NCBI RefSeq assembly: GCF_030052815.1
Contig: NC_079507.1
Span: 19,738,141-19,802,140, forward strand
DNA: 64,000 nt
Reading direction: 5' to 3'
From: Hevea brasiliensis
Lineage: Eukaryota; Streptophyta; Magnoliopsida; Malpighiales; Euphorbiaceae
In this document: positions 1-64,000 of the stretch, in pieces
Layout of the letters: each line of letters begins with the position of its first letter
Position numbering within the stretch: the stretch's first letter is position 1
Translations under genes and position numbers: made by a program
Notes under the pieces: model-generated
What the model saw: the letters and a program-made list of their open reading frames with translations, nothing else
Told to the model about the DNA's origin: nothing
Database searches by the model: none

Positions 1-804
1 ATGGTGGTCAAGTTTAGTGAAGGAACCTAATAGAAAAAGTGGCTAGAACATGGTGAACTTGTGCTCTCACCATGGACGGCCATGGATGGACCTTGGGAGA
101 AAGGATTCGGCTGGTTTTGCAAAATGAGGTTGAAAATGGGTTTCCAGCATTCCAAGTGTCCCTTAAGGTGTCCCAAAGTTAAGGTTAGTGGAGCACTAAA
201 GAAATAAAATGGTTATTTATTCCAAGTTTTTAAATTCTCACATTTACCTCAATTTTTTTCACTATTTATATAATGGACCACCATTTTAATTTTCATGGTA
301 TTTTCAAAGTTTAATATCATTTATTTTTAATGGACATTTAGGTCAAAAGACAACTCAGGGTGTCAAATGACCACAATGGCCCTATTCAGGCTGGATTCTC
401 GATTTTTCGATAACACAGAGTTTTGTCATTTTCTCAATTTCTCGTTTTTCTTTATACTGATTAATTATTTTTTTTTAAATATTTCTAATAATATTTATAG
501 TTCAATAGATGTTTATTTAAGTCATAAAAATATTTTTCAGGGTTCTCCGCGGTCCAGGGCTAGTCAACGGTCTATACCGCAACTTCCTGGTACGTCACCC
601 ATCGCTATGGTTCTCGGCTCGTTTAACTTGGTTACATTTCATTGCTATTATTTTTCCTTTGTTTTTCTTATATTTTCTTTTCTTGTATTTCATTATTCTA
701 TGTCTCTTCACTAACTTTTAAATGTAGTTCTAGGCATCCTAGCTGTCCGAATAACATTGGTCACCGGAACAGTAGAACGCACTACTGAACATAGGAGTGT
801 TACA
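1..804 (-). repeat. E1 3' LTR, partial
   Basis: This is the first 804 bp, read on the minus strand, of E1's 3' LTR. It begins at 804 with TGTAACACTCC directly after the polypurine tract. Positions 1-500 align closely with 19514-20009 and positions 500-804 with 24044-24352, which are the same stretch of the split 5' LTR. The rest lies left of the window. ORFs here are chance openings. Confidence 0.9.
263..270 (-). promoter_or_regulatory. TATA box of E1 LTR
   Basis: The minus strand reads TATATAAATAG here, about 535 bp into the LTR from its 5' end, a plausible U3 promoter. The matching site in the 5' LTR copy (near 19777) has changed to TGTAAATA, so only this copy keeps a good TATA box. Confidence 0.5.
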
Positions 805-820
805 ATTCTCCTCTCCTTAA
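805..820 (-). other. E1 polypurine tract
   Basis: The minus strand reads TTAAGGAGAGGAGAAT immediately upstream of the LTR start at 804. This is the expected place for the plus-strand DNA priming site of a Ty3/gypsy element. E3 has an equivalent tract at 27496-27509. Confidence 0.8.
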
Positions 821-851
821 AATAAATTTCGTCTCGAAATTTTACCTGGCA

Positions 852-1118
852 TCAGTTTCCGAACAGCTGTGGGTGCTGTCTCCTCATGTCCTCTTCACGT
901 TCCCAAGTACCTTCCTGGCCTGAATGATGGTTCCACAGCGCTTTAACCAGGTGTATCTGTTTATTCCTCAGCTGCTTCACCTCATATGCCAAAATTTCTA
1001 CAGGTTTTTCCTCATATGAGAGGTCTGGATTTACCTCAATCTCTTCAACTGATAGTAGATGAGATGGGTCAGATCTGTACCTCCTTAGCATGGACACATG
1101 GAAGACACTGTGTATCCT
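852..1118 (-). pseudogene. E1 pol C-terminus: chromodomain
   Basis: This is the C-terminal tail of the polyprotein. It begins near VSMLRRYRSDPSH and continues into a chromodomain-like fold (VEILAYEVKQLRNKQ, then LVKALWNHHSGQEGTWE). The aromatic/charged layout is that of plant chromoviruses, where the domain is thought to steer integration to heterochromatin. A TAA at about 1119 separates it from integrase; E2 has a sense codon there, so a CAA-to-TAA change is likely. It ends in PQLFGN just before the polypurine tract. Confidence 0.8.
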
Positions 1119-2312
1119 TTATAGCTTTAGAGGTAATGCTAACCGATATGCCAAAGGACCCACTCTTTCTAGAACCTCATATGGTCCGATAAAGCGAGGA
1201 CTCAATTTCCCCTTTCTGCCAAATCTCATAATCCTCTTCCAAGGAGAAACTTTGAGGAATACCTTATCACCCACTGCATATTCAATATCTCTTTTCTTCA
1301 TATCAATATAGGACTTTTGACGGTTTGATGCAGCCTTGAGTTGATCTCTGATCAATCTGATCTTTTCCTCTGTCTGCTGAATAATTTCTGGCCCAATCAT
1401 CTTTCTTTCACCTACTTCATCCCAACATAGGGGAGTTCTACACTTCCTGCCATACAAAGCTTCATATGGAAGCATCCCAATGCTTGATTGGTAACTGTTG
1501 TTATAAGCAAACTCAATCAAAGGCAAGTGTGTATCCCAATTACCTTCAAACTCAATCACAAAAGCTCGTAGCATATCCTCCAATATCTGAATTACCCTAT
1601 CAGACTGGCCATCTGTCTATGGGTGGAATGCTGTGTTGAAGTTCAATCTAGTTCCTAGGGCACTCTGTAGACTACTCCAGAATCTAGAAGTGAACCTAGG
1701 ATCTCTGTCAGATACAATTGATACTGGCACTCCATGCAATTTTACAATCTCATTTATGTACAATCTGGCCAATCTCTCTAAACTATAGTCCATCTAGACT
1801 AGCAAAAAGTGAGCAGACTTGGTTAGTCTATCAACTATAACCCATACTGCATCATGACTATTCTGTGTCCTTGGAAGTCCTATCACAAAATCCATAGTTA
1901 TCCGTTCCCATTTCCACTCTGGTACTTGCAATGGATGTAACAAACCAGCTGGAACTTGATGTTTTGCCTTTACTTGCTGACAAGTTAGGCATTTGGAAAC
2001 TAATTCAGCTATATCCCTCTTCATACCCATCCACCAGTAATGCTCTTTCAGCCCTCTGTACATTTTAGTTCCACAAGGGTGCATAGCAAAAGGAGACTCA
2101 TGTGCTTCCTTCATGATGATCTGTCTCAATTCCACATCACTAGGAATGCGCAATCTGCCCTGATGTAGTAGTAAGCCATCATCTCTCACAAAAACTTCAG
2201 ATTTCTTGCCCTGCTGGACTTCATTTAGTAGCTTCTGATATTTTTCATCATTCTGAGCAGCCATTCTGATCTGATCAATCAACACTGGCTATATATGCCA
2301 TGCAACTATTGT
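1119..2312 (-). pseudogene. E1 integrase domain, interrupted by stops
   Basis: Integrase would insert the cDNA copy into the genome. Visible parts, in coding order, are an HHCC zinc-binding module (HESPFAMHPCG, then CLTCQQ) around 2185-1975, the first catalytic Asp in TMDFVIGLP near 1890, and [12 protein letters not shown] near 1700 with the second catalytic Asp. AFHPxTDGQ follows near 1620, then EFAYNNSYQSSIGMLPYEALYG. Last comes a GPY/F-like module (SPRFIGPYEVLERVGPLAYRL) near 1170. In-frame TAG codons lie at 1617-1619, 1794-1796, 2289-2291 and 2313-2315. Each is one C-to-T step from CAG, the codon expected from family members. It is not translatable as it stands. Confidence 0.85.
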
Positions 2313-2700
2313 CTATCCCTCATCATCAATCTCCAAACTGGCATGCTGTGTTTTCAACTCATGCACCATGGACAAAGGAGAAACTTTGAGACTTGCCATA
2401 GTCTTGCGACTTAAGGCATCAGCCACCACATTTGCTTTCCCTGGCTGATAGTCTATTAAGCAATCATAGTCTTTAATCAATTCTAACCATCTCCTCTGCC
2501 TCAAATTCAATTCCTTCTAGGTGCCTAAGTACTTTAAGCTCTTGTGATCTGTGTAAATGTAGCATTTCTCTCCATACAAATAGTGTCTCCAGATCTTCAG
2601 AGCAAAAACAATAGATGCAAGCTCCAAATCATGTGTTGGGTAGTTCCTCTCATGCCGTTTCAGCTGGCGTGATGCATAAGTAATGACATTTCAGTCTTAC
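2313..2700 (-). pseudogene. E1 RNase H domain
   Basis: Gypsy RNase H removes the RNA template during reverse transcription. The frame runs from HNGLGCVLM near 2700 through [23 protein letters not shown] and [14 protein letters not shown] to [19 protein letters not shown] and ADALSRK near 2410. The DALSRK motif is the usual end of this domain. Stops at 2691-2693 (TGA), 2697-2699 (TAA) and 2517-2519 (TAG, in TxKELN, where E2 has Gln) break it. Confidence 0.85.
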
Positions 2701-3980
2701 ATCAGTACACAGCCTAACCCATTATGAGAAGCATCAGTATAAACTGTATACTCTTTACCCGGTGTAGGTAAAGTAAGGACTGGAGCTTCAATCAAACACC
2801 TCTTCAACTCATTAAAACTCTGCTGGCATTTATCTGTCCACTGAAATTTTACATCTTTTCGAAGCAGCTTGGAAAGTGGAGAAGCTAACATAGAAAACTC
2901 TTTCACAAACCGGCGGTAATATCCAGCTAAACCCAGAAAACTGCGAATTTTTATGATATTCTTGGGTGGCTTCCAATTAAGGATAGCTTCTACCTTGCTG
3001 GAATCTACCTTGATCCCTTTAGCTGACACAACATGTCCCAAGAAGGAGATTTCTTTCAGCCAAAATTCACATTTCGACAATTTGGCATATAGCTGTTTCT
3101 CCCTTAAAGTCTACAGTACAATCTGCAGATGTCTGTTATGCTCCTCTACATTCCTCGAATATATCAAAATATCATCAATAAACACCACCACAAACTAGTC
3201 GAGATATGTTCTGAAGATAGTGCTCATCAGATCCATAAAAGCAGCTGGAGCATTAGTTAACCCGAATGGCATTACTAGAAACTCATAGTGGCCATATCAA
3301 GTTATGAAAGCATTTTTTGGAATACTCTGCTCTTGCACTTTCAACTGACAATAACTAGATCGCAAATCAATTTTAAAGAATACAGCTGCACCCTTCAACT
3401 GATCAAACAGATCATCAATGCAAGGCAATGGATATCTGTTCTTTATTGTCACCTTATTCAACTGTCGGTAGTCAATACATAAGTGAAAAGTGCCATCTTT
3501 CTTCTTAATAAACAATACTGGCTGAAAAGTGCCATCTTTCTTCTTAATAAACAATACTGGCGCTCCCCAAGGTGACACACTAGGGCGGATGAAGGCCTTT
3601 TCAAGTATTTCTTGCAATTGTACCTTCAACTCCTTCAACTCTGCCGGTGCCATTCTGTATGGTGCTATGGAGATTGGATCCACACCAAGCATAACATTAA
3701 TTTCAAACTGCACCTCTCTTTCTGGAGGTAATCTTGGCAATTCATCAGGAAACACATCTGGAAAGTCATATACTATAGTGATGTCCCTCAATGTTGGACT
3801 CCCCACTTGGGTGTCTACCACATGTGCCAAGTATGCTTCACAACCCTTTCTGATCATTTTTCTGGCTAGTGCAGCCGAAATGACGTTTGATGGCAATAGC
3901 TGCCTCTCCCCATGTATTACCACATCACTATACTGAGGGAGACCAAAAGTGACTGTCTTCAGCCTACAGTCAATCATGGC
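2697..3980 (-). pseudogene. E1 reverse transcriptase domain, with a 39-bp in-frame duplication
   Basis: The RT region starts with a linker ([18 protein letters not shown]). The core follows: PYRMAPAEL near 3650, [15 protein letters not shown] near 3570, [11 protein letters not shown] near 3470, a [12 protein letters not shown] stretch near 3265, and the FIDDI catalytic box near 3175. The connection [17 protein letters not shown] is near 2910. Two adjacent 39-bp copies (3483-3521 and 3522-3560) repeat 13 residues just before CIDYRQ. Stops near 3111 and 3196 (both TAG) and 3295 (TGA) match Gln or Arg in family members. Apart from the duplication, decay is by single substitutions. Confidence 0.88.
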
Positions 3981-3995
3981 GTGATGCCTGGCTAA

Positions 3996-4271
3996 TTAAT
4001 CCATTCCCAAGATGATATCATAATCTCTGAAGGGCATTTCAATGAAATCATACAGAAAAGTATGTCCTTGGATCACCAAAGGACAATCCCTATACATTCT
4101 ATTAACCCTGACCTCTTGTCCTAATAGACTTGTTACTAGCACCTCAAAGTCCATTTTTGTACATGGAACAACAATGCAATCAATGATGCTAGAAATCACA
4201 TAAGAATGGGTAGAACCCGGATCAAATAACATAAACACATCTTGATTAAAAGTTGAGAAGGTACCAGCCAT
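3996..4271 (-). pseudogene. E1 aspartic protease domain
   Basis: This domain resembles a retropepsin-type protease that would cleave the polyprotein. The active-site motif is [11 protein letters not shown] near 4225, with Asp in DPGS replacing the usual DTG/DSG, as is normal for Del/Tekay elements. It continues to FIEMPFRDYDIILGMD near 4000, where a TAA replaces the expected Trp of GMDWL. It is fused in frame after the gag knuckle. Confidence 0.8.
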
Positions 4272-4297
4272 AATACAGATGTCTCTGCCTCTTCTCT

Positions 4298-5517
4298 CTA
4301 TCTCATTGTGTAGACTCTGACTGGAGCACTACCTTGCTCTAATTGATTCATAGTGCCTTGGCTGCCTGCTGGACTACCTCTACCCCTACCTTTACCTCTA
4401 CTAGGTGGTTGTGAACCTTTAGTGACAGGACTCTGAACTGACCCTCCTGTAGTAGTAGGAGGCGGTCCAACTCTGCGAGTACTGGCGCAGTCTTTGGCAA
4501 AGTGCCCTATGCCTCCACAGTTATAACAGGCTCCTATGGCCTTGTAGCACACCCCACCATGATTTCTTCCATAAGTTTCACATTAGCGTGGAGGGTAGGA
4601 ACTTCTGGTACTCTGCTGACCAGATAAAGGAGGTTTCTGTCCCGAATATCTTCCCCTACTGGACTTTTTACTACCTCTGTTGTGTCCCCCAAAGTTTTTC
4701 CTCTTCCCAGTAGGACCACTAGAACTCTGTTCTACTGACTTTCCCTCTTTTTCTGTCTTCTATGATTTCTTTTTGTCAGGGGCTTCTTCAGATTCAATTC
4801 TTTCTAATTCTAGTGCTTGAGAAATAAGCTCAGAGAAGTTAGTATGTTTGAATCTGACTACTTGTAATATGATACTGGGCTTCAAGCCGGTTTCAAACCT
4901 CTTACATCTCTCCCTATTGGTAGAAAGTAGACTTACTGCATAATGGCTCAGGTGGGAAAATTCCCTTTCATATTCAGCCACAGATCTACCCCCCTGTTTC
5001 AGACTTAGGAACTCTTGCAGCTTCTGGTCCACATAAGCATTAGGGACATACTTTTGTCTGAACTCCCATAGAAAATCATTCCATGTTAGCACTGAAGGTT
5101 TTACCAGACAATGGGGAATGGTTTTCCACCAGTCATATGCATCCCCCTGCAGCAGAGACACTGAATATTCAAATCTAAGCTCCTCTGTACAATGTAGCTT
5201 CTTAAACACCCTATCCATTCTCTCTAACCACTGTTCTGCCTCTAGAGGATCTACTGTCCCCTTGAACTCAGTAGCCCCATATTTCATCAATTTGTCATAC
5301 TGCCTAGCTGAAGACTGTGGTTGTACCACTAGTGTCTGTAGTGGGACTTGAGTAGGCATGTTACCAGCCATCTGTTAAAACATTGCAGCTATCTGGCGAG
5401 CGAGCGGTGGAATCATAAGATATGGTGCGGTGATCCACTGACATTGTGAAGGGCTGGGGCTTCCCCTTATACCTCAACCTCTATCGATTGATCGACTGAA
5501 CGATCTCCCTCTTCCAT
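4298..5517 (-). pseudogene. E1 gag (capsid/nucleocapsid), broken
   Basis: Gag would form the virus-like particle. The likely ATG is at 5515-5517, because E3 and E4 have an equivalent start (MEEGD). A TAA soon follows it, and the longest open part begins at the internal MAGNMPTQ at 5371. Visible features are KYGATEFKGTVDPLEAEQW, then the capsid core with DAYDWWKT and FRQKYVPNAY, then SVAEYEREFSHLS. A basic Gly/Ser-rich linker leads to a CCHC zinc knuckle, CYNCGGIGHFAKDC, near 4520. Stops occur near 4757 (TAG) and 4576 (TAA); E4 has sense codons there. Confidence 0.85.
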
Positions 5518-5685
5518 AGTCAATTCGAGGATCTTAAACCTCCTAAACAAATAACACAATAAGATTTCCTCCTGTTAGTGCATATTATAATGTAATATAC
5601 TGTATGTATTAAAGAATGACATTGAGCAGTTGTACTATGAAGAAAGAATATTCAAATTGCAGGTGAAAACAGAATTTAAAAACTA

Positions 5686-5697
5686 GCTCTGATACCA
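5686..5697 (-). other. E1 primer-binding site (initiator Met tRNA)
   Basis: The minus strand reads TGGTATCAGAGC, complementary to the 3' end of plant initiator methionine tRNA. It lies 8 bases inside the 5' LTR end at 5706. The stretch 5518-5685 is short untranslated leader. Confidence 0.88.
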
Positions 5698-5705
5698 CTA
5701 AAACA

Positions 5706-7940
5706 TGTCACACCCTACCCCTCTGTGAGGCATAACATGATCCCGTAGTATACCTAATGAATTACCAACTTCGTCTATTGATAACCCATTAAATACACTA
5801 CAAGGGATTTTAAACCTTTTCTTACTTCTTTTTACAGTGTTGAGCACTATTTACAGGTATTAAAATTTTTTTAACTGAAGTGAAACCAGATAATACATTT
5901 GAAGAATTAATAATTTCTGTAAAAATTTTGGCAGAGTGCCATCTATATTTTCAATAAAACAGTTCTTCAAAAACCTATAAAAAAAGCACTTCCTATATTT
6001 TGTTCAATCCCCAAACTCCAATATTCAATCAACACAATATGTTTCTCAACATTTGCCAACTCAAATTCACAATAATTTTTCTAGTGTTTTTAAAAGCTGA
6101 GATAAAAGAAATATATCACAATATTTACAAGTCAAAATAATTTACAAATTTAGTTTACAACTTCAATGTACAATTTTAATGTACAATTTTAATTTATAAC
6201 TGCTCAAAACCAAGAACAATATATACATACAGTGAACATACATTACAATACAAAATGCAAAATATGGTATACTCAATATACCCGACAAACTCTCAATGAA
6301 GCACTAGCAGCCTAGCCTGCTGCCCTGTCAGTCTGTCTACCTGCGACAGCAATGAAAAGGTATTGCTGAGCCAACGTCTCAGTGGTGTACAACATTAACA
6401 AAATACAACATTAAATCACAAATCATAAGTCGTATAAATAGTGGATACTTAAAACCATAGTTAAATTCAAAGACAGTGAATGTCATAAAGAATTTAAACT
6501 TTATTTCACAATATGACAATAAATATCAATAAATAACACACACAGCTTAATCATGTTGCCAAAGTCCAATTCTTCCCAAAAGCCGATGGCTAGTGAGGAA
6601 TAACATAGCTAGCTAGTAATAATATGAGTACTCATTCTATTCATCCTCAATAGGCACACACCTCAACACTTCAGCCAGAGAGAGAATTCAAAGTCAATTC
6701 GTCCCATTAGACAAGCTAGCGAGGAATTCAATCAATATACATGATAGCTGTGATTTCAAACCATTTACAATGTTTTTCAAGCAATAAGTATCCATCAAAT
6801 ATCATTAAGATAAATTGTCACAATTTAAAAGATAACAAACAATTTATCATAATTTATTTCAATTTAAAATTCAAAAGAAATAAATGTTGTGCACAAACCA
6901 CTGATAAATGTCTCTTGGCCCTGACTCAGTGTTTCCTTCTCTTTTCCTGAGTCTTTGCTAACTGAAATACACAATTTGAAGTGTTTCAGTACTCATTTAA
7001 ACTGTCTCTAATAATAAGGCTTAATAATTAATTTATTGAATTCTATTATTTTCCTTAGTCAGACTAAAATCTTGACCCTCGATGCACTCTAGTTGAATTA
7101 GGTTTAATGTTACCAATATGTCACATTTTATAGCCTTTTAGTGTTGGTACATGTTACCAAATTCATTTTCATGTATATTGCATTTTATTGCAATTTGCCG
7201 GATTTCGGTTTACTAATTTGACCTAACCGGATGACCTAGTTTCCTCGGTTTTCGAGTTTTGGTCCAAACTACAAACTTGTAGGCCTATGTCTTATTGCAC
7301 GCGAGGCAAAATTTCAGGTCATTCTGAGTTGTGTAGACCAAGTTATGGTCAATTTACCAATGCTGGACAAAATGTACCAAATTGGTAACTTTAGGTGATT
7401 TTTAGGTCACTTTTGGCTCGGCCAGTTTTTATACCGGAATTTGTGCAAGCTATTTGACTTGCTTATGGTCATTTCTGGGTGTTGGTGTCTTCATAAGAAT
7501 TGTAGATATATATCTAAACTATTCATGGTAAAAATTTGAGGCCAATTGGACCTGCTTTGAGTGAGTTATGGCCAAAAAAAATTAACTGCTGCCCAAATGG
7601 TCAATTTTCAAGCTTTCAATTCACTAATCAGGATTTGGTCATTTTTCAAGTTACCTTCTAGGCAGAATTTTGGTAAGCTTCTGTCATGAAAGTTGGCACA
7701 TTTTGTGCCTAGTTTCACCTCCAATTGGTCTCATACCAATTGGAGCCACACACTTAAGGTTCTAAGCCAAAACATACACTGTCCTATTACATATTGTTCA
7801 TCCTTACCAATTACACATCCAACACTTACCAAATAAACTCTTCCATGCCAATTCTGGTTTGTACCATAATATTAACAGACTTTACTTCACATTTTTGGTC
7901 ATTTTGGCAGCTTGTAACCACTCTCAACAAACACATTATA
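5706..7940 (-). repeat. E1 5' LTR, segment A (PBS-proximal)
   Basis: This is the 3' two-thirds of E1's 5' LTR, ending TGTGACA at 5706 next to the PBS. Its reverse complement matches E3's 3' LTR through 29000-31150, including the CGCAGGTAGA stretch near 6335, so E1 and E3 are one family. E2 inserted at 7940/7941. No gene is seen. The E1 LTR resumes at 19171. Confidence 0.88.
7936..7940. repeat. Left target-site duplication of E2 (TTATA)
   Basis: TTATA directly precedes E2's 5' LTR and is repeated at 19166-19170 directly after its 3' LTR. A 5-bp duplication is standard for Ty3/gypsy integration. Confidence 0.92.
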
Positions 7941-10925
7941 TGTAACACCCTCCCGGTAGCAACTCCGTACATTCTACTGTTCCAGTGACCAGTGTCGGTC
8001 CGGACAGCTAGAACGTCCGGAAAAATATTTAAACTAAAGAGAGGAACCATAATTAACTCAAATATTAATAAGAAAAATTTAGGAAAAATTTTAAAAATAA
8101 AATACAACCAAGTTAAATGAGCCGGCGCCCTAGCGATGGGTAACCTAGTGAGAAGTTGTGATTCTTGCAACTAGGAGCCCTAGACCCAGGGGAAAAATTA
8201 TAAAATAATTTTTGGGACTCCAGAGAAGGGTCATTGAGGTCTTTATGGCATTAGAATGCCAAGGAAATGCTTAGAAAAATTTTTCAATTGGTACAGACAA
8301 TTTTGGCCCGGTAAGCCAAATGGAGGGCATTTTGGTCATTTCGTCTTCAGAGATGATTTTTGACCAACTTGTACATTTATGCAAGTGAATTATATGACAT
8401 AAAATATGAACAAATATTAATGAAAATTTATTTAAAAAATGAATAAGCAATGAAAGAAAAGTAAATGAAAATAATGGGATTTATTACCTCATGCTTATGT
8501 AAGCATGAGGTAATTAAAAATGCTATGGCCAATCACATTAAAGCAAGACAATTAAAATTCAATAAAAAGGGATAAATGAGGCAGAATTCTAGAAAATTTC
8601 AGCAGCCCTTTCTCTCTTCAAAAATATCACCCATGCTCTCCCATTGTCCACCATAGCCAAGCTTTACCAAGCTTGATTTTCTTGGTTTTTACCCAACTAA
8701 AGCCTAAGTTCCCAACACAAATTCTTGTTCTTTCCTCTTAGTAAAGCTATTGGGAGCAAAAAGAAATCAAAAGGAAGAGTTCTTACAAGCTTGAGATTAG
8801 CTCCATTAAAGGTTAGTGACAATTAATTCTTTAAACTTATATATGCATCATTAGGAGTGTGAATTGATCCATTGATTTTATGTGTTTGAAAAGTTGAAAT
8901 GGTAGAGCTAGGGTTTGGACCCAAAATTGAGATGTTGATCATGTAATGGTGAAATTATGTTTTAATGGTCAATTAGTGACCATTTGGTTTGGTTTGAACC
9001 AAAAATGAAGTGAATTGGGTTGTGGGATTTGAGGTTGGAGTGGCTGCCTTGTGTGACCTGCAGGTGTGGCTGTGAGTCCAGCCTGTTTGGACAGCCATAA
9101 CATGAATTGTAGAGGTTCAATTGGTGTTTGGCCAATTGGACATGAAACTAGACACATAATGGCACAACTTTGATGAAGAAACCATGCCCAGAAAACCAAA
9201 CCAACTTGACCAAAAGTTTACCCTAATTCGGGTGACCTGCAATCTGCCTGGGCAAAATGACTAAATGAACAGTATTTGGTCATTTGGCCATAACTCAGTT
9301 TAGCAAGGTCCAATTGACCTGAAATTTACCAGCAACACGTTGAGATATATACCAACAACTTTCATGAAGAAACCTGACCCAAATTATGAACATAACCTAG
9401 TCAAATTGTCAACCAAACTTGAGTTACAAAATCTGGCAGAAACAATTTTACCTAGAATTTTGGGTTCTGCCCAATCCGACCAGTTATGGTTTTTAGGCCA
9501 TAACTTGAGCTACAAAACTCCAAATGGAGTGATTCAAAAAACGAAATTCAACTAGACAAAATAAGGAACAACTTTCATGTTTATCATTTTTCAAAATTCC
9601 CACTGCAATAGTAACTAATGGAACAGTAAACCCAAAGCTTGAAAACTGAAAATTTTGTCCAATTCACATTATGCTTAGAGATGGTATTGGCAACCAATAC
9701 CAACAAGTTTAAAATACAAAATGTGGTATGTTGATGATATTTAAACTAATTTACCTATAGCCAATGCAAAAGTCAACATTTTGGTTGACCAATGAAATGA
9801 ATAGTAATCATAAAAATTTAATTTCAAAGAATTACATAAATAAAAAGTGTTAAATGCCCTAGTAGGCCTAATGTGATTGGTTTGGATAGGTTGGCGTGCC
9901 AATAGGGTTCTGTTAGTAGTACTACATATGGCTTCATGCCATTCTGTATTGCATGGCTTCCCATGCCATTCTGTGACATAATAGCCTTTGGCTATGATAT
10001 TGAGTTGTTATACTCGGGTTTAATCTCCGATAATTATCACAGCTTATTAGCTGTTCTGTTGCACACCGGGAGACACAATGTGACCGATGGTGTGATGGTC
10101 CGAGGTACTTAGTACCCGATGCGGTTACCCATTTATCGATCCGATCAACTAGTATAGGTTACTCGGGCAGTATTAATAAATCTTACCAAACTTCAATTGA
10201 ATAATATTGCAATAAACATTTGAGACTTAGTACACCCAAAAAATGTAAACATACATTCTGTACACATGTTTTTATTTTATTTTATTTATTTTATTTTATT
10301 TAATATTGTCACCACTAAGCAGAATTGCTTAGCGCATCGCTTTTGCCACGCGCAGGTACTAGTGACATAGCTGGGGAGTCCAGCAGACCTCATACAGGGT
10401 GAGCCTTCATATCTGCACTCAGAGTTCAGAGTCACCTCACATTGCAGTGCATTTGGTAGGACATTAGGCCATTTTGATATTTTGATATTTTGTATTTTGT
10501 AACCTTCTGTAATATATATTATAAATTCATGTAATTATGCTTTTGATGTAAATATCTATGAAACATGTTCAGTAATAAATTGAGTTTTTTTTATTTATTG
10601 AGTTGACTGTGGTTTGAATTTAATTGAATTTTGAGATATTGAAGTGAATTGAGAAATTGTTGAGAATATATTGGAGGTTGATTGAGAATAAGGTGATGAT
10701 GTTATTGGGAGTGTTTTTAACAGGTTCAGAAGAACTGTTTTTCCAATTTATAGCCGGCACTCTGCCGGATTTTCTATAAAATTTACGGAAAAATTTAATT
10801 TTATCAAAAATTATAAATAAATGAATTAAAAAGGATTAATTGAAATCGAAACATGAATTAGTGTTTCGACACACTGAGTGGCATAACTTGCTCAGCTACA
10901 CTGTAGACGGGTAAGGGGTGTCACA
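7941..10925 (+). repeat. E2 5' LTR
   Basis: Starts TGTAACACCC and ends GGTGTCACA, six bases before the PBS. It aligns throughout with 16190-19165. It contains a perfect hairpin (8483-8514), an AT-rich stretch near 10500-10600 and an ATTTT-rich tract near 10268-10303. ORFs in it are fortuitous. No confident TATA box was picked. Confidence 0.92.
8483..8514. other. Perfect 15-bp-arm hairpin in E2 5' LTR
   Basis: Arms ATTACCTCATGCTTA and its exact reverse complement are separated by TG. It is present unchanged in the 3' LTR at 16731-16762. It is not seen at the corresponding place in the solo LTR near 23400. Its role is unknown; it could mark a small old insertion or an RNA fold. Confidence 0.85.
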
Positions 10926-10930
10926 TTTAG

Positions 10931-10942
10931 TGGTATCAGAGC
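10931..10942 (+). other. E2 primer-binding site (initiator Met tRNA)
   Basis: TGGTATCAGAGC, five bases after the 5' LTR end at 10925. It matches the canonical plant initiator Met tRNA primer site. Confidence 0.9.
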
Positions 10943-11051
10943 CTAGTTTAGGCGTTTCTGGGTCTAGAAAGAGTACATACCATTGCATTGCATTTGTAAG
11001 TGTTGAGGTGACACTGATGTAGATCTGTTGTTTTCTTATTTTGAATAGGTT

Positions 11052-12067
11052 ATGGATCCTGCTTCGCAAAGAGCAGTTGATGAAGAGGTGGAGAGTCATG
11101 CTCCACCAAGGGCCGAATCCAGGGTAGGGAGAACCCACTCCACCAGCAGCTGAGGCACCTGCTCAACCTCAGTTTTCTCTATTTCAGCAAATGACCGAGT
11201 TCTACCGGCAAATTATGGGGGCAATTCCACCACCACAACCACAGCCACAACCTCCACCAGCACCACAAAAATCTCATATGGAGAAATTACGAAAACATGG
11301 GGCTGTAGACTTCTTTGGGAAGAGGGAGGATGATCCCATGGCTGCAGAAAATTGGTTGGACTGAGCAGAGTACTAAACTTGATTAAGCGCACCGCACCGA
11401 GCGTAACTCAGTGGGTGTTGTGTCCCTACTTCAGGATGACGCATATCAGTGGTGGGACATAGTAACCAGTGAGGTGCAACCTGAACGGATCACCTGAGAA
11501 TTCTTCCTTACAGAGTTCAGGAAGAAATATATTAGCGAAGTATATTTAGAAGAGCGAAGAAGGGAATTCATCAGTTTGAGACAAAGACAGTTGTCAGTGG
11601 CTGAGTATGAGCGTGAGTTTGTCAGACTGAGCCGGTATGGGAGGGAGATAGTCCCTACCGAGGCGGAGAGGTGCAGACGGTTTGAGGAAGGGCTCAATGA
11701 CAACATCAAAGTTATGATCACAGCACTGGAGATTACGGATTTTGCTAAACTGGTAGATGCAGCATCAAAAGTGGAAAGGGTTAGAATCAATGAACAAAAT
11801 AGAAGGGAAAGACAGCAGAAGAGGGGTCCGGGTCAGTCCAGTGCATATTCTGCTCCCAGTAAGAAGAGTAAGGGTCCTCCTGCTCAGAGTTCGGGACCAC
11901 CACAGGGTCAGGGTCAGTCTCAGGGGCCCAGACCACAGTTCACACCTAGGAGAGGCCAGTCCACACCATCAATGGGCAGCTCTCCAGGGACGGTGTTTAG
12001 GGGACCAGCCCCTGCATCTTCTGCTTGTCAATACTGTCAGAAGTGGAATAAGGGGGAGTGTTAGCGA
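11052..12067 (+). pseudogene. E2 gag, frameshifted
   Basis: A plausible start is the ATG at 11052 (MDPASQRAVDEEVE). The frame is lost near 11120 and regained as a Pro/Gln-rich segment (PPAAEAPAQPQ onward, 11135-11280). HGAVDFFGKREDDP follows near 11300. A small deletion near 11365-11390 shifts the frame, and TGA replaces a Trp near 11490. The core is open from 11500 to 12060: EFRKKYISEVYLEE, SVAEYEREFVRLSRYG, then a basic Gly/Gln/Pro-rich linker. A zinc-knuckle region (CQYCQKWNKGEC) is cut by TAG at 12062-12064 and continues beyond as [14 protein letters not shown]. Confidence 0.82.
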
Positions 12068-13717
12068 GTGACCAGTGCATGCTTACAGTGTGGATCGACA
12101 GAACATCAGATCAAGAATTGTCCAAAGAGGACTACTACTGTTGCTCCAACACAAACTGACAGACCTGCTCCTGCACCACAAAGGGGTAGGAAACCTGGTA
12201 AACCTGAGACAGCTGGTCCATCACTGAGGCCTGCATCTGAGTCAGCTGAGAGGCCAGACACTAGAATACCAGCCAGGGCCTATGCCATCAGAGCTCAGGA
12301 GGAGCAAGATGCCCCGGATGTCATCAGGGGTACGTTTTCCCTCTATAACACTTCTGTACATGCATTGGTGGATCCAGGATCCACTCATTCCTACATTTGC
12401 ATCAAACTACCCGTAGAGAGGGGAGTTCCAGTAGAGGAGAGTGATCAAGACATTCTGGTCACAAATCAACTAGGCCACAGTGTAGTAGTGAATAAGGTGT
12501 ATAAAGGGTGCCCGTTGAGGATTCAGGGGTATGAATTCTCGGCAGACCTAATTGAATTGCCCTTCCATGAGTTTTATGTGATTTTGGGAATGGACTGGTT
12601 GTCACGTCATCAGGCAATAGTTGATTGCAAATTGAAGAGAATTTCTCTGAAAAGTTCTGAGGGTAATGAGATCACTGTTGTGGGTGAAAGGACAGATTTC
12701 CTGTCCAATGTTATCTCAGCTATAGTTGCAAGAAGAATGATGAGAAAAGGCTGTGAAGCTTACCTAGCACACGTGGTTGATACTAGGCAAGCTAAGCCAA
12801 ACCTGTGTGAGATACCCACAGTAAGAGACTTCCCAGATGTATTTCCTGAAGAGTTGCCTGGTTTACCACCAGAAAGGGAAGTTGAGTTTGCTATTGAGGT
12901 AATGCCGGGTACAGCACCCATTTCCATTGCTCCTTACAGGATGGCACCCACTGAATTGAGGGAGTTGAAAACTCAGTTGCAAGAGTTGCTTGATAAGGGG
13001 TTCATACGGCCCAGTGTGTCACCATGGGGAGCTCCGGTATTATTTGTGAAGAAAAAGGATGGAACCTTGAGATTGTGTATTGATTACCGGCAGTTGAACA
13101 AAGTAACTGTGAAGAATAAATATCCATTGCCCAGAATCGACGATCTATTTGATCAGTTGAAAGGAGCCGGTGTATTTTCAAAAATTGATCTCAGATCAGG
13201 ATATCATCAGCTAAGGGTAAAGGATGCAGATGTGTCAAAAACTGCATTCAGAACTTGTTATGGGCACTATGAATTTCTAGTGATGCCGTTTGGGTTAACA
13301 AATGCACCAGTAGCATTTATGGACCTTATGAACCGTATCTTCCATCCATACTTAGATCGGTTTGTAGTGGTCTTTATTGATGATATTTTGGTGTATTCTA
13401 AGACCAGAGAAGAACATGATGAATATTTGAGGATTGTTCTGCAAATCCTGCGAGAAAAGAAGTTGTATGCTAAGTTGTCCAAGTGTAACTTCTGGATGAG
13501 TGAAATCTCTTTCCTTGGACACATAGTATCAGCTGAGGGGATTAGAGTAGATCCCAAAAAGATAGAAGCAGTGATGGAATGGAAGCCACCCAGAAATACA
13601 ACTGAGGTCAGAAGTTTCTTGGGGCTAGCTGGGTATTACAGAAGGTTTGTGAAGGGGTTCTCTCTTATAGCTGCTCCAATGACCAAGTTGTTGCACAAGA
13701 ATGTGAAATTTGGCTAG
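12068..13717 (+). CDS. E2 protease and reverse transcriptase (549 residues, open)
   Basis: This is the best-preserved coding stretch in the window. It opens just after the stop in gag with the end of the zinc knuckle ([13 protein letters not shown], residues 7-19). The protease follows, with active site [11 protein letters not shown] at about residue 100 and [15 protein letters not shown] near 175. The RT has [62 protein letters not shown] and the catalytic [28 protein letters not shown] follows. It stops at TAG where a Trp is expected. It would be part of a gag-pol polyprotein rather than a free protein; the first residue is not a real start. Confidence 0.88.
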
Positions 13718-14340
13718 AACGACAATTGCCAAGCCAGTTTTGAGAGGCTAAAAGCTATGTTGACAGAAGCACCAGTGTTAATACAACCAGTGTCGGGAAA
13801 GGACTTTGTAGTCTACAGTGATGCCTCTCATAATGGGTTAGGGTGTGTATTGATGCAAGAGGGGAAGGTGGTCGCTTATGCTTCCAAGCAGCTAAGGGCA
13901 CATGAGCAGAATTACCCTACCCATGATCTAGAGCTTGCAGCAATTATCTTCGCACTGAAGATGTGGAGGCACTACTTATATGGTGAAAAGTGCTACATTT
14001 ACACAGACCACAAAAGTCTAAAATATTTTCCAACTCAGAAGGAGCTCAACCTTAGACAGAGGTGATGGATTGAGTTCCTGAAGGACTATGATTGTGTAAT
14101 TGACTACCATCTTGGTAAGGCAAATGTAGTTGCTGATGCTTTGAGCAGAAAATCCATCATAGCTTTGAGATCATTAAATGCCCGTCTATCTTTGGTTCGA
14201 GATGGAGCTATTTTGGCTGAGTTGCAAGTGAGGCCAAACCTACTACAGCAGATTTTAGATGGGCAAAAGGCAGATGAAAAGTTAATGGCTATTATGAGCA
14301 AAATCTCAAAGGGAAAAGCAACTGACTATGAGGTGAAAGC
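13718..14340 (+). pseudogene. E2 RNase H domain and linker
   Basis: The RNase H frame is open at 13757-14065: [37 protein letters not shown] and [15 protein letters not shown] follows (LRQR stop WIEFLKDYDC), then DALSRKS near 14145, the usual end of the domain. The frame continues as the integrase N-terminal linker. Only two nonsense codons separate this from the RT frame. Confidence 0.85.
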
Positions 14341-14550
14341 AGATGGGCGTCTGTACTACAAAGGAAGAGTATGTGTACGGATAATGGGAATTGAAAGCCG
14401 ATTCTCAAAGAGGCACATGCCGTGTTTATGCTATGCACCCGTGAAGTACAAAAATGTATCATGATCCAAGCCTCATTATTGGTGGCACAGTATGAAGAGG
14501 ATATAGCCGATTATGTGACTAAGTGTTTGACATGTCGACAAGTCAAGCAG

Positions 14551-14966
14551 ACACACCCGGCTTAGTGGGCTGACTCAAGCCCCTCTATGGGTGGCTATCT
14601 TGCCGGCGTACCCCTCTAGAGGCCGGCGATGCAACTCAAATCGGTACTGTCCGCTTTGGTTGAGTTCAATCCCTTCGCCCTGCAGAGCTAGGATTCGAAC
14701 CCATATCACCTCACGGATTTGCTTCGACTCTTACCCATATCACCTCACGGATTTGCTTCGACTCTTACCAATTGATTGGTAAGAGTCGAAGCAAATCCGT
14801 GAGGTGATATGGGTTCGAATCCTAGCTCTGCAGGGCGAAGGGATTGAACTCAACCAAAGCGGACAGTACCGATTTGAGTTGCATCGCCGGCCTCTAGAGG
14901 GGTACGCCGGCAAGATGGCCACCCATAGAGGGGCTTGAGCTTGGGCCCACTAAGCCGGGGTGTGAC
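14551..14966. mobile_element. 416-bp near-perfect palindrome with tRNA-like promoter boxes, inserted in integrase
   Basis: The left arm (14551-14769) and right arm (14778-14966) are reverse complements around an 8-base loop. The same peptide opening occurs on both strands, confirming the symmetry. Outer ends read ACACACCCGGCTTAGTGGG and CCCACTAAGCCGGGGTGTGAC. Reading outward from the centre, each arm has an A-box-like GGTAAGAGTC and a good B box, GGTTCGAATCC. This suggests a head-to-head dimer of a tRNA-derived SINE-like unit. The left arm contains a 34-bp duplication. I could not fix a clear target duplication. Alternatives are a foldback element or a deletion-derived MITE. Confidence 0.75.
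14701..14768 (+). repeat. 34-bp tandem duplication in the left palindrome arm
   Basis: Two identical 34-bp copies, 14701-14734 and 14735-14768, each start CCATATCACC and end GACTCTTAC. The right arm has only one copy, so the duplication arose after, or independently of, the inversion. Confidence 0.92.
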
Positions 14967-15346
14967 AAGAACATCAAGTTCCATCGGGTTTGTTACAGCC
15001 TATAAACATACCTGAATGGAAATGGGACTGAGTCACTATGGATTTTGTTAGTGGTCTACCCCTCACCCAAAGGAAGCATGATGCAGTATGGGTGATAGTG
15101 GATAGATTGACGAAGTCAGTACATTTTCTCGCCGATTAGGACCGACTACTCACCGGAGAAGCTAGAGAATTGTATATCGCTGAGATAGTTAGGTCGCATG
15201 GAATCCCACTTTCTATCATATCTGACCGAGACCCAAGGTTTACATCAAGATTCTGGAAGAAGTTGCATGAATCCTTGGGTACACAACTCCATTTCAGCAC
15301 AGCTTTCCATCCTCAGACGGATGGGCAATCAAAAAGAGTAATCCAG

Positions 15347-15421
15347 GTAAACAACTGAAACCAATTGAACTAATGCAAATATTGAACTGAAATGATAATA
15401 ATAACATGAAATATATGTCAG
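15347..15421 (+). other. 75-nt GT-AG intron-like insert in E2 integrase
   Basis: The sequence GTAAAC...TATGTCAG separates codons encoding RVIQ from VLEDMLR. In E1 the same residues are contiguous (RVIQILEDML near 1585). Removing the insert keeps the frame. It is AT-rich and ends in a plausible acceptor, so it looks like a small spliceosomal intron. It could also be a neutral insertion. Confidence 0.6.
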
Positions 15422-15621
15422 GTCCTTGAGGATATGCTGAGGAGTTGTGTCATTGAGTTTGAGGGAAGTTGGGATAGATATCTTCCATCGCGTAATTTGC
15501 ATATAACAATAGCTACCAAGCTAGCATCCAAATGGCCCCGTATGAAGCAATCGTATGGCAGAAATGCGTAACTCCGCAGGCCGGACTGAATTGGGTGAAG
15601 ATAAGCCGGTAGGGCTGCACA

Positions 15622-16173
15622 GTGAAACAGATCGAGGAAAAAGTGAAAATAATCAAAGCTAACTCAAGATTGCCTCCGATAGATGTAAGTCCGATCTTGA
15701 CCAAGAGAAAAGAGATAGAGTATGCAGTTGGTGATAAAGTGTTTCTCAAAGTCTCACCATGGAAGAAAATATTGAGGTTTGGAAGAAAGGGTAAGTTAAG
15801 CCCTAGGTTCATTGGCCCATATGAAGTCATTGAACGTGTGGGACCAGTAGCCTACAGGCTAGCTTTACCACCAGAGCTGGACAAGATCCACAATGTGTTC
15901 CACGTGTCTATGCTAAGAAGATACCGCTCAGATCCTTCACATGTCATCTCTATGGAAGAAATTGAAGTACAACTGGATTTGACATATGAAGAGGAACCCA
16001 TACGGATCCTGGCTCGAGAAGTAAAAGAGTTGAGGAATAAGCAGATTTCACTGGTGAAAGTGCTTTGGAGGCACCACAACACCGAGGAGGCAACTTGGGA
16101 AAGTGAAGAGACGATGAGGAAACAGTTCCCTCAACTGTTTGCATCAGGTAAAAATTTCGAGGACGAAATTTAA
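15622..16173 (+). pseudogene. E2 integrase C-terminus and chromodomain (open, 183 residues)
   Basis: After the damaged catalytic core the frame reopens. EIEYAVGDKVFLKVSPW is at residues 29-45. The GPY/F module, SPRFIGPYEVIERVGPVAYRL, is near residue 60. VFHVSMLRRYRSDPSH is near 95 and the chromodomain is at 125-175 (IRILAREVKELRNKQ, then VLWRHHNTEEATWE). It ends FEDEI at a TAA just before the polypurine tract. The chromodomain is the hallmark of this clade. It cannot be expressed as a polyprotein because of upstream breaks. Confidence 0.85.
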
Positions 16174-16174
16174 A

Positions 16175-16189
16175 TTAGAGGGGAAGAGT
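16175..16189 (+). other. E2 polypurine tract
   Basis: A purine-rich run, AGAGGGGAAGAG, directly precedes the 3' LTR start at 16190. Confidence 0.82.
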
Positions 16190-19165
16190 TGTAACACCCT
16201 CCCGGTAGCAACTCCGTACATTCTACTGTTCCGGTGACCAGTGTCGGTCCGGACAGCTAGAACGTCCGGAAAAATATTTAAACTAAAGAGAGGAACCATA
16301 ATTAACTCAAATATTAATAAGAAAAATTTAGGAAAAATTTTAGAAATAAAATACAACCAAGTTAAATGAGCCGGTGCCCTAGCGATGGGTAACCTAGTGA
16401 GAAGTTGCGATTCTCGCAACTAGGAGCCCTAGACCCAGGGGAAAAATTATAAAATAATTTTTGGGACTCCAGAGAAGGGTCATTGAGGTTTTTATGGCAT
16501 TAGAATGCCAAGGAAATGCTTAGAAAAATTTTTCAATCGGTACAGACAATTTTGGCCCGGTAAGCCAAATGGAGGGCATTTTGGTCATTTCGTCTTCAGA
16601 GATGATTTTTGACCAACTTGTCCATTTATGCAAGTGAATTATATGACATAAAATATGAACAAATATTAATGAAAATTTATTTAAAAATGAATAAGCAATG
16701 AAAGAAAAGTAAATGGAAATAATGGGATTTATTACCTCATGCTTATGTAAGCATGAGGTAATTAAAAATGCTATGGCCAATCACATTAAAGCAAGACAAT
16801 TAAAATTCAATAAAAAGGGATAAATGAGGCAGAATTCTAGAAAATTTTAGCAGCCCTTTCTCTCTTCAAAAACGTCACCCATGCTCTCCCATTGTCCACC
16901 ATAGCCAAGCTTTACCAAGCTTGATTTTCTTGGTTTTTACCCAACTAAAGCCTAAGTTCCCAACACAAATTCTTGTTCTTTCCTCTTAGTAAAGCTTTTT
17001 GGAGCAAAAAGAAATCAAAAGGAAGAGTTATTACAAGCTTGAGATTAGCTCCATTAAAGGTTAGTGACAATTAATTCTTTAAACTTATATATGCATTATT
17101 AGGAGTGTGAATTGATCCATTGATTTTATGTGTTTGAAAAGTTGAAATGGTAGAGCTAGGGTTTGGACCCAAAATTGAGATGTTGATCATGTAATGGTGA
17201 AATTATGTTTTAATGGTCAATTAGTGACCATTTGGTTTGGTTTGAACCAAAAATGAAGTGAATTGGGTTGTGGGATTTGAGGTTGGAGTGGCTGCCTTGT
17301 GTGACCTGCAGGTGTGGCTGTGAGTCCAGCCTGTTTGGAAAGCCATAACATGAATTGTAGAGGTTCAATTGGTGTTTGGCCAATTGTACATGAAACTAGA
17401 CACATAATGGCACAACTTTGATGAAGAAACCATGCCCAGAAAACCAAACCAACTTGACCAAAAATTTACCCTAATTCGGGTAACCTGCAATCTGCCTGGG
17501 CAAAATGACCAAATGAACAGTATTTGGTCATTTGGCCATAACTCAATCTAGCAAGGTCCAATTGACCTGATCTTTTACCAGCAACAAGTTGAGATATAGA
17601 TCAACAACTTTCATGAAGAAACCTGACCCAAATTATGATCATAATCTAGTCAAATTGTCAACCAAACTTGAGTTACAAAATCTGGCAGAAACAATTTTAC
17701 CCAGAATTTTGGGTTCTGCCCAATCCGACCAGTTATGGTTTTTAGGCCATAACTTGAGCTACAAAACTCAAATGGAGTGATTCAAAAAATGAAATTCAAC
17801 TAGACAAAATAAGGAACAACTTTCATGTTTATCAGTTTTCCAAATTCCCATTGCAATAGTAACTAATGGAACAGTAAACCCAAAGCTTGAAAACTGAAAA
17901 TTTTGTCCAATTCACATTAAGCTTAGAGATGGTATTGGCAACCAATACCAACAAGTTTAAAATACAAAATGTGGTATGTTGATGATATTTAAACTAATTT
18001 ACCTATAGCCAATGCAAAAGTCAACATTTTGGTTGACCAATGAAATGAATAGTAATCATAAAAATTTAATTTCAAAGAATTACATAAAAAAAAAGTGTTA
18101 AATGCCCTAGTAGGCCTAATGTGATTGGTTTGGATAGGTTGGCGTGCTAATAGGGTTCCATTGTCAGATCGCATATGGCTTCATGCCATTCTGTATTTCA
18201 TGGCTTTCCATGCCATTCTGTGACATAATAGCCTTTGGCTATGATATTGAGTTGTTATACTCGGGTTTAATCTCCGATAATTATCACAGCTTATTAGCTG
18301 TTCTGTTGCTCGTCGGGAGACACAATGTGACCGATGGTGTGATGGTCCGAGGTACTTAGTACCGCATGCAGTTACCCGCTTATCCACGATCACCAACTAG
18401 TATAGGTTACTCGGGCAGTATTAATAAATCTTACCAAACTTCAATTGAATAATATTGCAATAAACATTTGAGACTTAGTTCACCCAAAAAATGTAAACAT
18501 ACATTCTGTACACATATTTTTATTTTATTTTATTTTATTTTATATTGTCACCACTAAGCAGAATTGCTTAGCGTGTCGCTTTTGCCACGCGCAGGTACTG
18601 GAGACATAGCTGGGGAGTCCAACAGACCTCATACAGGGTGAGCCTTCATATCTGCACTCAGAGTTCAGAGTCACCTCACATTGCAGTGCATTTGGTAGGA
18701 CATTAGGCCATTTTGATATTTTGATATTTTGTATTTTGTAACCTTCTGTAATGTATATTATAAATTCATGTAATTATGCTTTTGATGTAAATATCTATGA
18801 AACATGTTCAGTAATAAATTGAGTTTTTTTTTTTTTATTGAGTTGACTGTGGTTTGAATTTAATTGAATTTTGAGATATTGAAGTGAATTGAGAAATTGT
18901 TGAGAATATATTGGAGGTTGATTGAGAATAAGGTGATGATATTATTGGGAGTGTTTTTAACAGGTTCATAAGAACTGTTTTTCCAATTTGTAGCCGGCAC
19001 TCTGTCGGATTTTCTATAAAATTTGCAAAAAAATTTAGTTTTATCAAAAATTATAAATAAATGAATTAAAAAGGATTAATTGAAATTGAAACATGAATTG
19101 GTGTTCCGACACACTGAGTGGCATAACTTGCTCGGCTACACTGTAGACGGGTAAGGGGTGTCACA
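16190..19165 (+). repeat. E2 3' LTR
   Basis: It matches 7941-10925 end to end with scattered substitutions and a few small indels. An example of the indels is the shorter ATTTT tract near 18520. It ends GTGTCACA, then TTATA. Confidence 0.93.
16731..16762. other. Perfect hairpin in E2 3' LTR
   Basis: Identical to the 32-bp hairpin at 8483-8514 in the 5' LTR: 15-bp arms with a TG loop. Confidence 0.85.
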
Positions 19166-19170
19166 TTATA
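19166..19170. repeat. Right target-site duplication of E2 (TTATA)
   Basis: Pairs with 7936-7940. Beyond it the E1 LTR resumes. Confidence 0.92.
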
Positions 19171-20009
19171 ACTCAAAATTTTTCCAAGTCCAATTACAAT
19201 AATTAACCACATGGCATCCCTACATGTCCAAATTCAAACCATTATACACATATCTATGCTGCCATCAATAACAACATCTTAGACAACCATAAACAAGTAA
19301 AAACAAGCTACATATATAGAATTTCCATGGCTGCCAAAATGTACATCTCCATTAGAACATCAAACTTCAAAAATTCTTCCATAAACTAACTACCTACAAC
19401 CTTGGTTACACTTTTAATGAAACAAGAATTGAAAACACTCACTTACCACTTTTGAAGTTCCTCAAAACCTCACCAAAACTTAACTTTCTTGCTCCTAGTA
19501 TGCTGCCCAAGGTATGGTGGTCAAGTTTAGTGAAGGAACCTAATGGAAAAAGTGGCTAGAACATGGTGAACTTGAGCTTTTACCATGGACGGCCATGGAT
19601 GATTCTTGGGAGAAAGGATTCAGCTGGTTTTGCAAAGTGAGGTTGAAGATGGGTTTTCAGCATTCCAAGTGTCCCTTAAGGTGTCCCAAAGTTAAGGTTA
19701 GTGGAGCACTAAAGAAATAAAATGGTTATTTATTCCAAGTTTTTAAATTCTCACATTTACCTCAATTTTTTTCACTATTTACATAATGGACCACCATTTT
19801 AATTTTCTTGGTATTTTCAAAGTTTAATATCATTTATTTTTAATGGACATTTAGGTGAAAAGGCAACTCGTGGTGTCAAATGACCACAATGGCCCTATTC
19901 GGGCTGCATTCCTGATTTTTCGGTAATACCGAGTTTTGTCGTTTTCTCGATTTCTTGTTTTTCTTTGTACTGATTGATTAATTTTTCTTTGATATTTCTA
20001 ATGATATTT
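19171..20009 (-). repeat. E1 5' LTR, segment B
   Basis: This is the middle of E1's 5' LTR, between the E2 and solo-LTR insertions. From 19514 it repeats the sequence seen at window position 1 onward. It ends with the duplicated target TATTT at 20005-20009. No gene is seen. Confidence 0.9.
20005..20009. repeat. Left target-site duplication of the solo LTR (TATTT)
   Basis: Repeated at 24039-24043. The unoccupied site is visible in E1's other LTR near position 491, which has one TATTT. Confidence 0.88.
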
Positions 20010-23000
20010 TATAACACCCCTCACCCGACTACAGTGTAGCCGAGCAAGGCGTGCTACAATCGATGCCGGAGCACCCTAACTTATCTGACTTTATTTTTTT
20101 TTTTAATAATTTTGAATTCGCTTAATTTAACATCAATTATTTTTCGACGGAGAAACCAGCGGAGTTTCTCCTATTTTATTATCATTTGGCATATTTCAAT
20201 ATTCACCTATTTAAAATTCAACAATATTTTCAAAATAAAATCTTATCTATGCTAATCATAATTATTCCATCAATCATTCTCATAATTTTGTCATATTTCA
20301 AATCTAATCCATGCATTTCCCTTCATACTCAATTCATATGTAAACATTCTCAAATTACATAAGCAAAATTTTCAAATTTCCTTAATTTACATAATTTACA
20401 AAATAATTATAAAATTTCATAATTTATATGATATATAAATTAATTACATATGAAAAAGCTAATTAATTAATTTACATCGCATTCCTATTAATTACATGTT
20501 CATAATATACATTACAATACAATATCTAAGCATTTTATACAAAATATAAAATATAATCTATATGGGTCCTATCTACATGCATTGCTGAGAAGGTGACAAT
20601 CTTGAATACTTCAGACACTTCTGCAGATCAAATCCCAAAATTCCCAATCAAACGTCCATTGGGTTCTAGCTTCAGTACCTGCATGAAGGAAACAATTTCA
20701 TCGCGCTAAGTATTGCTGCTTAGTGGTGCAATAATATAACAAGAAAATAATATACAAATAAAGATAGAAACAAAATTCGGATAATTAAAATTTATTTATA
20801 CTTCACATGCGGTTTCTAAAATTTAATATGTTTTATCCTAATTTAGTCTTCTTTGGAAGTGTTTATTTCGCCAATGTACAGTAATAATATACAAAGAAAA
20901 ATGATCTAAAAATAATAAATTTATTCTTATATTATTACATAAGTCACATTTGCAATATTTATTTATGTTATAATTTTCTTTGCTAATCTTTTAGTATTTT
21001 CTCAATACTTGCTAGGTTGTCTTAGATTATCTCATAATAAGTAAATTTTAATATCGGTCCAGTTCATTTCGATTCTTTCTAATAAATAACTATTCTAATT
21101 TATTTTAGGTCATCTTGCTCATTTATTTTATTTAATTTCTAATATGTTTAATTGCTAATATGCTTAATTTATTTCAATAAATTTCACTGCCCAAGTAACC
21201 TATGACAGACTGACTAAACTGGATAACGGTTCGTTGGCACTGGACACCGCGGTGCCTCGGGCCGTCATACCATGAGACGCAGAACGTCAACCACGTATGC
21301 AGTCAGTATGGCTAAAAAGCCATGATATCACATAATCGGGCATAAAGCCATAAATGTGTGCATAAAGCCATGAATACAGGCATAAAGCCTTTCGCAATAC
21401 TGCTAAAACAATACCCTATTGGTATGCCAAACTATCCAATCTGACACACATGTCTAGGCAATACAAGGGCGCATAATATCATTAAATATTAATATATTGT
21501 GTTTTATGACTTCATTATTTCATGACAAATTCCATAATTTATACATTCATCATAATATTCATACATTCCTTACATCATTCATATTGATCACAATTCACAA
21601 CAATGGTGTTCATGTACCATTGTACTCAAAACATTCTTCCTTTCTCTTATAAAGAAAACTAATGTTCCATTCATATTTTCATGTGATTCATTTATTCATT
21701 ACAATATTTATATGAATTCATAACTCATACAAGGTGTTATTATCTTATTTGTAATGGAAACATAAATCCTAATGTAAACCTCATCCCATTTATACTCAAC
21801 AATCCATCTAGGTTAATTTCATTTCATATTCAAGCAGTATCACTCATGTTTTAGACCTACTAGTAATGGGAATACAAATCTTAACTATATACTCACATAA
21901 CTTAAATGTTCATTAAGTCATTTAGATGAATTACTATTTCTATTCCAAGTAATCCATGAATGTTTCATGGATTCCAAAATTTATACCTTAATTTCCTCTA
22001 CCAATTTAGTTATTATCCTTTGTGTCTTTGTATTACTATTCACATTACTATTCACTCAAATTGTTGACTTTTTAATACATAATAAATTTATTGAACCTAA
22101 TTTCTCCAAGATACGACATTTTGCATTTTATTTTTGTTGGTATTGATATCCAATACCATTTCAAAGCTTATCTTATGTTATTCAAAATTTTTAGATTTCA
22201 TACCTTAGATTTACTGTTCCATTGGTTATTTGTACAGTAAAAATTTGACAAAATTGTCTTCATGAAAGTTGTTCCTTATTGTGTCTAGTTACATTTCTTT
22301 TTTTGAATCACTCCATTTGGAGTTTTGTAGCTCAAGTTATGGTCATTTTACTATAACTGGCCAGATTGACCTGTACCCAGAATTTCTGGGCAATTTGGTT
22401 CTGCCAGATTTGGTAACCTAAGTTTGGTTGGCAATTTGACTAAGTTATGGTTAGAATTTGGATTTGTGTTCTTCATGAAAGTTTTAAGCTATGTCTCAGC
22501 TATCTGCTGGTAAATTTTCAGGTCAATTGGACCCTTCTACACTGAGTTATGACTAAATGAATAAATACTGTTCATTTGGTCATTTTGCCCAGGCTGAATG
22601 CAAGTCACTCGGATTAGGGCAATTTTTAGGTCAACTTGGTTTGGTTTTCTGAGTAGAGTTTCTTCACCAAAGTTGTGCCATTATGTGTCTAGTTTTATGT
22701 CCAATTGGCCTTGCACCAATTGAACCTATACAACTACATTTATGGCTACCTAAACCTGCTAGACTCATAACCAGTCCTGCAGTGCACACTGGACAGCATA
22801 CATAACCTCAATTCTCTTGGCACCATTCACTCAATTTCCTACTCAAACTTGACCAAATGGTCACTAATTGACCATTACAACCTCTTTTCACCAATACTTA
22901 AACAAAATCCAAATTTTGGTGCCCAAACCCTAACTCCAACAATTTCAATTCTCTATATACATACAATCCATGAATTAAAACACCAAAATTATGTTTAATG

Positions 23001-24038
23001 GCAGCCATACATAACTATTATGCAATCAAATTGTTGAAACCCTAGGTACCATAAAGCTGCCAAAATTTCATGGGGCAAGTTCATGCATCTTTAATTCATT
23101 TTTCATCAAATTTTCAACTTAACTCAACTTAAATTCATGCTTAGAAAAGAATGGAAGCAAGAAAATTAGCACTAATCTCTTGGATGAATTTTTGCCCTTC
23201 ACTTTCCTTCACTTTCTTCTCTTCTAATGGCTGCCCAAGTCTAGCTCAAGTGGTAAGGGAAATTTTTTGTGAAGAGAGGGTGAGGTTTTATGGTGTAGTT
23301 GGCTAGGGAATCAAGCTCATTTGGAGCTTTAATGGTGGTCTTCCTCTCTTTTTTCTCTTTGGTGCAGGAATAAGAAGAAGGGGCTACTGAAATTGTTTCA
23401 TTTTTATCTCATGTTTATGTCATTTTAATCCCTTTTAATTTGCTTTGTCAAATAGTGATTGGGTGGAGAGTGTTTAATGACATCATATGATATCATAATT
23501 CCTAATTTCCTTCATTTTTTTTTCTTCTTTTCTCTACTCATTTTTAATTCAATTTTCAGCAATATTTATTCATATTTTAGATCATAATAATTATTTACTT
23601 AACTGGATAACTCGGCAAAAAATCATCTCTGAAGACGAAATGACTAAAATGCCCTCCATTTGGCTTAACAGACTAAAATTGTCTGTACCGATTGAAAAAT
23701 TTTTCTAAACCTTTTCTTAGCATTATAATGCCATAGAACCCTCAATGACTCTTCTCTAGAGTCCCAAAAATTATTTTATGAATTTTCTCCCGAGTTTAGG
23801 GCTCCTAGTTGCTAGAACCGCAACTTCCCACTAGGTTACCCATCGCTAGGGCACCGGCTCATTTAACTTGGTTATATTTTATTTCTAAAATTTTTCCAAA
23901 ATTTTTCTTCTTAATATTTGAGTTATTTATGACTCCTCACTCTAGCCTAATTATTTTTCCAAATGTTCTAGCTGTCCAGACCGACACTAGTCACCAGAAC
24001 AGTAGAATGTGTGGAATTAATACAGTGAGAGTGTTACA
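20010..24038 (-). repeat. 4.0 kb solo LTR of a Tekay-type element
   Basis: This is one LTR with no internal region, bounded by TATAACACCCC and GTGTTACA and by a 5-bp TATTT duplication. On the minus strand it starts TGTAACACTC and ends GGGGTGTTATA. Its termini and several interior blocks resemble E2's LTR: the ACAGTGTAGCCGAGCAAG end, the CTAAGCAG block near 20720, and the GAAGACGAAATGAC block near 23630. It is about 1 kb longer and lacks E2's hairpin. Solo LTRs arise by recombination between the two LTRs of an element. The terminal dinucleotide at the left has mutated (TA for TG). No gene is seen; the ORFs are short and unrelated to gag or pol. Confidence 0.87.
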
Positions 24039-24043
24039 TATTT
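24039..24043. repeat. Right target-site duplication of the solo LTR (TATTT)
   Basis: Pairs with 20005-20009. Confidence 0.88.
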
Positions 24044-24352
24044 ATACTTCAATAGATGTTTATTTAAGTCCTAAAAATATTTTCTAGGGTTCCCCGGGGT
24101 CCAGGGCTAGTCAACGGTCTACACCGCAACTTCCCGGTGCAATCACCCATCGCTATGGTTCTCGACTCGTTTAACTTGATTACATTTCATTGCTATTATT
24201 TTTCCTTTGTTTTTCTTGTATTTTCTTTTCTTGTATTTCATTATTCTATGTCTCTTCACTAACTTTTAAATGTAGTTCTAGGCATCCTAGCTATCTGGAC
24301 AACACCAGTCACCGGAACAGTAGAACACACTACCGAACATAAGGGTTTTACA
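24044..24352 (-). repeat. E1 5' LTR, segment C (outer end)
   Basis: Matches positions 500-804, the outer 5' part of the LTR, and ends TTTTACA at 24352 where the other copy has GTGTTACA. The next bases, TATAT, are the probable target duplication in E3; the partner lies left of the window. Confidence 0.9.
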
Positions 24353-24830
24353 TATATATTGTACTTTGTCTTGAGCAATTGTACACTAAAATTGTAAATT
24401 ATTTTGGCTTGTAAAAATATTGTGATATATTTGTCTTATCTCAGCTTTTGGAAACACTAGAAATTTGATGTTGAACTGAGTTGATAAATGTTGAGAAATT
24501 TATTGTATTGAACTACTATTGGAGTTGGGATTGAAAAAATTATTGGAAGTGCTTTTTACAGGTTTTTGAAGAACTGTTTTACTAAAAATACAGATGGCAC
24601 TTTGCTAAAATTTTTACAGAAATCACTGATACTCAGATTTGTTAATTGTTTTCACTTCAGTTAAAAATATTTTAACACCTGTCAATAGTGCTCACCACTG
24701 TAAAAAGAAATAAGAAAAGGTTTAAAATCACTTGTAGTGTATTTAATGGGTTATCAGTAGATGAAGTTTGGTAATTCATTAGGTATACTACAGGATCATG
24801 TTATGCCTTACGGAGGAGTAGGGTGTGACA
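24353..24830 (+). repeat. E3 5' LTR tail
   Basis: Nearly identical to 30672-31150, ending GGGTGTGACA. It begins exactly where E1 ends. Confidence 0.9.
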
Positions 24831-24838
24831 TGTTTTAG

Positions 24839-24850
24839 TGGTATCATAGC
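24839..24850 (+). other. E3 primer-binding site, one mismatch
   Basis: TGGTATCATAGC, eight bases after the LTR end. The canonical G of CAGAGC is T here, which would weaken pairing with initiator Met tRNA. Confidence 0.82.
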
Positions 24851-25019
24851 TAGTTTTTAAATTTTGTTTTGACTTGTAATTTGAATGTTCTTTCTTCATA
24901 GTACAACTGCTCAATGTCATGGTGTGATACATACAGTACATTACATTATAAATATGCACTAACGAGAGGAAATCTCCTTGTGTTATTTGTTTAGGAGGTA
25001 TAATATCCTCTAATTGACT

Positions 25020-26232
25020 ATGGAAGAAGGGGACCATTCAGTCGATCAATCAATAGAGGCTGAGGTACAAGGGGATGCCCCAGCCCTTCAAAATGTGAGT
25101 GGATCAACTGCACCAACCTCCTCAATACCTTTGCTCAGCATATAGGTGCGATGTTCCAATAGATGGCTGGTAACATGCCCACTCAAGCCCCACTATAGAC
25201 ACTAGTGGTACAACCACAGTCTTCAGCTAGGCAGTACGACAAGCTAATTAAGTATGGGGCTACTGAGTTCAAGGGGACAGTGGATCTGCTAGAGGCAGAA
25301 CAATGGTTGGAAAGGATGGAAAGAGTTTTTAGGAAGTTGCACTGCACCAATGAGCTAAAATTTGAATGCTCAGTCTCACTTCTACAGGGGGATGTGTATG
25401 ACTAGTGGAAAACTATTCCTCACAGTTTGGTGGAACCCCCAGTGCTGACATGGGATGACTTTCTCAGAGAGTTCAAACAAAAATATGTCCCAGATGCCTA
25501 TGTGGACCAGAAGCTACAGGAGTTCTTAAGCCTGAAGTAAAGGAACAGAACAATGGCAGAATATGAGAGAAACTTCTCTCGATTGAGTCATTTTGCACGA
25601 AGCCTACTTACCACTCTCAGAGACAGATGTAAACGTTTTAAGGTCAGGTTAATGCCTAGTATAAGAATGCAAGTTGTGGGGTTCCGACACCAGAATTTCT
25701 CAGAGCTAATATCGCAAGCCCTGGAACTGGAAGGAATTGAGAATGAAGAAACAGTTAAAAAGGGTACATAAGAAAAAGAGAAAATTAGAAAGACTACTAA
25801 TCAAGTTCCTGATAGTGGGTCAGGAAAGAGAAAGCACTTTGGAGGATCTAGCTCACGCGAATCGGGTAGAGATAGATCTTCTAGACAGAAACCACCCCGA
25901 TCGGATCAGCAAACTTAGCAGAAACCCAGAAATGCGCTGTCAGATCAACTTTGTGAAACTTGTAGTAAACCACATATTGGGGTATGTTATAGATCCATAG
26001 GAGCATGTTTTAATTGTGGAGAGACTGGTCATTTTGCTAAGGATTGTATAAATGCACGCCGTTCTAGATTATTTACTACACCAAAGGGATCAGCCTAAGT
26101 TTCTACCCCAAAGAGTTCACCATCGGCTAGTAGAGGCAGAGGTAGAGGTAGGGGTAGTACACCTAGAAGTCAGAGTACTATGAATCAACCATAATGGGGT
26201 GATGCTTTAGCTAGAATATACACTATACAACA
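25020..26232 (+). pseudogene. E3 gag, broken
   Basis: The family start is the ATG at 25020 (MEEGDHSVDQS), and the frame hits TAG within 50 codons. Further on, KYGATEFKGTVDLLEAEQW lies in an open block at 25205-25405, which ends at TAG where Trp is expected in DVYDWWKT. Another block, 25553-25771, has MAEYERNFSRLSHFA. The CCHC knuckle CFNCGETGHFAKDC near 26010 is intact. Multiple in-frame stops preclude translation. The order and content are the same as E1 and E4 gag. Confidence 0.83.
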
Positions 26233-26289
26233 GAGGGAAGAGGTTGAAACTTCTGACATTTTTGCTAGTACTTTTTCAATTTTTAACTA

Positions 26290-26373
<84 letters not shown>

Positions 26374-26548
26374 TGTTTTACCCGGGGTCTACATACTTTT
26401 ACGTTAGTGCCAGCATTATTTGCCTTCTTGCTGTCCCTCGTATAAAAAAAATTTTTTTTTTCAGTTACCTAAAAGTAAGTTACAGTAATGGAATTGCTCT
26501 AAATGAGGGCAAAGATGTTATAGTTAGTAATTGTCAATGGATATTATA
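26233..26548 (+). pseudogene. E3 protease remnant split by a TA microsatellite
   Basis: The start of the protease (STFSIFN) is followed by a stop, then a run of TA dinucleotides translating as IYIYIY. After the run comes VLFYPGSTYFYVSASI, the mutated active-site region. Asp of DPGS is replaced by Tyr, so it is catalytically dead. Downstream residues are hard to align. Confidence 0.75.
26292..26369. repeat. (TA)n microsatellite with TG interruptions, about 78 bp
   Basis: TATATA repeats are interrupted by two TGTATATA units near 26331 and 26341. It expanded at a spot where family members read FNQDVFVLF. Confidence 0.95.
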
Positions 26549-27329
26549 ATCAGAATAAGTTTCGGATATTAGTGAATTTGAGAAGGATAAAATATAGGAA
26601 AGTTTGATCTATTGGAATGTATGATAGTAACTATGCAATGTTCTTGATGTTTGTACTGTAAGCTACAGATTATAGTACTGACTTAAGATTATTGTGTAGA
26701 GCTATGTACTACTCGATAGTACACCAAGATGAGAATAGTTGCCAACGGCATCTGTTTTGGTATAGTTATGTTAGGACAGAATTTTATTATTAGAAATGAG
26801 TTTGAAAATCCTACTTAGGGATTTAAAACTCAAAAGTTAGAATATCGAAAGGTTATAGTTTAGTACAAAAGGAAGTAAGTTATAGAATATTAATAGATAA
26901 AAAGAGTTGTAGAAGTAAAAATTTGAACAGTTGGTTTAGATATAACAAAGAAATGTTATGAACGTGAGTAAGATTATTGACTAGAATGGTCAGAGGACCA
27001 ATAATTAGATAAATAATTTTAACATGACCTCAATGGTCATTCAAGAAGGGAACATGAATCGAAATATTAGATAAAGCGATAGTAAGAAAAGATTAGTACT
27101 ATATAAACAAGTAAATATTATATTAGATTGTTAAAAGTCTTACACAAATTCAAAGGAAAGAAGATTATACGATCATATAGAAAGGAGAAAAACTAAATTC
27201 TCACTCCATAGGATCACATCAGATCCTAGAAGGAGCGGATTTATTAGTATACAAAATTACTTACCTCTAAAAAGGTGAAATGAATTTAAATTCAACGTAT
27301 GATGGGGAAACTCAGAAAGATCTTAGTAC
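26549..27329. other. E3 degenerate internal stretch, no recognisable gene
   Basis: About 780 bp of AT-rich sequence sits where 3.5 kb of pol should be. No RT, RNase H or integrase motif is readable in any frame, and there is no long ORF. It is probably a heavily mutated, deletion-ridden pol remnant or filler. Confidence 0.6.
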
Positions 27330-27463
27330 ATGTGGTGAAGCAGCTGAGAAATAAGCGTATACATTTGGTTAAGATGTTATGGACCATCATTCAGACTAGG
27401 AAGCTACTTGGGAACGTGAAGAGGACATGAGGAGACAACACCTACAGCTGTTCAGAGACTGAT
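27330..27463 (+). pseudogene. E3 chromodomain remnant
   Basis: The frame VKQLRNKRIHLVKMLW, followed after a frameshift by a GNVKRT-like tail, matches the chromodomain end of E1 (VKQLRNKQIHLVKALW). It lies just before the polypurine tract. Confidence 0.75.
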
Positions 27464-27495
27464 GCCAGGTAAAATTTCAAGACGAAATTTATTTT

Positions 27496-27509
27496 AAAGG
27501 GGGGAGAAT
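27496..27509 (+). other. E3 polypurine tract
   Basis: The run AAAGGGGGGAGAAT directly precedes the 3' LTR at 27510. Confidence 0.85.
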
Positions 27510-30500
27510 CGTAACACCCCTATATTCAGTAGTGCGTTCTACTGTTCTGGTGACCAGTGTCTATCTGGACAGCTAGGATGTCTAGAACTACACTTTAATG
27601 ACAGTGAGGAAGTATAAAATGATGAAATATGTGATGAGAAAAATTAAGGAAAAATAAAAGAGATAAAATATGACTAAGTTAAACGAGCCGAACCCGTAGC
27701 GATGGGTGACCACACCGGGAAGTTACGGCGAGGACTGTTGATTAGCCCTAGACCATGAGGGATCTCAGGAAGTATTTTTTAGACATAATTAAAGGTCTAC
27801 TGAGGTGTAATTGACATTGGAAATGTCAAAGAAAAATTAATAAGTTAGTATAAATAAAAAAAAATGAAAATTAAAGAAATCAGCAGTAGAAGGAGTTAAT
27901 CGGTAGTATCGAAAAATCTGAAATATAAATCGAAGAGGGGCATTTTGGCCATTGACACCTAGAATGGACTTTTGACCTAAATGTCCATTAAAAATAAGTG
28001 GTATTAAATTTTTAGAACTCCATGAAAAATGAAATTAAAAATGAAATGCAATTAAAAGAGAAATGGGGGATTAGTTTGCAAATATTGAAACCTTGGATTA
28101 AACTAATGTTTAATTATTATTAGTGGACAATTAGTGGACCTTAGTGGGGGTATAAATACCCATAAGTGGACAGCAATGACCACTTCAACATTCATTTTCT
28201 TCATTTTGCACAACCATGGCCGAAACATATTCTCTCAAAATCTGCATGGAAGGTTTCAATCAAAGCTCTCAATCATCACCATTTTTCCACGTAAAACCAC
28301 AAGGTGCCTTCACAAGAACTTGTCCTTACATCATGGGCAGCATGTAGGAAACAAAAAGAAGAACTTTTGGTGAGGTTTAGCAAGCTCCAAATAAAGGTTA
28401 GTGCTTAATCTTTCCAATTTCCTTTACTAATCCTTGTGTTGAGCTTTGGGTAAGTTGAATTGCTAAGAAAAATTGAGGAAATGATTGAGTATTGGTGAAC
28501 CTTAGTTTTGGCAGCCATGAAAATGCATGGTTAGTGAATTTTTCTTACCTCTAATAGATGGAAATTAAGGTTGATTAACACAAATGAAAGATGTAATAAG
28601 TTAATATCCAAGGATATGCATGTTAGTGCTTGAATTAAAGGTTTGAAAATGGGTTTTGATGCTTTGGAAAACTGCCATGTTTGGCAGCCTATAATATCAT
28701 GAATTTGTGTGTGTGAATATGAAGTTTATTAATGAAATATGATAGTGTTAAATTGTGGGTAGCATGTGTAATTGATATTGAGGTATGAGCATATGGAAGT
28801 GTATGTGTAATATTGATATTGAGATGTTGAATTTTGGTGGAAGTGAATGTTGAACTTGAATGGTGAATTATGTGCATTGAACACTTGAGTGTTCTGCCCA
28901 ATATGCTTGCTAGAATTATGTTTACTATTTGTAGAAGTGCTATGAATGAATAATGAAGTCATGAGGAGGAGAAGGAGTATCAAATTGGAAGTGTAATTGT
29001 CTTGTGCAGGTTGTGTGTTGTTAGCAGTATCTAAATTAGGTTATAAGTGCAAAATTGTGAACCCAATTCCTATAAGGCCAATGGGGGGTGAAACTAGACA
29101 CCAAATAGGACAACTTTCATGTAGAAATGTTGCCAAAATTCTGCCTAGAAACTGACCTTAAAAATGACCAAATCCGGATTAGTGACTTAAAAGCCTGAAA
29201 ATTGACCATTTGGGCAGCAGTTAGTGTTTTGGCCATAACTCACTCAAAATAGTCCAAATAACCTAAAATTTTTACCATGAATAGATTAGACATAGAGCTA
29301 CAACTCTTATGAAGACACCAAAACCCAGAAATTACCATAAGCAAGTCAAATAGCTTGTACAAGTTCGGGTACTAAAACTGCCAGAACTAAAAGTGACCTA
29401 AAATTGATCAAATTTTTGCACTAAAGGTGCAATCTGTCCAGCTTTAGTAAATTGACCATATCTTGGTCTATACAACTCAGAATGACCTAATATTTTGCCC
29501 CGAGTACAATAAAACATAGAGCTACAATTTTTCTTCTTTGACCAGAAGCTAAAAACCAAGAAAAATAGGACTTTAAGCTAGACCAAATTAGCACACAAAA
29601 ATTGAGAACTTGACATTTACATACAATGATGCTTGAAATAATTTGGCAATGAATGCCAACTTGTAAAAATGGTAAATTGCACTATATTGGTAGCATATTG
29701 AAATGCAAAATGTGACATATTGGTAACGTTAAACCTAATTCACCTAGAGTGCATCAAGGGTCAACATTATAGGTTGACTAATGAAAGGAGTAGTATCAAA
29801 AAAATTTAATTATGGAATCTTATGATTAGAAATAATTTAACTGAGTACTGAAACACTTTAAATTATGTGTTTTAGTTGAAAAGGATATTGAAGAGCATAA
29901 GGAATATTGAGTCAAGGTCAAGAGGTGACTCATCCAAGGTCTGTGCAAAATACTTTTTATATTCACTGCTTTTACTAGAAAATTTATTTGGAAAAATGAG
30001 TTATGAATAGTTTTTTTATTGTTTTGGCTTTGGGAATATTATTTGGAAATTATTGTGTTGCCTACTATGCAAATGGAAATTTTGAGATAAAATATGATTT
30101 GTGGTTTGTATGAAATATTAAATATTGTGATTTGGAGTTGTTTTGATTCACACTTGGCATGAAAATATCACTATGTTCCTCCTCCATTTATGGGGTGAGT
30201 ATGACTATATTCCTCCCTCTTTGACTTGTCAGTCTTAGGTGAGTATGGATGAGTTCTCATTAGCTAGCTAGCCATCTCCCTCATTGATTTCGATTAGTGG
30301 GGTGAGTATGTCTTGTCGTGGTGTACAACATGGCATGTTCGGAAAAGTTTGTGTCATGACCTAAGTTGTGTTATTGATTGGCAACACTATGTTATTCGAT
30401 TGTTTGATCAAATTTGTGTTATGTGAGCTTTGAAAAATTGTGAATTGTTTGAATTGTAAATTATTAATAAAAGTTTTATATACCACATTTTCAATTGTTA

Positions 30501-31150
30501 TTGTGCACTACTGAGTAAATTTTACTCAGCGATAGCTTTTTCATTACTATCGCAGGTAGATAGATGGACAGAGCAACAGAGTAGGCTGCTTGTGCTACAT
30601 TTTGAGATTTCGCCGGGTATATTGAGTATACCATATTTTGTAGTTATTGTTGTAATGTATGTGCTATGTATGTATATATTGTACTTTGTCTTGAGCAGTT
30701 GTACACTAAAATTGTAAATTATTTTGGCCTGTAAAAATATTATGATATATTTGTCTTATCTCAGCTTTTGGAAACACTGGAAAATTGATGTTGAACTGAG
30801 TTGATAAATGTTGAGAAATTTGTTGTATTGAACTACTATTGGAGTTCGGATTGAACAAATTATTAGAAGTGCTTTTTATAGGTTTTTGAAGAACTGTTTT
30901 ATTAAAAATACAGATGACACTCTGCCAAAATTTTTACAGAAATCACTGATACTCAGATTTGTTAATTGTCTTCACTTCAGTTAAAAATATTTTAACACCT
31001 GTCAATAGTGCTCACCACTGTAAAAAGAAATAAGAAAAGGTTTAAAATCCCTTGTAGTGTATTTAATGGGTTATCAGTAGACGAAGTTTGGTAATTCATT
31101 AGGTATATTATGGGATCATGTTATGCCTTACGGAGGGGTAGGGTGTGACA
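27510..31150 (+). repeat. E3 3' LTR (3.6 kb)
   Basis: It starts CGTAACACCCC (T-to-C at the first base) and ends GGGTGTGACA. It is complete and serves as the reference for the E1 and E4 LTR pieces. It has a TATA box at 28151. No gene is seen; ORFs near 28134, 28689 and 28729 are fortuitous. Confidence 0.9.
28151..28158 (+). promoter_or_regulatory. TATA box of E3 LTR
   Basis: TATAAATA in the context GTGGGGGTATAAATACCC, about 640 bp into the LTR. E4 has an equivalent at 34193 and E1 at 263 on the minus strand. The conservation across copies supports a real U3 promoter. Confidence 0.65.
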
Positions 31151-32518
31151 AAAATTTATTCCCCTAGAGTGCATTAAGGGTCAACATTATAGGTTGACTA
31201 AGAAAAGCAATGGTATTAAATAAATTGATTATTGAACCTTATTGTTAGAGATAGTTTAAATGAGTACTGAAACACTTTAAATTGTGTGTTTCAGTTAGCA
31301 AAGACTCAGGGAAGGGGAAGGAAACACTAAGTCAAGGCCAAGAGGTTACTATTCAGAGGTTTGTGCACAATAGTTATTTCTTTTGAATTTTCAATTGAGA
31401 TAAATTATGAAAATTTGTATGTTATTGTTTTAAATTGTGGAAAATTGTTTGAATGGAAATTTGATGGATATTTAGTGCTTGAAAAATATTACAAATAGTT
31501 TGAAACCACAGCTATCATGTATATTTGATTGAATTCCTCGCTAGCTTATTTAGTGGGACGAATTGGCTTTGAATTCCCTCTCTGACTGAAGTGTTGAGGT
31601 GTGTGTCAGTTGAGGACGAATAGGATGAGTACTCATATTATTGCTAGCTAGCTATGTTATTCCTCACTAGCCATCGACTTTTGGGATGAATTGGACTATG
31701 GAATCATGATTAAGCTGTGTGTGTGATTTATTGATATTTATTGTGATATTGTGAAATGGAGTTTAATTCTTTATGACATTCACGGTCTTTTGAATTTAAT
31801 TATAATTTTAAGTATCAACAGTTTATATGATTTATGGTTAATGGTTTTAAATTGTATTTTCTTAATGTTGTACACCATTGAGACATTGGCTCAGCGACAG
31901 CTTTTTCATTGCTGTCGCAGGTAGACAGATGGACAGAGCAGCAGAGTAGGTTGCTTCTGCTACATTTTGAGATTTTGCCAGGTGTATTGAGTATACCATA
32001 TTTTTGTAATTTTTATTGTAATGTATATGCACTGTATGTATATATTATACTGGTCTTGAGCAGTTGTAAACTAAAATTGTAAATTATTTTGGCTTGTAAA
32101 AATATTGTGACATATTTCTCTTATCTCAGCTTTTGGAAACACTGAAAAATTGATGTTGAATTGAGTTGACAAATATTGAGAAATTTATTGTGTTGAACTA
32201 TTATTGGAGTTTGGGATTGAAGAAATATATATTGGAAGTGCTTTTTACAGGTTTTTGAAGAACTGTTTTATTCAAAATACAGATGACACTTTGCCAAAAT
32301 TTTTACAAAAATTATTGCTACTTCAGATTTGTTAATTGGTTCACTTCAGATAAAAAAATTTTACACCTGTCAAAAGTGCTCACCACTGTAAAAAGAAATA
32401 AGAAAAGGTTTAAAATCCCTTGTAGTGTATTTAATGAGTTATCAGTAGGAGAAGTTTGATAATTCATTAGGTATACTACGGGATCATGTTATGCCTTACG
32501 GAGGGGTAAGGTGTGACA
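31151..32518 (+). repeat. E4 5' LTR, 3' part
   Basis: Starts with AAAAT (probable target duplication of E3), then matches E3's LTR from about 29730 to its end, finishing GGTGTGACA. The 5' part lies left of the window. No gene is seen. Confidence 0.88.
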
Positions 32519-32526
32519 TGCTTTAG

Positions 32527-32538
32527 TGGTATCAAAGC
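32527..32538 (+). other. E4 primer-binding site, one mismatch
   Basis: TGGTATCAAAGC, eight bases after the LTR end, with G-to-A relative to the canonical site. Confidence 0.83.
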
Positions 32539-32707
32539 TAGTTTTTAAATTATGTTTTGACCTGTAATTTGAATATTTTTTCTTCATAGTACAACTGCTC
32601 AATGTCATTGTTTGATACATACAATACATTACATTATAAATATGCACTAACGGGAGAAAATCTCTTTGTGTTATTTGTCCAGGAGGTGTAATATCCCCTA
32701 ATTGACT

Positions 32708-34043
32708 ATGGAAGAAGGGGACCGTTCAGTTAATCAATCATTAGAGGCTGAGGTGTAAGGGGAAGCCCCAGCCCTTCATAATGTGAGTGGATCAGCCGCA
32801 CCAGTCCCCTCAGTACTGCAGTTCCCTGCTCAGTTTGCTCAGCAGATGGTTACAATGTTCCAACAGATGGCTGGTAATATGCCTACTCAAGCCCCACTAT
32901 AGACACCAGTGGTACAACCATAGTCTTCAGCTAGGCAGTATGACAAGTTGATTAAATATGGGGCTACTGAGTTTAAGGGGACAGTAGATCTACTAGAGGT
33001 AGAACAATGGTTGGAGAGAATGGATAGGGTGTTCAAGAAACTACACTGTGCAGAGGAGCTCAGATTTGAGTATTCAGTGTCACTACTACAAGGAGATGCA
33101 TATGACTTGTGGAAAACCATTCCTCATAGTTTGGTGGAACCTCCAGTACTAACCTGGGATGATTTTGTACTGGAGTTCAGACAAAAATATGTCCCAGATG
33201 CCTATATGGACCAGAAGCTACAGGAGTTCTTAAGTTTGAAATAGGGAAGTAGATCAGTGGCAGAATATGAAAGGGAGTTTTCCTACCTGAGCCACTATGC
33301 AGGAAGTCTCCTTTCTATCAGTAGGGAAAGATTTAAGAGGTTTGAAACTAGCTTGAAGCCTAGTATCAGATTACAGGTGGTCGGATTCAAACATACTAAC
33401 TTCTCTGAGCTCATTTCTCAAGCACTGGAATTAAAAAGAATTGAGTCAGAATCAGCCCCAGAGAAAAAGAAATCAGAGAAGACAGAAAAAGAGAAAGAGG
33501 GGAAGTCAGTAGATCAGAGTTCCAGTGGTCCTACTGGAAAGAGAAAGAACTTTGGGGGACACAGCAGGGGTGGTAAAAAGTCTGGTAGGGGAAGATTTTC
33601 AGGACAGAGACCTCCTCCATCTGGTCAGCAAACTACCAGAAGTTCCTACCCTCCTCGCCAATGTAAAACTTGTGGTAGAAATCATGGTGGGGTATGCTAT
33701 AAGGCCACAGGAGCCTGTTATAACTATGGAGCCACAGGACACTTTGCCAAAGATTGCACCAGTGCCCGTAGAGTTGGGCCACTTCCTACTATTGCATAAG
33801 GATCAGTTCAGAATCCTGCCACTAGATGTTCACAACCACCTAGCAGAGGTAGAGGCAGGGGTAGAGGTAGTCCAGCAGGCAGTCAAGGCACAGTTAATCA
33901 ATTAGAGCAAGGCAGTGTTCTAGTCAGAGTCTACGCAATGAGACAGAGAGAAGAGGCTGAGACATCTGATATTGTGGCTGGTACCTTCTCAACTTTTAAT
34001 CAAGATGTGTTTGTGTTATTTGATCCGGGTTCTACCCATTCAA
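32708..34043 (+). pseudogene. E4 gag and protease stub, broken
   Basis: The ATG at 32708 opens MEEGDRSVNQS, then TAA. Open blocks are 32948-33244 (KYGATEFKGTVDLLEVEQW, DAYDLWKT, EFRQKYVPDAY) and 33257-33799 (MAEYEREFSYLS, then a basic Gly/Arg-rich linker). The zinc knuckle reads CYNYGATGHFAKDC, so its second Cys is lost. The frame continues after a TAA through an RGRGRG-rich stretch into TFSTFNQDVFVLFDPGSTHS, the protease active site. There it is cut by a deletion junction at about 34043. Confidence 0.85.
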
Positions 34044-34623
34044 AATAAGTGATATTAAAAATTTGAAAATCCCACGAAAAATGAAATTACATGTGTAATG
34101 TAATTAAAGGAAATTAAAGGTGAATTAATGGAAATATTAAAACTTTGATATTATAATTAATAATTAAATAACCTTAGTGGGGTATATAAATAGCATATGA
34201 GACAAATCAATCCACTAACTCATTTCTTTTTCAATATTCTCAACAATGGCTAAATTCACCATCTCATTTCCTCCATGGATGCTTCACATGCAAAGCTCCC
34301 AATCCTACCATTTTCCACATGAAATCACAAGTCCACTTCATTAAACTTTGTCACCACACCTTAGGAAGTATATAGGTAGTAAAAGGAAAGAGAAAATTTG
34401 AAGATTTACAAGGTTGGAAAACTCTTGAATCAAGGTTAGTGCTTAATCTTCCCACCTATCTTTGTTAATTCTTGAATTAAGGTTAAATTGAGTTTATATG
34501 CTAAGAAAATTAAAGAAAATGATGAAGGAATAGTGAGCCTTGAATTTAGTAGCCATAAAAGCATAGGAGTTTGATTTATTTTTACATGTAAATGATGATT
34601 AGTGAGGTTGATTATGTAGTTAT
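34044..34623 (+). repeat. E4 3' LTR fragment
   Basis: Matches E3 LTR from about 27993 to about 28580, including the TATA box (TATATAAATA at 34193-34202). Its left end is the deletion junction and its right end is the copia-like LTR boundary. Confidence 0.8.
34193..34202 (+). promoter_or_regulatory. TATA box of E4 LTR fragment
   Basis: TATATAAATA at the same relative position as in E3. Confidence 0.55.
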
Positions 34624-36509
34624 TGAAGGAGCGAAAGCATTAAAAATATAAGTTTATATCATTGAATTCAAAAATTTTTCACCTAGGGTCACATGCATCA
34701 TGCAAGATTTATTTTTATCTATTTGATTTCAATGATAAACAACATATTAAAACTCTTTTAATACATTTTGGATCTAGATTTGCCATTTAAGATTTTGGAA
34801 TTAATCAGATTAATTCATTAGAACCCTAGATTAGATCAAGAATAAGTGCACTAACCTTTTGATGTAGTGCAGTGTGTCTGACACCTTTGGGATGCGCCTT
34901 AGGACACTAGATGTTGTCCCTCTAGCTTTTCCACACCAAGATCACCTATGGCAGCCCTTGAACAGCTTCTAAAGCTTTTTCTATGAATTAGAAAATCAAG
35001 TTTTGCCTTTTGAGAGATTACAGATGTAAACAGGACACTATAAATAATTTCTAGTATTTTTAATCCAAGAGATTGTTTGCTAATCTCTTTGATTTGATGA
35101 GAGATGAAGAAGAATAGAAGGGAAAGCAGCCAAGGGTGGTGACACCAAGAGATGAATGGCAGCTTATATTTTTTTTTCTTTCATCCTTACACTTATATAG
35201 CTAGGTGACCACTGAAAACCTTTACCACATGTCACCCTCTGATTGGTTCTAGGTTTAATTGACCCAATCACGTTGTGCCAAGTGTCAAACCTATATTTAA
35301 TCTTGACTTTGATCATCTTACATGATTAAAATACATTTGGCAAGCTTATGTATAGTGCCATGTGTCACCATCTTATGGTGTCACATGTCACCCTGTGAAA
35401 TGACCAAAATACCCCTGTGTTTTAATTTTGAGTTCTTAATCCAAAATAATTATTTCTCTTCTTCTAATCAATTTATATAAAAAATAAATAAATTAATTAA
35501 TCTTTATCAATTAATTTCTCATTAATTAAATTCATATTTAAATGCTTTAAATATAAATTTAACTTATACCATACATCCAATAACCTAGATTTGATTTCAA
35601 GCCATGCTAGGGACTTTGCAATCTAATTGCAAACCAAACCTATTTAATTAATCAATTAAGCTCTTTAATTAATTAATTAAATCATATTTAATTTAGTGAT
35701 TACTTGTGTATGTGTGTAACTTACTAGGCTCATCACTAATTGGAAATGAGACATGATATCAACTCTTAATATTATTAGAACTCTTTCTTACCATAAATGA
35801 TTTCTCTAAATCATTTTATGCACCTCATAGACCATGGTTAACAACTAGCATAGCATGCCATGGCCACCCAATCAGTAATAGGGTTTACCTTAAATGAACC
35901 TATAATCATATGTTACCATGCACTAGAATCTCTCTGTTACAAAATCCCAATTCGAGCTGGAGTCATGGTTTATGTCAAACACCATTTGCTATGAATATTA
36001 TGTTCTCATTTAATTCCAGTTCTTGATTAAAAAGATTTTCTTATCAGAAACTCTTTTCTTATTAAATCTATCTGTCCTGGCCAGGAACTTGAAACATTAA
36101 GAACAATTAAATGAACATAGGATTTTATCCCTATTTACTTAGAGGAATAGATTCCATCTTGATCAACACCTACCTCCACATATAGCTAGTAAGAGCCAAC
36201 ACATGCCCATATACCCATACACAGTACAAGTATGAAAAGCAGTATCAAACTCAAACCACCTATATATAAGATAACTATGCTATCTCAGGTCTAAAGATTA
36301 TATGCACTGATATGATTTATGACAATGCATTGACAAGAGTAAACTCCATGTGCTTGTTATAAATGTCACTGGTTTGGCCTACTTATTATGTATAAGTGCC
36401 TATCATGTTTGTTATATGGCATGAAACTCACCATTCCATCTTATTTACATCTCATATAAATAACTTTAGAACAAACATGATTACAATCTTTCTAGATAAG
36501 TTATGTCCT
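34624..36509 (-). repeat. Ty1/copia-like LTR, 5' end cut by the Ogre insertion
   Basis: On the minus strand it ends CTTTCGCTCCTTCA at 34624. It has a TATA box, CTATATAAG, at 35192-35200 with a plausible leader below it. It has no gag or pol. The layout (short TATA-driven leader, ending next to a Ca-type terminus) fits a copia LTR, but I recognise no family. The high-coordinate side is broken at 36510 by the Ogre-type element, so the rest lies right of the window. A solo LTR or an LTR of a larger element are both possible. Confidence 0.55.
36505..36509. repeat. Presumed left target-site duplication of the Ogre-type element (GTCCT)
   Basis: The five bases just outside the LTR terminus. The partner lies beyond the window, so this is a prediction. 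Confidence 0.45.
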
Positions 36510-36870
36510 TGTCGCAATGGGATTTTTGCGGTCGCCCGGACGATCACTCACCGAAGTGGGAAAGAGTGAGGAGTCGCTACCTTAGTTTTGAGGGTAACTA
36601 AAGAAAACCATTTGAGAAGATAAATAAAGAATGAAACCACTTCAAGACAGAGATTCTAGGTTCGGGGTCCGTAAACGGGTGGGGAAGGTGTTAGGCACCC
36701 CACCTCGTCCCTTAATAAGGGTAAGTAGATTTAATTTTGCGTCCTTTATAAATTAGTTAGAAGGGCTTGAACGGGAATGTTAATCCTTTTGGTAAGAGGA
36801 ATATTTGGTTTTTCACTAATTAGGATTACCCAGATACACAAGTAAATGAGACAACCTTAGTGAACGAGTG

Positions 36871-37310
36871 TGAGAATCGGATAAGAACTCTCCTCCGACC
36901 TCTTTTAAGTTATTTATTAAAGTTTTGAGGGGAGACCGGATAAGAACTCTCCTCCGATCCCCTTTAAGTTATTTATTTTTAGGATGAGACCGGATAAGAA
37001 CTCTCCTCCGATCCCTTTTAGACGTTTATTAAAATTTTGAGGGGAGACCGGATAAGAACCCTCCTCCGATCTCCTTTAGAGTTATTTATTAATGTTTTGA
37101 GTTGAGACCGGATAAGAACTCTCCTCCGATCTCTATTTAATGTTTATTAAAATTTTGAAGGGAGACCGGATAAGAACTCTCCTCCGATCTCTTTTAGACG
37201 TTTATTAGAATTTTGAGGGGAGACCGGATAAGAACCCTCCTCCGATCTCTTTTAGACGTTTATTAGAATTTTGAGGGGAGACCGGATAAGAACCCTCCTC
37301 CGATCTCTTT
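36871..37310. repeat. 8-unit tandem array (about 56-60 bp units) in Ogre LTR copy 1
   Basis: Each unit contains GATAAGAACTCTCCTCCGAT or a near variant, followed by a T-rich spacer. The first unit is the most divergent. The same eight units occur in LTR copy 2. It lies on the transcribed (R-U5) side of the sense TATA box, so it would be in the leader RNA. Confidence 0.92.
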
Positions 37311-37893
37311 CGGATTAGCAGGAGCCTGGAAGGGGCTTTGCCGATCTCCCGAATTTCAATTTCAGCTACATGTCACAAGAACCTAAAACTAAGGTTTCTG
37401 GCATTCAAAAATGCTGGAGATAAGGTTTCTTGATACCCTATGACTAAATGGGTAATACTAAACTTGATTTACCGACCTTCCATGTAGTCATTTTACGCAT
37501 ACCTATTAATGTCCGATCTGTTCTGTCTAGATTATTTTGGTTTTATTCCTCTTCATGGTATCTTGCCGAATTCCCGTTCACGTCAGCCTAATAGTTTGGC
37601 TATTTTCCTGACGTGTTATTCAAACTTTCTCTTTTAAAAGAGACCCTTAAGTTGCAGATACCTATATTTTGCCTGACCACTTACACGCTACTAGGAGCTA
37701 AAAGCTCGTATTCAGAAATGACGAAAATTGATGAAATGATGGACCGATCACTAAAGAGATAATTCGAGAGTAACGTTCTTTGAGATTTTTTTGCTTAGAA
37801 TAAACCTAGAGAAAACCGCATACGTAAAGAGAACAAAGAAAGTGCGAAAAGTAAACGCAAATACTTAATAAAACAGTAATATGAACTCTTACC

Positions 37894-38063
37894 TGTGAGG
37901 AGCCAAATATATTGAAATAACTGTGAGGTGGTAAATAGTGATGGAGATGGCGGATTGATCAGCCTGAGAGTTGATGTCTGTGAGGAGCCAAATGTATTGA
38001 AATAACTATGAGGTGGTAAATAGTGATGAAGATGGCGGATTGATCAGCCTGAGAGTTGATGTC
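37894..38063. repeat. 85-bp tandem duplication in Ogre LTR copy 1
   Basis: Two 85-bp units (37894-37978, 37979-38063), each starting TGTGAGGAGCCAAAT. They differ by a few substitutions. The duplication is also present in copy 2, so it predates their separation. Confidence 0.93.
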
Positions 38064-38373
38064 TGTCGTGAAACCGAGAGATGCTTTAGCTAAAAGGTAA
38101 CCAGGTAAGAACCAGGTGGAAGGAAGTTGAGCTTGAACAGAGGAAAAGAAAGCAGAGATGATGAGAGTATGACCAGATAATGAACAAACTGGAAATGTAG
38201 AGTTCCAGATTCAAAATCTTTTCAAGAAAACACTCCAAAAACTAGTTTCAAAAGTCTTTTAATCACTACAAAACAAAGCAGAGTAACAAACCGAATGAAG
38301 TTTCGAGTTCCTCCACGATAATAGCGACCTCTTGTCTATATTTTTTCCGTCCTTGAACAGCTTTTTCATGCAG

Positions 38374-38381
38374 TATTTATA
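38374..38381 (-). promoter_or_regulatory. Sense TATA box of Ogre LTR copy 1
   Basis: The minus strand reads CCTATAAATACTGC, oriented to transcribe gag-pol. It is followed downstream by the array-rich leader. The same site is conserved at 55807-55814. Confidence 0.6.
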
Positions 38382-38963
38382 GGAATCGGGTGCTCCCCAT
38401 GAAGGGTCGATTTATTTTGAGGGAGATGGAGGGTCAAGATTTTGAAGTACATGATCGGACGTTCAGAATTAAAGAGAATCAAAACGAATGGTCGAGATCG
38501 CTTCGTAATATTTGTCCTTTTCCTCTTTTAACTGACGGTCTTGAGTCCTCTTGTCCGAACGATCCGAGGGCTAAGAGTGAAAACGCCGTATTGTCGCTTC
38601 TCTTTGATCCAAGGGTTCCGGATTCATCCTTACAAGTGAGATCGACGGTGGAGATTGGGATGTACAGGATCGCCATGACATACCCGCACTGCCAAGATTA
38701 AGTGGCGATTCTTAGGCGTATGTGGATATCTCGTCCGCCGCGCTTTAACTACTCCTCGGCTCGATTCGACGACGGTTATTGGGATTTGTCTTATTCTTTT
38801 GTCTTCCGATCTCTCCCCTAGCTCCTATTCCGATCTCTCATGCCGATCTCCTATCTCCGATCTCTTTTATCCCTTGATCACCGATTCGGTCCAAGCATTA
38901 ATTGCATCTCGATTCTCAAGGCCCGCTTGCTTTCCCGCTAAGCATTAAATGCCCATTTCCCCC

Positions 38964-38971
38964 TATATATA
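38964..38971 (+). promoter_or_regulatory. Antisense TATA box 1 of Ogre LTR copy 1
   Basis: TATATATA in the context CCCCTATATATACCC, preceded by GCATTAAATGC. It is oriented opposite to gag-pol, about 585 bp from the sense TATA box, and conserved in copy 2 at 56392-56399. Confidence 0.5.
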
Positions 38972-39315
38972 CCCATGTCGACAGATACATTTTCTTCATA
39001 TGACTTTCCTATCTTCATTTCTTACTTACCTTGTTCTAGCCGCTCCCAGAGAAGTTTTGGCTATAATCGAGGCTTTGATCTTTTCCGATGGATTTCTTTC
39101 ACCGATCAAAATTTACGATCCCGTGATTGGATGATCCTAATTGACGATGGTGAGAGAACTGGATTTGACCGATCCGTATTGCGGGCCTCGTTGTACCGAT
39201 CTCGAGTTGCTCAACCGAGTTCATTCGGCTTCTCATCACATTGAGTGTTCCGACAATGATTCTCGATCCACATTGGGTGTTCCGACAATGGATGAAGCAT
39301 CCGTCGGCAATATCC

Positions 39316-39545
39316 TTGGGATCGCTTATAACCGATCCTTAGATCGCTGGTGGTATCCTTGGGATCGCTTATAAACCGATCCTTAGATCGGCCCTTCAGA
39401 TAGGATTTTCGCTTGCCTCTAGAGATCGCCCAAATGATGTAATTCTTCAATGTAATCGATCTCTAGAGATCTCCCAAATGATGTAGTTAGACCTTTATTG
39501 TAATCCGATCCCTAGAGATCGCCCAAATGATGTAATCCGATCTCT
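39316..39545. repeat. Short CCGATC-rich tandem repeats in Ogre LTR copy 1
   Basis: Two units containing CCTTGGGATCGCTTATAA (near 39316 and 39356) are followed by three units containing CTAGAGATC(G/T)CCCAAATGATG (near 39418, 39465, 39509). These continue the strong enrichment of CCGATC/GATCGG across this LTR. Confidence 0.8.
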
Positions 39546-39795
39546 TGAAAATAAAGACTTTACTTTGTTGCTATCATCTTATTATTTTGCATTGATTATT
39601 TTCCGATCTCGATGTGATTATCCAATCGACTCTTTACCCGAATGACCCTTAACCGATCCTTTATTCAAAATTTTTAACTCATTATGCCGATCTCTAATTA
39701 ACCGATCTCGTAACATTCGGTTATTTGAGAACAATTGCCGAGTCCCACCAATCGATGCGCCTTAGAACTTCGCGAGCATTAAATGCTCTGACTAG

Positions 39796-39803
39796 TATAA
39801 ATA
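39796..39803 (+). promoter_or_regulatory. Antisense TATA box 2, promoter of the LTR gene, copy 1
   Basis: TATAAATA in AGTATAAATAGGGG, 156 bp upstream of the ATG at 39952, followed by a C/T-rich leader typical of plant 5' UTRs. Conserved at 57224-57231. A GCATTAAATGC motif precedes it, as at TATA box 1, so the two look like duplicated promoter modules. Confidence 0.65.
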
Positions 39804-39951
39804 GGGGTGGGAGGGTTAGCCGCTTGTTCTCTCATTCCTTTCTCACCTCTTGTTCACAACTTCAAGTTCTCTCCTTTTCTCCGCTTCTTCCGACGATCGA
39901 CTCCTAAGGGCTTTAATCCTCTTTTAGTTTAAGTTCTTTGTTTTTTTGAAA

Positions 39952-41791
39952 ATGAGCGGTGCGAAGGTCGAGAGCGGCGAGCCCTCCTTCCATTCAGTTC
40001 TCATGGTCATCGCCCGATGAAGAAGAGGCATGGGCCCAAACAGGCAACCTAAACCCCTAAGGTCTCTCGCCTGTGCCTGGTCGGGTCATACCATCAAGGC
40101 TTGCACCACCTTCAAGGAGAGAGACCCTTCCTATAGACGAGCTTCCGCTTCTTCTTGAACTGACCGCAATCGCTTGTTCAAGAATACAACATTTGTCCCG
40201 ATTCATATGAGCCGATCAAGTGCCATGGCGATCTTCGTGTCGATCACTCTTTGAAGAGGATGACATGGTTATGGTGTATGAGGAATGCTTAAAGGCCGGC
40301 CGAGGTTCCCTCTAGACGATTTCTATAAGGAGGTCCTAAAATTTCACCGAGCATCCATTGTTCAAATCCACCCCAACTCGTGGCGGATCTTGGTTGCTTT
40401 CCGAGGTCTATGCCGAGCTAAGGGAATCAGACCTACGGCTAAGGTGTTCGCCGAGCTACATGCACTAACTCACAAAGGATGACGAACACTGGTTCTTTCA
40501 GTAAGCCTCATTGCGGACTCTTTTCCGATCCGCCTCATCCCTTAAGAATTGGAAGAACCGGTTCTTCATTCCGAGGAGTAAAGATCCGAGCCGCTTTGAG
40601 GACTTTCCTCGTAGCCGTGGTACCAGGGCCCTCGCTCAAGCACATTACCTTGAGTCAAGAGGAAAGCTCAATAGTGATGGAGCCGAAAAGCCGTGCCGCC
40701 ACTCTAAAATATTCTCGCCCAAATGCGGTGATCGAATCGCACCATTGACCATGCAATCGATCACCGCCAAGCTCGCGAACTTCCGCTCTCGACTCGGCAT
40801 TGGTATTTTCTATATCTCGCCTTTAACCTTAGAGATCTCACTAACCTTTTCTTTGTGCAGGTATGGCGGGTGGTGAGGGTTCTAGGAAGCGGAAGAAGAA
40901 CAAAGAGATCTTCCGAAAGTAAAGGAGATGAAGCGTCGAACGACTTCAAACACCGGCCATGAACTCGGGAGATACAAAGAGACCCACCTCAACCTTCGGT
41001 CCGCCGACCACCGGCCGCCGATCTCCTCCTAGATCGGAAGAGCGCCTCCGCCTCTCTCGCTTGTCCCAAGCACGGAAGGGGGCCTCCTCAAGCTTCGGGA
41101 GGACCTCTTCTCGTGGCGCCAAATGCCGATCGATCGCTTGAAGAATAACCGATCGTGGAGAACCCCGATTTTGCCAAAGTCCCGGGTCTACCATCTTCTT
41201 TCAGAGGACCGACAGTTATCCTGCATGGTCTCGATGATATCTTGACTCAACCATGAGCCTAAACGTGGAGTGTCCGTGAACCGCACCATGATTCGGGAAA
41301 AGATTCGGTCTGGTAAGGAGGTCGGGAAGAAAAATCAAGAATTGGCTTCCTCCGATCCCAACTCTCATCCGCCGGATTATATATCTCAAGTCGAGGGACG
41401 GCGAAGTACCATGAAGACCACCGGCCGAAGGTCTCGTGACTTGGCCGAAAGTGAACGGGCTCTCGAGAAGTCCGTGCACTTCAGCCAACGGCCGCTCAGT
41501 CGCTCAACTTGTAGAGGAGCTTAACGCTGAAGGATAAGGAGCTTTCGAGAAAGACAAAGAGCTTAAGGAAAAGGATGAAGAGATGGTGTCTGAATAGCCT
41601 GAGCCTATGTGAATGCTCATAATGATCTCTTGGCCGAACTCCAAAAGCGCTATCCTCAAGAGGACTTCTCTTGGATGGACGACTGCTCCTGGGCGATGGT
41701 GAAGATAGTGAGGAGGAGGGCGAGGAAGAGAGAGAGAGTGAGCAGACAATCAGTCGGGGTGATCCTCACCAATAACTTGTACAAATTATGA
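39952..41791 (+). pseudogene. LTR-encoded antisense gene, PF04195-like ('putative gypsy type transposon' domain), copy 1
   Basis: This gene-like unit lies on the strand opposite to gag-pol, inside the LTR. The start is ATG at 39952 (MSGAKVESGEPSFHS), placed below a TATA box and C/T-rich leader. After frameshifts comes a segment at 40290-40480 with FPLDDFYKEVLKFHRAS and IHPNSWRILVAF. WKNRFFIPRSKDPS follows near 40550. This pattern is typical of plant proteins with the PF04195-type domain, whose function is unknown. A possible 58-nt intron lies at 40803-40860. The C-terminal half has KDKELKEKDEEM (coiled coil), NAHNDLLAELQKRYPQEDF and an acidic Glu/Asp/Ser tail, ending YKL at TGA 41789-41791. 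Small indels break the frame. Confidence 0.65.
40803..40860 (+). other. Possible short intron in the LTR antisense gene, copy 1
   Basis: GTATTTTC at 40803 and a pyrimidine-rich acceptor CTTTTCTTTGTGCAG ending at 40860. The acceptor is convincing; the donor is one of several choices. Conserved at 58236-58292 in copy 2. Confidence 0.45.
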
Positions 41792-42387
41792 AATGAAATG
41801 GAATATCTCTTTGTTCAATGAATGGATGTGATTGGAAAATCTTTGAATTGCCTAAGTATTTGATTGTATGAGCATAGCGAAACATGAACTAAATGCCATT
41901 ATTAATCTAAGTATAAAAGATCGGAAAGCACAATAAGCATGAGATCGGTGGGGAGAAATGTCGAACGGACTTGATTAAAATTGAAAATTTAACTTGAACA
42001 CTTAAGATCGGAACCCTCGTTAAACCGAACCAAAACTTTAGCTCTTAATCTTCCGAAAAGGAGGTCGGCAATAAAACTGGTAAAAAATCTAATGCTAGTT
42101 CACTTCATTTATCAACAGAGATCAGGGATATACCCGACGGGTCCGGAAATTCGATAGCGGGTTTGAGAGATCGGTGAATGATTTGAGAGATCGGGAGGGC
42201 TTTAACGAATGTTAGGACTTAGCATTGATTCAATTCCTTTTAAGGAGAGTTCGGAAATATGGTCATCTGGTAAAGAAAAATGAAGAGAAGTTGGAAATGT
42301 CATTGGCTGGCCCAGGGAGACCTAGTGCTGGGGATCGGTTTCAAAGTCTTGTTGATTTTGGGGATCGGCCAAAATATGGTGTCGACA

Positions 42388-42402
42388 GCTGCCCCTCTTT
42401 AC
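42388..42402 (-). other. Ogre-type polypurine tract, copy 1
   Basis: The minus strand reads GTAAAGAGGGGCAGC directly upstream of the LTR start (TGTCGACACC). In copy 2 the equivalent (59770-59783) is GTAAAGAGAGGCAT. Confidence 0.8.
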
Positions 42403-42526
42403 ATAATTTCTATTAAAGGAAAGAAATTCCCGTGTAGGAATTATGTAAAGATTCAGACTCATATTTTGGACGATTAAGTGTTTGAAATTAGGGAACTAAT
42501 GACCTAGAAATTGTTAACAGAAGTCG

Positions 42527-43200
42527 AAGTACCAGAAAATTAAAATCAACTTAGATCAAGGAACCAGAGGTTGATAACAGGAAATTTAAATTGCATGAAA
42601 TTAAAATCAACTTAGATCAAGGAACCAGAGGTTGATAACAGGAATTTAAATTGCATGAAGTTAAAATCAACTTAGATCAAGGAACCAGAGGTTGATGACA
42701 GAAATTTAAATTGCATGAAATTAAAATCAACTTAGATCAAGGAACCAGAGGTTGATAACAAGAAATTTAAATTGCATGAAATTAAAATCAACTTAGATCA
42801 AGGAACCAGAGGTTGATAACAGAAATGTAAATTGCATGAAATTAAAATCAACTTAGATCAAGGAACCAGAGGTTGATGGTGGAATTGCAGGAAATTAAAA
42901 TCAACTTAGATCAAGGAACCAGAGGTTGATAACAGAAATGTAAATTGCATGAAATTAAAATCAACTTAGATCAAGGAACCAGAGGTTGATAGCATGAAAT
43001 GTAAATTGCAGAAAATTAAAATCAACTTAGATCAAGGAACCAGAGGTTGATAGCAGGAAATGTAAATTGCAGAAAATTAAAATCAACTTAGATCAAGGAA
43101 CCAGAGGTTGATAACAGAAATGTAAATTGCATGAAATTAAAATCAACTTAGATCAAGGAACCAGAGGTTGATGGTAGAATTGCAGGAAATTAAAATCAAC
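42527..43200. repeat. 11-unit tandem array (about 60-bp units) in the Ogre 3' untranslated region, copy 1
   Basis: Units share AAAATCAACTTAGATCAAGG followed by AACCAGAGGTTGAT, with a variable AT-rich tail. Two units are shortened to about 47 bp (near 42870 and 43175). It lies between pol and the 3' LTR, the usual place for hypervariable arrays in Tat-lineage elements. Copy 2 has the same number of units. Confidence 0.93.
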
Positions 43201-43867
43201 TCACAAAACAAGTCTGACTTTGGCACATGAAGTTATTCCCTGACAAAGTGTACTTAACAAGATAATGAAGGCGGACGATTAATGGAGGAGGAGTTGTAAG
43301 GCCTGACCTATGACCTCGTTCTTTCGGATGTCCCTTTTCCGTTCCCGACTTTCTCCTTATTCTTCGGAATTCGCCATTGTGGTTTTTAAATTTCTTTTGG
43401 TCAATTATACAACAATCGCCCTTTTGGTTTTTCCCCTCTGTTATTTAGTTTTTTTTTTTTTTTGTTTTTTTTTGTCTTGGCGGCTATTCCCTGCAAATCT
43501 CATAGTAAAGTACGCGAGGTTATCAATTTTTAAATTCAAATCTTATGGCAGAAATTTAACTAATCAATAGCGCATTAGTCAAAGAGAAAGGATAGTATTA
43601 AAAAGTGAGTAAGCGGGAAAACAAAAGGTATGAATGGAGTATAACTTTATCATGGCTTTAGGAAAATAGACTTTCAAAGGAAAAGGAAAGGTACAAGGAT
43701 AGATCTCATATATTCCTTTTAGTTGGTTTTGAAGTCTTTTAACCGCCATATTCCAAGTTCTCTCAAGTCCCTTGCCGTGACGGTTGCCTCTCTATCCGCT
43801 GCTTCATGCCCCCTTCCTTATTCCTCCAGCTTTGGTTCTTGGGACGCCTTTTGGTTTTCACCCCAAG

Positions 43868-43902
<35 letters not shown>

Positions 43903-43935
43903 GACGCCCTTTCGGGTTTTCATCCCTTCTCCTTT
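43201..43935. other. Ogre 3' untranslated stretch with homopolymer tracts, copy 1
   Basis: No gene is seen. It contains T-rich runs near 43449-43475 and a 29-base T run at 43872-43900, which are A runs in the sense direction. They follow the integrase C-terminus. Copy 2 has matching tracts at about 60800-60826 and 61215-61250. Confidence 0.7.
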
Positions 43936-45055
43936 TTATGCATAGTATTTCTTGACAAAGTGTCGGCATTCATGTGTCTCGAATTCTTCACCGCCCATGT
44001 GGGTCAAGATCAAGGCTCCTCCAAGAAACGCCTTTAACCACATAGGGTCCTCGTAGGTTGGTGACCATTTGCCCCGGGGATCGTTTTGGTTTGGTAGCAC
44101 TTTCTTTAGAACTAAGTCCCCGGGTTGGAATTCGCGCGGGCGAACGCTTTTATCAAATGCCCTAGCCATTCTCCTCTGATATAATTGCCCGTGACATGTC
44201 AGCCGTTAACCTTTTCTCATCCAACAAGTTTAATCGATCCAACCTTGACCGATCCATTCTCGACTCACCAATCCTCGATTCCTTCGTAATCCTTAGGAAG
44301 GAATTTCAACCTCAACAGTAATACCGCCCATCCCGTAGACCGTGAGTATGGAGTTGCCCCAGCTGAGGTTCTTATGGAAGTCCTAAGATGCATGAAGAGC
44401 GTAGGGGAGCATGTCATGCCAATCCCTATATGTGACCGTCATTTTCCGGATTATCCTCTTTAGATTTTTGTTCGCGCTTCCACCGCTCCATTCATCCGGG
44501 ACGGTATGGGGAGGAATTGAGATGTCGGATTCTGTATTGATCACACACCTTCCGAATCTTCTGACCGCTCGTGTTCTTGGCGTTATCGCGACAATTTCAT
44601 TCGAGACCATGCCGACATATGATATTGTTTCAAGAATTTGAGAAACGTGTTCGCGTGATGTGAGCATAGGATGTCGCCTCGACCCACTTGGAGAAATAGT
44701 CGATGGCTACAAGGATGAATCTGCCCATTGGATGCCTTGGGATTGATGGGACCAATCACATCTATGCCCCACATTGCAAAAGGCCACGGTGAGACGAGAT
44801 TGAATACAGCTTGTGAGGTGGCACATTTATCTGATCTCACAGAATCGACACTTGTGGCACTTCCGAAATACTCGATGCAATCCTTTTCCATTGTGGTCCA
44901 AAATACCCACGCCGCATGATTTGCTTGGCCATCATGTGTCCATTGGCGTGAGTTGCACAATTTCTCATGAGTTTCAAAAGGATTCTCTTTGCCTCCTTTG
45001 CATCCACACATCTCAATAATTCACCGTTGAGCTTCTTTTGTATAGGGTTTCCCAC
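43936..45055 (-). pseudogene. Ogre-type integrase, copy 1, frameshifted
   Basis: Coding order runs from high to low coordinates. An N-terminal HHCC-type module has CATHANGHMMAKQIMRRGYF near 44930 and a Cys pair near 44840 in another frame. The catalytic core begins with FAMWGIDVIGPINPKASNG near 44760 (first Asp). FLKFLKQYHMSA follows near 44630, then KRIIRKMTVTYRDWHDMLP near 44420. The C-terminus, FQPGDLVLKKVLPNQ to ETHECRHFVKKYYA, lies at 44169-43936. At least four frame changes occur, several next to CG-rich runs. A complete family integrase would be one frame. Confidence 0.8.
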
Positions 45056-45289
45056 CGGGAAAGTACCCCAATGCTAACCTCCGAATCATCTTCTTTTCAT
45101 TTTTGCTTGCCCTCAAGGGAATTCTCCTGCTCTACAAGAGACTGTGATGTCGTGATACCAAGGCTTTCCATCGAGCTCTTCTTCAATCATGAAGCAATAG
45201 GTCGCTCATCCCTTACTTTAATCTTCAACGCCTCAAACGTCTCGCTCTTCTTCGATTTGAGCCATAACAGCTAGAGTAGCTAAGGCGCA

Positions 45290-45640
45290 AGAAATTGATT
45301 CTTGTCTCTACTCAGATGAGTGAAAGAGATTTCTTCAATTCTCGATCATCTCCAAGAAGTATTTCTCGTAGGGGATTAGCTTGGGATCCTTGGTTTGCCA
45401 TTCTCCCTTGACTGATAAATTATCGTGAGCCGAGTCTCCATACACCTCCAACTTTCGATTTTCATCTCTATAGCAAGATGTAGACCCATTACACAAGCTT
45501 CATATTCTCGACATTGTTGGTACAACAAATCCCAACTTAGCAACTATTGGGAAGTGCTTTCTTCCTGGGATACTAGTACAGCCCAATTCCATTCCTGATA
45601 AATTGATCGCCCACAAAATACATTTCCCACACATCGATCG
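45290..45640 (-). pseudogene. Archaeal-type RNase H (aRNH) of Ogre element, copy 1
   Basis: Fragments in shifting frames correspond to PEGKHFPIGAKLGF and EYEACVMGLHLAIEMKI, better preserved in copy 2 (62708-62965). A second, archaeal-type RNase H after the retroviral-type one is characteristic of the Tat lineage. No continuous frame survives here. Confidence 0.65.
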
Positions 45641-45699
45641 ACCCTCTTCTTCGCAGCCTACTTCATTAATATGTTCGCTGTGAACTCAAAATCCAGAGC

Positions 45700-46180
45700 T
45701 TCATAATCCGGATAGGGTTTTCCGCTAGAGGTCAAGAATTACGCTACCTTTCACCGCTTCCGGTCATGTAGACTATATCATATTGGGAGAGTATAACTCG
45801 CCACTTGGCTATCCTTCCCGCACGAATGGGCTTTCAATACGATCCGATAGGATCCATCCGAGATAAGCCATGTCTTGTGATTCAACATGTAGTGCTTGAG
45901 GCGATTTGTCATCTGTGCTAACGCTGCAGCAAGTCTTTTCTAAGAAAGAGTACCTTGACTCATAATCATTGAACTTCTTGCTTAGGTAGTAAATGGCCCT
46001 CTCTTTTCGGCAGATTATCATCATGTCGTCCTAAAACACATCCCATAGAGCTCGTTGGACCGCCATGTACAGATCGAGGCCCGCTCGCCACAAAGTGACC
46101 AATACCGTGGGTTTGACAAATACTGCTTGATTGTCTCGAAGCCTTTTGACAATCCGAATCCCATTGGGTAGGATTGTTCT
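45700..46180 (-). pseudogene. RNase H of Ogre element, copy 1
   Basis: The best fragment is at 45809-46024: RKERAIYYLSKKFNDYESRYSFLEKTC, typical of the Tat RNase H. Further sequence toward 45720 in other frames fits the region that follows in the family (RWQVLLSQYD-like). Frameshifted. Confidence 0.75.
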
Positions 46181-46935
46181 TCCGAGTAGTTCAAAATAGG
46201 CTCACTTTGGCAAAGTGAGATTAGAAATAAATCTTGAAATGTAGTTCAACTTTCCTAGAAAATCACGCACCTCCCTTTCTCGCTTTTGGGGACGGCATTT
46301 CTTGAATAGCTCGAACTTTGTCCGATCCACTTCTATCCCTTTCTCGCTACTATGAATCCCAACAGCTTTTCCCGATCTAGCTCAAGATGCATTTAGCAGG
46401 TTCACCTTCAACTTGTATTTCCCGAGCCTTTCGAGCACCCTCCTCATCACCCGAACGTGGCTCTCTTCTCCCGGATTTAATGATCATATCATCCACATAT
46501 ACCTCCACTTCTTTATGCATCATATCGTGGAATAATGTGACCATTGCGCTACCGTAAGTAGCCTCGGCATTCTTCAACCCGAAGGGCATGACCCGATAGC
46601 AAAATACCCCATTGGGTGATGAAAGCGCTTTATCCTTGTCTTCCTTGTCCATCTAATCGATTGTACCTCGATGCCCCATCAATACATCGAACACCTACCC
46701 AATCCCGCAAAGATTGTCAACTAACACATCAATGTGAGGGAGAGGGAAATCATCTTTCAAACTTGCTTTATTAAGGTCCCCGTAGTCAACACACACCCGA
46801 CTCTCCGTCTTTCTTCACATTACGACGACATTAGCCACCCATTGGGGATATTTGACTACTTCCAAGAACCCACACATATCGCTTGACTTCATCCCAACCT
46901 TGAGCAAAGGTGTCGATTCATTCTCCTCGCCGCTT
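46180..46935 (-). pseudogene. Reverse transcriptase of Ogre element, copy 1
   Basis: The open block at 46377-46652 contains MDKEDKDKALSSPNGVFCY, VMPFGLKNAEATY and the catalytic VYVDDMIIKS. YVDDM rather than FIDD is usual for Tat/Ogre. After the catalytic box a frameshift follows a CCCGG run; copy 2 keeps the frame there. The RT fingers region lies at 46700-46930 in broken frames. KLNYISRFISNLT-like sequence is near 46220. Confidence 0.82.
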
Positions 46936-47230
46936 CACCGGATCGCTCTCGAATTAAGGGAATCTTGTGCGCCACTATCCGGGGTCCAAACCGACCATAT
47001 CATCATAGCTCCATGAAAATACGCCGAGAAATTCCTTGCTGCACCGATCATATCTCCCAATTCCTCACTCTCCACTACCTTAAGTTCCCTTTTACTTCTT
47101 CCGAGCCTAAGTTTATTGTGCGCTTTCATCTTCACAAGGCACGAGGGAGGGTTCATCTTTTCATTGCTTTCTTCTGTAAGGTCTTCCTCAATTACTTGAA
47201 GTAATGGCGCTATGGGGATTTCAAAATTAA
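46936..47230 (-). pseudogene. Linker between protease and RT of Ogre element, copy 1
   Basis: An open frame with MNPPSCLVKMKAHNKLRLGR near 47150, followed by SEELGDMIGAARNFSAYFHG, leads toward RT. The frame is open upstream to about 47230, where a splice-acceptor-like CAG occurs, consistent with an exon start. Confidence 0.5.
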
Positions 47231-47455
47231 CTGAGGAATTTCGAGTCTATTGGATTATTAGGTGTTAATTGATGAATGGTCCCGAATGAATAAAGAATAG
47301 AACATGTTATAAGGATGGAATTAAAAAGGAAAGAGAGTATTGGATTTAAAATGCGCTATCAATTCATTAATATTAATGCCATAAGAAAAGGTCCATTTAC
47401 AAGATTACACTTGTCACCATGGACAAAATGATCAAGTGTAGATAACTGAGGTACT
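47231..47455 (-). other. Candidate intron between protease and RT, Ogre element copy 1
   Basis: An AT-rich, frame-closed stretch separates the protease side from the RT side. On the minus strand a donor-like GTAAAG lies near 47455, and the acceptor AATTCCTCAG ends at 47231. Ogre elements are known to carry an intron in this general position. The donor is uncertain. Confidence 0.4.
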
Positions 47456-48430
47456 TTACTCAAATTGAGTACGTGGATATCCTCCGTTGTCCAGCTTGTC
47501 AAGCTCCCGCTCCTCACCATGGGTGAAACTAGGGCCTCATACAAGGAATCCAGCTTGGATGACATCTATGGATGGATCATCCGTGATTGTTCCAGACTTG
47601 CCGGATGTTGATGACCGGTTTGGTGAAGATCTCCGTAATTCGGACTATTTTCATTTTTCCCGCCTCCGGTCGAACCTCCGATCCCAAGCATTCTCCTCAT
47701 CCGTAATCGCCCATCCACGAGGGCATCCTCCTCATACCCCAAACCACAACGGCCTATCTTCCGAATAGCAGATAGGCTCGACGATTCCTTGCAAGGCAAA
47801 GGCCCAAGCCTTTCCCCTCTTGATACCCGCTTTCTTGACATTACTTTGGCCACCATAGCCATAGCCCCTTCCTTCCCAAAGATCTTGCAATTCAAGGGCC
47901 CGGAAAGAACTCTCCAATGATTCTCACCGCTTCCACATAAGGAAGTGATTGCGGCTTGGTGACCAAGATGGCCTCTTCGCCTCTTACCGTGATGATTTTG
48001 CCGCCCTTAATGTATTTGATCTTCTCGTAAGGTTGAAGGAACAAATGTCGCAGAGTGGATCCACGGCCTCCCTAATAACATAGTGTAAGTTTACCAATGT
48101 TCATCACTTGAAACGTGACGCTGAAAGTACATGCCCCGACTTGATTGGCAAGTCAATGTCTCCCAAGACTTCTCCCGGTACCGCCAAAGGCTCTACCACC
48201 ATTGCACTCGACGATATGCGATTGGTCAACCAGAGTCTCGCTAAGGTCGCGCTTAGGCAAGACATTGAGGGCCGATCCGTTATCGATGAGAACCTTGGCC
48301 ACTATACAACCCTTACACTTCACAGCTACATGTAGAGCTTTATTGTGCCCTAAGCCCGCAGTGGTCTACCTCCTCTTCGTAAAAGGCTACAGAGCCGATG
48401 CCCGGATTTGTCCTACTATTTTCTCAAACC
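47456..48430 (-). pseudogene. Protease region of Ogre element, copy 1
   Basis: The aspartic protease signature VLIDNGSALNVLPK is readable on the minus strand around 48260-48300, with DNGS at 48274-48285. The downstream segment near 48050-47950 reads in pieces as PWIHSA and KIKYIKGGKIITV. The ORFs at 47566-47917 (RALELQDLWEGRGYGYGG, then KAGIKRGKAWAF) are the C-terminal part. ORFs on the plus strand here are shadows. Frame is lost several times. Confidence 0.75.
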
Positions 48431-50920
48431 GCCTCGAGTAATGCTCTGGTTCACAAAGGCCCGATCCAGATTCTTTGTAGGGCTTGTCGGTGGACTTCCG
48501 AGCTCAGATCGCGATAACAAAGTGAAATTCGGCGGGGTTTTTCTCAATTGCTCCACCACGCCATACTCGCTCGCTTCATTATTTGGAGCAGCTTCTTCAT
48601 CTTCCTTGCGCTCAATAGGCTCGCTTCCTCTGCTTTCTCAACCTCCTCTTCCGTGTTTCTTGATGACTCTCCCATTTTTACTTTCCTTTTTCTTTCTTCT
48701 CTCTTTCTTCGCTCTCGAACACCTCCCACTTCGAAGTTATAAACTCGACTTCTTGCTCGTGGAGAAGGTTTTGTTGCAATAACGGGCCGAGAACCGGTTT
48801 GGGGAGTAATGTTGCTAGCGTGTCCAAAGATAAGTCATCCCGAAATGCTCGTGAGGAGCGAAACATGGTTTTGGTGGTGTCGAGGTGAGGCAAGGCTAGG
48901 GACGGATGCGCCGCTTGACGCCTCGAGTAAAAACTTGGAAATTATAGTTCCAAGGGATCGCGTGAGTATTGGTGACAGAAGTCAGCGTAGTTCGATAATC
49001 ATATCGCGGTGAGGCTACCGGGGTGAGAAAGTGATTCGGGCTTGGAGGTAGAAGCGCTTATGAAGTCTAGCGGTGTTCACTTCCTTCCGCCTTTGTCCGC
49101 ATCTCGTAACTTTAAGAGATAACAAATTTCTGACTTCTTGCCCGAACCCTCACAATCTTGCAGCCTATGGTCACCGCCTCCATGGTAAGGACACCTGCAC
49201 TCTCTTCAAATCCTCGCTACCGAGGGCAAAGGTGACCTTCTCATCGATATGGCAAAAATTTCTTTGAAATAAGGGACCAACTTGTCCACTTCCTGTTGAT
49301 CCTTCTCCTCGCACTAATCATATTCACACCACTACCCGCATTATGGTTAGGTAGTGGGTTTGAGGTGACATTGGGGAGGGAACCATTTCCTCGATCTTCA
49401 ACCACCTGCTCCGGATTAGAGCGCACTCTCCTCCGAGTGCCCCGCAGCTTGTCGGGCTGAATGCCCTTGTGCTCCTCCATGATACTCACAACGGCAAGGC
49501 ATCATACCACCCGGGATATGGCTACCGGATTGGGTCTAAAGGGACTGCACGATTTGGTTTATACCGACAAGGTATCGGTATATTTCACCGAGAGGGAGGG
49601 GAAGGTGGATCAGATTCCTGAGGTCTTGGGTTATTTTGTGGTGGTCGTGGTTGAGCCGAGGAGGAGGTGGTCTTGGTTGGAAATTTGCAGTGGGGCGATT
49701 GTGGGCGTGGTTGTGAATAATTAGGGAAAGGGGGTGGGATGTTTGCGATAGTTGGGCCATGAGAGGGAGGATATGGCTGTAGTTATTTTGGGGGAATTGG
49801 GGAAAATTATTCACGAGTGATGGAATGCACATCACTCTCCTTTTCTTGCCAAAATTGGCGCCTTTTTCACAGGTTCTCACCAACTCGTAGTCTTCCTATT
49901 CTCGATTAGCTTCAATTCTCTCACCGCTTGGATGATATCCGAGAAGTCGTTGGAGGTATTTCCGATCATCAAAGTTGAAGTAGGAGCCTTCAATGTTTCA
50001 ATGAATAGGAGCAGAGTTCATTATCGGCCACCGGAGGATATACTTCGCGCCTTCTCCTCCATCGTTGGGCATACCGCTTGAAACCTTCCCGCCTTTTCTC
50101 TGCACTGTGTTCCGAGGTCCTCCTCGTGGGTGCCGCATCACAATTGAATTTGTACCGCTTTAGAAAGGTATCGCTAAGTCCTTCCAGAGTGCAGCTTGCT
50201 CGCCCAATTGTATGCACCATCTCGTAGCCGCTCCGAGAGGCTCTCGTGAAAGAAGTGAATGAGAAGTCTATCGCCTTCGTTAAGGCGCATATTTTGGCAA
50301 TGTAGGTTGCCGTGTGGATGCGGGATCCGAAGTTTCCACTGTATTTGTCGAAATCAGAACCTTGAATTTGGGTGGTACCACCACATCCGCACCAATCTCG
50401 GATTTACACATCGATCGAGCCATACATGTTCAACCCTTCTATTGCTCTCAATCTTTCTTCTAGGCGTATAGTTTCTCGCTTTCTCTCACCCTATGTTCTC
50501 CTTCCATCAGATGATACGCTCCTCCAACCGGAGCCGAGGGGTGGAGTAAACTCGAGGGATCGGATTGAATGGTGAGGCTCGCATTTGAGACGGCCGTAAT
50601 AGGAAAAAGGTGGGTCATTATTTATGGTCACCGGATTGACAAAGTGATTGTCGTCCTAATGGGAGACCAAAGGTAAAAGAGGTTGAAGCTTGCCGAGGAT
50701 CATTTGTTGTAGGAGGCGAGGAGGTAATGGTGGGCTAGGTTCAAGGTGTTTGTTCGAGACATTTCTTCATTAGTCTCATAATTTCGTAAAGTCGATCTTT
50801 CAACTCTGAGACTGTCCCTCGTAGGTTCTCAGACTTGCTCCCGATTTTCCATTATCTTCCTCGCTCGAGATCTTGTTAAGTACACTCGCTTGGGTTGGAT
50901 CGTGTGCTTGGTCAGACTTG
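48431..50920 (-). pseudogene. gag of Ogre element, copy 1
   Basis: In coding order there is an N-terminal helical stretch near 50820-50740 (SELKDRLYEIMRLMKK). The capsid core at 50220-49990 has FLKRYKFNCDAAPTR and GFKRYAQRWR, then PPVADNELCSY. SNDFSDIIQ-like sequence is near 49950. Near 49200 comes a zinc-binding-like segment (YHGGGDHRLQDCE). An acidic, Glu/Lys-rich stretch at 48729-48544 precedes the protease. Frameshifts are numerous, so the exact start cannot be set. Confidence 0.7.
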
Positions 50921-51245
50921 CCTTGTTTGAATCAATATTGATTTCCTGTGAGGATAAAAAAATTTAAATGAATTTGAGTTTTGCAAAAAAACTAAAAGTC
51001 CTGGTCTGGACGAAGGATACAGTGGCATTTGAGAGCCAAGTTGAAATCTGTAAAAAGGATAATTGCCTCAACTTTATCATGGCATCGTTCGATAGTCTGA
51101 CCGTGAATGACGAGATTGAATGCGCATTTATGATACCCGCCCATATAGCGCATTTCAATTTTTCACATAACCCTAGCGAGGAGTTCCTACGGAGTCATAT
51201 TATTCATTCACAAATTTTGCTAAACAATGGTCCAAAATCATTTCA
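50921..51245 (-). other. Spacer between ORF1 and gag in Ogre element
   Basis: About 300 bp without a convincing ORF on the coding strand, AT-rich. A gap between ORF1 and gag is expected for Ogre. Confidence 0.5.
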
Positions 51246-52966
51246 TTAATCGAATAATTTGTACATCGTATCTTTTACATCGCCTAGGTTCGGAGGTTCT
51301 TTATAATGAGATGACATTTTCTCGAGATACTCATATAACCTTTCCTCTTGTTTGGCAGATCGAACACTTTCAGAGCATACTGATTCGTAATAGTTCCTTT
51401 TTCCTCGTGCTATCATTTTCTCCAACTGTCCACATTTTCTTTCACCTTGATAGAGGGCAGCTTGTTTCTCTTTCTCTTTCCTTTCTTTAGCACACTCTTT
51501 CAAGATGTCGTTGATGAGGAGTGCCTGCTTCTTTAATTCAAGCTTCTTCTTCTTGTTTTCCTGCTTATACTCTTCAACGAGTACCTCTTGGTACTTCATC
51601 CTTTCCCTGCTTACTATTCTCGCCTCTTTCATCTCTTTGACCTCACTTGAGAGAGTTTCTTTCTTTTCCCACTGCACTCTTGCTCTTCGAACCCTATCCT
51701 TTCGCCCTTGCCTCTTCCTTGAGCTTTCTTACCCTTCTCTTAAGTTTCACTGTTGGTCCTCCAATTGTTTCATTCTGCTCTTGCAACTGTGAGTTCTCAG
51801 ATTTGCCTTTGTAGCGAGTCAACCAGCGACATCGCCTTCCTCTAATAGGGCGCCTTGGCGAGGGTTGTCGCCCTGAATTCTACTGCAGAGCGCTCTGGTC
51901 CCTATCGCCTCCATTTAAGGTAATCGCCCGAGGCACTTGGGCCTTTGGGTGATCTCTCCATTAGAGTGATGTTTTCCTGTGACTTGCGAGCCATTTTCAA
52001 CCCTTCTTCTTCCTTGAGCTCATGGTAGAAGTGACCTTGGTGGTATTCTTTAATGTTGATCATGGATCGTGTTGAGCCAAATCGCCTCATTACTGCTGGC
52101 CGAGTGTAACTTGTATACCCTGTTATTCCAATCGTGACACCGATCGAATACCTCCGCACTAATCAAGACGGGTTGGCTTGACGCCCACAGCCTTCCTCCA
52201 ACAAGAATCATGGCTATTGAAACTCAAAATCCGCTCCCGCCATCAAGTTTTTCATTCTTCGAGCCGATCACTAACCTGATCATCTTCTCAATGGGAGGCC
52301 GTCAAGGTACCAAGTCAATCCTTTTGTCTCCACAGACACATGTGACCGATAGTCCAGAGGTATAATAACCGAGAGCAACACTTAATGGACCCTTTCCCCG
52401 TTGTCCGCAGTAGTTAGGTTAACAAGGTTTCGCAAGAATTGCCGTATTGGATTGATCCCCGCTTTCTACCGCCCAAAATACCTCCACCGCACCGCAAGTG
52501 ATGATCCCCAATGGCCCCGAACAGGATCGCACCATAGATTCCCAAGGCGAAGTGCTACTAAGCTTGATCCCACCGCTCTTGGAGGTGATGATCTAACCGC
52601 TTCAAGGTACGCCCAATGCCATCCATGCGTGTTCCTTTGATCGCTTCTCGACTTTACTTCTTCCGGGGAGAACCCAACATATGTGCCAACCGCTTCTGTG
52701 TCCGCCATGCTCGAGGTGTAAGTAGATCCTGCTCGCAATGAGTATGGGATCCCCAAAGAATGCCCGATATTCCTCCATAGTGGGGCCGATCAATGTCATT
52801 GAAAGAGAACACTGCACTTAGGATTCCAAACCGCCAACATGGCTTTTAATGCAGGATTTGGACCTTGACTTGCATTAAGGTTGCAATCCTTCCGCATTTC
52901 TCTTCAAACCGCACTTGACTGATCGGAAGCAACCTCCATCTATTAGACAGACTCGAGGTTGTTCAT
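51246..52966 (-). pseudogene. Ogre-type ORF1 upstream of gag
   Basis: Ogre elements carry an extra protein of unknown function before gag. The N-terminal half has LIGPTMEEYRAFFGDP near 52780 and a segment with GTYVGFSPEEVKSR near 52680. VTIGITGYTSYTRPAVMRR is near 52130 and INIKEYHQGHFYHELKEEEG near 52060. The first motif resembles the family described as DUF7745. The C-terminal ORF at 51246-51677 is a 143-residue charged coiled coil (EKKETLSSEVKEMKEARIV) ending YKLFD at a stop. A start near 52966 is possible but early stops follow. Confidence 0.6.
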
Positions 52967-53940
52967 TTTGACCTCTATTTTGTCCAGATCTAGTGAAGGT
53001 ATTGAGCTAATGTGTGCCTCTAAACATCATTTTGCGAGGGTACCACCAATGAGCTGATTTGGACCAAAGTTTAGCATGTCGAGCCTCTCCCGCCGATCGA
53101 CTCAAGGATGCCATGATAAAAATGATGCCTATCCTTATACAGACTCTTGGTTTGGTAACGCTCATGGAAAATTTGTTAGTAAGACAAATTAGGTAATTTT
53201 GAATCATACTGCTGACAGGTGACACGCATACATTTATCAAAGTAGGAAAATGTGTAGGCATTTTAGTAGGATTCAAGATTACCCTCAAAAGAAATGAACA
53301 AAAGGAAATTAAAGCGCATAGGGTAAGAGTAAGTATGCCCCTTTGTCCTATAGTAGGGAGACTCCTAACACCTGTAAGCGCTACCTATCCGGATAGTTCT
53401 ATCTTATGAGGCGCTTTACTACGGCTTTCACTATCGTGACGGCTTAGCTCAGATCTAATTTTCTAATAGCCACAGTGTTCCCAAATTGCCCCTATCAGAA
53501 AAGAGAGCCCCATCCTACCCCATGATATTATCGGAAAATTCCACTGTATCACGGTAAATAGAACGAGTTTCAATTTGAGCAAGCCTTCACTGATACTAAC
53601 GGGTAAAACCCACTGCACCGCTACATGACCCTCCTACTTTCCTAAAAGGGTAAGAAAGCCCTGTTAGGACCATAGTGTGTGAGGACATTGTGTAAGTGTT
53701 CAGGTGTGAAGGGACACTTTTACCTCTTCCCAATTCAGGATTTTATTTTTCCATTTTTCTTTTTTTTCCTTTTTCTTTGAAATGAAGAGCAATGTAGTAG
53801 ATAGAACAGCAAAAACAAAATATTTAGTAGCAAAAATAAAAAGCATATAATACATCCCCGAGTGAGCCCCTCTAAATATAATTTGATCTGACAAAAAATA
53901 AGCCTACTATTGGACCTATAGACTGGTTGGGTCCCTAGTC
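52967..53940 (-). other. Ogre leader between PBS and ORF1, no gene seen
   Basis: Roughly 1 kb of untranslated leader. It contains a T-rich run near 53755-53780. Short ORFs at 53007, 53700 and 53735 show no family motif. Confidence 0.6.
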
Positions 53941-53957
53941 TCCCAGTTGAGTCGCTA
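53941..53957 (-). other. Ogre primer-binding site (tRNA-Arg type, degenerate)
   Basis: The minus strand reads TAGCGACTCAACTGGGA immediately after the LTR end at 53958. A start of TGGCGACTC... would match the 3' end of the tRNA-Arg used by Ogre elements; here the second base is A. Confidence 0.65.
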
Positions 53958-54310
53958 AGTCGCCGAATGGGATTTTTATGTCGCCTGACGATCACTCACC
54001 AAGTGGGAAAGAGTGAGGAGTCGCCAACTTAGTTTTGAGGGTAACTAAAGAAAACAATTTGATAAGATTAATAAAGAATTAAAACACTTCAAGACCGAGA
54101 TTCTAGGTTCGGGGTCCGTAAACGGGTGGGGAAGGTGTTAGGCACCCCACCTCGTCCCTTAATAAGGGTAAGTAGATTTAATTTTGGCCCTTTATAAATT
54201 AGTTAGAAGGGCTTGAACGGAATGTTAATCCTTTTCTTAAGAGGAATATTTTGTTTTTCACTAATTATTATTACACAGATACACTAGTAATTGAGACAAC
54301 CTTTGTGAGC

Positions 54311-54752
54311 GATTGTGAGAGTCGGTTAGGAACTCTCCTCCGACGTCTTTTTAGTTATTTATTAAAGATTTGTGGGGAGACCTGATAAGAACTCTCCTCC
54401 GATCCCCTTTAAGTTATTTATTTTTAGGATGAGACCGATAAGAACTCTCCTCCGATCCCTTTTAGACGCTTATTAAAATTTTGAGGGGGATCTGATAAGA
54501 ACCCTCCTCCGATCTCCTTTAGAGTTATTTATTAATGTTTTGAGTTGAGACCTGATAAGAACTCTCCTCCGATCTCTATTTAATGTTTATTAAAATTTTG
54601 AAGGGAGACCTGATAAGAACTCTCCTCCGATCTCTTTTAGACGCTTATTAGAATTTTGAGGGGAGACCTGATAAGAACCCTCCTCCGATCTCTTTTAGAC
54701 GCTTATTAGAATTTTGAGGGGAGACCTGATAAGAACCTCCTCCGATCTCTTT
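54311..54752. repeat. 8-unit tandem array in Ogre LTR copy 2
   Basis: Counterpart of 36871-37310. Seven units read CCTGATAAGAAC or a close variant where copy 1 reads CCGGATAAGAAC. Confidence 0.92.
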
Positions 54753-55325
54753 CGGATTAGCAGAGCCCGAAGGGGCTTTGCCGATCTCCGAATTTCAATT
54801 TCAGCTACATGTCACAAGAACCTAAAACTAAGGTTTCTGGCATTCAGAAATGCTGGAGATACGGTTTCTTGATACCCTATGACTAAATGGGTAATACTAA
54901 ACTTGATTTACCGACCTTCCATGTAGTCATTTTACGATACCTATTAATGTCCGATCTGCTCGTTTCTAGATTATTTTGGTTTTATTCCTCTTCATGGTAT
55001 CTTGCCGAATTCCGCTCACGCCACCTAATAGTTTGGCTATTTTCCGACGTGTTATTCAAACTTTCTTTAAAAGAGACCCTTAAGTTGCAGATACCTATAT
55101 TTTGCCCCGACCACTTACACGCTACTAGGAGCTAAAAGCTCGATTCGTAAATGACGAAATTGATGAAATGATGGACCGATCACTAAAGAGATAATTCGAG
55201 AGTAACGTTCTTTGAGATTTTTTTGCTTAGAATAAACTTAGAGAAAACCGCATACGTAAAGAGAACAAAGAAAGTGCGAAAAGTAAACGCAAATACTTAA
55301 TAAAACAGTAATATGAACTCTTACC

Positions 55326-55495
55326 TGTGAGGAGCCAAATATATTGAAATAACTGTGAGGTGGTAAATAGTGATGGAGATGGCGGATCGATCAGCCTGAG
55401 AGTTGATGTCTGTGAGGAGCCAAATGTATTGAAATAACTATGAGGTGGTAAATAGTGATGAAGATGGCGGATTGATCAGCCTGAGAGTTGATGTC
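55326..55495. repeat. 85-bp tandem duplication in Ogre LTR copy 2
   Basis: Units 55326-55410 and 55411-55495, as in copy 1. Confidence 0.92.
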
Positions 55496-55806
55496 TGTCG
55501 TGAAACCGAGAGATGCTTTAGCTAAAAGGTAACCAGGTAAGAACCAGGTGGAAGGAAGTTGAGCTTGAACAGAGGAAAAGAAAGCAGAGATGATGAGAGT
55601 ATGACCAGATAATGAACAAACTGAAATGTAGAGTTCCAAAGATTCAAAATCTTTTCAAAGAAAACACTCCTCAAAACTAGTTTCAAAAGTCTTTTAATCA
55701 CTACAAAAAATCAGAGTAAAAAACTGAATGAAGTTTCAGAGTTCATCCACGATAATAGCAGCCTCTTGTCTATATTTTTTTCCGCCCTGAACGCTTTTTC
55801 ATGCAG

Positions 55807-55814
55807 TATTTATA
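55807..55814 (-). promoter_or_regulatory. Sense TATA box of Ogre LTR copy 2
   Basis: TATAAATA on the minus strand, conserved with 38374-38381. As the 5' LTR of internal region 1, this copy would drive its genomic RNA. Confidence 0.6.
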
Positions 55815-56391
55815 GGAATCGTGCTCCTATGAAGGGTCGTGATTTATTTTGAGGGAGATGGAGGGTCAAGATTTTGAAGTACATGATCTGATGTTCAGAA
55901 TTAAAGAGAATCAAAACGAATGGCGAGATCGCTTCGTAATATTTGTCCTTTTCCTCTTTAACTGACGGTCTTGAGTCCTCTTGTCCGAACGATCCGAGGG
56001 CTAAGAGTGAAAAACGCCGGTATTGTCGCTTCTCTTTTGATCCAAGGGTTCCTGATTCATCCTTACAAGTGAGATCAACGGTGGAGATTGGGATGTACAG
56101 GATCACATGACATACCCCGCACTCACAAGATTAAGTGCGATTCTTAGGCGTATGGTGGAGATCTCGCTCGCCACGCTTTAACTACCTCTACTCGATTCGA
56201 CGACTGCTATTGGGATTTGTCTTATTCTTTTGTCTTCCGATCTCTCCTAGCTCCTATTCCGATCTCTCATGCCGATCTCCTATCTCCCGATCTCTTTATC
56301 CCTTGATCACCGATTCGGTCCAAGCATTAATTGCATCTCGATTCTCAAGCGCCCGCTTGCTTTCCGCCAAGCATTAAATGCCCATTTCCCC

Positions 56392-56399
56392 TATATATA
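56392..56399 (+). promoter_or_regulatory. Antisense TATA box 1 of Ogre LTR copy 2
   Basis: TATATATA preceded by GCATTAAATGCCC, conserved with 38964-38971. Confidence 0.5.
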
Positions 56400-57223
56400 C
56401 CTCGACGAGACATTTTCTTCATCCGACTTTCCTCTCTTCATTTCTTACTTACCTTGTTCTAGCCGCTCCAGAGAAGTTTTGGCTATAATCGAGGCTTTGA
56501 TCTTTTCCGATGGATTTCTTTTCACCGATCAAAATTTACGATCCTTGATTGGATGATCCTAATTGACGATGGTGAGAGAACTGGATTTGACCGATCCAGA
56601 TTGCGGGCCTCTGCTGTACCGATCTCGAAGTTGCTCAACCGAAGTTCATTCGCTTCTCATCACATTGAGTGTTCCGACAATGATTCTCGATCCACATTGG
56701 GTGTTCCGACAATGATGAAGCATCCTGGCAATATCCTTGGGATCGCTTATAAACCGATCCTTAGATCGGCTGGTGGTATCCTTGGGATCGCTTATAAACC
56801 GATCCTTAGATCGCCCTTCAGATAGGATTTTCGCTTGGCCTCTAGAGATCGCCCAAATGATGTAATTCTTCAATGTAATCGATCTCTAGAGATCTCCCAA
56901 ATGATGTAGTTAGACCTTTATTGTAATCCGATCCCTAGAGATCGCCCAAATGATGTAATCCGATCTCTTGAAAATAAAGACTTTACTTTGTTTGCTATCA
57001 TCTTATTATTTTGCATTGATTATTTTCCGATCTCTGATGTGATTATCCAATCTGATTCTTTACCTGAATGACCCTTAACTGATCCTTTATTCAAAATTTT
57101 TAACTCATTATGCCGATCTCTAATTAACCGATCTCAGAACATTCGTTATTTGAGAACAAATTGCCGAGTCCCACCAATCGATGCGCCGCTTAGAACTTCG
57201 CGAGCATTAAATGCTCTGACTAG

Positions 57224-57231
57224 TATAAATA
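57224..57231 (+). promoter_or_regulatory. Antisense TATA box 2, promoter of the LTR gene, copy 2
   Basis: TATAAATA in AGTATAAATAGGGG, 152 bp upstream of the ATG at 57376. Confidence 0.65.
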
Positions 57232-57375
57232 GGGGTGGGAGGGTTAGCCGCTTGTTCTCTCATTCCTTTCACCTCTTGTTCGCAACTCAAGTTCTCTCCT
57301 TTTCTCCGCTTCTTCCGACGATCGACTCTAAGGGCTTTAATCTTCTTTAGTTTAAGTTCTTTGTTTTTTTTGAAA

Positions 57376-59219
57376 ATGAGCTGTGCCAAGGTCGAGAGCG
57401 GCGAGCCCTCCTTCCATTCAGTTCTCATGGTCATCGTCCGATGAAGAAGAGGCAATGGCCCAACAGGCAACCTAAACCCCTAGGGTCTCGCTCCTGTGCC
57501 TGGGTCGGGTCATACCATCAAGGCTTGCACCACCTTCAAGGAGAGAGACCCTTCCTATAGACGAAGCTTCCGCTGGTTCTTCGTGAATCTGACCGCAATC
57601 GCTTGTTCAAGAATACAACATTTGTCCCGATTCATATGAGTCGATCAAGTGCCATGGCGATCTTCGTGTCGATCACTCTTTGAAGAGGATGACATGGTTA
57701 TGGTGTATGAGGAATGCTTAAAGGCCGGCCCGAGGTTCCTCTAGACGATTTCTATAAGGAGGTCCTAAAATTTCACCGAGCATCCATTGTTCAAATCCAC
57801 CCCAACTCGTGGCGATCTTGGTTGCTTTCCGAGGTCTATGCCGAGCTAAGGGAATCAGACCTACGGCTAAGGTGTTCGCCGAGCTACATGCACTAACTCG
57901 CCAAAGGATGACGAACATCGGTTCTTTCAGCGTAGCCTCATTGCGGACTCTTTTCCGACCGCCTCATCCCTTAAGAATTGGAAGAACCGGCTTCTTCATT
58001 CCGAGGAGTAAAGATCCGAGCCGCTTGAGGACTTTCCTCGTAGCCGGTGGTACCAGGGCCTCGCTCAAGCACATTACCTTGAGTCAAGAGGAAAGCTCAA
58101 TAGTGATGGAGCCGAAAAGCCGTGCCGCCACTCTAAAATATTCTCGCCCAAATGCGGTGATCGCGAATCGCACTATTGACCATGCAATCGATCACCGCCA
58201 AGCTCGCGAACTTCCGCTCTCCGACTCTGGCATTGGTATTTTCTATATCTCGCCTTGACCTTAGAGATCTCACTAACCTTTTCTTTGTGCAGTATGGCGG
58301 GTGGTGAGGGTTCTAGGAAGCTAAGAAGAACAAAGAGATCTTCCTAAAGTAAAGGAGATGAAGCGCTCGAACGATTTCAAACACCGGCCACGAACTCGGG
58401 AGATACAAAGAGACCCACCTCAACCTTCGGTCCGCCGACCATTCCGGCCGCGATCTCTCCTAGATCTAAGAGCAGCCTCCGCCTCTCGCTTGTCCCAAGC
58501 ACGGAAGGGGGCCTCTCAAGCTTCGGGAGGACCTCTTCTCGTGGCGCCAAATGCCGATCGATCGCTTGAAGAATAACCTGATCAGTGGAGAACCCCGATT
58601 TTGCCAAAGTCCCGGGTCTACCATCTTCTTTCAGAGGACCGACAAAGTTATCCTGCATGGTCTCGATGATATCTTGACTCAACCATGAGCCTAAACGTGG
58701 AGTGTCCGTGAACTGCACCATGATTCGAAAAGATTCAAATCTGCGGGTAAGGAGGTCGGGAAGAAAATCAGAATTGGCTTCCTCCGATCCCAACTCTCAT
58801 CCGCCGGATTATATATCTCAAGTCGAGGGACGCGAAGTACCATGAAGACCACCGCCGAAAGGTCTCGTGACTTGGCCGAAAGTGAACTGCTCTCAGAGAA
58901 GTCCTGCACTTCAGCCAACGGCCGCTGTGTCGCCAACTTGTAGAGGAGCTTAACGCTAAGGATAAGGAGCTTTCTCGAGAAAGACAAAGAGCTTAAGGAA
59001 AAGGATGAAGAGATGGTGTCGAATAGCCGAGCCTATGTGAATGCTCATAATGATCTCTTGGCCGAACTCCAAAAGCGCTATCCTCAAGAGGACTTCTCTT
59101 GGATGGACGACTGCTCCCGGGGCGATGGTGAAGATAGTGAGGAGGAGGGCGAGGAAGAGAGAGAGAGTGAGCAGACAATCAGCCGGGTGATCCTCACCAA
59201 TAACTTGTACAAATTATGA
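57376..59219 (+). pseudogene. LTR-encoded antisense gene, PF04195-like, copy 2
   Basis: Second copy of the unit at 39952-41791. The ATG at 57376 opens MSCAKVESGEPSFHS; frames then change. The PF04195-like segment at 57720-57900 has PLDDFYKEVLKFHRAS and IHPNSW. A further open stretch, 57809-58258, continues toward the possible intron (58236-58292). The C-terminal open frame at 59013-59219 reads VNAHNDLLAELQKRYPQEDF, then DGEDSEEEGEEERESEQ, ending YKL at TGA. Frame breaks fall at different places from copy 1, so each copy covers some of the other's gaps; neither alone encodes an intact protein. Confidence 0.65.
58236..58292 (+). other. Possible short intron in the LTR antisense gene, copy 2
   Basis: GTATTTTC donor and CTTTTCTTTGTGCAG acceptor, as in copy 1 (40803-40860). 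Confidence 0.42.
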
Positions 59220-59901
59220 AATGAAATGGAATATCTCTTTGTTCAATGAATGGATGTGATTGGAAAATCTTTGAATTGCCTAAGTATTTGATTGTATGAG
59301 CATAGCTAAACATGAACTAAATGCCATTATTAATCTAAGTATAAAAGATCTAAAGCACAATAAGCATGAGATCTGGGGGAGAAATGCTGAACGGACTTGA
59401 TTAAAATTGAAAATTTAACTTGAACACTTAAGATCGAACCTCGTTAAACCGAACCAAAACTTTAGCTCTTAATCTTCCGGAAAGGAGGTCGGCAATAAAC
59501 CGGTAAAAGATCTAATGCTAGTTCATTTTATTTATCAACAGAGATCGTGATATACTTGACAGTCCTAAATTCGACAACGGGTTTGAGAGATCAGAATGAT
59601 TTGAGAGATCGGAGGGCTTTAATGAATATGAGGACTTAGATTAATTCAATTCCTTTTGAGGAGAGATCGAAATATGGTCATCAAAGAAAATGAAGAGAAG
59701 TTGAAATGTCATTAGCTTTCAAAGAAGAATTTTTATTGATTCTAGGATCGCCAAAATATGGTGTCGACAATGCCTCTCTTTACATAATTTCTATTAAAGG
59801 AAAAAATTCCGTGATAGGAATTATGTAAAGATTCGACTCATATTTTGGACGATTAGGTGTTTCAAATTAGGGAACTAAAGCACACCTAAGTTAATGACCT
59901 A

Positions 59902-60570
59902 GAAAATTAAAATCAACTTGGATCTAAGAACCAGAGGTTGATAACAGAAATGTAAATTGCATGAAATTAAAATCAACTTAGATCAAGGAACCAGAAGTTG
60001 GTAACAGAAGTGTAAATCGCATGAAATTAAAATCAACTTAGATCAAGGAACCAGAGGTTGATAATGTAAATGTAAATTGCATAAAATTAAAATCAACTTA
60101 GATCAAGGAACCAGAGGTTGATAACAGGAAATTTAAATTGAATTAAAATTAAAATCAACTTAGATCAAGGAACCAGCTGTTGATAAAAGAAATGTAATTT
60201 GAATGAAATTAAAATCAACTTAGATCAAGGAACCAGAGGTTGATGGTGGAATTGCATGAAATTAAAATCAACTTAGATCAAGGAACCAGAGGTTGATAAT
60301 GTAAATGTAAATTGCATGAAATTAAAATCAACTTAGATCAAGGAACCAGAGGTTGATAGCAGGTAATGTAAATTGCATGAAATTAAAATCAACTTAGATC
60401 AAGGAACCAGAGGTTGATAGCAGAAATGTAAATTGCAGAAAATTAAAATCAACTTAGATCAAGGAACCAGAGGTTGATAACAGAAATGTAAATTGCATGA
60501 AATTAAAATCAACTTAGATCAAGGAACCAGAGGTTGATAAGGTAGAATTGCATGAAATTAAAATCAACTT
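59902..60570. repeat. 11-unit tandem array in the Ogre 3' untranslated region, copy 2
   Basis: Counterpart of 42527-43200 with the same core units and the same count, but with private changes such as AACCAGCTGTTGAT near 60175. One shortened unit lies near 60245. Confidence 0.92.
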
Positions 60571-61210
60571 ACAAACAAGTCCGACTTTGGCACATGAAGT
60601 TATTCCCCACAAAGTGTACTTAACAAGATAATGAAGGCGACGATTAATGGAGGAGGAGTTGTAAGGCCCGACCTATGACCTCGCTCTTTCTGATGTCCCT
60701 TTTCCGCTCCCGACTTTCTCCTTATTCTTCTGAAAGCGCTTGTGGGTTTTCACTTTCTTTTCGCCCATTCGACTGCTACTTTCTGGTTTTCACCTATGGT
60801 TTTTTTTTTTTTTTTTTTTTTTTTTTGGCGGCTATTCCCTGCAAATCTCATAGTAAAGTACGCGAGGTTATCAATTTTAAATTCAAATCTTATGGCGTAA
60901 ATTTAACTAATCAATAGCGCATTAGTCAAAGAGAAAGGATAGTATTAAAAGTGAGTAAGCTGAAAACAAAAGGTATGAATGGAGTATAACTTTATCATGG
61001 CTTTAGGAAAATAGACTTTCAAAGGAAAAGGAAAGGTACAAGGATAGATCTCATATATTCCTTTTAGTTGGTTTTGAAGTCTTTAACCGCCATATTCCAA
61101 GTTCTCTCAAGTCCCTTGCCGTGATTTCTGCCTCTCTATCCGCTGCTTCATGCCCCCTTCCTTATTCCTCCGCTTTGGTTCTTGGGACGCCTTTTGGTTT
61201 TCACCCCAAG

Positions 61211-61252
<42 letters not shown>

Positions 61253-61289
61253 GACGCCTTTCGGTTTTCATCCCTTCTCCTTTTATGCA
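60571..61289. other. Ogre 3' untranslated stretch, copy 2
   Basis: No gene is seen. It has T runs near 60800-60826 and a 36-base T run at 61215-61250, the counterpart of the 29-base run in copy 1. Confidence 0.7.
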
Positions 61290-62400
61290 TAGTATTTCTG
61301 ACAAAGGTTTGTGATTCACAGTGTCTCGAATTCTTCACCGCCCATGTGGGTCAAGATCAAGGCTCCTCCAAGAAACGCCTTTAACCACATAGGGTCCTCG
61401 TAGGTTGGTGACCATTTGCCCCGGGATCGCTTTTGGTTTGGTAGTACTTTCTTTAGAACTAAGTCCCCGGTTGGAATTCGCGTGGCGAACGCTTATCAAA
61501 TGCCCTAGCCATTCTCCTCGATATAATTGCCCGTGACATGTCAAGTTAACCTTTTCTCATCCAAGAAGTTTAATCGATCCAACCTTGATCGATCCATTCT
61601 CGACTCACCAATCCTCGATTCCTTCGTAATCCTTAGGAAGGAATTTCAACCTCAACAGTAATACCGCCCATCCCGTAGACCGGAGTATGGAGTTGCCCCG
61701 CTTGAGGTTCTTATGGAAGTCCTGATGCATGAAGAGCGTAGGGAGCATGTCATGCCAATCCCTATATGTGACCGTCATTTTCCGATTATCCTCTTTAGAT
61801 TTTTGTTCGCGCTTCCACCGCCCATTCATCCGGGACGGTATGGGGAGGAATTGAGATGTCGGATTCTGTATTGATCACACGCCTTCCGAATCTTCTGACT
61901 GCCTGTGTTCTTGGCGTTATCGCGACAATTTCATTCGAGACCATGCCGAGATATGATATTGTTTCAAGAATTTGAGAAACGTGTTCTCGCGTGATGTGAG
62001 CATAGGATGTCGCCGACCCACTTGGAGAAATAGTCGATGGCTACAAGGATGAATCTGCGCCATTGGATGCCTTGGGATTGATGGGACCAATCACATCTAT
62101 GCCCCACATTGCAAAAGGCCACTGTGAGACGAGATTGAACACCTTGTGAGGTGGCACATTTATCTGATTCACAGAATCGACACTTGTGGCACTTCCGAAA
62201 TACTGATGCAATCCTTTTCCATTGTGGTCCAAAATACCCACGCCGCATGATTTGCTTGGCCATCATGTGTCCATTGGCGTGAGTTGCACAATTTCCTCAT
62301 GAGTTTCAAAAAGGATTCTCTTTGCCTCCTTTGCATCCACACATCTCAATAATTCACCGTTGAGCTTCTTTTGTATAGGGTTTCCCACCGGGAAAGTACC
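61290..62400 (-). pseudogene. Ogre-type integrase, copy 2, frameshifted
   Basis: Same content as 43936-45055. MMAKQIMRRGYFGPQW is near 62240, FAMWGIDVIGPINPKASNG near 62090, NRKMTVTYRDWHDMLP near 61770, and the C-terminal module (LILKKV-like, then PNQ) is near 61450. Frame breaks are partly at the same and partly at different positions compared with copy 1. Confidence 0.8.
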
Positions 62401-62639
62401 CCAATGCTAACCTCCGAATCATCTTCTTTTCATTTTTGCTTGCCCTCAAGGGAATTCTCCTGCTCTACAAGAGACTGTGATGTCGTGATACCAAGGCTTT
62501 CCATCGAGCTCTTCTTCAATCATGAAGCAATAGGTCGCTCATCCCTTACTTTAATCTTCAACGCCTCAAACGCCGCCTTCTTCTCGATTTGAGCCATAAC
62601 AAATAGAGTAGCTAAGGCGCCAAGAAATTGATTCTTGTC

Positions 62640-62990
62640 TCTACTCAGTATGAGTGAAAGAGATTTCTTCAATTCTCGATCATCTCCAGTAAGTATTTCG
62701 TAGGGGATTAGCTTGGGATCCTTGGTTTGCCATTCTCCTTGACTGATAAATTATCGAGCCGAGTCTCCATACACCTCCAACTTTCGATTTTCATCTCTAT
62801 AGCAAGATGTAGACCCATTACACAAGCTTCATATTCTCGCGACATTGTTGGTACAACAAATCCCAACTTAGCGCCTATTGGGAAGTGCTTTCCTTCCGGG
62901 ATACTAGTACAGCTCCAATTCCATTCCCTGATAAATTGATCGCCCACAAAATACATTTCCCACACATCGATCGACCCTCTTCTTCGCAGC
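62640..62990 (-). pseudogene. Archaeal-type RNase H of Ogre element, copy 2
   Basis: An open frame at 62708-62965 has WEMYF at the start, PEGKHFPIGAKLGFV, and EYEACVMGLHLAIEMKIE. This is the readable version of the aRNH domain that marks the Tat lineage; the first catalytic Asp region (YFDG in relatives) reads YFVG, so that residue is changed or frame-disturbed. Confidence 0.7.
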
Positions 62991-63049
62991 CTACTTCATT
63001 AATATGTTCGCTGTGAACTCAAAATCCAGAGCTTCATAATCCGGGATAG

Positions 63050-63520
63050 GGTTTTCCGCTAGAGGTCAAGAATTACGCTACCTTTCACCGCTCCGGTCAT
63101 GTAGACTATATCATATTGGGAGAGTATAACCGCCACTTGGCTATCCTTCCCGCACGAATGGGCTTTCAACACGATCCGATAGGATCCATCCGAGATAAGC
63201 CATGTCTTGTGATTCAACATGTAGTGCTTGAGGCGATTTGTCAGTCTGTGCTAACGCGCAGCAAGTCTTTTCTAAGAAAGAGTACCTTGACTCACAATCA
63301 TTGAACTTCTTGCTTCGTAGTAAATGGCCCTCTCTTTTCGCCAGATCATCATGTCAGCCCTAAAACACATCCCATAGAGCTCGTTGGACCGCCATGTACA
63401 GATCGAGGCCCGCCGCACAAAGTGACCAATACCGTGGGTTTGACAAATCGCTTGATTGTCTCGAAGCCTTTTGACAATCCGAATCCCATTGGGTAGGATT
63501 GTTCTTCCGAGTAGTTCAAA
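63050..63520 (-). pseudogene. RNase H of Ogre element, copy 2
   Basis: Homologous to 45700-46180. Fragments are in changing frames, with KKFNDCESRYSFLEKTC-like sequence near 63290. ORF 63349-63594 spans the RT-RNase H join. Confidence 0.7.
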
Positions 63521-64000
63521 ATAGGCTCACTTTGGCAAGTGAGATTAGAAATAAATCTTGAAATGTAGTTCAACTTTCCTAGAAAATCACGCACCTCCTT
63601 CTGCTTTTGGGGACGGCATTTCTTGAATAGCTCGAACTTTGTCCTGATCCACTTCTATCCCTTTCTCGCTACTATGAATCCCAATAGCTTTTCCCGATCT
63701 AGTTCAAGATGCATTTAGCAGGTTCACTTCAACTTGTATTTCGAGCCTTCGAGCACCCTCCTCATCACCGAACGTGGCTCTCTTCTCCTCGGATTTAATG
63801 ATCATATCATCCACATATACCTCCACTTCTTTATGCATCATATCGTGGAATAATGTGACCATTGCGCTACCGTAAGTAGCCTCGTGATTCTTCAACCCGA
63901 AGGGCATGACCCGATAGCAAAATACCCCATTGGGTGATGAAAGCGCTTTATCCTTGTCTTCCTTGTCCATCGGAACTGACAAATTGTACCGATGCCCCAT
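63520..64000 (-). pseudogene. Reverse transcriptase of Ogre element, copy 2, cut by the window end
   Basis: The open block at 63704-64000 has MDKEDKDKALSSPNGVFCY, VMPFGLKNHEATYGSAM and VYVDDMIIKSEEKR. It keeps the frame past the catalytic box where copy 1 loses it. MRDFLGKLNYISRFISNLT is at 63594-63540. The N-terminal part lies beyond 64000. Confidence 0.82.

What the first reader, a model, noticed from the sequence alone, without database searches (positions are those of the whole stretch)
39796..41791. Gene-like unit antisense to gag-pol inside each Ogre LTR, with its own promoter
Both 5.8 kb LTRs carry, on the strand opposite to gag-pol, a TATA box, a C/T-rich leader, an ATG, a PF04195-like domain (PNSWRILVAF and WKNRFFIPRSKD signatures), a possible intron, a coiled coil and an acidic tail. 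Antisense ORFs are known in Tat relatives (Grande, RIRE2, Retand), but between pol and the 3' LTR. Here the unit is within the LTR, so every solo LTR would also carry it and it is duplicated in each element. This could be a way to spread a coding gene independently of gag-pol, or an accessory protein acting against or for the element.
Basis: partly seen in the sequence, partly recalled or inferred. Interest (0 to 1): 0.75.

Follow-up and report, generated by a model that had tools for sequence, protein, structure and literature searches.

The report
Conserved antisense gene inside retrotransposon LTRs
A family of very large retrotransposons in the rubber tree carries, inside its terminal repeats and on the opposite strand, a two-exon protein gene kept by natural selection, so that even lone leftover repeats can hold a copy; known relatives of this gene lie between pol and the end repeat instead.

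Summary
Confirmed and extended. The genome is Hevea brasiliensis (an NCBI Hevea protein sits on a contig exactly as long as one of its chromosomes). PF04195 lies on the strand opposite gag-pol (38.9 bits, cut-off 26.2). Twenty of 20 fetched copies carry the gene in the same LTR: 5 solo LTRs with perfect 5-bp target duplications, 5 5' LTRs, 7 3' LTRs, 3 unsorted. So the gene is in the LTR (U3), not between pol and the 3' LTR. It has a TATA box, two exons, an intron of about 61 nt (GT-AG) and 600 codons; 3 of 28 aligned rows are open throughout. Median dN/dS is 0.13 (exon 1) and 0.19 (exon 2); noncoding LTR gives 0.6. An NCBI gene model uses the same splice. The window's own two copies are broken and belong to a decayed clade (dN/dS 0.47). 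The LTR, but hardly the internal region, is studded with GAGATCGG. I infer an accessory DNA-binding regulator acting in trans on the LTR; transcription and binding are untested. The antisense TRP28 gene is a known kind; its place inside the LTR is, as far as I could find, new.

The parts
36510..42387 (-). Left LTR (3' LTR of the element read on the - strand), 5.88 kb, ends TGTCG...CGACA
   Evidence: ends recur in other copies
53958..59769 (-). Right LTR, 5.81 kb, about 5% diverged from the left one
42388..42400 (-). Polypurine tract next to left LTR (AAAGAGGGGCAGC on the - strand)
   Evidence: 1,890 exact PPT/LTR junctions in the genome
53938..53957 (-). Primer binding site, tRNA-Arg-like (tRNA sequence recalled); cleaner in 5' LTR loci
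39796..39803 (+). TATA box of the antisense gene (TATAAATA); present in 26 of 27 aligned rows with coverage
39952..40802 (+). Exon 1 of the antisense gene (frameshifted here)
40303..40467 (+). PF04195 (Transposase_28/TRP28) domain
40803..40860 (+). Intron, GT-AG, 58 nt here, 61 nt in 17 of 26 rows with letters
   Evidence: same junction in NCBI model LOC131183419
40861..41775 (+). Exon 2: basic stretch, proline-rich linker, coiled-coil-like part, acidic tail (frameshifted here)
57224..59216 (+). Second copy of the antisense gene in the right LTR (TATA 57224-57231, ATG 57376)
38964..38971 (-). TATA-like box of the sense (gag-pol) direction, back to back with the antisense TATA about 0.83 kb away
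36878..37310 (-). 58-bp tandem repeat in the LTR; its consensus unit carries CCGATCTC (GAGATCGG)
42537..43172 (-). 60-bp tandem repeat between pol and the LTR
46380..46652 (-). Reverse transcriptase piece (RVT_1, 27.3 bits, just under cut-off 29.6)

Best explanation
Shown: this Ogre-like Ty3/gypsy family of Hevea carries in the U3 part of its LTRs, antisense to gag-pol, a two-exon gene of about 600 codons (TRP28/PF04195 domain, basic stretch, coiled-coil-like part, acidic tail) with a conserved TATA box; it has been kept by purifying selection over a synonymous depth like that of integrase, and is present in 5', 3' and solo LTRs. The window holds two broken copies from a decayed clade. Inferred: the protein is an accessory nuclear factor that works in trans on the family's own LTRs, dimerising by its coiled coil, reading the GAGATCGG motif repeated through the noncoding LTR and using the acidic tail to raise transcription or undo silencing at the back-to-back sense/antisense promoters. 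Antisense orientation lets it keep its intron and promoter through an RNA life cycle. The LTR probably took the gene in when plus-strand priming shifted to a polypurine tract upstream of it, turning a pol-to-3'LTR gene (the Retand arrangement) into a U3 gene.
For: 20 of 20 fetched PF04195 copies align to the window LTR; 5 solo LTRs with matching TSDs, 5 LTRs next to a PBS and 7 next to a PPT. dN/dS 0.13 and 0.19 in frame against 1.07-1.70 in the other two forward frames and 0.60-0.63 in noncoding LTR. Sample not chosen by the gene: 9 of 9 consecutive 3' LTR junctions carry it (2 in part only), dN/dS 0.183 over 35 pairs. Integrase 0.08 and gene 0.16 in the same 9 pairs. NCBI model LOC131183419 is identical to residues 249-600 of one copy's reading and uses the same splice. 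GAGATCGG: 6-13 per noncoding LTR part in nine LTRs against 0.1-0.2 expected; outside tandem arrays 4-10 per LTR in 9 of 9; 252 sites in 20 LTR stretches of up to 6.6 kb, one in 22,991 bp on the internal side of seven 3' LTRs, orientation nearly fixed by side. Window copies with broken genes keep 19 and 16 sites. Papers: TRP28 predicted to bind DNA (PMC11963269, parts 1-3 of 5 read); Grande GENE23 nuclear with its own promoter (PMC7264820, parts 1-2 of 3 read).
Against: No RNA, binding or localisation data. 0 of 9 copies in the gene-blind sample are open, and a clade with broken genes kept amplifying, so the gene is at best needed in trans. Only 3 of 28 rows are open, and the first 20 loci were picked for strong domains and long frames. 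NG86 gives 0.6 even in noncoding DNA, so ratios are relative. The gene's dS exceeds integrase dS in 8 of 9 pairs, clearly so in 2. Leader, intron and noncoding LTR are more alike between copies than third codon positions, unexplained. The motif sits partly in tandem repeats, its positions are partly shared by descent, and it may have another use. A sense TATA was found in 4 of 6 copies checked (one none, one not placed). No trace of an old PPT was seen between the promoters. The structure prediction failed (pLDDT 34). Ogre placement was not tested by phylogeny.
Confidence: 0.55

Rival explanations
1. The gene is the ordinary Retand-type antisense ORF between pol and a short 3' LTR; the '5.8-kb LTR' is an illusion made by the tandem array.
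For: The window repeat does run past the LTR into pol; known TRP28 ORFs lie between pol and the 3' LTR in elements with LTRs of 315-1,194 bp (PMC11963269).
Against: Five solo LTRs with identical 5-bp TSDs contain the module, and five 5' LTRs have it upstream of the PBS. The PPT precedes the gene-bearing repeat at 1,890 exact junctions, of which 9 consecutive ones were looked at and carry gene sequence.
Confidence: 0.02
2. The antisense unit works as RNA: its transcript pairs with genomic RNA and regulates or silences the element; the protein is incidental.
For: The gene lies opposite the 3' U3 of the genomic RNA, so sense-antisense pairs are possible; antisense RNA roles are proposed in PMC7264820.
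Against: Selection follows the reading frame (0.13-0.19 against 1.07-1.70 in the other forward frames), splice sites are kept and the constraint weakens in the decayed clade. RNA-level function predicts none of this.
Confidence: 0.08
3. The protein is an accessory factor of the replication cycle (nuclear import, integration targeting, genomic RNA handling) rather than a regulator of LTR transcription or silencing.
For: Conserved together with integrase at comparable synonymous depth in most of 9 pairs; nuclear localisation of Grande GENE23 (PMC7264820).
Against: Does not explain the LTR-confined, oriented GAGATCGG sites.
Confidence: 0.25
4. A dead relic: a once-coding insert in the LTR that no longer does anything.
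For: True of the two window copies (39 and 50 frame-breaking indels) and, it seems, of their clade (median dN/dS 0.47); 0 of 9 gene-blind copies open.
Against: Other clades: median dN/dS 0.158 over 300 pairs, 3 open copies, conserved splice sites and TATA.
Confidence: 0.08

Closest known systems
TRP28 (PF04195) antisense ORFs of Retand/RIRE2/Grande-type Tat elements (PMC11963269, PMC7264820)
   Same: PF04195 domain (reported for Retand), antisense to gag-pol, downstream of pol, often with tandem repeats nearby; own promoter reported for Grande
   Different: There between pol and the 3' LTR (Retand LTRs 0.3-1.2 kb), one place per element; here inside a 5.2-6.5 kb LTR, so in both LTRs and in solo LTRs, with an intron
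Ogre elements (PMC6317226; further traits recalled)
   Same: Very large element with very long LTRs and an extra ORF before gag (these Ogre traits are recalled; the paper gives LTRs up to about 5 kb for non-chromoviruses in general); DUF7745 ORF found here before gag
   Different: PF04195 is reported there for Retand (23%), not Ogre; no LTR gene is described in the passages I saw
MMTV superantigen (Sag) gene in the LTR (PMC3026287, passages)
   Same: A protein gene housed in the LTR, which is why that LTR is long
   Different: Sag is read from spliced sense viral RNA; here antisense with its own TATA box; no relationship claimed
VANC anti-silencing proteins of Arabidopsis VANDAL transposons (PMC5735166, PMC10398659; abstracts)
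   Same: Works-like comparison only: element-encoded factor with short repeated motifs, partly in tandem repeats, in the element's noncoding DNA
   Different: DNA transposon and, as far as Pfam shows, a different protein; binding and anti-silencing are shown there and untested here
HTLV antisense gene HBZ (antisense promoter in the 3' LTR cited in PMC7264820; rest recalled)
   Same: Antisense gene with promoter tied to the LTR
   Different: HBZ reads from the 3' LTR into the internal region (recalled); here promoter, both exons and end all lie inside the LTR

Membership tests
Antisense TRP28 aORF (Retand type) | PF04195 domain above Pfam cut-off | tested here: met
   38.9 bits, left window copy; right copy 21.5, below; 51.9 and 50.8 bits in two other copies
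Antisense TRP28 aORF (Retand type) | Antisense to gag-pol | tested here: met
Antisense TRP28 aORF (Retand type) | Located between pol and the 3' LTR | tested here: not met
   inside the LTR:
Retand lineage | LTR of 315-1,194 bp (range in PMC11963269) | tested here: not met
   5,248-6,507 bp in the five solo LTRs
Retand lineage | Reverse transcriptase phylogeny | not tested
Ogre lineage | Extra ORF upstream of gag (recalled definition) | tested here: met
   DUF7745, 58.8 and 94.4 bits, in L029 next to a 5' LTR; the following gag was recognised by eye only
Ogre lineage | Very long LTRs (recalled for Ogre) | tested here: met
   5.2-6.5 kb
Ogre lineage | aRH between RH and INT; RT phylogeny | not tested
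   no reference set; pieces broken in the window
Ogre lineage | Plant mobile domain PF10536 (57% of Ogre, PMC6317226) | tested here: inconclusive
   not seen in the pieces scanned; not universal in Ogre
VANC-like anti-silencing factor (works-like only) | Repeated short target motif in the element's noncoding DNA | tested here: inconclusive
   a repeated, LTR-confined motif is there; that it is a target is not shown
VANC-like anti-silencing factor (works-like only) | Protein binds the motif and removes DNA methylation | not testable with these tools
   needs binding assays and methylomes
VANC family | Sequence homology to VANC proteins | not tested
   not compared directly; Pfam names only PF04195 in exon 1 and nothing above cut-off in exon 2

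The most novel reading that the evidence does not exclude
An LTR that is a complete regulatory cassette: it encodes, on its antisense strand, a sequence-specific DNA-binding protein whose target motif (GAGATCGG) is repeated through the same LTR, so that every element and every intact solo LTR can supply in trans a factor that activates or un-silences the whole family, while copies with a broken gene live off it by keeping only the sites. This would be a VANC-like self-targeting system in a retrotransposon, housed in its LTR.
Probability: 0.3. Interest if true: 0.88.

Novelty: new variant of a known kind. Interest (0 to 1): 0.72.

Why it matters
LTRs are usually treated as noncoding control DNA and solo LTRs as dead scars. 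Here a selected protein gene with its own TATA box and intron lives inside the LTR of a family with thousands of LTR ends in one genome, and at least one copy is already listed as a plain host protein. The placement suggests a simple route (a shifted polypurine tract) by which elements could move accessory genes into LTRs. The LTR-confined GAGATCGG motif gives the TRP28 protein, of unknown function, a concrete candidate target, making its function directly testable.

Tried and rejected
Looked for relatives outside the genome: viral contigs (pattern; protein) and GTDB contigs gave none; the protein database gave P0001-P0005, while a search with a single-frame read-through of the window copy found none at E <= 1. 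Structure prediction of P0003 with three fragments was useless (mean pLDDT 34.3), so no fold search was made. Considered that the dense small deletions in the window copies were assembly error (52 deletions to 6 insertions in the left copy); rejected as the main cause because five of the six copies with this feature form one clade with support 1.0 and share 7-21 of them pairwise (37 between the two window copies); it may still explain the sixth, L006. Looked by eye for an old polypurine tract between the two promoters: none seen (window; one other copy). Tried to see where the tandem array ends to the right: it continues past the window edge, but the fetched stretches were partly withheld, so its end is unknown (an earlier script, printed nothing for the same reason). 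A count of 5' LTR/PBS junctions did not complete. The count of LTR outer ends (29 with PPT, 19 paired as 5' LTR, 52 neither, of the first 100 listed of 5,164) gives only an upper bound for solo LTRs, because partners with one changed base are missed.

Full report
Setting. The window is part of a 1.88 Gb genome. A protein found by homology, NCBI 'uncharacterized protein LOC131183419 [Hevea brasiliensis]', lies on a contig of 101,662,298 bases, exactly the length of contig C9 of the window's assembly, so the organism is Hevea brasiliensis, the rubber tree.

Observation. The + strand at 39796-41791 has TATAAATA, a C/T-rich leader and an ATG. One open piece (40282-40479) matches Pfam PF04195, Transposase_28, at E=1e-9, 38.9 bits against a cut-off of 26.2; in the right-hand copy the best open piece gives 21.5 bits, below cut-off, and the longest open piece of each copy gives no match. 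gag-pol is on the other strand: two RT pieces match RVT_1 (27.3 and 25.3 bits, just under the cut-off of 29.6). From the window alone it could not be decided whether the gene is in the LTR or between pol and a shorter LTR, the known place for such ORFs.

Is it in the LTR? A PF04195 scan of the genome had 9,594 first-look candidates; 150 were scored and all 150 passed the cut-off. I fetched 20 loci of 10 kb, chosen from these 150 mainly for long open frames. All 20 align to the window LTR. Where the LTR ends could be seen they recur at the same place, TGTCG...CGACA with a few changed bases. Five have a primer binding site just inside one end (5' LTRs: L009, L010, L014, L020, L028), seven have the polypurine tract at the other end (3' LTRs: L011, L016, L017, L018, L019, L021, L025), and five are solo LTRs flanked by identical 5-bp target duplications (L012, L013, L022, L024, L026). 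Three (L015, L023, L027) could not be sorted because one end was not matched. So the gene lies within the LTR, on the U3 side. The exact 30-base LTR/PPT junction occurs 1,890 times (control 0), the exact 21-base LTR outer end 5,164 times (control 0). Of the first 100 listed outer ends, 29 are 3' LTRs, 19 lie 10-30 kb on the internal side of such a junction (15 of the 19 at 16.9-18.7 kb), and 52 are neither, an upper bound for solo LTRs.

Gene anatomy. Twenty-eight rows (26 genome loci and the two window copies) were aligned; three loci (L001, L005, L028) hold only part of the gene. The ATG is kept in 25 of 28; the donor GT in 26 of 26 rows with letters; the acceptor AG in 24 of 25, two of them beside a one-base gap; the intron is 61 nt in 17 of 26 rows and 53-62 nt in the rest. 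TATAAATA is present in 26 of 27 rows with coverage. The model is 292 codons, the intron, then a second exon to codon 600. Three rows (L012, L021, L026) have no frame-breaking indel and no stop; the window copies have 39 and 50 frame-breaking indels. In the L021 reading there is a TRP28 region (the most conserved part between copies), a basic stretch, a proline-rich linker, a charged coiled-coil-like part (judged by eye) and a tail of net charge -16 in its last 50 residues. LOC131183419 is identical to residues 249-600 of the L021 reading and uses the same splice. A gene model is support for, not proof of, a transcript.

Selection. Over 378 pairs the median dN/dS (NG86) is 0.158. Without the window copies and L006, the true frame gives 0.13 (exon 1) and 0.19 (exon 2); the other forward frames 1.07-1.70; reverse frames 0.96-1.93, except the one sharing third positions (0.20, 0.26); noncoding LTR (17 loci) 0.60-0.63, which is the working baseline. 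In nine pairs of 3' LTR loci the medians are 0.08 for integrase and 0.16 for the gene; dS is comparable in seven pairs and much higher in the gene in two, and higher in the gene in eight of nine. The first loci were picked by domain strength, so I also took nine consecutive LTR/PPT junctions on contig C1, chosen without regard to the gene (8 fetched, plus L018, already held): 9 of 9 contain gene sequence (two only in part), 0 of 9 are open, and the median dN/dS is 0.183 over 35 pairs.

The window's own clade. winL, winR, L032, L033 and L037 form one clade (support 1.0) and share 7-21 small deletions pairwise (37 between the two window copies). Their dN/dS is 0.34-0.63, median 0.47, against 0.22 for 32 pairs of other copies with dS 0.03-0.30. 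This clade seems to have gone on amplifying with a broken gene, so the gene is not needed in cis.

A candidate target. GAGATCGG occurs 6-13 times in the noncoding LTR left of the gene in each of nine LTRs, where shuffles give 0.1-0.2; 2-5 times to the right of the gene; and 0-1 times inside it. Part of this is the 58-bp tandem repeat, but 4-10 sites per LTR lie outside arrays. In 20 stretches of up to 6.6 kb ending at the LTR outer end (some include a little flank; zones set by distance) there are 252 sites: left of the ATG 156 in one orientation and 6 in the other, in the gene 16 and 0, 3' of the gene 0 and 74; on the internal side of seven 3' LTRs, 22,991 bp, there is one, and in 5,001 bp of another element's internal DNA none. 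Window copies keep 19 and 16; none occurs in the first 36.5 kb of the window. Positions are partly shared by descent, so these are not independent events.

How it probably works. Shown: location, structure, selection, motif. Inferred: the product is a nuclear DNA-binding factor of the family's own LTRs. TRP28 is predicted to bind DNA and a regulatory role is suggested (PMC11963269); Grande's GENE23 is nuclear and has its own promoter (PMC7264820). Sense and antisense TATA boxes lie back to back about 0.8-1.0 kb apart in the window's left LTR and in four of six copies checked (L010, L012, L021, L022); L026 had no match and in L013 the script missed the gene's TATA. The antisense orientation matters: the gene's intron is not an intron in the sense genomic RNA, so it can survive retrotransposition, and its retention suggests that the gene travels on that RNA. 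The module order (pol, tandem repeat, antisense TRP28 gene, promoter) is that of Retand elements; only the LTR start, set by the polypurine tract, has moved to the far side of the gene. A shifted tract would do this in one step; I found no relic of an old one.

Known or new. [quoted passage not shown] In searches no listed title or abstract start describes a gene inside a plant LTR (one found no paper at all); I did not open most of the papers listed, and the library lacks most subscription papers. The element has a DUF7745 ORF next to the 5' LTR and LTRs of 5.2-6.5 kb, as expected of Ogre (recalled), but no RT phylogeny was run. I rate it a new variant of a known kind.

Noticed in passing
36511-64000: Tandem LTR-internal-LTR-internal array with a 17.4-kb period, running off the right edge of the window. 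Three same-strand LTR outer ends about 18 kb apart on contig C1 near 26.06-26.09 Mb suggest other such arrays.
   Followed up: partly
P0004 (Hevea P3X46_033951): A predicted pseudouridine synthase begins with about 50 residues like the antisense LTR gene (83% over 18% of the query), read into its intron: a chimeric gene model or an LTR-driven fusion transcript.
   Followed up: no
P0005 (LOC131183419), L021: An NCBI Hevea protein record is a piece of this LTR gene and is named only 'uncharacterized protein'; other such records may exist.
   Followed up: partly
aligned gene copies, e.g. L021: Leader (0.87), intron (0.89) and, in a partly different set of loci, noncoding LTR (0.83) are more alike between copies than third codon positions of the gene (0.71). 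Not explained: constraint on the LTR, CpG decay or module exchange are possible.
   Followed up: partly
20 LTR loci: GAGATCGG sites change orientation across the antisense gene: CCGATCTC on the left and in it, GAGATCGG to its right, with 6 exceptions of 252.
   Followed up: yes
L006 (unplaced contig C409): A copy with 22 frame-breaking indels although its nearest relative L015 has one; may be assembly error rather than decay.
   Followed up: no
1-34600: Other nested Ty3/gypsy elements lie left of the array, e.g. a 550-aa gag-pol frame at 12065-13717 and repeated segments at 7941-10927 and 16190-19167.
   Followed up: no
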